This document shows positions 1 to 33,843 of a DNA stretch of 33,843 bases, piece by piece; within the stretch, counting starts at the first letter, position 1, and each line of letters begins with the position of its first letter. Origin of the DNA: Candidatus Ornithoclostridium excrementipullorum. GTDB lineage: Bacteria > Bacillota > Clostridia > Christensenellales > UBA3700. The translations under genes were made by a program, and so were the position numbers. The stretch covers positions 1 through 33,843 of the forward strand of contig DVKK01000038.1 in the NCBI GenBank assembly GCA_018716085.1, read 5' to 3'. A model generated the notes under the pieces. That model saw nothing but the letters and a program-made list of their open reading frames with translations. It was not told the DNA's origin and did not search any database.

Positions 1-175
1 CGACCTTCTTTATCCTCTTTTCCAATCTCACCGCGTCGATCATCACGGACGAGCCGCATTTAAGACACTTCATTCTCACGTCAGCCCCCGTGCGCGTCAC
101 GAGCCATTCGCAGCCGCCGCAAGGGTGGTTTTTCTTCGTGACGACAGTATCGCCGACTGCGTATTTTATACCCAT
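1..175 (-). CDS. DUF951 domain-containing protein (3' end cut by window edge)
   Basis: Reading the minus strand from an ATG at 175-173 gives 58 residues before the window ends. The protein opens with a VGDTVVTKK strand, then HPCGGCEW, a GADVRMKC turn and CLKCG, and ends with EKRIKK. This order (GD-V-KK, HPC, GAD-R-KC, CGxxVM, EKRIKK) is the DUF951 signature. The four cysteines (19, 22, 37, 40) form two CxxC pairs, which suggests a small zinc ribbon. DUF951 proteins are about 60-70 residues, so nearly all of this one is visible. Its start overlaps the end of the upstream hydrolase-like gene by 10 bases, so the two are probably co-transcribed and translationally coupled. No good Shine-Dalgarno precedes it. 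The biochemical role of the family is unknown. Confidence 0.85.
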   Translation of the reverse strand, partial: MGIKYAVGDTVVTKKNHPCGGCEWLVTRTGADVRMKCLKCGSSVMIDAVRLEKRIKKV

Positions 176-1812
176 AATATATTCTTGACCACGCAGCCGT
201 TCATTTTCTCGAAGATCAATCCTTTTATACCGTTCCAGTCGCGCAGGGGTTTGAGTTCCTCGGTCTTGAACATCGAAGGGGAGAGAGAGCATTTGGTCCA
301 TTCTCCGCCTTTGAGCCGGCACACCGCGCCGTAACTGCGGGTCTCGCCGTTCTCCTTGGAGATCACGCGTACCGCGAAATCTCTGTCGTTATCGCTGCAA
401 GCGTCGAATTGCAGCAGACTGGAATCGCTGCGGAAATATTTGTCCTCTCCGACCGCGTAGGTGGTCAGATCGGCGTTGCCGCAGCTTATGCCCGCTATGC
501 CGAACGCGCCTTCTTTGAGGAATGGCTTTTCTCCCGTCAGATATTCGGATGGACTGTCCGCCGCGAATTCGCCGAGCCCCGTCTTGCGTTCGTAGACTAT
601 ATGGCTTTTGCGGACGGGCTCCTTTATCGTCTCCGCGTCTGTGCGCAGGTATGCGACGTAAGAGGAAAGCGCCACGCCGTCGGGATATTCCGCGGTCACA
701 TAACAGAAGACCGACTCGGCATAGTCCGCAACGGGGATTATGCAGCGGGCGGTGCCGTTGCCCACATCCATCGGATGCCAGTTGCGCAGAGCGGAATCGT
801 ATTCGTTGTAGGCGTAATAAAGCGTGAGCTTTATCTCGGGCGAATGCGACGGGAAGTCGATGTTGGCGCCTATATATCCGTCGCGCTGTTCCAGCGTCAC
901 TTCGGGAGAGGCATAGGCTTCGCCGTCCGTTCCTATACCGCGTATGAAAGCCGACAGAGTAGTCAGCCACGACAGCGGCAGTATGGTGTTGCAGTTGGGA
1001 TAATACGTCTTGTATACGCGATCGTTCCGCACGAAAGACAGCGTGGCTTCCACTCGGTCCACGCTCGTCATCGTGTTGTTGGAGCCGCTCACGTACAGAC
1101 AGGGGCATTTTACGAATTTGGCGTAACTCTGAGCCGCACAGCCCATAAGCCAGCGCTCGCGTTCGTCGGTCGCCTCCGGTTCGCGTCTGTTGTCGTCGAA
1201 ACGGAAAATGCCTTCGTATTCGCGCCAGCCGGCGTTGCATATAGATACGAGCCCCGCGACGCGTTCGTCCGTCGCCGCGCATTGCCATACCATGTCCGCG
1301 CCGATCCCCGCGCCTACGAGAACTATTTCCGTATTCGGAAGTACGCTTTTGACGAAGGTGACCGTACGCCTCAGCACTTTGCTCCACAGATATTGGCACG
1401 ATCCCTCGGCGGACGGATCGGCCTTGTCGAAGTGCGCGTTCCCTTCGCCGTATTTGCCCCATGCGAGAGAGGAGGGATACGACGATCTGCCCGAAGTGCC
1501 GAAACCGATCGCCGAATAGTCCGCTACCACTAAGCCCGCGCCAAGTTCGTCGACCAGGGTGACAAACGGCTTGGGAACGGTCGGATCCCACGGCTCGCCG
1601 ACAAAGATCACGGTCTTGTCCGCTTCGGGGCGGAGTTCGCCTGCGGCAAATATGCGCACGACGCCGTCGTCCGCCTTTTCGGCGTCGAAATACGCTCCGA
1701 AATCAAAAAAGCCGTCGCGTTTTTCGTATTTTACGAAAGACGTTCTCAACGGCATACGGGCAGGATCGTAATCCTGCCAGAGTTGAGTCGGAGTCAGTAT
1801 AAAGTTTTTCAT
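166..1812 (-). CDS. Alpha/beta-hydrolase-fold protein without a nucleophile, with C-terminal beta domain
   Basis: The 548-residue product starts at an ATG (1812-1810) that sits 7 bases after a TATAAT box; 36 codons of open frame further upstream lie across the promoter and are rejected. Residues 65-260 have alpha/beta hydrolase features: a VIFVGEPWDP strand, ADYSAIGFGTSGRS like an oxyanion/loop region, and LVGAGIGADM at the nucleophile elbow. There the usual GxSxG is GAGIG (167-171), with Gly169 where Ser should be. The later LYVSGSNNT and YYPNCNT segments stand where the catalytic Asp and His are normally found, and no His is obvious. Residues from about 300 look beta-rich, like a carbohydrate-binding or jelly-roll module. 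There is no signal peptide. It may be a non-catalytic binding protein or a divergent esterase; substrate unknown. It is followed by the DUF951 gene with a 10-base overlap. Confidence 0.75.
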   Translation of the reverse strand: MKNFILTPTQLWQDYDPARMPLRTSFVKYEKRDGFFDFGAYFDAEKADDGVVRIFAAGELRPEADKTVIFVGEPWDPTVPKPFVTLVDELGAGLVVADYSAIGFGTSGRSSYPSSLAWGKYGEGNAHFDKADPSAEGSCQYLWSKVLRRTVTFVKSVLPNTEIVLVGAGIGADMVWQCAATDERVAGLVSICNAGWREYEGIFRFDDNRREPEATDERERWLMGCAAQSYAKFVKCPCLYVSGSNNTMTSVDRVEATLSFVRNDRVYKTYYPNCNTILPLSWLTTLSAFIRGIGTDGEAYASPEVTLEQRDGYIGANIDFPSHSPEIKLTLYYAYNEYDSALRNWHPMDVGNGTARCIIPVADYAESVFCYVTAEYPDGVALSSYVAYLRTDAETIKEPVRKSHIVYERKTGLGEFAADSPSEYLTGEKPFLKEGAFGIAGISCGNADLTTYAVGEDKYFRSDSSLLQFDACSDNDRDFAVRVISKENGETRSYGAVCRLKGGEWTKCSLSPSMFKTEELKPLRDWNGIKGLIFEKMNGCVVKNILWV

Positions 1813-1819
1813 AGCTAAT

Positions 1820-1848
1820 ATTATACAGTCGCGCAAAAGAAAAAGCAA
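1820..1848 (-). promoter_or_regulatory. Sigma-A promoter of the hydrolase-like gene; probable leaderless start
   Basis: On the minus strand, TTGCTT (1848-1843) is followed by 17 bases and TATAAT (1825-1820). Only 7 bases separate TATAAT from the ATG at 1812, so transcription should begin at or next to the start codon. There is no room for a ribosome binding site, which points to a leaderless mRNA. Confidence 0.7.
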
Positions 1849-1876
1849 CCCTTGGCGCGTTTTTATTCGCGCCGCG

Positions 1877-1905
1877 TTATTATCCGACCGGACTTTGCAT
1901 ATATT
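1877..1905 (+). promoter_or_regulatory. Possible promoter of the small Cys-rich gene
   Basis: TTATTA (1877-1882), 17 bases, then TATATT (1900-1905). This lies 31 bases before the GTG start at 1937 and is divergent from the promoter at 1820-1848. The -35 match is weak; the spacing is ideal. Confidence 0.4.
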
Positions 1906-1936
1906 GTACGGAATTTGCATCGACGGAGGGTGAAAA

Positions 1937-2368
1937 GTGGACGATTTCGACGACGACGCTATATGCGACGACGCGGCGATAGCCGATATGAACAGAGAAT
2001 ACGCTTGCAGAAGATCGAGGGAAAACGCGCTTGATCCGGACGCGGGCAGGGGGGCTCTGCCCGAGGGGGTCTGCGCGGTGTGCAGAGAGTGCGCCGCAAC
2101 GCTTACTTTCTGTCTGGATTACTGTTCCGACGACAGGGAGAGGGAGATACTCGTAGCGGCGGCGGACACGCTTGCGGCGGCGGGAGGTCAGCCGTCGGCG
2201 CCTCCGGCGGACAGATTTTCCAGATCGCCTCAGACGCAGGTCAAAACGTGCGCCGCGAGGATATGCCGCGCCGCCCGTTCGGTATGTTCGGAACGCACGC
2301 CGCAGGCTCTTTATTGGAGCGTAAGGCTGTTGTGTACGTCGACGGAACTGATGTCGATGTTTTTGTAA
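1937..2368 (+). CDS. Small acidic, Cys-rich hypothetical protein
   Basis: The 143-residue frame opens with GTG at 1937, seven or so bases after a good GGAGGGTG ribosome binding site. This start is preferred to a later overlapping frame at 2080, which has none. The N-terminus is very acidic (MDDFDDD). The middle has a cluster of cysteines (GVCAVCRECAATLTFCLDYC, about residues 45-64) and the C-terminal third adds several more, with a helical, Arg-rich tail. There is no signal peptide and no convincing membrane segment. I do not recognise the family. It lies alone between a divergent hydrolase-like gene and a convergent DUF378 gene, and ends just before a strong bidirectional terminator. The cysteines could bind a metal; that is only a guess from composition. 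Confidence 0.6.
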   Translation: MDDFDDDAICDDAAIADMNREYACRRSRENALDPDAGRGALPEGVCAVCRECAATLTFCLDYCSDDREREILVAAADTLAAAGGQPSAPPADRFSRSPQTQVKTCAARICRAARSVCSERTPQALYWSVRLLCTSTELMSMFL

Positions 2369-2431
2369 ATTTACGTGTCCGTGTAGGTATTATCGCTATA
2401 TTGCCATTCGGGCAGGCGCTGCCGCGCTGCG

Positions 2432-2458
2432 AAAAACGGCGGCAGCGCCGCCGTTTTT
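2432..2458. terminator. Bidirectional intrinsic terminator between convergent genes
   Basis: A perfect 12-bp inverted repeat (2432-2443 and 2447-2458) with a 3-base loop. Its outer arms are A5 and T5, so it ends in a U-run when read either way. It serves both the gene ending at 2368 on the plus strand and the DUF378 gene ending at 2465 on the minus strand. Confidence 0.85.
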
Positions 2459-2464
2459 CCGCGA

Positions 2465-2710
2465 TCAGGCGTGCTCTCTTTTTACGTTGCCCTTTTCTAT
2501 CGCGTTGATCCTCTTGGGACTGAACTTGTTGTATATCAGATATACGACGGTCCATATACCGGCGAGTCCGACGATAGCGTAAAGTATCCTCGCGCCGACG
2601 TACGCTTCGCTGGTGAATATCCAGTTGATGAAATTGAAGTCGAAAATTCCGACGCTCAACCAGTTAAGCGCACCGACGATCAAAAGGATCAATGCAAGTA
2701 TCGTGATCAT
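2465..2710 (-). CDS. DUF378 domain-containing small membrane protein
   Basis: This 81-residue protein has two hydrophobic segments, about residues 3-24 and 40-63, joined by a loop with FNFINWIF, followed by a basic tail (KFSPKRINAIEKGNVKREHA). The pattern LALILLIVGALNWLSVGIF...ARILYAIVGLAGIW is that of the DUF378 family (YuzA-like membrane proteins), whose usual length is 60-80 residues. The start is fixed by a near-perfect AAGGAGGTG ribosome binding site 5 bases before the ATG at 2710. It is a single gene read toward the shared terminator at 2432-2458. The family has no firmly established function. Confidence 0.88.
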   Translation of the reverse strand: MITILALILLIVGALNWLSVGIFDFNFINWIFTSEAYVGARILYAIVGLAGIWTVVYLIYNKFSPKRINAIEKGNVKREHA

Positions 2711-2836
2711 TGCGCCACCTCCTTATCTTTATACCATTAGTTTGTTTTGACCGTCGCAAAATATGCGCGCGCCGTCGGGCGCCGTGTTGCCGTGATTCGC
2801 CGAACGCAACGCGGGAGGTTTTCCTTTTCTTTGTGA

Positions 2837-2881
2837 TAGAATACTCCGTTAAAGCCTCCGTAACGCCCGAAGGACGGCTTT
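2837..2881 (+). promoter_or_regulatory. Extended -10 promoter and leader hairpin upstream of the zupT-like gene
   Basis: TGA-TAGAAT (box at 2837-2842) is an extended -10 without a recognisable -35. Just downstream, AAAGCC-TCC (2851-2859) can pair with GGA-C-GGCTTT (2872-2881), giving a hairpin at the 5' end of the expected transcript, followed by a short T-rich stretch. It could act as an attenuator or simply stabilise the mRNA. Confidence 0.4.
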
Positions 2882-2913
2882 TATATACTGAAAAGAGAGA
2901 CAAAGGAGAGAAG

Positions 2914-3714
2914 ATGGATATACTCACGGCATTCGCGCTGACGCTCGTTGCGGGGCTCAGCACCGGTATAGGCGGTTTTGCGGCGTTTTTCACGAGAAGT
3001 ACGAACAACAAATTCCTTTCGGTCAGCCTCGGCTTTTCGGCGGGAGTCATGATATACGTTTCGATGACGGAGATATTGGGCGAGGCGGGGAACAGGCTCG
3101 GCGGCGCTCTCGGCTCCGCAGAGGGGGCGTGGATAACTGCGGCGGCGTTTTTCGGAGGGATGCTTTTCATCGCCGTGATAGACAGGCTGATCCCTCAACG
3201 CGAAAATCCGCACGAACTCGTTTCGCTGTCGGACAAGGACGAGGGGGAGGAGATCGTCAAAACGCGGCGCCTGATGCGCACCGGCGTTCTTTCCGCCGTG
3301 GCGATAGCGATACACAATTTTCCCGAAGGGCTCGCTACGTTCGTGTCCGCGTTGCAGGAACCCGAAATAGCCGTGCCCGTGGTAGCGGCGATAGCCATAC
3401 ACAACATTCCCGAAGGTATTGCGGTCGCCGTGCCGATATATAGGGGAACGGGTTCGCGCAAAAAAGCGTTCTTTTATTCGCTTCTGTCGGGGCTTGCCGA
3501 GCCTCTCGGTGCGCTTATCGGCTGGCTCATACTGATGCCGGTCATGAACGACGCCGTGTTCGGCGCGATATATGCGGCGGTCGCGGGCATAATGGTCTTC
3601 GTCGCGCTCGACGAACTTCTGCCCGCCGCCCGGGAGTACGGCAAACATCATCTGTCCATATACGGACTGATAGCGGGTATGGCGGTGATGGCGGTATCTC
3701 TGATCTTGCTCTGA
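2914..3714 (+). CDS. zupT: ZIP family divalent metal transporter (ZupT-like)
   Basis: The 266-residue integral membrane protein starts at ATG 2914 behind an AAAGGAGA ribosome binding site; the longer open frame upstream covers the leader and is rejected. About eight hydrophobic segments are visible. The two ZIP metal-site motifs are clear: HNFPEG at 134-139 and HNIPEG at 163-168, matching paired helices 4 and 5 of ZupT/GufA-type transporters, which import zinc and often iron, manganese or cobalt into the cytoplasm. A charged cytoplasmic loop (about 95-118) separates helices 3 and 4 and has little histidine, unlike many eukaryotic ZIPs. It is transcribed alone. A hairpin in its short leader may play a part in control, but no known metal riboswitch is recognisable. 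Confidence 0.9.
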   Translation: MDILTAFALTLVAGLSTGIGGFAAFFTRSTNNKFLSVSLGFSAGVMIYVSMTEILGEAGNRLGGALGSAEGAWITAAAFFGGMLFIAVIDRLIPQRENPHELVSLSDKDEGEEIVKTRRLMRTGVLSAVAIAIHNFPEGLATFVSALQEPEIAVPVVAAIAIHNIPEGIAVAVPIYRGTGSRKKAFFYSLLSGLAEPLGALIGWLILMPVMNDAVFGAIYAAVAGIMVFVALDELLPAAREYGKHHLSIYGLIAGMAVMAVSLILL

Positions 3715-3765
3715 CGAGGCGCAAGCAGGGCGGCGTGCGGTACGCTTCGTGAATTTTGCGACCGC

Positions 3766-3779
3766 CCCGCATATGCGGG
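3766..3779. repeat. Perfect 14-bp palindrome between convergent genes
   Basis: CCCGCATATGCGGG is a perfect palindrome in the 167-base gap between the zupT-like gene and the lipoprotein gene. It could be a protein-binding site or part of a terminator for the plus-strand gene, though no T-run follows. Confidence 0.35.
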
Positions 3780-3827
3780 ATCGCGTTCGCACGGTCCGTG
3801 TTTGCGGACAGCCGCCTTGATAAGTGC

Positions 3828-3857
3828 AAAAAGCGGGCGCGCCGTGTGCGCGCCCGC
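3828..3857 (-). terminator. Intrinsic terminator of the lipoprotein gene at 3882-5051
   Basis: GCGGGCGCGC (3833-3842) pairs with GCGCGCCCGC (3848-3857) around a 5-base loop. Read on the minus strand, the stem is followed by TTTTT (3832-3828), 25 bases past the stop codon. Confidence 0.85.
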
Positions 3858-3881
3858 CGTCTTGCCATGCAGGTCTTACCG

Positions 3882-5051
3882 TCATCGTTCGCGGTGGCTC
3901 ACGCTCACTCCGTCAAAGAGAGTATCCCCGTCGTTTATCGTCAGATTGGCGAGGGCTCCGTTCCTTTCGGTATAGACTGCGTTCCCGCTTGCGGTGGGAC
4001 CGACGTATTCTCCGAAGTAGAGCTGCACGTTGCGGTTATTGCCGTTCTGTTGATACCAGACCGCCGCCGTCATCGTATATCTGTGTCCGATCACGTAGTC
4101 GATCGTTACGATCTCGTTTTCGAAATCAGTCTGATCCGCGTTCAGATCGAGTCTGTAACTCTCGGTCGCGAATCCGAACTCGGGAGCCGACCCGTATATA
4201 TAGTCGCGGTCGGTCACGTTGAAATTGATATAAACCGTGGACAGGTCTACGTCGTCGGGCAGGTAATTGCCTCTTATAAGATCGTCGAGGTCGAATCTGA
4301 GATCGAACGAGAACTGCGCCGTATCGAGCGTCCCGGGGACGATGGTACCGTATTCGGTAACGGTAACGTACTTTGCGATAGTACGGTCGTTGTCGGTATC
4401 GTTAAATACGAGAGTCGCGGAACCGGCGGATACTTTCGACAGGTCGACCGTGAACGCCGCGCTCGTGTATTGTCCGTTATTGAGACCGCTTGTCGACCGC
4501 ACTCCCGATATCGCGTCGGCGGGGATCACGGCTTCGTTGGTCGAATATACTTCTGCGTATTCCAGGTTGCCGTCACTATTGATCGAAGCGTTGATACGGT
4601 CGTTGCCGAAATGTATTTCGTAGGTCTGGCTGCCGTATTCGTAAGGGGCGATCTGCGCGGGCGCGGAGATCCACGTCATGCCGTCGTCCTCGTCTACGCT
4701 TACCCCCGAATCTTCGACGGTTATCTCTACCGTTACGTCTTCGTCGGGCATGGCGAAAGAATAAGTACCGTCTGTATTGGCGGTGCACGCCTTATCGTTG
4801 TACTCGACCGAAGCTATGTCCAGCCATGCGGGGGCGTCCACGGTCACGGTCACGTTTACTCCGGCGGTCGCCGTGGTAGCGCTGGCCCTTGCGTCGACCC
4901 CGTCGGGAGCTTCGACCGTCACCGAATGCGGCGTCGGGTCGGTACCTTCTCCGCCGGACGGATCGGGCTCTCCGTCGTCGCAGGCGGCGAAAGATACGGA
5001 CATCGCCAGCACAGTCAGCAGGCACAATGCCAATTTCGTGAATTTTTTCAT
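3882..5051 (-). CDS. Secreted lipoprotein with a divergent InlB/Flg_new-type beta repeat
   Basis: The 389-residue product begins at ATG 5051; the 15 codons of open frame before it are upstream of the ribosome binding site (AAGGAGG in the leader). A lipoprotein signal is clear: basic MKKFTK, a hydrophobic run, and the lipobox FAAC with Cys24. A Ser/Thr/Pro/Gly-rich linker follows. Residues about 42-110 end in YSFAMPDEDVTVEITVED, the hallmark of the bacterial beta-repeat found in Listeria/Bacteroides-like surface proteins. The rest (110-389) is beta-rich and Asn/Asp-rich with no recognised domain. It is probably anchored to the outer face of the membrane, with an unknown ligand or partner. It is monocistronic, with its own promoter and terminator. 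Confidence 0.82.
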   Translation of the reverse strand: MKKFTKLALCLLTVLAMSVSFAACDDGEPDPSGGEGTDPTPHSVTVEAPDGVDARASATTATAGVNVTVTVDAPAWLDIASVEYNDKACTANTDGTYSFAMPDEDVTVEITVEDSGVSVDEDDGMTWISAPAQIAPYEYGSQTYEIHFGNDRINASINSDGNLEYAEVYSTNEAVIPADAISGVRSTSGLNNGQYTSAAFTVDLSKVSAGSATLVFNDTDNDRTIAKYVTVTEYGTIVPGTLDTAQFSFDLRFDLDDLIRGNYLPDDVDLSTVYINFNVTDRDYIYGSAPEFGFATESYRLDLNADQTDFENEIVTIDYVIGHRYTMTAAVWYQQNGNNRNVQLYFGEYVGPTASGNAVYTERNGALANLTINDGDTLFDGVSVSHRER

Positions 5052-5070
5052 GTTTCCTATTATCCTCCTT

Positions 5071-5089
5071 GGAGCGGCAGTACCGCTCC
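5071..5089 (-). other. Leader hairpin next to the ribosome binding site
   Basis: GGAGCGG and CCGCTCC (7-bp stem, 5-base loop) lie in the untranslated leader of the lipoprotein gene, directly upstream of its AAGGAGG site. It may protect the mRNA 5' end; a regulatory role is unproven. Confidence 0.4.
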
Positions 5090-5097
5090 GTGACAAT

Positions 5098-5126
5098 ATT
5101 ATATCATGTCTGCAAGAGGATTACAA
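5098..5126 (-). promoter_or_regulatory. Sigma-A promoter of the lipoprotein gene
   Basis: On the minus strand, TTGTAA (5126-5121), 17 bases, and TATAAT (5103-5098), giving a leader of about 40 bases before the ATG at 5051. Confidence 0.75.
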
Positions 5127-5275
5127 TACTGTCACGTGCGCTGCGACCGCGTGCGAACGGAGCAAAACCGCCGTGCGGCGTACAGACGGCAGGTCGAGGT
5201 TTGAACGTCGCTTATGAAAAGCGACCGCTCTGCGGGCGTTCATATAACCTATATGGAATAAAAATAAACAATATA

Positions 5276-5304
5276 TTGACATCGCCCGATATCTGTGATA
5301 TCTT
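5276..5304 (+). promoter_or_regulatory. Sigma-A promoter of the ABC exporter operon, overlapping a GATATC repeat
   Basis: TTGACA (5276-5281), 17 bases, TATCTT (5299-5304). The spacer and -10 contain two GATATC palindromes separated by three bases, a possible repressor site. The leader of about 90 bases holds a hairpin (GCGACTC / GAGTCGC around 5346-5370). This accounts for most of the 349-base gap between 5051 and 5401, where no gene is visible. Confidence 0.65.
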
Positions 5305-5400
5305 AAAAACGTAACAGGGATAAATTCCGATAATCGCAAGGCGGCGACTCTTTTTCGATCCGAGTCGCGTCGACGCGATAAGGGGGCTCACGGTCACGAC

Positions 5401-6438
5401 ATGAAAACATTGAGATTTATAGGATCCTATATATCCGAAACGATACGGAGAAATCCCGTTACCGTTCTGCTTATAGTCATATGTACGGTAGTGGGCGGTT
5501 ATTTGTCCTCCGTGGTTTACGGATTGATGAAGATGGAAGTCGGCAGCGTCGCAAGGATGTTCGTGCCCACATATACCGTTTCGTACGACGGCGAAAAGAC
5601 CGAGGTTTCGGAGTTCTTGCGGTTTGCGGACATTCTGGCTGAGTACGATCCTTATGCGGAGCGCGGTTACGACGCCGCTTCGTCCGAATTGCAATACATA
5701 GAGATGTCGGTATGTTTCAACGACGGGACCGTGGACGAGGCGTTCGGCGGCAGGGTAATATTCGTGCTTTATCCCGGAGATATAATGGACCGCGAACGGA
5801 TAGACAGAGCCGATACCGTAACGGTACCGGCGCACATAGCGGAGGCTTACGGGATATCCGAGGGCGACGTCGTTTCCTTTTACGGGGCGAGGCTGACGGT
5901 CTCTTCCGTGGAGGAAGATATCCTTTATCCCGCCGTATCGTATAAGACGGCCACGGAGGCGATGACGAGCGGACGGACCGAGTTTTCTTTCGTACCGAAC
6001 AGAAAGCTGTCGGAAGCGGATAAAGAGGCTTTCGGAGCCCTCGGGTTGTCCGAACAGTCTCAGACTTACAGGATGCCGTTTTTGTTCATACTTTGCGTGC
6101 TCTTGTGCGCGCTGAACACCTTGATGAGCACGCGTTATATCTCCAAACGCGCCCGAAAAAAATATTCGGTGGCGAAAATGCTCGGAGCGGGCAACGGCAC
6201 TATAGCCGCGGCTATGCTGATCGAACAGGCGTTGTACGCGCTCGTCGGTACGTTTATAGGAGTCAGGATCGCGGCGGCGGTCGTGAAGAGCGCCGGATAT
6301 TTCGGTTTCGAGAGAGCTTTCGCTTTGACCGCGGGCGATATTTTCTGCATTGCGGCGGCAAATCTGCTTTTGATAATCGCCACCGGAGCGTACAGCGTTA
6401 TCAAAAGGGCGAGGGCTGTGCCCTGCGCGGAAGTATAG
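5401..6438 (+). CDS. ABC exporter permease, FtsX-like (first half)
   Basis: The 345-residue protein has the four-helix FtsX/MacB permease layout: one membrane segment near the N-terminus (about 20-42), a large extracytoplasmic domain (about 45-222), and three C-terminal segments (about 226-243, 268-295, 312-335). The short cytoplasmic stretch after helix 2 (RARKKYSVAKMLGAG) is the typical FtsX coupling region. The ribosome binding site is poor: a GGGGG lies 14 bases before the ATG, so the start is less certain than elsewhere. It is the first of three tightly packed genes with a second permease and a LolD/MacB-like ATPase. Such sets export peptides or lipoproteins or transmit mechanical signals; the substrate cannot be read from sequence. 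Confidence 0.75.
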   Translation: MKTLRFIGSYISETIRRNPVTVLLIVICTVVGGYLSSVVYGLMKMEVGSVARMFVPTYTVSYDGEKTEVSEFLRFADILAEYDPYAERGYDAASSELQYIEMSVCFNDGTVDEAFGGRVIFVLYPGDIMDRERIDRADTVTVPAHIAEAYGISEGDVVSFYGARLTVSSVEEDILYPAVSYKTATEAMTSGRTEFSFVPNRKLSEADKEAFGALGLSEQSQTYRMPFLFILCVLLCALNTLMSTRYISKRARKKYSVAKMLGAGNGTIAAAMLIEQALYALVGTFIGVRIAAAVVKSAGYFGFERAFALTAGDIFCIAAANLLLIIATGAYSVIKRARAVPCAEV

Positions 6439-6446
6439 GGGGCGGG

Positions 6447-7625
6447 ATGAATTATTTCAGATATCTTCTCGGCAAGTTTTCAAGACACAAAGCGGTGAAC
6501 TTTTTTATTTTCGCGGAGATATTCGTGTCTTTGTTCCTCGGGGCTATCGGTATCGACTGGCTCATAGGCGCGCAGGGCAAAGAAGAGGTCTATTCTCCCG
6601 AACTGTACGACGTTTCGATGTCGTCGTACCACGGCGACGCCGTTCCCGAGGATTTTTACGGAGAACTTTCCGGCAGGCACGGTTTCGTATATACCGCTTA
6701 CGGAAAACGCGACGGAGGATCGGACTCGGAGCTGTTCGTCGCGCTTGGCAGGACGGCGGCGGAATATTCGTGGCTGGATATTTCCGAAGGCAGATGGTTC
6801 GATACTTCGGCGGAGCGGGGAAACGAGATCCTGCAGGCGGTCGCCGACGACGTATATTGCCGAGTCAACGGCTGCGCTCTCGGCGACGTGCTGACGTTCG
6901 AAGTATTGAAAAACGACGGAAGTTATGACTCTCTCAGCGTCGAGATCGTTGGGGTCAACGCATATTCTTCGTCGAATATGTCCGTATATACGGCTCCGCA
7001 GGGGCTCGTCAACACGGACAGAAACAGCATATTCGGATATCTTTACGTGATGACTGACGACGGCGACGCGAGGTATTGTCTGACGGAAGAAACGATGCGG
7101 GAACACGGCGTGTTTTCGTCGAATTCGTGGGGTGCGGTATCGTATCGCATACAGGCGGGCGACAGGACGGTGTTTTCGGGAGACGGGTTCACTTTCATAG
7201 ACTCTTTGGGAGAGTTGTATGAAGACCAGGCCCGGAGCGCAAGGGACAGAAGCAACGCAATGCTCGTACTGAGCGTAGCGATAATATTGCTTTCCGTGTC
7301 TACGATACTGGCTTCTCACGTGATAATGCTTAACGCGCAGAAAAGAGAAAACGCGGCGGCATACGTCTGCGGACTTGACCGAAGAAGGGCGGTGGCGGCC
7401 GAGACCGTCAAAAACGCATTGCTTTTTGCGGTCCCGTTTTTGATATGTCTTGCCGTCGTGGGAGCGGGATCCGGCAGAGGAGGAAGTCTGCAGATAGAAG
7501 GCATGACGGGGTTCTGGATCACGGCGGGGATATTGTTTTCGGTATACGCCGCGACTTGTGCGGTAAGTCAGATAATTCTTGCCAAAACGCGCCCGACGGA
7601 CGGGTTTAAGGAGGATACGGTATGA
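6447..7625 (+). CDS. ABC exporter permease, FtsX-like (second half)
   Basis: The 392-residue protein starts at ATG 6447, 8 bases after the previous stop and behind a G-rich ribosome binding site; the long open frame back to 6093 only overlaps the upstream permease. It has a membrane segment at about 18-38, a large extracytoplasmic domain, and three C-terminal helices (about 265-290, 315-335 and 355-385), again the FtsX layout. It resembles the first permease in architecture but not closely in sequence, so the pair probably forms a heterodimer. Its TGA overlaps the ATG of the ATPase gene by four bases (ATGA), so the two are translationally coupled. Confidence 0.78.
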   Translation: MNYFRYLLGKFSRHKAVNFFIFAEIFVSLFLGAIGIDWLIGAQGKEEVYSPELYDVSMSSYHGDAVPEDFYGELSGRHGFVYTAYGKRDGGSDSELFVALGRTAAEYSWLDISEGRWFDTSAERGNEILQAVADDVYCRVNGCALGDVLTFEVLKNDGSYDSLSVEIVGVNAYSSSNMSVYTAPQGLVNTDRNSIFGYLYVMTDDGDARYCLTEETMREHGVFSSNSWGAVSYRIQAGDRTVFSGDGFTFIDSLGELYEDQARSARDRSNAMLVLSVAIILLSVSTILASHVIMLNAQKRENAAAYVCGLDRRRAVAAETVKNALLFAVPFLICLAVVGAGSGRGGSLQIEGMTGFWITAGILFSVYAATCAVSQIILAKTRPTDGFKEDTV

Positions 7626-8521
7626 GCTATATAGAAATGCGCGGGATAGTGAAAATATACAACAAGGGCAAAGACAACGAGGTCGCCGCTTTGCGCGGAG
7701 CGGATCTTATCGTCGAAAAAGGCGAAAGCGTAGCGGTAATGGGCGTGTCCGGCAGCGGAAAATCCACTTTGCTCAATATCATAGGGACTTTGGACGACGC
7801 TACCGAGGGCAGCTATTTTCTCGACGGAGAGGATATCTCGAAGCTGTCCGCGCTGAAAAAGGCGAGATTGCGGAACGAGAAGATCGGTTTCGCGTTGCAG
7901 GATTTCGGATTGCTCGAGGGCGAGACGGCGATGTACAACATAAAAATGCCGCTCTATTTCGGAAAAAGCACCGCAAAAGAGTTGAAGACAAAACCTCGCG
8001 AAACGGCGGAAAAACTCGGGATAGATCAGTTGCTCAAAAGAAAGGTGTCGAGTCTGTCGGGCGGACAGAAACAGCGCGTTGCGATAGCGCGCGCGTTGGT
8101 CAACGATCCTCAGCTGATATTGGCGGACGAACCCACGAGCGCGCTGGACAGAAAGACTGCCGACGAGATAGTCGGGATATTCGTAAGGTTGCAGAAAGAG
8201 TTCGGCAAAACGGTCGTCATGGTCACGCACGACAAAGCGGTCGCGGAACGATTCGATCGCATAGTCCGCATAGAAGACGGCAGGATATATGGTTGACGCG
8301 GCGATTTCCGCGGCGACTCGGATATCGCTCATGCCGAGCAGATAGTCCGCGGACACGTTGCAGAACGCGCACAGGCGGCAGATGTCGCGGATAGACGGCT
8401 CTGTGCGTCCCTGTTCCCGGCTTGCATAGCAGTTTGCCGACAGTCCCAACGCGGTGTAGACGTCTTTTTGCGTATATCCTTGTTCTTTTCTTACGGTTTT
8501 CGGACGTTCTTTGGATTTCAT
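7568..8521 (-). CDS. XRE-family helix-turn-helix regulator; frame runs on antisense to the ABC ATPase
   Basis: From ATG 8521 the first 66 residues are a complete Cro/C1-type domain: RKEQGYTQKDVYTALGLSANCYASREQGRTEPSIRDICRLCAFCNVSADYLLGMSD. The last part is the usual C-terminal signature of short clostridial XRE repressors. About ten residues later the frame crosses the stop codon of the convergent ABC ATPase gene and stays open antisense to it for over 700 bases. That part looks like a shadow of the ATPase, not a protein domain. So the functional part is 8521 to about 8297, and the native stop seems to be lost. An in-frame TTG at 8527 is a less likely start. It may regulate the neighbouring exporter or itself through the repeats at 8539-8574. 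Confidence 0.5.
   Translation of the reverse strand: MKSKERPKTVRKEQGYTQKDVYTALGLSANCYASREQGRTEPSIRDICRLCAFCNVSADYLLGMSDIRVAAEIAASTIYPAVFYADYAIESFRDRFVVRDHDDRFAELFLQPYEYPDYLVGSLSVQRARGFVRQYQLRIVDQRARYRNALFLSARQTRHLSFEQLIYPEFFRRFARFCLQLFCGAFSEIERHFYVVHRRLALEQSEILQRETDLLVPQSRLFQRGQLRDILSVEKIAALGSVVQSPYDIEQSGFSAAGHAHYRYAFAFFDDKIRSAQSGDLVVFALVVYFHYPAHFYIAHTVSSLNPSVGRVLARII
7622..8296 (+). CDS. ABC transporter ATP-binding protein, LolD/MacB type
   Basis: The 224-residue ATPase is complete. Walker A is GVSGSGKST (41-49), the Q-loop lies in LQDFGLL, the signature is LSGGQKQRVAIARAL, and Walker B is LILADEPTSALD, followed by the H-loop in VMVTHD. The length and LSGGQKQR signature fit the LolD/MacB/FtsE branch that works with FtsX-type permeases, in keeping with the two upstream genes. 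It is the last gene of the operon. The stop codon lies at the point where the opposite-strand XRE gene runs into it, so the two transcripts converge without an intergenic gap. Confidence 0.92.
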   Translation: MSYIEMRGIVKIYNKGKDNEVAALRGADLIVEKGESVAVMGVSGSGKSTLLNIIGTLDDATEGSYFLDGEDISKLSALKKARLRNEKIGFALQDFGLLEGETAMYNIKMPLYFGKSTAKELKTKPRETAEKLGIDQLLKRKVSSLSGGQKQRVAIARALVNDPQLILADEPTSALDRKTADEIVGIFVRLQKEFGKTVVMVTHDKAVAERFDRIVRIEDGRIYG

Positions 8522-8538
8522 GTTCAAATTGTATTATT

Positions 8539-8574
8539 TACTGCCCAAAACGGGCTGACACTATCCAAAGCGGG
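8539..8574 (-). promoter_or_regulatory. Tandem operator-like repeats upstream of the XRE gene
   Basis: Two 16-base direct repeats, TACTGCCCAAAACGGG (8539-8554) and CACTATCCAAAGCGGG (8559-8574), match at 12 of 16 positions. They start 20 bases apart, about two helical turns. They lie just before the regulator gene, near a TACAAT box at its start, which is where an autoregulatory operator would be expected. Confidence 0.45.
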
Positions 8575-8687
8575 TAGTAAAATACGATCGTGCAGAGCGC
8601 GGGCGACGAGCCGGATCGATCGGTAAAAGCCGTCGGGATCGATTGCCGCCGGGGTGCGATGCCGTCTGAGCGTACGCCGTCATTGTG

Positions 8688-8716
8688 TTGACAAGGCATA
8701 GGCGGTTATATATAAT
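8688..8716 (+). promoter_or_regulatory. Consensus sigma-A promoter of the first rarA; leaderless start
   Basis: TTGACA (8688-8693), 17 bases, TATAAT (8711-8716), then only six bases to the ATG at 8723. Transcription should start at the initiation codon, so the mRNA is expected to lack a leader and ribosome binding site. Confidence 0.8.
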
Positions 8717-8722
8717 TGAGAC

Positions 8723-10015
8723 ATGGACACATTGTTCGATTTCAACGCAAAGGCATCGCAGCCGCTGGCGGAGAGGATGCGCCCGAAAACTCTCGACGAT
8801 TTCGTGGGACAGGAGCGCATAGTCGGCAAGGGCAGCATATTGCGCAGAGCGATACTCGCGGACAGATTGGGCAGCTGCATTTTTTACGGACCCCCCGGAT
8901 GCGGCAAGACCACGCTCGCCAACATAATCGCCGAGACCACCGGAGCGAATTTCGCAAGGCTCAACGCCGTATCCAGCGGAGTGGCGGACGCGAAAAAGGT
9001 CATCGAAGACGCGAAGCGGGCGCAGGAGCTTTACGGTACGCGCACGTATCTGTTGTTGGACGAATGCCATCGTTGGAACAAGGCGCAGTCGGACAGCGTG
9101 CTTGCGGCGATAGAAAAGGGATATATCGTTTTCATCGGTTCGACGACCGAAAATCCTTACATAAACATGACAAGGGCGATAGTGTCGCGCTGTCGGGTGT
9201 TCGAGTTCGCGAGGCTGTCCGCGGAGGACGTAAGACGCGCTCTCGAAAGAGCGATAGCGGATAAGGACAACGGACTGGGCAACTACGATCTGTCCGTGGA
9301 TAAAGCCGCCGTCGATCACATAATATGGGCGGCGGACGGAGATCTGCGCAATGCGCTCAACGCATTGGAATTGGCTGTGCTCACGACTCCGCCGTCGGCG
9401 GACGGTTCTATAAAAATAGACCTCGATACGGCTCAGCAGTCGATACAGAAAAAAGCGATGAGCATAGACGAGAGCATGTATTACGATATGCTGTCGGCGT
9501 TTTGTAAATCGCTGCGGGGCAGCGACAGCGACGCGGCGCTTTATTGGGCGGAGCGGCTCATACAGGCGGGGTGCGATCCTCTTCTGATAGCGAGGCGCAC
9601 TCTGGTGCACAGCGCCGAGGACGTGGGCATGGCGGATCCCCGCGCGCTTACCGTGGCGGCGGCGGGACTGACGGCGCTCGAAAAACTCGGTATGCCCGAG
9701 GGAAAGATACCTCTCTACGAGGCGATAATCTACGTGTGCGAAGCGAGCAAGTCGCCGAGCGTGATCAACGCGTTGAGCAGGGCGGAAGAGCTCGTGGCGC
9801 GGAGCAAAGACGACACCGTGCCGTTCGATCTGCGCGACACGCATTACTCGGGCGCGCCCGACACGCATTACAGGTATCCGCACGATTACGGCGGTTGGGT
9901 CGATCAGACGTATCTGCCCGAATCGCTGAAAGACGAACGACTTTACGTTCCCTCGTCCAACGGTGAGGAAAAGACGCTCGTAAGAGCGAAAGAAATAAAG
10001 AAAAACAAGGGCTGA
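8723..10015 (+). CDS. rarA: RarA/MgsA-type AAA+ ATPase, divergent paralog
   Basis: The 430-residue protein has the RarA plan: an N-terminal PLAERMRPKTLDDFVGQ segment, Walker A GPPGCGKT (56-63), Walker B LLLDECH (110-116), sensor 1 IGSTTENP, arginine-finger region SRCRVFEF, and the C-terminal tetramerisation domain ending in HYRYPHDYGGWVDQTYLP. RarA acts at stalled replication forks, at the single-strand DNA gap. It differs from the canonical RarA at 28566-29909 in this window in having DECHRWNKAQSDS where that one has DEIHRFNKAQQD, so it is a diverged second copy. There is no ribosome binding site; a perfect promoter ends six bases before the ATG. It is followed after 46 bases by an ABC transporter pair that is probably unrelated in function. 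Confidence 0.9.
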   Translation: MDTLFDFNAKASQPLAERMRPKTLDDFVGQERIVGKGSILRRAILADRLGSCIFYGPPGCGKTTLANIIAETTGANFARLNAVSSGVADAKKVIEDAKRAQELYGTRTYLLLDECHRWNKAQSDSVLAAIEKGYIVFIGSTTENPYINMTRAIVSRCRVFEFARLSAEDVRRALERAIADKDNGLGNYDLSVDKAAVDHIIWAADGDLRNALNALELAVLTTPPSADGSIKIDLDTAQQSIQKKAMSIDESMYYDMLSAFCKSLRGSDSDAALYWAERLIQAGCDPLLIARRTLVHSAEDVGMADPRALTVAAAGLTALEKLGMPEGKIPLYEAIIYVCEASKSPSVINALSRAEELVARSKDDTVPFDLRDTHYSGAPDTHYRYPHDYGGWVDQTYLPESLKDERLYVPSSNGEEKTLVRAKEIKKNKG

Positions 10016-10061
10016 GTCCCCGCCGAAAGGCGCAATGCGGCGTAGCCGCGATCGGAGGAAC

Positions 10062-10823
10062 ATGTTAAGGATAGAAAATTTGGAAAAGCGTTACCGCAAC
10101 AGCGACAAATTGGCGGTGGACGGAGTTTCGCTGCACGTCGGCGAAGGGGAGATATTCGGTTTTCTCGGCCCCAACGGCGCGGGAAAATCCACGACCATAA
10201 AATGCGTGTGCGGTATCCTGCCGTTCGAAAAGGGCAGGATCGAGATATGCGGCAAGGATCTTGCGCGCGATCCTATCGGAGCGAAGATGCAGATGGGGTA
10301 CGTGTCCGACAACCATGCCGTATACGACAAGCTGACCGCGCGCGAGTACGTCAATTTCATGGCGGACGTCTACGGCGTAGGCGCCGCGGACCGCAAGGCG
10401 AGGTCGGAGAAACTGGTCGAACTTTTCGGTCTCGGCGACGCGTACGACAGCGAGATAAAGACCTATTCTCACGGTATGAAACAGAAGATATGCGTGATAG
10501 GCGCGCTCGTTCACAATCCCAAGCTGTGGATACTCGACGAGCCTATGACGGGACTCGATCCCAAATCGTCGTTCGAGCTGAAAGAGTTGATGCGCGAGCA
10601 CTGCAAAGAGGGCAACAGCGTTTTCTTCTCCTCGCACGTGCTCGAAGTCGTGGAAAAAGTGTGCGATCACGTGGCGATCATAAACGGCGGCAGGATGATC
10701 GCCGATTTCGGTATAGACGAACTTGACGACATCAAGCGCAACAGCTCTCTGGAAGACGTATTCCTTACTTTGACAGACGGCTCGGCGAGCGCGCAGAACG
10801 ACGGCGCGACGGAGGCAAGATGA
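10062..10823 (+). CDS. ABC transporter ATP-binding protein (ABC-2 type exporter)
   Basis: The 253-residue ATPase starts at ATG 10062 behind GGAGGAAC; nine extra in-frame codons upstream contain that ribosome binding site and are excluded. Walker A is GPNGAGKS (36-43), the signature is degenerate (YSHGMKQK), and Walker B is LWILDEPMTGLDP, followed by VFFSSHVLEVVE. This is the CcmA/DrrA-like class that partners with ABC-2 permeases. It overlaps the permease gene by four bases (ATGA), a mark of a two-gene operon. No separate promoter is evident in the 46-base gap after rarA, so it may be read from that promoter. The substrate is unknown. Confidence 0.92.
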   Translation: MLRIENLEKRYRNSDKLAVDGVSLHVGEGEIFGFLGPNGAGKSTTIKCVCGILPFEKGRIEICGKDLARDPIGAKMQMGYVSDNHAVYDKLTAREYVNFMADVYGVGAADRKARSEKLVELFGLGDAYDSEIKTYSHGMKQKICVIGALVHNPKLWILDEPMTGLDPKSSFELKELMREHCKEGNSVFFSSHVLEVVEKVCDHVAIINGGRMIADFGIDELDDIKRNSSLEDVFLTLTDGSASAQNDGATEAR

Positions 10824-12520
10824 AAAGATTCGCCGCGCTGCTCAGACTCAATCTCAAATACTATGTGATACCGAGTTTCGACAGCAAAAAGTCGAAAAGG
10901 AGATACATCGCGCTGATCGCGCTGATGTGTGTGGCATTTCTGGCTCCGCTGATCATGATCTGCCTTACTCTGTGGTATGCGGCTCAGACGATGCTCGCGG
11001 TCGGAGCGGGCGACACAATGCTCGCGGCGGTGTTCACCATGTCGCAGCTTCTTGTGCTGTTTTTCTCCGTTTTTACGTACATGTCTTCGATTTTCTTTGC
11101 AAAAGACAACGAGATCATGCTCAACCTGCCGCTGCGCAACGCGGAGATATTCTCGGCAAAACTGCTGTGTACGTATATCAACGAGCTGACGATAAGCGCG
11201 GTCACCGTGATACCCGTGACCGTCATCACCGCGATATCCGGCATTCAGGCGGGATTCGGCGCGTATTTCGGCGCGGGCTATTGGATACTGATCCCGTTTG
11301 CGGTCATACTGATGCCCGTCATGCCGCTGCTGCTTCTTTCGATAATATCGTTCCCTATCGCTATGATAGTTCAGAAAATGTCCAAAAGACCCGTGATATC
11401 CGCGATAGTGCAGGCGGTGCTGCTTATAGCGTTCATAGCGGTAGCCTATTTATTCAGCTACGGCAGTTCCTACGGTATGGAAGGAGCGGTGGACGGCAGC
11501 GTGAATACGGGCGTGTTTGAAGGGCTGGGCGGGATATCCGTTTATACCGCGCTGCTCGCAAAGGCGATGCTCGGACAGTCCGCCGCTGGAAATTTCTTCG
11601 CGTTTTTGGGCATAACCGTCGCAATGGCGGCAGCGGCGCTCGGACTTTCGGTCCTGCTTTACCGCAAAGCCGTGTATATGAGCGTGGACGGCGGCTCGGG
11701 GACGGGGCGCAGGACTTCCGCGGCAAAGGACGGAGAAGTTCGCGGCGTAAAGCGCGCTCTTGTACAGACTCAGGCGAGAACGCTGCTTCGCGATTCGGGC
11801 GTTCTGGTCAACCTGATAATGACGTTGGTCCTGCCTGTGGTCATGGTCATACTTATGACGTTGGTCATGCCGTCGGGAGAGGAACTGGTCGAGAGCGATC
11901 CGGGCGCAAGTGCCGATATGCTGAGATATTTCGATTATTTCGCACTCGGGATGGCGGTCATGATAATGATGTTTTCTTCCCCCGTCGGCAATGTGGGCGC
12001 TTCGTATGCGTTCTCGCTCGATAAAGACAACATACAGATACTCAAGACAATGCCTTTGTCGGGCAAAGACATTTTCAAGTCCAAATTGATCGTCAGCGAT
12101 ATCGTTTCGCTTGCGTCGGTGGTACTGGTGGCGGCGGCGCTGCCTTTCGTAACCGATCTGAACTGGTACGCTTATATCCTGTGTCCGGTATTTATCGCCG
12201 TCTATCTCGTGTCCTGCAACGCGTTCACGATGTCGCGCGATCTCAAAAACCCCAAGTTCAACTGGGTGACTATCAAGGAATTGACCAAGGCAAGCACCAG
12301 CGCCACGCAGATGATAATGATGGCGGTGTGCCTGGCGTTCGGACTGGTGGCGACTTTGCCCATGTTCGTACTCGCTTTTGCGGGTGCGGCGCTTCCCGAC
12401 TACGCGGTAGAGGCGATAATCTGGGGAGCCATGGGGCTGAGCTGCGTCGCGTCCTACTTTATTCTGCGGCTGCCTTCTTTCGGAAACGCGGAAAGGGATT
12501 TCGCCTTGATAGAGGCATGA
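10820..12520 (+). CDS. ABC-2 type transporter permease
   Basis: The 566-residue membrane protein has about twelve hydrophobic segments in two halves, separated by a charged stretch near residues 290-325 (about 29-58, 75-95, 125-150, 155-180, 190-215, 250-280, then 330-350, 370-395, 425-480, 495-520 and 530-560). Two-half ABC-2 permeases of this size are common in Bacillota and pair with a single ATPase as seen here. The FFAKDNEIMLNLPLRNAEIFSAKL segment and its second-half counterpart YAFSLDKDNIQILKTMPLSGKDIFKSKL repeat the same motif, showing an internal duplication of the permease unit. It is the last gene before a strong terminator. The cargo is not predictable. Confidence 0.85.
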   Translation: MKRFAALLRLNLKYYVIPSFDSKKSKRRYIALIALMCVAFLAPLIMICLTLWYAAQTMLAVGAGDTMLAAVFTMSQLLVLFFSVFTYMSSIFFAKDNEIMLNLPLRNAEIFSAKLLCTYINELTISAVTVIPVTVITAISGIQAGFGAYFGAGYWILIPFAVILMPVMPLLLLSIISFPIAMIVQKMSKRPVISAIVQAVLLIAFIAVAYLFSYGSSYGMEGAVDGSVNTGVFEGLGGISVYTALLAKAMLGQSAAGNFFAFLGITVAMAAAALGLSVLLYRKAVYMSVDGGSGTGRRTSAAKDGEVRGVKRALVQTQARTLLRDSGVLVNLIMTLVLPVVMVILMTLVMPSGEELVESDPGASADMLRYFDYFALGMAVMIMMFSSPVGNVGASYAFSLDKDNIQILKTMPLSGKDIFKSKLIVSDIVSLASVVLVAAALPFVTDLNWYAYILCPVFIAVYLVSCNAFTMSRDLKNPKFNWVTIKELTKASTSATQMIMMAVCLAFGLVATLPMFVLAFAGAALPDYAVEAIIWGAMGLSCVASYFILRLPSFGNAERDFALIEA

Positions 12521-12534
12521 CGGATAATATATCG

Positions 12535-12571
12535 CGCGCCTCGGAACGTTGCGTTCCGAGGCGCGTTTTTT
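12535..12571 (+). terminator. Strong intrinsic terminator after the ABC-2 operon
   Basis: A 14-bp stem (12535-12548 / 12552-12565) with a 3-base loop, followed by TTTTTT (12566-12571), starting 14 bases after the permease stop codon. Confidence 0.92.
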
Positions 12572-12626
12572 ATTCGCTTTTATCCGCAAGCGCGCGTTTT
12601 TGAATGCGTCTTCCCGTCGGAAAAGG

Positions 12627-13325
12627 TCAGGATCGGGCGACGGTCGCTGCGAATATCGCTCTTACCGTCACCGTATAGGTCACGTTGCCGGACGGGTCGG
12701 ACATCGGATAAGAGGACAGCTCTTCTATCCTCAGAGGTTCTGGGTCCGCTCCCAGTACGGCGGCTTTGTCCTTTGCGATCTCCAACGCCGCGGTCAGTGC
12801 GCCGTAGTCCGACGACGATCCCGAAAGAGTATAATTCACGCCTCCGACGTAAGTCGCTCCCGCGGAGGAAACGTCTTCGACTGCCTGGGCGGCGTAATCG
12901 GGATCGGAACATTCGAAGGTAAGATATCTTGCCGCGGTATAGCCGTTTTCGGTGCGATACACGCTGCTTCCCGTCGTATAGAGCGCGCCGTGCGTTCCCA
13001 ATGTCCCGAAGATCGCCGCATACTTGTTGTCATTGGCTGTCACCGCCTCGTCGGAAGTTGAAGCCTCGCTTTCGACGGTGAAATAAAGCGTGAATCCGTC
13101 GGCGGGGAGAGTTACGGAAGCAGTGCCCGTAACGGCGACTTCGCCGAGCGGGATATCCGCGCTGTCCGACGGAGCGGTACGCGCCGGGATATCGCGTCGT
13201 TTTTGCGGATCGCCTCCGCGTCCTTCTTCCGACGTGTCGGAACAGGAACAGGCGAGGATAGCCGTCATACAGATCAACGCCGCCGCGACGGCGAGGACAA
13301 CGGATCGTTTGAACTTTTTTTTCAT
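12627..13325 (-). CDS. SIMPL-domain (DUF541) lipoprotein
   Basis: The 232-residue product starts at ATG 13325, six bases after a GAGGTG ribosome binding site; an in-frame GTG at 13334 lies inside that site. It has a lipoprotein signal (basic start, hydrophobic run, lipobox ILAC with Cys26) and a short polar linker. Residues from about 64 on are a SIMPL domain: VAVTGTASVTLPADGFTLYFTVES at the start, a central segment with ALEIAKDKAAVLGA, and a terminal VTYTVTVRAIFA strand. SIMPL proteins are found on the surface or in the periplasm and are linked to oxidative stress and signalling, but their biochemical role is not settled. It is a single gene, convergent with the ABC-2 operon. Confidence 0.85.
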   Translation of the reverse strand: MKKKFKRSVVLAVAAALICMTAILACSCSDTSEEGRGGDPQKRRDIPARTAPSDSADIPLGEVAVTGTASVTLPADGFTLYFTVESEASTSDEAVTANDNKYAAIFGTLGTHGALYTTGSSVYRTENGYTAARYLTFECSDPDYAAQAVEDVSSAGATYVGGVNYTLSGSSSDYGALTAALEIAKDKAAVLGADPEPLRIEELSSYPMSDPSGNVTYTVTVRAIFAATVARS

Positions 13326-13445
13326 ACTGTTCACCTCGGAAATACGGGGGCGGCTCGCCGCCGCGCCCGCATGATACTGTCGGTATGTGCAAAACGGCGT
13401 TTCTTATGCCTCGTTGCGCGCAAACGGACAAAAACGCGATTACCG

Positions 13446-13474
13446 TTGACGATTGCCGAGGAAAATGTTAAGAT
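13446..13474 (+). promoter_or_regulatory. Sigma-A promoter of the beta-galactosidase gene
   Basis: TTGACG (13446-13451), 17 bases, TAAGAT (13469-13474); the ATG at 13509 is 34 bases further on. No obvious catabolite-response site is seen next to it. Confidence 0.65.
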
Positions 13475-13508
13475 AAATCAGGTAATAAACTACCGCGAGG
13501 AGATGACG

Positions 13509-15257
13509 ATGCTTACCATCAAGGACGGAAAATTTTTCAGGGACGGGAAAGAACACAAGATATGGTCGGGTGCGATACACTACTTCCGCACTTTGCCCGA
13601 ATACTGGCGCGACAGGCTCGAAAAGCTCAAAGCCGCGGGGTTCAATACGGTGGAGACCTATACGTGCTGGAATCTGCACGAACCTCGCAAGGGAGAGTTT
13701 GATTTTTCGGGGATGCTCGACATCGAACGCTTCGTCGATACCGCCGCGCAGCTCGGACTGGACGTGATACTGCGCCCGGGACCGTATATCTGTGCGGAAT
13801 GGGATCTCGGCGGACTGCCGGCATGGCTGTTCAAAGACGGAACGGTGCGTATACGCTGCAACGATCCCGTTTATCTGGGACACGTACGCGATTATTTCAA
13901 AGAGCTTTTTTCGAGATTGGGCGGCCGTCTGGCGAGCCGAGAAGGCGGCAACATCGTCGCCGTGCAGATCGAGAACGAGTACGGCAGTTATTCCAACGAC
14001 AAAAACTATCTGCGCGCCATAGGAGATATTCTGGACGAGTGCGGGGTAGACGTGCTGAGATTTACGTCCGACGGACCGACCGGATGGATGCTCTCGGGCG
14101 GAACTCTGCCGGGCGTCTACAAGACTCTGAATTTCGGTTCGGGCGCGGCGCACGCGTTCGCTTCTCTCGACAGGTTCGGAGAAAAAGCTCCGAAAATGTG
14201 CATGGAATTCTGGTGCGGATGGTTCGATCATTGGGGCAGCGTACATCATAAGCAGAACAGGAAGTTCGTCAAAGAGATCAGGACGATGCTCGACAACGAC
14301 GTCAATTTCAACATATATATGTTCCACGGAGGGACTAATTTCGGCTTTACCGCAGGCGCAAATTACGGCAAGAATTATCAGCCGACGGTCACGAGTTACG
14401 ACTACGGCGCGCTTCTTACCGAGTGGGGCGATTATACGCCCAACTATCACGCCGTCCGCGATATGCTGTTTGCCGCAAAGGGGGAGACCGCGCCGCCTCT
14501 GCCGCCGCGCCCGAAACTCGTTTCGGCGGGAAAGGTATCGCTTACCGATAAGGCGAGCCTTTGGGACAACCTCGACGTGCTTGGTACCGTACACGAAAGC
14601 CCTCTGCCGGAGCCTATGGAGTATTACGGACAGAATTCGGGATTGATCCTGTATTCTGTCGACGTCGAAGGCGTGTACGAGCGTTCGTTCATGACCATAG
14701 ACGATCTGCGCGACAGGGGATATCTGTTCCTTGACGGACAGCTGCATAAGGTATTCGATTACCGCAAAAAGGATATGGTCGCGAGATTGTACGGCAAGCC
14801 CGCCGCGATAATACCGCCGTTCGAAGGCAAGAAGAATTTCTCTCTGCTTGTGGAGGCGATGGGTCACGTGAATTACGGCGCGCATCTCAAAGACCGCAAG
14901 GGCATATCCGGCATGAGGCTCATAAACCAGAATCTCACCGGATTCAGAGTCACCACGCTGCCGCTCGACGATATATCGGGCGTGAAGTACGGCGGCGGCG
15001 ACAAATATCCGCTTTTCTTCCGCGGCAGGTTCAAGGCGGACAAAGGCGAATGCTTCGTGCATATGGACGGCTTTACGAAAGGCGTCGTATGGGTCAACGG
15101 CTTCAATCTGGGCAGGTACTGGAACATAGGTCCGCAAAAGGCGCTTTATCTCCCGGGCAGTCTGCTCAAAGACGAAAACGAGATAGTCGTTCTCGAATTG
15201 GAAAAGGCGGCGGCTCCGTACGTGGAGATATCGGATAAGCCGCACCTTGGCAGATAA
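13509..15257 (+). CDS. Family 35 glycoside hydrolase, beta-galactosidase
   Basis: The 582-residue enzyme starts at ATG 13509, six bases after GAGGAG; an ATG two codons earlier is too close to that site. Residues 1-320 are the TIM barrel: SGAIHYFRTLPEYWRDRLEKLKAAGFNTVETYTCWNLHEP, the acid/base Glu157 in IENEYGSY, and the nucleophile Glu233 in MEFWCGWFDHWG, both in the GH35 positions. The C-terminal jelly-roll ends in the typical KGVVWVNGFNLGRYWNIGPQ segment. It has no signal peptide, so it acts in the cytoplasm on imported beta-galactosides and oligosaccharides. It has its own promoter and no sugar transporter beside it. GH35 family assignment is secure; exact linkage preference is not. Confidence 0.93.
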   Translation: MLTIKDGKFFRDGKEHKIWSGAIHYFRTLPEYWRDRLEKLKAAGFNTVETYTCWNLHEPRKGEFDFSGMLDIERFVDTAAQLGLDVILRPGPYICAEWDLGGLPAWLFKDGTVRIRCNDPVYLGHVRDYFKELFSRLGGRLASREGGNIVAVQIENEYGSYSNDKNYLRAIGDILDECGVDVLRFTSDGPTGWMLSGGTLPGVYKTLNFGSGAAHAFASLDRFGEKAPKMCMEFWCGWFDHWGSVHHKQNRKFVKEIRTMLDNDVNFNIYMFHGGTNFGFTAGANYGKNYQPTVTSYDYGALLTEWGDYTPNYHAVRDMLFAAKGETAPPLPPRPKLVSAGKVSLTDKASLWDNLDVLGTVHESPLPEPMEYYGQNSGLILYSVDVEGVYERSFMTIDDLRDRGYLFLDGQLHKVFDYRKKDMVARLYGKPAAIIPPFEGKKNFSLLVEAMGHVNYGAHLKDRKGISGMRLINQNLTGFRVTTLPLDDISGVKYGGGDKYPLFFRGRFKADKGECFVHMDGFTKGVVWVNGFNLGRYWNIGPQKALYLPGSLLKDENEIVVLELEKAAAPYVEISDKPHLGR

Positions 15258-15285
15258 AGTCGGAAGAAGGGCAGAAGAAACTTTT

Positions 15286-15313
15286 CGGCGGACGGGGATC
15301 ATTCCGTCCGCCG
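15286..15313 (+). terminator. Hairpin after the beta-galactosidase gene, possible terminator
   Basis: CGGCGGACGG (15286-15295) and CCGTCCGCCG (15304-15313) form a perfect 10-bp stem 28 bases after the stop. There is no T-run, so it may be a 3' stabilising hairpin and not a true terminator. The rest of the gap to 15456 shows no gene. Confidence 0.4.
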
Positions 15314-15455
15314 TCGCATAATATCGGTTATCCGATACGCCTTGCGATACGGCTTTGCGGTTTGTTCGTTCGGCGGCTTTTCGAGGGCGGCGTCGTCCCG
15401 TTCACGACCGCAGAAGAATATTTATGCAAAACGTCCGCATATTTTGCCGTTGCCA

Positions 15456-15484
15456 TTGAATACGTCGCCGCGGTTTGCTATAAT
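15456..15484 (+). promoter_or_regulatory. Sigma-A promoter with extended -10 for the amidohydrolase operon
   Basis: TTGAAT (15456-15461), 17 bases, TATAAT (15479-15484) preceded by TGC (extended -10). The ATG at 15506 follows after a short leader with AGAGG. Confidence 0.75.
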
Positions 15485-15505
15485 GTAAGAAAAAGAGGCG
15501 AAGAT

Positions 15506-16816
15506 ATGAAGTACGTAATTTCCGATTGCAACGTCGTAGACGTGGAAAACGACGGCAGGATACTGCCGCACAAGGATATCCTCGTCGACGGCAGCGTCAT
15601 CGCAAAGATATCCGAACACGGCAAAGAAATATTCGAAGGGGCTCGCAGGATCGACGCGACAGGCTGTTATGCGGTCCCCGGGCTTATCGATCTTCACGTC
15701 CATCTGTTCGGTACGGGCATGCCCAGCAAAGTGCTGGGCGCGGGAAAGTCGCAACAGCGTTTGATACGTTTTATCCACACGGAGCTCGGAAAAAAGATTT
15801 TGGGCGCGCTTGTGTCGTCCGCCGCGAAGAACCAGCTTTATTCAGGAGTGACCACGCTGCGCGCGGTCGGCGATTTCTGCGGATCGGATATAGAGTTGAA
15901 GCGCAGGACGGACGCAGGCAAGGGCGCCGCGGCGGGGCTGAGGATGTTCGTTTCCGGCATGGCGATAACCGCGCCGGGAGGTCACGGAGCGGGTACGTTC
16001 GCCAATACGGCGCAGACGACGGAGGATTTGGAAAGGCTTGTCGATGAACAGGTCGCGGCGGGAGCCGACTTCATCAAGATATGCGTCACAGGCGGCGTGA
16101 TGGACGCCAAAAAGCGCGGCGAACCCGGCGAGGTCAAGATGACCGAGGAGCAGGTCAGGACGGTCTGCGACAGAGCGCACGGATCGGGAAAAAAGGTGGC
16201 GGCGCACGTCCAGAGCGAGAGGGGCGCGGAGATAGCCGCGCTTTGCGGGGTGGATTCGATCGAACACGGCGCAAGGCTTGGCGAAAACAGTCTCGGCGCT
16301 CTGCGCGACAGAGGCGGAGCCGTTGTCGTCACGTATTCGCCCGCGCTGCCTTTTGCCAAGCTTCCGCCCGAGATGACCAGAATGGGCGAACTGTGCAAGA
16401 TCAATTCCGAAGCGGTCATGGACGGCATGACCGTCGGTGCGAAACAGGCCATTGCGGCGGGCATAGACGTGGGCATGGGCACGGATTCTTCGTGTCCTTA
16501 CTGCACGCAGTACGATATGTGGCGGGAGGTCGTATATTTTTCGCGCTTCGTTGGCGTATCGTCCGCTCAGGCGCTGCGCGTCGCAACGCTCGGGAACGCT
16601 CGGATACTCGGTATCGAAGGCATAACGGGTTCCGTCGCAGAGGGCAAAAGCGCGGATATCCTGGTGCTGAAACGCGATCCGATAGCGGATCTGTCGGCGT
16701 TGTCCGAGATAGCGTTCATGTTTGCGCAGGGCAGATTTATAGACGCGCCCAAGCCCAAAAAGATGAAAAAGATCGACGCCGTGCTCGATACGCTCATGTC
16801 GTCGGTCGGGGAGTAA
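15506..16816 (+). CDS. Metal-dependent amidohydrolase (imidazolonepropionase-like; possible Xaa-Pro dipeptidase)
   Basis: The 436-residue enzyme starts at ATG 15506 behind AGAGG; open frame further upstream crosses the promoter. It has a full amidohydrolase site: His64 and His66 in GLIDLHVHL, Lys191 in FIKICVTGG (the likely carboxylated bridge), His234 in AAHVQ, His254 in SIEHG and Asp327 in MGTDSS. This is the subgroup often annotated imidazolonepropionase-like; characterised members include prolidases that cleave Xaa-Pro dipeptides. The next gene, two bases away, is a proline-iminopeptidase-like hydrolase, which supports a role in peptide use. No other histidine-degradation genes are present, so a true HutI is less likely. 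Expected to be cytoplasmic. Confidence 0.85.
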   Translation: MKYVISDCNVVDVENDGRILPHKDILVDGSVIAKISEHGKEIFEGARRIDATGCYAVPGLIDLHVHLFGTGMPSKVLGAGKSQQRLIRFIHTELGKKILGALVSSAAKNQLYSGVTTLRAVGDFCGSDIELKRRTDAGKGAAAGLRMFVSGMAITAPGGHGAGTFANTAQTTEDLERLVDEQVAAGADFIKICVTGGVMDAKKRGEPGEVKMTEEQVRTVCDRAHGSGKKVAAHVQSERGAEIAALCGVDSIEHGARLGENSLGALRDRGGAVVVTYSPALPFAKLPPEMTRMGELCKINSEAVMDGMTVGAKQAIAAGIDVGMGTDSSCPYCTQYDMWREVVYFSRFVGVSSAQALRVATLGNARILGIEGITGSVAEGKSADILVLKRDPIADLSALSEIAFMFAQGRFIDAPKPKKMKKIDAVLDTLMSSVGE

Positions 16817-16818
16817 AT

Positions 16819-17784
16819 ATGGAAGATTACGCGATAGACAGATGCGAGACCGTCGTTGTGAACGGCGATCGTCAAAACATACGTATCAGGGCGCGCAGAG
16901 AGGGATCGCCCGTCATACTGTTTATTCACGGAGGACCGGGTGTGTGCGACCGACATCTCGTTCTCGCCAACCAGTCGGGACTTGCCGACAAATATACGAT
17001 GGTCTGTTGGGATCAGCGCGGCTCGGGCAAGAGTTATACTCCCGATATAAAAAGACAGAGTCTTTCCGTCGCGACTTACGTCGACGACGCCGAGGCGCTG
17101 ATCGATCTGCTTCGCGTTCGGTTCGAAACCGAGAAAGCGGTGATCGCAGGGCATAGCTGGGGTACTGTCATAGGCACCGCGCTCGCGGCGCGCTGTCCCG
17201 AAAAGATATCCGCTTATATCGCGCAGGGAATGTTCATAGACGGAAGCGAAAACGAACTTCTGTCTTACGAATTCTGTCTTCGCGAAGCGGAGCGTATCGG
17301 TGATAAAAAAGCGGTCGCGCGGCTTGCCGGCATCCGCCCCGAAAACGGCAGATATCCTTCCGACAAAGCCATGATGATCCAACGCGATTATCTTTCCAAA
17401 TTCGGCGGCGGCACTTACGAAAAGCGCGAAGGGATGATAAAGTCCCTTTTGCTGCCGCTGCTCAGAACGCCCGAATACAAGCTGTCCGATATTCCCAAAT
17501 ATGCGCAGGGCGGACTGTATCTTTCCAAGGCGCTCTGGAACGACGTCGTCGCGGTCAGTTACAAGGACGTATGCGAGCTGTCCGTCCCCGTCATCGTCAC
17601 CCAGGGCAGACACGACTACAACACGCCGTCCGAGATCGCCGAGGCGTGGTTCGATCGTCTGCACGCTCCGTTCAAAAAATGGATATGGTTCGAGCGGTCC
17701 GCTCACTCCCCCATATTCGAAGAACCCGAAAAGTGGGGCGCGGAAGTGGAACTCGCGTTGAGCGAAGCGCTCGGGGATAATTAG
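16819..17784 (+). CDS. Alpha/beta hydrolase, proline iminopeptidase-like (S33 family)
   Basis: The 321-residue enzyme starts two bases after the amidohydrolase stop, so the two form an operon. The S33 peptidase marks are all present: HGGPG (37-41, oxyanion loop), WDQRGSGKS (64-72), the nucleophile elbow GHSWG (Ser113), an acidic residue in VTQGRHDYNTP, and the His in SAHSP near the end. HGGPG with DQRGSG is typical of proline iminopeptidases, which release N-terminal proline from peptides; some relatives are aminopeptidases with other preferences. There is no signal peptide. It has a late cap region (about 140-240) with the family's usual size. It is the last GC-rich gene before the AT-rich island. 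Confidence 0.88.
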   Translation: MEDYAIDRCETVVVNGDRQNIRIRARREGSPVILFIHGGPGVCDRHLVLANQSGLADKYTMVCWDQRGSGKSYTPDIKRQSLSVATYVDDAEALIDLLRVRFETEKAVIAGHSWGTVIGTALAARCPEKISAYIAQGMFIDGSENELLSYEFCLREAERIGDKKAVARLAGIRPENGRYPSDKAMMIQRDYLSKFGGGTYEKREGMIKSLLLPLLRTPEYKLSDIPKYAQGGLYLSKALWNDVVAVSYKDVCELSVPVIVTQGRHDYNTPSEIAEAWFDRLHAPFKKWIWFERSAHSPIFEEPEKWGAEVELALSEALGDN

Positions 17785-18014
17785 CTTTGAACAGAATTCG
17801 CAATGTGATCGGCTATGACTTTAAAGAGCAGGGCTCATTGCCGTGATACGGCGAGATATTCGGAATATAAATATTATTGCTTCACGGATCGGAAGGAGCA
17901 TCCGATGCGATCAGGTAAAAGCATGCTTGCGCTTTTTTGCTGTTTTTGTTATAATATAAATAATTATGGTCGTGAATCGATCACGGCGCTGTAAAATGCC
18001 GTCAGAGGAGCAAA
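17785..18014. other. Left junction of the AT-rich island
   Basis: Composition shifts here from GC-rich host-like sequence to AT-rich sequence. A small hairpin (ATCGGA / TCCGAT around 17888-17905) and the hsdM-stub promoter are present. I see no integrase remnant, no tRNA end and no transposon inverted repeat in this stretch. Confidence 0.5.
17927..17955 (+). promoter_or_regulatory. Sigma-A promoter of the hsdM stub and probably the island operon
   Basis: TTGCGC (17927-17932), 17 bases, TATAAT (17950-17955), about 60 bases before the hsdM-like ATG. No terminator separates it from the large genes downstream, so it may also transcribe them. Confidence 0.7.
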
Positions 18015-18164
18015 ATGGCAAATTCGTCAAAGGAACAGGAAAGGGAAGAACTTCACAAAGCGATATGGAACATAGCAAACGATCTTCGCGGTAGCGTAGA
18101 CGGCTGGGATTTCAAACAATATGTTCGTAAATGTGCGCAGAAGAGCAAAGATAATGTAAAATAA
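18015..18164 (+). pseudogene. hsdM: Truncated type I restriction methyltransferase subunit (hsdM N-terminal stub)
   Basis: A GAGGAG ribosome binding site precedes ATG 18015, and the frame encodes 49 residues. Residues 12-38 (EELHKAIWNIANDLRGSVDG followed by WDFKQYV) match the highly conserved N-terminus of HsdM, where the normal protein goes on with LGMLFYRYIS and about 450 more residues. Here the match stops exactly after DFKQYV and is replaced by an unrelated RKCAQKSKDNVK tail and a stop. So this is the 5' end of a former type I restriction-modification operon, cut off at codon 38 by deletion or replacement. It keeps a good promoter and ribosome binding site and so could still be made as a short peptide. 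The Druantia-like genes start 86 bases downstream. Confidence 0.8.
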
Positions 18165-18250
18165 TCAAGTAATTGACGTGGAAAACAAAATGATAACTCA
18201 AATAAAAGACAATAGGTATATTTGCATTGTACTTATATAATGGTGAAAAT

Positions 18251-21019
18251 ATGAATCAAGAATTAAAAAATAAAATTAATGATGCTATAAAAGAGACATT
18301 CGTAGGCAACTATATCTTTACAGAAGAAGAGCAGACAGAAATGTTAGAGGAACTCAGCCGGTCGTTTAGAGATATATGTAATTCTTGGGGAACCTCTTTG
18401 AATCCTTCTCAATACGAATTAGCATTTGTAACCATAGTAAATTTGACAAAAAAATGGGACTCACATGTAGATACTTGGTTGGAGTTTCTTTATAAAAAAT
18501 TATTAGGCAGACAGTCTTTGGAAAATGAACCGACAGGAAAGGCTTACAGATTAATCCAAGAGATATATGAAAGTTTAACGAAAAGAAATAAGATTTTCTA
18601 TTTTGATTCTTTTACAAAAAAATATTACGCGTCCATCACAAGTCATGCTATGGCTCCGAAGTCCTCATTCTTTTCTTTGTTTGATTTGTGCTGGAAAATA
18701 TATTGTGATGATCTTAATCAAGAATATATGGAAAATGATTCTGCTTTTGATTTGATTGCACAAAGTTTAAAAAATAAATTGGCTGGGGAAATAAAAGAGG
18801 AAGACGATTTGAAAATCGGGAGTGATGCATATGCATTAAAAGCGAGTATCAAAGGGTTGATTATTGACCGCCCCAAAATATTTATTTCCTTGTTAGAAGA
18901 TATTATCTGTTCGATTAATTTTCTTTTTAACAGTGAACCGCTAAAAAAAGATTCTTATTTGCATTTGTTAATTTCGGAATGGTGGATAAAAAAGGAAAAA
19001 ACGTTCGGACTGGGAAAACCCATTAGGACATTTAACCGTGGGAAAATTGTAACAGATTATTCTCAAATCAGAGCAAAGTACATTATTCACGATGGTAAGG
19101 TTAAATTATATATTCCTTCCTTTCGATTGATTTCCGATCTAGATGTCGAGCCGTATATAGAAATTAAGGAAAATGAGAAAATTATATTGAGCCAAAAAAT
19201 GGAAACTGTCGGATCGGGCATATTAATGGGAACCAAGGATTTCGAGGTCGCTTTAGACGATTTGCCTATATCAAATTCGATCAGAATAATAGCTACAATA
19301 ACACATAATGCGAAGATAATATATGACTCAAAAGAAACGTTATACCGCGATTACATTCTTTTAAATGACAGAAAAGAAATTGTCGCACAGGATTGTATAC
19401 CCGGAATTTACTATCTTTATATAAATAATTTTAATGATTTAATTCGCTATCCCGATGATATACAACGCAATTCATCCAAGATGTTTAGTTTGAAAGCCGT
19501 CGAAGGAGATGTTTTACAAAGTAATTACAGAACAACATTTTTTATATCGGAGAAAAACAACAGAGAAATTTATTTATATGCTCGTGAGAGAGGTGATGTA
19601 TTTTTTCGCCAAAAGGGTGAAGATTATGTTATTATCGACGGAGATTTATTTGTCGATATTGTTACGCCATTAGATGCAAGGGAGTATGGTGTGCGTTATC
19701 AAGAAACTCAGTTTCGGTTGATTGATTTTGACAGTGAAGATTTAGATGGACATATCCGTTTTAATATTACAATGCTTCTTGACGTAGGCAGCCCTCAAAA
19801 AGTCACGGTCTTTAAATACAATGATAATTCGATCGTTGCATCTCATAATATTGTAAAATTCAACAACATATCTGTTAGCTTTGACAAACCTTATTATTAC
19901 GATAACAATTTATCAGGTATAGTTAGATTTAAAACGGAAAAATATGACATTTCAAGGCGATTTGAAACATTTGAAAGTGAGGTTTTCGTTCCTGTCGAAG
20001 ACGGTGAAGTCGTAATAACTCCTCCGACGATAAGGTGGAAAATAGATGACGGAATGTGGAAATGCATACCGACCGACGTTCCTGTTTGGTATAAAAAACA
20101 CAACAACGCCTCTATCCTAAAAGTTCAGGTTCCTAAAAATATGGGTTTTACAGTCGGGTTAGGCAAGCACTGTTTGCCTACCGGAGAAAAATATTCGGAG
20201 TATAATTTGGGAAAGCTGTTATATTTTCTTAAGGAAACTGATTCGCAGGATGAATTCCCGTTGTTTATCAATACCGGTACTGAAGTACTACTTTTAGAAA
20301 CTATAGTAACGAAAGAAAAGTTTATAGGTGAAGCTATAGCCGTCAACAGTGAAGAAAAAGAAATTTATTGGAATCCCGAATATTTCATAGGTGATGAAAG
20401 CTCTATTTTTGAAATTAGATTCTATCAAGAAAACAGGCTTTTGGCAAGTGTGACCTGCGATAATTCAAGAAGAAGAACTTACTCCGTTTCATTTGATGAC
20501 GGATACTATGAAATAGAAGTAGTATATTTACCGAAACGATTGGTAAAAAAAGAAATCCCTTGTCTGCGCAAAAAATGTGTTTTTGGTAATGAAAAAGTCT
20601 TTCGTTTTCAAAATAAAAGAATTGCTCTAAGGAAAGTTATGCTGTTTGACTGTGCGAAAGAAGAAACGATTCGTCCATTATATATCGACAAGTTGCGATA
20701 TTTGGGAGAATATGAAAAGAGCGATATATATTCCGGAGAACTTTTCTTCCTTAATCACAATACGGGATTGCGTACGCCTGTCAAGTATTTGACTGATAGC
20801 AAAGGACAAGCGATACAAGTCAATCCATTGCGCATTGAACTAAGAACAAATCTTACCTGCTATATAGGATACGGATTGGCGGAAGCGGACAAAGAGTTTG
20901 ACTATGATGATGAGTTTACATTGGATACTACCGGGAAAATAAGTGTATCAATGAAGACAAACGGTTGTAAGAATAGGAACATTGATTATTATATAATGGA
21001 GGTGGAAAAAGATGTTTAA
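18251..21019 (+). CDS. Large protein of unknown fold, DruH-like partner of the DUF1998 helicase (Druantia type III candidate)
   Basis: From ATG 18251 the product has 922 residues (eight more codons are open upstream from a TTG at 18227, across a TATAAT box at 18236-18241). I recognise no catalytic motif. The first third is helical and charged, with patches rich in aromatic residues (SFRDICNSWGTSLNPSQYEL, FSLFDLCWKIY, ISEWWIKKEKTFGLGKPIR). From about residue 280 it is mostly beta-strand, like repeated Ig/sandwich modules. It lacks a signal peptide and membrane segments. Its end overlaps the helicase ATG by eight bases, so the pair is translationally coupled. A large protein of unknown function directly before a DUF1998 helicase is the layout of Druantia type III (DruH, DruE). 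The DruH assignment is by context only. AT-rich codon use marks it as acquired. Confidence 0.72.
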   Translation: MNQELKNKINDAIKETFVGNYIFTEEEQTEMLEELSRSFRDICNSWGTSLNPSQYELAFVTIVNLTKKWDSHVDTWLEFLYKKLLGRQSLENEPTGKAYRLIQEIYESLTKRNKIFYFDSFTKKYYASITSHAMAPKSSFFSLFDLCWKIYCDDLNQEYMENDSAFDLIAQSLKNKLAGEIKEEDDLKIGSDAYALKASIKGLIIDRPKIFISLLEDIICSINFLFNSEPLKKDSYLHLLISEWWIKKEKTFGLGKPIRTFNRGKIVTDYSQIRAKYIIHDGKVKLYIPSFRLISDLDVEPYIEIKENEKIILSQKMETVGSGILMGTKDFEVALDDLPISNSIRIIATITHNAKIIYDSKETLYRDYILLNDRKEIVAQDCIPGIYYLYINNFNDLIRYPDDIQRNSSKMFSLKAVEGDVLQSNYRTTFFISEKNNREIYLYARERGDVFFRQKGEDYVIIDGDLFVDIVTPLDAREYGVRYQETQFRLIDFDSEDLDGHIRFNITMLLDVGSPQKVTVFKYNDNSIVASHNIVKFNNISVSFDKPYYYDNNLSGIVRFKTEKYDISRRFETFESEVFVPVEDGEVVITPPTIRWKIDDGMWKCIPTDVPVWYKKHNNASILKVQVPKNMGFTVGLGKHCLPTGEKYSEYNLGKLLYFLKETDSQDEFPLFINTGTEVLLLETIVTKEKFIGEAIAVNSEEKEIYWNPEYFIGDESSIFEIRFYQENRLLASVTCDNSRRRTYSVSFDDGYYEIEVVYLPKRLVKKEIPCLRKKCVFGNEKVFRFQNKRIALRKVMLFDCAKEETIRPLYIDKLRYLGEYEKSDIYSGELFFLNHNTGLRTPVKYLTDSKGQAIQVNPLRIELRTNLTCYIGYGLAEADKEFDYDDEFTLDTTGKISVSMKTNGCKNRNIDYYIMEVEKDV

Positions 21020-24000
21020 TCCCGTAAAAGCGTCAAAAAACATAAAAGAAGAGTTTATTAACTATGTAGAAACTTCTTTTTCATTCGCAGAGGAATCACT
21101 GCGTGAACAATTCGTTCGAGAGCTCGACAAAATTGTTGCCGCAGGTCCTTATCTTGAAGTGAACGATGTTTTTCAAAGCGGTAAGTCAATAGAACAGTTG
21201 ATCGAGGAAGGTGTTTTATCTCCGTTATTTAGACGTTTAGAAGAAAAAAAAGAATTGTCTTCGAAAAACAAAAAATCTTTGCCTATTGAAAGACCGTTAT
21301 ATTTGCATCAGGAAAAGGCTATTCGAACGCTTGTATGCGGTAAAAATGCAGTTGTGTCCACCGGTACCGGAAGCGGAAAAACTAATTGTTTTTTAATCCC
21401 TGTTATTAACGAATTATTACGGGAACAAGAACATGGAACATTGAATGATGGGATAAGAGCACTGTTTATTTATCCTATGAATGCCCTTGCAAACGATCAA
21501 ATCAAAAACATAAGAAAGCTATTAATGGAATACCCTGATATAACGTTCGGCGTATATAACGGGGCAACCGAAGAAGATGAAGAGAAGGCTTTAACAGTTT
21601 ATGAGGCAATGTTTGCGCGAGAAGAAGTTGAAAAATTGCGAACAAAACTCTCGAACGAAAAATTATCTCGTGCTGAAATGAAAAAAAATCCGCCTCATAT
21701 TTTATTTACAAACTATGCAATGTTGGAACACTTGTTGTTCAGACCGAATGATGACGTGTTGTTTACCAATTCTGATTTTAGATTTGTAGTTTTAGATGAG
21801 GCACATGTTTACGCCGGAGCAACAGGAATTGAGACAGCCCTTCTTTTACGTCGATTAAAAGCAAGAATAACATCTAAACAAGGAACTCAATTTATTTTAA
21901 CTAGCGCTACTTTAGGTACGGATAATGATTCTGATGACGATATTATTCAATTCGCGCGCAATCTTTGTGGAGAAGAATTTACAAAAGATGTTATTATTCG
22001 AGGCACAAGAGAAAAATTTATACCGACACACAATAAAAATGAGTACCCCAAAGAGCTGATATGTGATCTCGCAAACGAAGAGAATGATGTTGCTTCAGTA
22101 TTGTCCGAATACGGAGTTGCGAACGATGCTTCTAAATCAGAACCTGAACTTTTATATGATTTTATTCTGACAACCGCTTTATATCAAAGATTACGGAGTA
22201 ATCAGAAAAAAGTAATGTCACTTGAACAAATACAGCAGATATTGTCTGTTGATATGGATACTACCATTGCGTTTATATCAATCTGTACGCGTGCGCAAAA
22301 AAACGGAAAAGCTCTTGTTGACGCAAGATATCACTTTTTTATCCGTAGTTTAGAAGGATGTTTTATCACCTTAAACAAAGATAAGAAAATGTTTTTAACA
22401 AGGCAAAAGTCTTATCTTGAAAACGGATCCGATTATGCTGTTTTCGAAGTTGCACTTTGTGATGAGTGCGGACGTTATGCAATTATAGGGAGAAGAGAAG
22501 ACAATCAATTAAAGCAGGCGAATAAGTTCAATGATGTACTTGAATATTTCTTTCTTGCGTCAGAAGAAAACGATGATATAGAAGGAGATCCTTTACAATC
22601 CGAACAGGATGAGAGCAAGCCTAATAATGAAAGATATTATCTATGTACGCAGTGTGGGGCGATTATTCCGAAAGAAAAAATTAAAAATCCCCCTTGTGAT
22701 TGCGGAATGTCAAAATATATTGAGGTAATCAAAGTCCCGAGTTCAAATATCGGCGCAAAATGCGGGAATTGTCATATCGGTACTTATAAGCGTTTTTATT
22801 TGGGAAACGATGCTGCAACTGCTGTTTTAGCCACATCTTTATACGAAGAATTGCCGGAATCGTCTTTTGAAGATGATTCCGCACAAGAAACTAAAACAAA
22901 TTTTTTACTAAAAATAACAAAAGAACGTAAAAAGAAAGCAAAGAAAACCGGCAGACAATTTTTAGCTTTTTCGGATAGCAGACAAGAAGCAGCAAAGTTT
23001 GCTTGTTATTTGGGAAAGAGTTATCAGGAATTTTTAAGGCGTCGCGGAATATACCAAATCATTAAGCAACATGGCAATAGTATAATTGAGGATGTTTTTA
23101 CGATTTCTGACTTCGTAGCAAAATTAACTTCATTTTTTTCTAACCGCAGAACGTTTGCCGAAAGTAACAACGATAACGGCAATTTAACCGCGGTAAGCAA
23201 CGAGAATGCTTGGGTTGCTATGCTCAACGAGTTGGTGCGTTTTAATTCGGCAACTTCGATGACTCGACTTGGGATTCTTCAATTTCATTATTTGGGAAAC
23301 ACCGAAGAGCTTATAGACGTCATTGCCAAAGAATATAATGTAGATAGAGAATCTGTCGCTAATTTGCTGGATTTATTGGTTTTTGAAATTGTTAAAAACG
23401 GAGCTGTTTTAACAAACAGCGATACAGATATCAACGATAACGACAGAGAGTATATTTTCTATACTCCTTCTCAAAGATTCATAACTAAAATTCAAAATCC
23501 GGAGAAGAGGCAATCCACAATTTTTGAATGGTCGCCAAAACACGTAAAAGGAAAAGCAGATAAATTCGTTAAAACAAACAGATTATATTATGTGAAACGA
23601 TTCTTGAAACTTGATGACATCCAAGCCGCAGAGTTTTTGGATATGTATTTTGACTATTTAGTAGAAAACGAAGAATATCCCCTGATGGATGTAAATAAAG
23701 ATAAAACTTATGCGGTATCCGCGAAATTCTTCCAGGTTAAAATTTCTGGAGATAAAAGTGCCAAATGGTATCGGTGTAAAAAATGCGGACGTGTTTCACA
23801 ATTCAATCTTAACGGACATTGCGTAACGCCGAGATGCGATGGAGAAGTCGTTTGTGTTAATCCCGAGGCTCTGAATAAAGAAAATCATTTTGCACAATTA
23901 TATTGCAGCGATAGAATGTCTCCATTGTTTATAAAAGAACATACGGCACAGTTGAGCAAAAAAGAAAGTCTTACTTATCAAGAACAATTTATAAAAAAAG

Positions 24001-25844
24001 AAATCAACGCACTGTCCTGTTCTACCACATTTGAAATGGGAGTTGATGTCGGAGATTTGGAGACGGTTTTCTTAAGAAATGTGCCCCCTCTTCCTTCCAA
24101 TTATGCCCAAAGAGCAGGCCGCGCAGGAAGAAGTGTCAACGCCGCTGCTTATGCTTTGACATTTGCGAAGTTAAGTTCTCACGATTTAACGTTCTTTAAA
24201 GAACCCGAGAAGATGATTAACGGTAGCATATTACCTCCCTTGTTTAAGGTTGACAACGACAAGATCGTGAAACGTCATATTTACGCCGTTGCATTAAGTA
24301 TGTTTTTTGAGGGTCACGCAGAATTATATAACCACAACCAGGCTGATAAATTTATCAATGAAAAAGGCTATCTTCAATTTATTGAATGGTTAAATTCTAA
24401 ACCTGAAAAACTAAAAAATATGTTGCTCCGATCGATTCCCGACATTAACAATTTACATGATCGCATGGGTATCGAAGACTTTGGTTGGTTAAACGACTTC
24501 ATTGGATCTGAAGGAACATTTACCGCTTTGATCCGCGAATATGAAGGTAACCTTGTACAATTTGATAAAATTATAAAGCAGTATGATAAAGAAAAAATGC
24601 GCGATCTTGCTGCCAAATGCGAAAGAAAAAAATATTTTTATATGAAAAATAAGTTAATCGATTTTTTGGCAAGAGGGAATATTTTGCCCCGGTATGGGTT
24701 TCCTGTGGATACTGTTGAGTTGGAACAAAATACAACGGCAAAAAATATTGATAGCCTTAGACTTTCCAGAGATTTGCAAGTTGCTATTGCGGAATATGCG
24801 CCTTCGTCAGAAGTTGTTGCAGACGGAAAACTTTACACAAGCAGATACATAAAAAAGAGCAATGTCGGAACAAATAAGGAGTGGTATACAGGATATATCG
24901 GTGTCTGCCCGAATGAAGATTGTAAGGCGGTAAACTACAGCGTAACTCCAATTGCAACAGAAGGCATTAGTTGTTCTTCTTGCGGACAAATCTTGCATAA
25001 AATCGACTTTGTTGAAAGTATTGAGCCGCGTTCCGGCTTTGTTACGGAAAGGGAGACAAAAGAGGTCCCTTTATCAAAGCAGGAAAAAAATTACAAATCT
25101 GAAGATTATTACATAGGCAACAAGGGAGCTAGGACAATAGATAAATTTGAATTTAAATTCAATGGAATTAAAATTTTAGTTGAATCTACGACAAACGACT
25201 CTTTGCTTGTGAAATCTTCCAATTCTTTCTACGTTTGTCCGGTATGCGGATTTGCTTATGCCAGTGATGAAACAATCAGCGAAGACAAGGAGGCAAATAG
25301 AAAAATAAAAAACGGAGCACATGTGATAAAAACTGTTGTCAAACATGAAAGTTTATTCAGTCAAAGTCAATGTAATTGCCAAGAATTGAAGAAATATACT
25401 TTGCATCATATTTTTAATACTGATGTTGCAAAAATTAATTTTCAATGCGATACATCAGATTATGATACAATGGTATCAACAATGTACGCTATTCTTAATG
25501 CAATGGCAGATACGCTTAATATTGAAAGAAGAGATATAAAGGCGTGTCTTTCTCCGAAACTATTGGGTAATGAACTAAGTTATTCTATTATAATTTACGA
25601 TTCGGTTCCCGGTGGTGCCGGTCATTCTAGGAGATTGGTTACAAGTAATGGAAAAATGTTGTATCAAATTTTCATGGCAGCATTAAAGAGAGTGGCTACT
25701 TGTAAATGTACGCCATCCTGTTATAGTTGTTTAAGAAGCTATGATAATCAAAAAATACATGATAATCTTGATAGAAAAAAAGCGGAAAAATTTTTGCAGC
25801 AATTTATGGGAGAAATTGAAGTTCTAAATGATCAAACAACGTGA
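21012..25844 (+). CDS. druE: DEAH helicase with C-terminal DUF1998 zinc module, DruE-like (Druantia)
   Basis: The 1610-residue protein has a superfamily 2 helicase core: Walker A TGTGSGKT (117-124), motif Ia YPMNALANDQ (154-163), DEAH (262-265), LTSATLG (296-302), then a long insert, and motifs V and VI as STTFEMGVDVGDL (about 1004-1016) and QRAGRAGR (1033-1040). The insert carries several CxxC pairs (from Cys483, the CTQC/CDCG group, CGNC and YRCKKCG...HCVTPRCDG). More zinc pairs lie at CPNEDC/CSSCG and CPVCG. The C-terminus from about 1464 is DUF1998: HHIFNTDVAKINF, YDSVPGGAGH (PGGAG 1533-1537), and Cys1564, 1566, 1570 and 1573 before LRSYDNQKIHDNLDR. DruE of Druantia is a giant DUF1998 helicase, usually somewhat larger than this. 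DISARM splits helicase and DUF1998 over two genes, and MrfA-type repair helicases are half this size. Confidence 0.85.
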   Translation: MFNPVKASKNIKEEFINYVETSFSFAEESLREQFVRELDKIVAAGPYLEVNDVFQSGKSIEQLIEEGVLSPLFRRLEEKKELSSKNKKSLPIERPLYLHQEKAIRTLVCGKNAVVSTGTGSGKTNCFLIPVINELLREQEHGTLNDGIRALFIYPMNALANDQIKNIRKLLMEYPDITFGVYNGATEEDEEKALTVYEAMFAREEVEKLRTKLSNEKLSRAEMKKNPPHILFTNYAMLEHLLFRPNDDVLFTNSDFRFVVLDEAHVYAGATGIETALLLRRLKARITSKQGTQFILTSATLGTDNDSDDDIIQFARNLCGEEFTKDVIIRGTREKFIPTHNKNEYPKELICDLANEENDVASVLSEYGVANDASKSEPELLYDFILTTALYQRLRSNQKKVMSLEQIQQILSVDMDTTIAFISICTRAQKNGKALVDARYHFFIRSLEGCFITLNKDKKMFLTRQKSYLENGSDYAVFEVALCDECGRYAIIGRREDNQLKQANKFNDVLEYFFLASEENDDIEGDPLQSEQDESKPNNERYYLCTQCGAIIPKEKIKNPPCDCGMSKYIEVIKVPSSNIGAKCGNCHIGTYKRFYLGNDAATAVLATSLYEELPESSFEDDSAQETKTNFLLKITKERKKKAKKTGRQFLAFSDSRQEAAKFACYLGKSYQEFLRRRGIYQIIKQHGNSIIEDVFTISDFVAKLTSFFSNRRTFAESNNDNGNLTAVSNENAWVAMLNELVRFNSATSMTRLGILQFHYLGNTEELIDVIAKEYNVDRESVANLLDLLVFEIVKNGAVLTNSDTDINDNDREYIFYTPSQRFITKIQNPEKRQSTIFEWSPKHVKGKADKFVKTNRLYYVKRFLKLDDIQAAEFLDMYFDYLVENEEYPLMDVNKDKTYAVSAKFFQVKISGDKSAKWYRCKKCGRVSQFNLNGHCVTPRCDGEVVCVNPEALNKENHFAQLYCSDRMSPLFIKEHTAQLSKKESLTYQEQFIKKEINALSCSTTFEMGVDVGDLETVFLRNVPPLPSNYAQRAGRAGRSVNAAAYALTFAKLSSHDLTFFKEPEKMINGSILPPLFKVDNDKIVKRHIYAVALSMFFEGHAELYNHNQADKFINEKGYLQFIEWLNSKPEKLKNMLLRSIPDINNLHDRMGIEDFGWLNDFIGSEGTFTALIREYEGNLVQFDKIIKQYDKEKMRDLAAKCERKKYFYMKNKLIDFLARGNILPRYGFPVDTVELEQNTTAKNIDSLRLSRDLQVAIAEYAPSSEVVADGKLYTSRYIKKSNVGTNKEWYTGYIGVCPNEDCKAVNYSVTPIATEGISCSSCGQILHKIDFVESIEPRSGFVTERETKEVPLSKQEKNYKSEDYYIGNKGARTIDKFEFKFNGIKILVESTTNDSLLVKSSNSFYVCPVCGFAYASDETISEDKEANRKIKNGAHVIKTVVKHESLFSQSQCNCQELKKYTLHHIFNTDVAKINFQCDTSDYDTMVSTMYAILNAMADTLNIERRDIKACLSPKLLGNELSYSIIIYDSVPGGAGHSRRLVTSNGKMLYQIFMAALKRVATCKCTPSCYSCLRSYDNQKIHDNLDRKKAEKFLQQFMGEIEVLNDQTT

Positions 25845-25990
25845 AAGACAGGGAAAATCTAAGATGTGTAAAAAAGCAAGAAGTGGCAAATTTTATTTTA
25901 AACGAAACAAATGATAGAAGCTATAAAAATATGCCGCACGCTATTTATTCCACATCTGCTTGTGACGCGAGCTTCTAAGGACCGCATTTC

Positions 25991-26052
25991 AGGCAAATTA
26001 TGGCGAAACACTTATCCAGACTGATTGATGTCAGTCAGGTTTTGGTTTGCCT
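25991..26052 (+). terminator. Nested hairpin, probable terminator of the island operon
   Basis: CCAGACTGA (26016-26024) pairs with TCAGTCAGG (26031-26039) with one mismatch and a 6-base loop, followed by TTTTGGTTT. An outer 7-bp pair, AGGCAAA (25991-25997) with TTTGCCT (26046-26052), encloses it. It may be a terminator or a structured RNA. Confidence 0.45.
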
Positions 26053-26193
26053 TTGGCAATAACAGCCTTACACGTTTCTTTCCCACGTCAAGCGGCTTTC
26101 GCGGCATAAACCGCCGTTTGTATGCGATTGTAAAACTACATTATGGCTCTTCAACGGCTTAAAACGGCGGATAAAAAGCCTAACAAGGTAAAG

Positions 26194-26241
26194 AAAAAAC
26201 CTAAAACTACTTTCACTTGACAGTGGTTCGTTTTAGGTTTT
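26194..26241 (-). terminator. Intrinsic terminator of tRNA-Ala
   Basis: A perfect 12-bp inverted repeat (AAAACCTAAAAC at 26196-26207 and its complement at 26230-26241) encloses a 22-base loop. On the minus strand it begins three bases after the tRNA CCA end and finishes in a run of six T (26199-26194). Confidence 0.8.
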
Positions 26242-26244
26242 GAT

Positions 26245-26320
<76 letters not shown>

Positions 26321-26333
26321 ACGGGCAAGGTGT

Positions 26334-26362
26334 ATTATAGCACGGCGGGAGAGAAAAAGCAA
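26334..26362 (-). promoter_or_regulatory. Sigma-A promoter of tRNA-Ala
   Basis: On the minus strand, TTGCTT (26362-26357), 17 bases, TATAAT (26339-26334), 13 bases before the mature tRNA 5' end. Confidence 0.8.
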
Positions 26363-26421
26363 CGACTTTTGCGTATCAAATTCAAGAGAAGGCGGCGGAT
26401 CGGGGAAAAGGGCGGGAAAGG

Positions 26422-26450
26422 TTGACAGCGAGCCCGTATTATATTACAAT
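26422..26450 (+). promoter_or_regulatory. Sigma-A promoter of the NSS symporter gene
   Basis: TTGACA (26422-26427), 17 bases, TACAAT (26445-26450), divergent from the tRNA-Ala promoter. The ATG at 26501 follows about 45 bases after the expected transcription start. Confidence 0.75.
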
Positions 26451-26500
26451 TGATTTACCTCGCGCTGCCGAGAGCCGCGCCGGACACAGGAGAGAGTGTG

Positions 26501-27970
26501 ATGACGGAAGACAATCAAAGCGTACGGGATACGACAACGGGACAAGCAGACGGAGCGGCGCAGTTTACCGATGCTTCGGGAGCGGAACAGGGAATATCGG
26601 AAAAGGCGGTTTCGCATAAGCGCGGAGGCTTTTCTTCAAAGATCGGTTTCGTTCTTGCCGCGGCGGGATCGGCGGTCGGATTGGGCAATCTATGGCGTTT
26701 TCCGTATCTTGCCGCAAAGTACGGCGGGGGAATGTTTTTGCTGTGTTACGTACTGCTTGCGGTCACGTTCGGATTTTGTCTTTTAGTACTGGAGATCGCG
26801 ATCGGCAGAAAAACGGGCAAGGGCGTCATAGGCGCGTTTGCGGCGCTCAATAAAAAATTCAAATGGTTCGGATTTGTCTGTCTTATCGTCCCGATCATAA
26901 TAATTCCGTATTACAGCGTTATCGGAGGTTGGGTCGTTCGGTATATCGTCGCATTCCTCGAAGGGAACGGTCAGTTGATCGGCGAGGCGGCTAACGCGGA
27001 CACGTCAGCGCAGTTTTTCGCGGCGTTCACGGCCGACCCGTGGCAGCCGTTGATATATTTTCTGATATTCGGAGCGGCTACGATATTGGTCGTAGTGTTC
27101 GGCGTTCAGAAGGGCATCGAGAGAATGAGCAAGATACTGATGCCCGCGCTTGCGATACTTGCGGTATTCCTAATGATCTATGTGCTGTGTCAGCCCGGAG
27201 CGTGGGAAGGCGTGAAAAAACTCTTTGTCCCCGATTTCGGTGATTTTACGTACGAAACCCTTTTGGCTGCACTCGGGCAGTTGTTCTATTCGATGTCGCT
27301 GGCGATGTGTATCATGATCACGTACGGCTCGTATATGAAAAAGGACGCGAGCATTTCCGGCTCCGCGCGGCAGATATCGATTTGCGATACGCTTTTTGCC
27401 ATAGTCGCCGCGCTCATCATCATTCCGTCGATTTACGCGTTTTCGTCCGATCCCGAATCCGTAGCTTCGCAGTCGGGGCCGTCGCTGATGTTCGTGCAGC
27501 TCCCTGCGGTGTTCAACAACATACCCGGAGGGCGGTGGATAGGCGCGGTGTTCTTCGTACTGGTCTTTTTCGCGGCGCTGACGTCGTCGATATCGCTTGC
27601 CGAGGCGATCGTGTCGGTGCTGCGCGAGAACTGTAAACTGAAAAGACTCCCTGCGTGCGCGATCGTGTTCGGTATAATGCTCGTACTGGGAACGCTGTCT
27701 TCGCTGGGGTTCGGTCCTCTTTCCATGATCAATATCGCGGGCAAGAATTTGCTTGACATTTTCGACTACTTGTCCAACAGTATTCTGATGCCTATAGTCG
27801 CGATCGGCACCTGCATCATAGCGGGATATTTCTACGATCTCAACATCATAAGCGACGAGATAGGGATGCGGAAAAAGGGTACGAGGCTGTACTTCCGCAT
27901 CATGATACGATTTGTCGCTCCGGTATGTATGGCGGCGATACTGTTCAGCGGTATATTCTTGCAGCTGTAA
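26501..27970 (+). CDS. Neurotransmitter:sodium symporter (NSS/SNF) family transporter
   Basis: The 489-residue protein starts at ATG 26501, five bases after AGGAGAGAG; open frame back to 26450 lies in the leader. After a polar N-terminal tail of about 45 residues, the first helix has the NSS signature GSAVGLGNLWRFPYLAAKYGGG, whose unwound middle forms the sodium and substrate sites in LeuT. Eleven to twelve further hydrophobic segments follow, including YYSVIGGWVVRYIV (helix 3 region) and the FYSMSLAMCIMITYGSYM segment of helix 6. Bacterial members import amino acids such as leucine, tryptophan or tyrosine with sodium. Which one is not clear here. It is monocistronic, just outside the AT-rich island, with host-like GC-rich codons. 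Confidence 0.92.
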   Translation: MTEDNQSVRDTTTGQADGAAQFTDASGAEQGISEKAVSHKRGGFSSKIGFVLAAAGSAVGLGNLWRFPYLAAKYGGGMFLLCYVLLAVTFGFCLLVLEIAIGRKTGKGVIGAFAALNKKFKWFGFVCLIVPIIIIPYYSVIGGWVVRYIVAFLEGNGQLIGEAANADTSAQFFAAFTADPWQPLIYFLIFGAATILVVVFGVQKGIERMSKILMPALAILAVFLMIYVLCQPGAWEGVKKLFVPDFGDFTYETLLAALGQLFYSMSLAMCIMITYGSYMKKDASISGSARQISICDTLFAIVAALIIIPSIYAFSSDPESVASQSGPSLMFVQLPAVFNNIPGGRWIGAVFFVLVFFAALTSSISLAEAIVSVLRENCKLKRLPACAIVFGIMLVLGTLSSLGFGPLSMINIAGKNLLDIFDYLSNSILMPIVAIGTCIIAGYFYDLNIISDEIGMRKKGTRLYFRIMIRFVAPVCMAAILFSGIFLQL

Positions 27971-28038
27971 CATAATTTTCGCGTCCGTGTAGGTAAAATG
28001 AAGTTTTGTCATACGTGACGGAGATAAGGAGGGATGCC

Positions 28039-28506
28039 GTGGATAAAACTTATTACGCAAAGAAAACAGCGGCGGCGCTGTCTGTCGCGGCAGCGGTCAT
28101 AATGTTGTTCGTATGCCTCACGGCGTGCTCAAGCGGGGTTCCGCATATAGAGGGCGTTGATTGGAAATTTGCGATAAGGCAGTCTGCGGACGGAACGGCG
28201 GAGCTCGTATCTCCCGATATGAAGGTCTATTATCCCGACGCGCCGGAAGGAGAAGTTTCGATCGGAATAAGCGACGGAGTGATATCCGTTTCGGATGCAG
28301 ACAAGGGAACTCTTACGGAAGGCGAGTACCGCCTTGCGGACAAGAACGACATACGCGCCGTTTACCTGTTCGAAAGCGACGGCGCCGAATGGACCGCGGT
28401 CGTTTCCGTGACGAAGCATTGGGATATGCACGAGGGGACGTTGATCGTTTCGAACGGAGAGATAAGTTACACGTTTACGGCGGACGTCACGGGACTTTCG
28501 GATTGA
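28039..28506 (+). CDS. Small lipoprotein of unknown function
   Basis: The 155-residue product starts at GTG 28039, five bases after AAGGAGGG; the overlapping ATG inside that site is in another frame. It has a lipoprotein signal with lipobox LTAC (Cys30), followed by a domain of about 120 residues with regular beta-strands (VDWKFAIRQSADGTAELVSPDMKVYYPDAPEG, ISDGVISVSDADKG, WTAVVSVTKHWD, LIVSNGEISYTFTADVTGLSD). It probably sits on the outer face of the membrane. I do not recognise the family. It lies between the symporter and the second rarA; its stop codon overlaps the -35 box of the rarA promoter. Confidence 0.75.
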   Translation: MDKTYYAKKTAAALSVAAAVIMLFVCLTACSSGVPHIEGVDWKFAIRQSADGTAELVSPDMKVYYPDAPEGEVSIGISDGVISVSDADKGTLTEGEYRLADKNDIRAVYLFESDGAEWTAVVSVTKHWDMHEGTLIVSNGEISYTFTADVTGLSD

Positions 28507-28531
28507 CACCGGGTCTGCGCTTTGTTATAAT
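28503..28531 (+). promoter_or_regulatory. Consensus sigma-A promoter of the canonical rarA
   Basis: TTGACA (28503-28508), 17 bases, TATAAT (28526-28531). The -35 overlaps the stop of the preceding lipoprotein gene. Unlike the first rarA, there is a normal leader with a CGGAGG site before ATG 28566. Confidence 0.85.
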
Positions 28532-28565
28532 TTCAATGTAATCGTACTGTATTCCGGAGGCGGTT

Positions 28566-29909
28566 ATGTCGGAACAGATCACAATGTTTGAAAAGGAAAC
28601 GGACCAGCCGCTTGCGGCGAGGGTCAGACCGCGCGACCTAAATGAATTCGTCGGGCAGAAGCATTTGCTCGGGGAGGGCAAGGTCTTGCGCCGTCTTATA
28701 GAGAACGATAAGATAGGATCGATGATCTTTTGGGGGCCTCCGGGAGTGGGCAAGACTACGCTTGCGCGCATCATAGCCCGAATGACGAAGTCCGAATTCA
28801 TAGATTTTTCCGCGGTCACCAGCGGTATCAAAGAGATAAAACAGGTCATGGAACAGGCGGAGCGCAACCGCCGTTTCGGGGATAAGACCATATTGTTCGT
28901 AGACGAGATACATCGTTTCAACAAGGCGCAGCAGGACGCCTTTCTTCCGTATGTGGAAAAGGGCAGTATAATACTTATAGGCGCAACGACCGAAAATCCG
29001 TCCTTTGAAGTAAACGGCGCGCTGTTGTCGCGTTGCAAGGTGTTTGTTTTGCAGGCGTTGACCTCGGACGAACTGGAAGAATTGCTGAGACACGCGTTGA
29101 AGGACGAGCGAGGCTTCGGCGATCAGGACGTGCGCATATCGGACGAATGTATAGCGATGATAGCGAACTTCGCCAACGGCGACGCGCGCAGCGCGCTGTC
29201 CACGTTGGAGATGGCGGTGCTGAACGGCGACGTTGACGGCGAGACCACGACCGTCACGCGCGAAACGGTGGAGCAGTGTACGTCCAAAAAGTCGTTGCTT
29301 TACGACAAGAACGGCGAAGAACACTATAATCTGATCTCGGCGTTGCACAAATCCATGCGCAACTCGGATCCCGACGCGGCGGTCTATTGGCTGGCGCGTA
29401 TGCTCGAAGCGGGCGAAGACCCGATCTACATAGCGCGCCGCGTAACGAGATTCGCGTGCGAGGATATAGGTCTTGCCGACCCGCGCGCGTTGGAGATAGC
29501 TGTCGCGGCCTATCAGGCGTGTCACCTGATAGGTATGCCCGAGTGCAGCGTACATCTGACCGAAGCGGTCGTCTATATGTCGCTTGCGCCCAAGTCCAAC
29601 GCGCTGTACATGGCGTACGAGAGCGCGAAAAAGGACGCTTTGACCATGCTTGCCGAGCCCGTACCGCTTGTGATCCGCAATGCCACTACCAAGCTGATGA
29701 AGGAATTGGGTTACGGAAAAGGTTATCAGTACGCGCACGATACCGACGACAAACTTACCGATATGCAGTGTCTGCCGGATTCGCTTCTCGGAAAGACATA
29801 TTATCGCCCGACGGACGAAGGCGTGGAGGGAAGATTCAGGTCGCGCCTGGAAGAGATAAGGGAGTGGAAGGCAAAGCACGGATACGGGAAAGACGGCCGC
29901 GGCAAATAA
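28566..29909 (+). CDS. rarA: Replication-associated recombination protein RarA (MgsA), canonical copy
   Basis: The 447-residue AAA+ protein has PLAARVRPRDLNEFVGQ, Walker A GPPGVGKT (57-64), Walker B FVDEIHRFNKAQQD (DEIH 113-116), sensor 1 IGATTENPSFEVN, the SRCKVF arginine-finger region, and the C-terminal RarA domain with LHKSMRNSDPDAAVYWLARMLEAGEDP and SPKSNALY-like APKSNALYMAYESAKKDA, ending HDTDDKLTDMQCLPDSLLGKTYYRPTDEG. All family positions are conserved, so this is the housekeeping RarA, acting at stalled forks and single-strand gaps. It is one of two RarA paralogs in the window, the other being 8723-10015. It has its own promoter and good ribosome binding site. Confidence 0.95.
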   Translation: MSEQITMFEKETDQPLAARVRPRDLNEFVGQKHLLGEGKVLRRLIENDKIGSMIFWGPPGVGKTTLARIIARMTKSEFIDFSAVTSGIKEIKQVMEQAERNRRFGDKTILFVDEIHRFNKAQQDAFLPYVEKGSIILIGATTENPSFEVNGALLSRCKVFVLQALTSDELEELLRHALKDERGFGDQDVRISDECIAMIANFANGDARSALSTLEMAVLNGDVDGETTTVTRETVEQCTSKKSLLYDKNGEEHYNLISALHKSMRNSDPDAAVYWLARMLEAGEDPIYIARRVTRFACEDIGLADPRALEIAVAAYQACHLIGMPECSVHLTEAVVYMSLAPKSNALYMAYESAKKDALTMLAEPVPLVIRNATTKLMKELGYGKGYQYAHDTDDKLTDMQCLPDSLLGKTYYRPTDEGVEGRFRSRLEEIREWKAKHGYGKDGRGK

Positions 29910-29965
29910 ACCTCCGCTCAAAGGTAGCCAAGGACGAGATTTTGGCAATAATGTCCGCAAAACGT

Positions 29966-29994
29966 TTGACTTTGCGCCGCAATCAAACTATAAT
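29966..29994 (+). promoter_or_regulatory. Sigma-A promoter of tRNA-Arg
   Basis: TTGACT (29966-29971), 17 bases, TATAAT (29989-29994), 43 bases before the mature tRNA. Confidence 0.8.
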
Positions 29995-30037
29995 AAATAG
30001 GCAAATCGGGAGAGATCACGCGATCCCGACTGTAAAT

Positions 30038-30114
30038 GCGCCATTAGCTCAATTGGATAGAGCGTTGGTCTACGGAACCAAAGGTTAGGGATTCGAGTTC
30101 CTTATGGCGCGCCA
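30038..30114 (+). tRNA. tRNA-Arg (anticodon ACG)
   Basis: A full cloverleaf: acceptor GCGCCAT / ATGGCGC, a D-arm with GCTCAATTGGATAGAGC, anticodon stem TTGGT / ACCAA with loop CTACGGA (ACG, arginine), T-arm AGGGA-TTCGAGT-TCCTT with one G-U pair, discriminator G and encoded CCA. Its last 16 bases plus nine flanking bases are repeated at 30238-30262. Confidence 0.93.
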
Positions 30115-30123
30115 AAGCCCCGT
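30099..30123 (+). repeat. tRNA-Arg 3' end direct repeat, copy 1 (in the tRNA gene)
   Basis: This 25-base segment, from the T-arm through the CCA end into the terminator stem, recurs without mismatch at 30238-30262, 139 bases away. Such a pair is what site-specific integration into a tRNA 3' end leaves behind. Confidence 0.8.
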
Positions 30124-30144
30124 GTCGAAAGACGCGGGGTTTTT
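30118..30144 (+). terminator. Intrinsic terminator of tRNA-Arg
   Basis: A 9-bp stem (30118-30126 / 30131-30139, one G-T pair) with a GAAA tetraloop, followed by TTTTT. Confidence 0.9.
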
Positions 30145-30237
30145 GCACGCCATAATAGAAAGAGATTCGCTCGCGCATGGGAATGCGCAGGGATTCGTGT
30201 TCAAGCGAAGCGAAGAACTTTGCCCTGCGGGCAAGCC

Positions 30238-30262
30238 TCCTTATGGCGCGCCAAAGCCCCGT
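30238..30262 (+). repeat. tRNA-Arg 3' end direct repeat, copy 2 (att-like)
   Basis: An exact copy of 30099-30123. Upstream, AGGGATTCG and GTTC of the T-arm also recur (around 30189-30203), but split from the rest by about 35 bases holding a hairpin (TTGCCC / GGGCAA). So this is a broken tRNA 3' portion. It directly abuts the gene fragment at 30263-30396. Confidence 0.75.
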
Positions 30263-30396
30263 TCTTACGAGATATGCCTCGCCGCTCATCATGGAAGCCA
30301 CGACGGCGAGAATTACCACCCCCGTCAGCAGAGTGACAGCGACGGGTATCAGAAGCATGAGGATATTGGATACGGCAAGTCTTTTTTTATGGTCAT
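30263..30396 (-). pseudogene. Fragment of a membrane protein gene, possibly a sensor kinase N-terminus, frameshifted
   Basis: On the minus strand, ATG 30396 opens MTIKK and then runs out of frame. The continuing frame encodes RLAVSNILMLLIPVAVTLLTGVVILAVVASMMSGEAYLVRTG, a strong membrane helix preceded by a basic cytoplasmic start, as in sensor histidine kinases. Adding one base in the seven-T run at 30382-30388 would join the two parts into one reading frame. The coding sense ends exactly where the tRNA-Arg repeat begins (30262). A TATAAT box lies upstream on the same strand. So this is the 5' remnant of a lost gene: cut by a deletion or insertion at the repeat and then frameshifted. The histidine kinase reading is tentative, since only one helix remains. 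Confidence 0.55.
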
Positions 30397-30603
30397 GGGT
30401 TCTGTCTTACGATCAAATTATAAACGATGAGCGGTCACTTTTGCATTAACGGAAGATAAAATTTTCCGATCGTACCGCGGAAGCGCCGTTGTTTTCGCTT
30501 CCCGTATGTGAAATCGGATCCGATTTTTCGGATCCGGTTTCGCAAAAGGGGCCGTGCGGACGTTCCCTTCGGGGGAGCAGCCGTCCGTCATAGAGTTGTC
30601 GTG
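30397..30603. other. Gene-free stretch between the gene fragment and the lipoprotein gene
   Basis: It contains hairpins only: GGAAGCG / CGCTTCC around 30480-30503 and the palindromic stem at 30511-30540. No gene is supported on either strand; the long plus-strand frame through here is antisense to the lipoprotein gene. Confidence 0.5.
30511..30540 (-). terminator. Hairpin downstream of the lipoprotein gene, probable terminator
   Basis: A 13-bp stem with one wobble pair and a 4-base loop, built on two GGATCC palindromes, 64 bases past the lipoprotein stop codon. It ends in only three T on the minus strand, so termination may be partial. Confidence 0.5.
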
Positions 30604-31578
30604 TCAGTCGCGGTCGTATTCGAGCGAGCCTTCCGCGTAGGTGTAGACGTAGTCGGAAGTGCCGTCGCCGTTGTCGCGTATGCTTACCGTATAAGCGGCG
30701 GAAGCGTTTCTGTCGCCGACGCGTATCAGTATGACTTCTTCGCCGCGTACAGTCTCTTTGTCGAAGTAGAATACGTTGGAGGTATATCTGCCGTCCTCGC
30801 CGCGTACGCGCTGTTCGAGCCGTATCTCCGTTTCGTCGTTCTCTCTTTCGTATTCGAAGGCGGAGCGTTCGGTCAGAGCGCCGTTCTCGTACAGCGAATA
30901 GGCATACTCCTGTTCGTCTTCGCCGCGTTCGCTTTCCGCGGACTGTTCGACGCGGAGATAAGTGGATCCGCTTATCGTGACCGTCAGTCGGTGTTCCGTT
31001 TCGGTTTCGTCGCCCTCGGTCGAGGCTTCGGATACGCCCTCCATCGGATAGTCGGCTCCGTCTATGCGTATGATCCCGTCTATTCTGCTCACGGTCTCGG
31101 TCTCTTCGTCTTCGAAAATATCGTCGTCGCGCTCGGTGCGTTCGGATATGACGGTTTCGTTGTAATACATCACGTACTCGATCGTGTTTCCCGTCATATC
31201 GCGATAAGTCACGCTCATCATGCGGTCATAGCCTTCGGTATCCGATACGGACGTCTTAAAGCCGAAGCCGCCTTCGGAGAGCAGACTTTCCACGAGCATC
31301 ATATAGCCGTTCAGCTCTCCTATAAGAGCTTCATCGGTCACTTCGCCGTTTGCGAGCGCAAGTTTTTTCGCTGCGGCGGTCTCGGCGGCGGCTCCGCCGT
31401 TCATGGCGGATATAACGGTGGCGGCGGACGCGGCGCTGAAGCCGAATATCTGTTCGTCGCTTTGCAGTTCGCCCGGATCGGCGACGTTGCGAACGCCGTC
31501 GAAGTCACAGCCGGCAAGGCCGGCAACGCTCAACGCGAGAGCCGCTGTCAGTACAAGGATCGTAAAGATCTTTTTCAT
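30604..31578 (-). CDS. Lipoprotein sharing the outer domain of the adjacent anti-sigma factor
   Basis: The 324-residue product starts at ATG 31578 behind AAAGGAGG. It has a lipoprotein signal with lipobox LAGC (Cys24). The mature part resembles the outer domain of the anti-sigma protein at 31814-32896, in the same order: a GFSAASAATVISAMNGG segment, NGYMMLVESLL, VTYRDMTGNTIEYVMYYNE, an acidic Glu/Thr-rich loop, YLRVEQSAESE, YSLYENGALTERSAFEYERENDETEIRLEQRVRG, and a closing beta-strand pair. So the two genes arose by duplication of one sensory domain. It is transcribed separately, after a terminator, from a promoter element shared with the sigma gene. It is likely a surface target of the sigma factor that binds the same signal as, or modulates, the anti-sigma factor. 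Confidence 0.85.
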   Translation of the reverse strand: MKKIFTILVLTAALALSVAGLAGCDFDGVRNVADPGELQSDEQIFGFSAASAATVISAMNGGAAAETAAAKKLALANGEVTDEALIGELNGYMMLVESLLSEGGFGFKTSVSDTEGYDRMMSVTYRDMTGNTIEYVMYYNETVISERTERDDDIFEDEETETVSRIDGIIRIDGADYPMEGVSEASTEGDETETEHRLTVTISGSTYLRVEQSAESERGEDEQEYAYSLYENGALTERSAFEYERENDETEIRLEQRVRGEDGRYTSNVFYFDKETVRGEEVILIRVGDRNASAAYTVSIRDNGDGTSDYVYTYAEGSLEYDRD

Positions 31579-31614
31579 GTCGGTTTCCTCCTTTGATCGG
31601 GTTTGTACTTATAC

Positions 31615-31640
31615 AACACGGCTGAAAGACGGATTGTTGG
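31615..31640 (-). promoter_or_regulatory. ECF-type promoter of the lipoprotein gene
   Basis: On the minus strand, CCAACAAT (31640-31633), 13 bases, GTGTT (31619-31615) followed by GTA. The AAC core and the 16-base distance from AAC to the second box are typical of ECF sigma promoters. The same element with the same spacing precedes the sigma gene (33437-33462). A leader of about 30 bases with AAAGGAGG follows. Confidence 0.65.
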
Positions 31641-31757
31641 AAAAACGAAAAAATTTTTCCGAATGGCGGCGTATCGGCGGAAGGGAAGCGGTATCGCGCC
31701 TCGTTCAAGCGGAAAAGCGCCGACGAAAAGCCCTCGGCGGCTTTGCGGGCGCAAGGT

Positions 31758-31785
31758 AAAAAAGTCCCGCTCCGATCGGAGCGGG
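31758..31785 (-). terminator. Intrinsic terminator of the sigma/anti-sigma operon
   Basis: A perfect 20-base palindrome (31766-31785) with eight-pair arms around GATC, followed on the minus strand by AC and TTTTTT (31763-31758), 28 bases past the anti-sigma stop. It separates the operon from the lipoprotein gene. Confidence 0.9.
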
Positions 31786-31813
31786 GAAATCGGGCGATAT
31801 ATACGGAAACGAG

Positions 31814-32896
31814 TCAGTCGAACTCGTCGAAGTCGGCGTCGAACTCGTATCTGTAAACACCGTTTTCCTTATATACGAGGAATTCGCAGTCGTCGCCGTC
31901 TATATCGGCTTCGACGTACAGAACGGTGTCGCCGTTTATTATGTGCGGAATAAATTTGAGAGAATCGCGTCTGCCGTCCCTCTCTATCTCCAATCCGAGT
32001 TCTTCCCCGTCGTCTTCTTTTTCGTAATCTACGGTAGTGGACTCGACAAGTCTTCCGTTTTCGAATACGAACAGACGGTGAGTGCGTTCGATCTCCGTTT
32101 CGTTTTCCTCCGTTTCGGTTTCGGATTCCTGTTCCACGCGGATATAGGAATCGGCTCCGACGTATGCTTCGAACCACATTTCGTTTTCGTTTTCGCTCTC
32201 GTTGCCGTCCGACTCCTGTTCGGAGCTGCTGCCCCCGCGTACGGAGAACTCGCCGTTGCCTGTGACGAGCACTCCGGTTATATCGTACGAGCGTTCGGTT
32301 TCGTCGCCGTCGGTCTCTTCCGCCGCAAGATCGAACGAGTAGTACAACGTATAGACCATCGTACCGCCCGCGATATCGGGACAGGATACGGTCATCGCAA
32401 GATCGTACTCGGAATATTCCTCGGGCACTTCCGCGTCGGAGTGCGTGATACCGTTACCTGCGAGGATACTCTCCACAAGGGGCATATATTCGTTGGTCAA
32501 GGACTCTATCTCGGCACGCTCGTACGCGGACGGCGCGAGCGCGAGAGCGGACGAAGTCCCGCCGTACGTCGACAGCATTGCGCCTGCCGCGGCGGCTCCG
32601 TATGCGTAAAAATCTCCTACGGAAGAAAAATCGGGAATGACCGGACCGCCGCCTCCGCCGCCTCCGAGCGTAAGCGGCAGGACTATGCAGAGCGTGATCG
32701 CTATCACGAGCGCTGCGGCGACGATCGCGAGTTTGCTTTTCGTTCCGCGGGAAGAAACGGTGCCGCCGTGAGCGTAAGCGGCTTCGCGTTCGGTCTGCGG
32801 AGCAAAGCCCAGTTCGAGGCGTATCCTTTCCTTTACGTTCTCGTCGGGAAGGATATTGTCGGATTGTTCTTTAAGCAGTTTCTTCACGTCTTTCAT
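31814..32896 (-). CDS. Membrane-anchored anti-sigma factor with large outer domain
   Basis: The 360-residue protein starts at ATG 32896, whose ATGA overlaps the sigma gene stop; the longer open frame upstream lies inside the sigma gene. Residues 1-50 are a cytoplasmic, charged segment (MKDVKKLLKEQSDNILPDENVKERIRLELG), shorter than and without the HxxxCxxC motif of a zinc anti-sigma domain. One membrane helix follows (about 54-77), then a Gly-rich linker and an acidic outer domain of about 270 residues. That domain resembles the lipoprotein at 30604-31578. Gene order and coupling with an ECF sigma factor make it the cognate anti-sigma factor; the cytoplasmic part would bind the sigma factor and the outer domain would sense an envelope signal. 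Function is inferred from context and topology. Confidence 0.8.
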   Translation of the reverse strand: MKDVKKLLKEQSDNILPDENVKERIRLELGFAPQTEREAAYAHGGTVSSRGTKSKLAIVAAALVIAITLCIVLPLTLGGGGGGGPVIPDFSSVGDFYAYGAAAAGAMLSTYGGTSSALALAPSAYERAEIESLTNEYMPLVESILAGNGITHSDAEVPEEYSEYDLAMTVSCPDIAGGTMVYTLYYSFDLAAEETDGDETERSYDITGVLVTGNGEFSVRGGSSSEQESDGNESENENEMWFEAYVGADSYIRVEQESETETEENETEIERTHRLFVFENGRLVESTTVDYEKEDDGEELGLEIERDGRRDSLKFIPHIINGDTVLYVEADIDGDDCEFLVYKENGVYRYEFDADFDEFD

Positions 32897-33432
32897 ACGC
32901 CGCCCTCCGTTTCCAAAGCCTTGCGCAGTTTTTTCAGCGCTTCGTTGTTTTTCCATGTTACGGTGCCTATCGGCATGTCCAGCATCGCTGCGACTTCGCG
33001 CCGCTTATAGCCGGCTATCTGACACATCATGACTATTCGGTATTCCTCTTCGGACAGCACTTTCGCCGCCAGGTCGAAGACGAACGGGATATCCTTTTCC
33101 TCCGCTCCGTATTTCCATGCCTGCTCCGAAAAGTCGGTCGCTACTTCGCGTTTTGCGCGCCTCAGATGGTTGAGCGCAAGGTTTTTGCCGATGCTTATCA
33201 GCCAGCCCGTGAAATTGGTGCCGGCAGTATATCCGCCGAGCGATCTTAAAGCGCGCACATACGTTTCTTGCAGGATATCCTCGGCGTCGTGTTTATTCCC
33301 GACGATATAGAGGATCGCGAAGTAGACGGGGCGGTTCGTGCTTTCGTAGACGTAATCGAACGCCCGCGGGTCGCCGTTTGCGAGCGCCGCGATCTTGCGT
33401 TCCAATTTGCCTTTGTCCGCACCTCCGTACAT
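32893..33432 (-). CDS. ECF-family RNA polymerase sigma factor
   Basis: The 179-residue protein has region 2 with FDYVYESTNRPVYFAILYIVGNKHDAEDILQETYVRALRSL, where DAEDILQETY is the core-binding and -10 recognition helix pair. A linker follows, and then region 4 (EYRIVMMCQIAGYKRREVAAMLDMPIGTVTWKNNEALKKLRKAL) with the helix-turn-helix that reads the -35. Length and two-region layout mark a group IV (ECF) sigma factor. The start is supported by GAGGTG six bases before ATG 33432. It overlaps the anti-sigma gene by four bases. Two promoters are visible: a sigma-A promoter further upstream and an ECF-type element next to the start codon, so autoregulation is likely. Confidence 0.93.
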   Translation of the reverse strand: MYGGADKGKLERKIAALANGDPRAFDYVYESTNRPVYFAILYIVGNKHDAEDILQETYVRALRSLGGYTAGTNFTGWLISIGKNLALNHLRRAKREVATDFSEQAWKYGAEEKDIPFVFDLAAKVLSEEEYRIVMMCQIAGYKRREVAAMLDMPIGTVTWKNNEALKKLRKALETEGGV

Positions 33433-33436
33433 CTAT

Positions 33437-33462
33437 AACACCTCGGATCACGTTATTGTTGG
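33437..33462 (-). promoter_or_regulatory. ECF-type promoter element at the sigma gene (autoregulation)
   Basis: On the minus strand, CCAACAAT (33462-33455), 13 bases, GTGTT (33441-33437) followed by ATA. It is identical in both boxes and spacing to the element before the lipoprotein gene. It ends four bases before the ATG and overlaps the GAGGTG ribosome binding site, so a transcript from it would be almost leaderless. Confidence 0.55.
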
Positions 33463-33496
33463 CGTTTGCGTAAAAAAAGCGATCTCCGCCGAAAAA

Positions 33497-33525
33497 AGTA
33501 TAGCCTGCCTGCGACGATTTGTCAA
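33497..33525 (-). promoter_or_regulatory. Sigma-A promoter of the sigma/anti-sigma operon
   Basis: On the minus strand, TTGACA (33525-33520), 17 bases, TATACT (33502-33497). It gives a leader of about 60 bases that contains the GAGGTG site. It would supply basal sigma and anti-sigma levels. Confidence 0.8.
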
Positions 33526-33667
33526 TACGGCAGCCTCCGAGCATATCCTGTGCGGCGATACCGTAAAAATATCGTATATGTTTTCGGTTTCGCTTCGTTT
33601 GAACATGAAAAGCGTGCGCAGAATAAAAATTACAGACGCAGAACGAAAAAACACAAAACCGAAACGA

Positions 33668-33693
33668 AAACGCCCCCGTTGCAGGGGGCGTTT
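33668..33693 (-). terminator. Intrinsic terminator of the membrane protein gene at the right edge
   Basis: A 10-bp stem (AAACGCCCCC at 33668-33677 with its complement at 33684-33693) around a 6-base loop. On the minus strand it ends in TTTT, 15 bases past the stop codon of the partial gene. Confidence 0.8.
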
Positions 33694-33707
33694 CGCGATT
33701 CCGTAAG

Positions 33708-33843
33708 TTACTGCAAGAACAGTTTTTTGAACAGCAGGACCCAGATGCAGTCGATCCAGCCGACGAACACGCCCAGGAAAGTTACGACCAAACTGATGAC
33801 CAATCTGACCGCGCCGCCTTTTTTGAAAAAGGTGGACCACCTG
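33708..33843 (-). CDS. C-terminal part of a small membrane protein (5' end beyond the window)
   Basis: The minus strand carries the last 44 residues of a gene, ending at TAA 33710-33708. It reads RWSTFFKKGGAVRLVISLVV, then TFLGVFVGWIDCIWVLLFKK and a short LFLQ end. This is one long hydrophobic segment flanked by lysines, the typical end of a small inner membrane protein. A terminator directly follows the stop, which supports this frame over the longer, unlikely Arg-rich frame that overlaps it. The family cannot be named from this fragment. Confidence 0.6.
   Translation of the reverse strand, partial: RWSTFFKKGGAVRLVISLVVTFLGVFVGWIDCIWVLLFKKLFLQ

Follow-up and report, generated by a model that had tools for sequence, protein, structure and literature searches.

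A probable Druantia-kind two-gene module, distinct from the DruH-linked type III branch, in Candidatus Ornithoclostridium excrementipullorum

The stretch of DNA analysed here in full (33,843 nucleotides, hereafter the window) carries a pair of genes that we read as a probable Druantia-kind defence module against phage, one that branches apart from the type III systems linked to DruH. The first gene encodes a large protein, W1, and the second a DruE-type helicase that ends without a nuclease region; an anti-phage activity of the pair is inferred. An earlier, sequence-only reading had called the pair a type III system of DruH and DruE, with a diverged relative or a new subtype as alternatives, and it is these alternatives that fit best.

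Results

A DruE-type helicase without a fused nuclease

Both genes lie on the plus strand. W1, our proposed infection sensor, occupies 18251-21019 and has 922 amino acids counted from the ATG at 18251, its frame being open from a TTG at 18227 (930 aa), and the helicase (1610 aa) follows at 21012-25844. The open reading frames and motifs bear out the first description of the locus, in which a protein of more than 920 residues overlapped a 1610-residue DEAH/DUF1998 helicase by eight bases. This overlap (21012-21019, plus strand) implies a single operon, with translation of the two genes probably coupled, and an overlap or very short gap between the pair recurs in relatives L006, L027, L028, L030, L032, L033, L081, L082 and L084.

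The second protein is a YprA-type SF2 helicase with DEAD, Helicase_C and MZB domains in Pfam (MZB being the MrfA zinc-binding domain, or DUF1998). Its Walker A (GTGSGKT at 118), DEAH (262), SAT (298) and motif VI (QRAGRAGR at 1033) sequences are all intact, its C-terminal module holds PGGAG at 1533 with late cysteines at 1564, 1566, 1570 and 1573, and it contains twelve Cys pairs in total. All seven DruE models listed by PADLOC match it at 352-574 bits (DruE3 574, DruE1 572), compared with 51 bits for the best DISARM DrmA model, and among PDB entries it is E. coli DruE that it matches best (9tu7_Y, 281 bits, E 1.5e-82), with MrfA (6znp) at 68 bits. Together with the trees described below, these comparisons support its assignment to the DruE family rather than to DrmA or MrfA, as had been proposed from the sequence, and give the window the DUF1998-bearing DruE-family helicase by which Druantia of any type is recognised.

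The helicase ends 36 residues past the last DUF1998 cysteine motif, while E. coli DruE exceeds it by about 500 residues in total length and has two PLD domains at its end (published type III work); the window helicase thus has no fused nuclease. It had been described as small for a DruE, and the figure of 1610 residues stands, but the size is answered by a Mycobacterium smegmatis DruE of 1667 aa that is active in phage defence (PMC13316683).

The partner protein and its relationship to DruH

W1 has no match in Pfam, NCBIfam, PADLOC or the PDB. The PADLOC DruH models, searched with E-values up to 10, match neither W1 nor those of its relatives that were scanned, while the same models do recognise the DruH proteins of E. 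coli and Chryseobacterium. The initial naming of the first protein as DruH is therefore not sustained, and what is left of it is a suggestive signal in profile comparison. Here (hhalign) W1 37-152 aligns with DruH 50-159 at a best E of 0.009, in a collinear match that scores 35, where reversed decoys reach no more than 21; a second region (390-662 with 408-645, E 0.01) appeared with a smaller DruH set and was lost with the enlarged one. The remote comparison with DruH is thus collinear and above decoys, but short of significance. Profile comparison also places the N-terminal domain of W1 with the partner protein of a cyanobacterial DruE operon (E 1e-5). When 1571 ORFs were searched with an HMM built on this domain, the best matches outside the family were the partner proteins of cyanobacterial DruE operons (E 1.8e-5), with DruH at a best E of 0.64, or 0.1 after cyanobacterial sequences had been added to the HMM. 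An N-terminal domain common to the partners of DruE-type helicases is probable but unproven, and these alignments indicate kinship of the W1 N-terminus with DruH only suggestively. DrmE of DISARM class 2 was also considered as a relative of W1, and a presumed L. plantarum DrmE (L089) gave no signal in profile comparison.

An AlphaFold model of W1 built from a two-row alignment reached a pLDDT of 31, and the N-terminal piece modelled alone a pLDDT of 56, with no match in a fold search. The predicted layout, from a low-confidence model, is helical over roughly residues 1-250 and beta-rich in the remainder.

Quick trees were built from 31-37 DruE-like helicases, with SH-aLRT as the one measure of support. 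In these, the window helicase and its relatives form a clade of their own with support of 100, apart from the DruH-linked helicases (100), the DruA-linked helicases (99-100), those of cyanobacterial three-gene operons (100) and also the ARMADA helicases. The window clade leans towards the cyanobacterial operon helicases (support 61-91), with the deep branching order unsure. The window helicase is close to the DruH- and DruA-linked helicases but falls outside them, and neither the window clade nor the DruH-linked clade is nested in the other, each having support of 100; constraining these two together is 11-25 log units worse, a difference at which the AU test does not reject a joint clade (p 0.05-0.12).

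These results bear directly on the most serious alternative, that the pair is an ordinary if diverged Druantia type III system in which W1 is a drifted but true DruH, doing the same job, including dimerisation-dependent nicking. Its two-gene operon with the same gene order, the collinear W1-DruH matches above decoy level, and a predicted arrangement of some 250 helical residues followed by beta structure, which at low confidence resembles the layout described for DruH, would all be expected of such a system. However, the E-values are not significant, the second matching region does not withstand a larger DruH set, DruH reaches only E 0.1 in the HMM search, and the helicase clade is joined to the DruH-linked one at a cost in likelihood, so that we give this explanation somewhat less than an even chance. 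The type III label itself is apt for the two-gene layout, but not for a helicase that lies outside the DruH-linked clade and has no PLD nuclease end.

The W1 family and its associated genes

Profile searches of 398 genomes from the phylum recovered the W1 family in 11, and those of 350 genomes of another centre's class in 3, one being common to both; two further loci were reached via the helicase among 41 relatives, including the window's own genome, and one more copy lies in a Ruminococcus phage. A helicase of the window clade lies downstream of the W1-family gene in 14 of the resulting 17 loci, among them one with only the first 106 residues of the helicase before the contig ends (L031), two with a split helicase (L034 and L036) and one in which two extra ORFs intervene (L029). 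The other three comprise L037, with no helicase nearby, L035, with none on the short remainder of its contig, and L085, with DrmA and DrmB. Scans of viral contigs for closer relatives returned other kinds of DruE only, or nothing.

Across the ten intact pairs, the W1 proteins share a mean pairwise identity of 19% and the helicases one of 41%, and these two sets of identities covary (Spearman 0.67, Mantel p 0.0004). W1 evolves much faster than its helicase partner, in the same way that DruH diverges faster than DruE (PMC13192584). Some W1-family proteins have a domain resembling the C-terminal domain of the RNA polymerase alpha subunit, at the C-terminus in L034 (9007-12468; Pfam E 1.6e-28) and at the N-terminus in L084 (5909-10051; roughly 50% identity with rpoA products).

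In three relatives the gene directly after the DruE-type helicase encodes a NERD nuclease-UvrD helicase (L027 8739-10508, L028 12333-14111 and L084 15257-16987). The helicases of these loci alone have a tail of about 150 residues past DUF1998, compared with 26-42 in the other clade members examined, and since they form one subclade (support 98-99), the third gene and the long tail may have arisen in a single event. This arrangement suggests that a separate protein can provide the nuclease activity in trans. The L085 locus (439-14827, minus strand) is a DISARM-like operon. Its first product joins a W1-family protein to a UvrD-like helicase, and after it come DrmA, DrmB, NERD-UvrD, a cytosine methyltransferase and a restriction enzyme.

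Two other kinds of locus with DruE-like helicases were seen on plasmids. In the cyanobacterial operons L007, L013 and L057, a DruE-like helicase of about 2100 aa is encoded together with a large protein and a further one of about 310 aa, and both partner proteins of L013 are without a PADLOC match. The Streptomyces plasmid locus L092 encodes a protein of more than 1660 aa, a UvrD helicase and a 2269-aa DruE-like helicase, which stands alone on a long branch in the DruE-like tree; no relationship of the large partner with W1 or DruH was seen.

An acquired and maintained island

Over the W1-helicase stretch, and there only, GC content drops to 0.33-0.38 from about 0.55 in the flanks, a feature that the earlier reading did not mention. 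The sharpness of the drop marks an AT-rich island acquired horizontally (about 17900-26200, limits approximate), and GC recovers beside a tRNA-Ala gene adjoining its end (26245-26320, minus strand). Its content is the W1 and helicase genes only, with no integrase found inside and no direct repeats found flanking it. Just upstream of the pair, a 49-codon type I methyltransferase remnant (18015-18164, plus strand) aligns at its end with positions 1-25 of HsdM_N (E 8.6e-4, short of the Pfam cut-off), pointing to an older restriction-modification locus that was probably once at this site; type I restriction-modification genes also adjoin the pair in relatives L082 and L036. Elsewhere in the window, two MgsA/RarA-type AAA+ ATPase genes (8723-10015 and 28566-29909) lie less than 20 kb apart.

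Within the genus the pair is patchy, present in 2 of 13 genomes and at different places. The other genome with a complete pair (G736; W1 31% and helicase 60% identical to those of the window) has the pair on one contig and the sequences that flank it in the window on two others, three different contigs in all. The pair is accessory and mobile. A W1-family copy is carried by Ruminococcus phage NatCom_28274, between endolysin and replication genes. A close copy of the pair, with a W1 fragment 87% identical, sits on a 3.4-kb contig binned as Gastranaerophilales (L001), through either recent transfer or misbinning.

The distribution and composition of the island, as well as the phage copy, weigh heavily against a second explanation, in which the helicase would be a chromosomal DNA-repair enzyme like MrfA/YprA, assisted by an accessory protein and with no part in defence. 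An MZB/DUF1998 end is indeed common to MrfA and the window helicase, but MrfA matches so much more poorly than E. coli DruE in the PDB search that we consider a repair role highly improbable. Measured against the L001 copy, W1 has a dN/dS of 0.115 and the helicase one of 0.103, so both proteins are being maintained, and purifying selection on both genes is strong. With long, full-length ORFs that are paired across many genomes, the low ratios make this pair more than a product of chance. That it is a decayed, non-functional remnant is barely credible, for although the adjoining hsdM remnant indicates that the locus has seen decay, the frames and motifs of the pair are intact and a dN/dS of about 0.1 contradicts it.

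Discussion

In type III systems DruH is likely the sensor, and DruE loads onto 3' single-stranded tails (published type III work). By analogy, W1 would most likely act as sensor and the helicase as effector, a role for W1 that rests on its position, its variability and this parallel, since the protein has no recognisable domain. In our preferred model of a Druantia-kind module separate from the DruH-linked branch, the variable W1 would meet a phage component on infection and then license or recruit the DruE-type helicase, which would load on the 3' single-stranded tails of phage replication intermediates, translocate, and so block phage replication or circularisation. As the helicase has no nuclease region, the block would have to come about through the unwinding or trapping of DNA, through host nucleases or, in three relatives, through NERD-UvrD. 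Minimal systems of this kind, without a fused nuclease, let one ask how a DruE helicase stops phage without cutting, and the clade offers a natural comparison between members with and without the third gene.

More tentatively, and on balance we would not yet favour it, W1 may represent a portable sensor family mounted on various YprA-type cores: the fused DruE-type helicase, the split DrmA-DrmB pair of L085 and possibly the helicases of the cyanobacterial operons. If this reading is true, Druantia and DISARM share a motor plus an exchangeable recognition module. The L085 operon, which connects the partner proteins of Druantia-like helicases with those of DISARM-like helicases, makes the idea of an exchangeable sensor testable.

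The window pair adds a coherent Druantia-type branch, whose partner family goes unrecognised by PADLOC. It resembles Druantia type III (E. coli DruH and DruE, PDB 9tud and 9tu7) in its two-gene operon with a variable, large first protein, in its giant DruE-family helicase with a DUF1998 end and in its defence-island context, and differs in a partner unrecognised as DruH and a helicase in a separate clade; it differs from type III-A in particular in having no C-terminal PLD nuclease domains. With the cyanobacterial operons it has in common a matching N-terminal domain in the first large protein and the grouping of the helicases (support 61-91), whereas those operons have the extra gene of about 310 aa and a longer helicase with an extended C-terminal part. 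DISARM (DrmA and DrmB) likewise combines a YprA-type helicase with DUF1998, and at L085 its two proteins follow one of the W1 family; in the window, unlike in DISARM, helicase and DUF1998 form a single protein and the locus has no methyltransferase.

A III-like branch is already known. Bell et al. 2025 (PMC12458937; reference GIH50614.1) describe III-like or III-B systems as a phylogenetically distinct branch, mostly without a nuclease domain, and the nuclease-free window helicase agrees with that description; given this precedent, the pair is no new kind of system. The closest anatomy is that of the M. smegmatis type III pair MSMEG_1253/1254, named DruH and DruE by its authors, unlike ours. 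Its short DruE has no canonical nuclease domain and nevertheless protects, its DruH (1132 aa) overlaps DruE by 17 bp, and the pair stops circularisation and replication of the phage, triggered by a minor tail protein (PMC13316683). The window pair likewise has a short helicase without a nuclease region, and overlapping genes.
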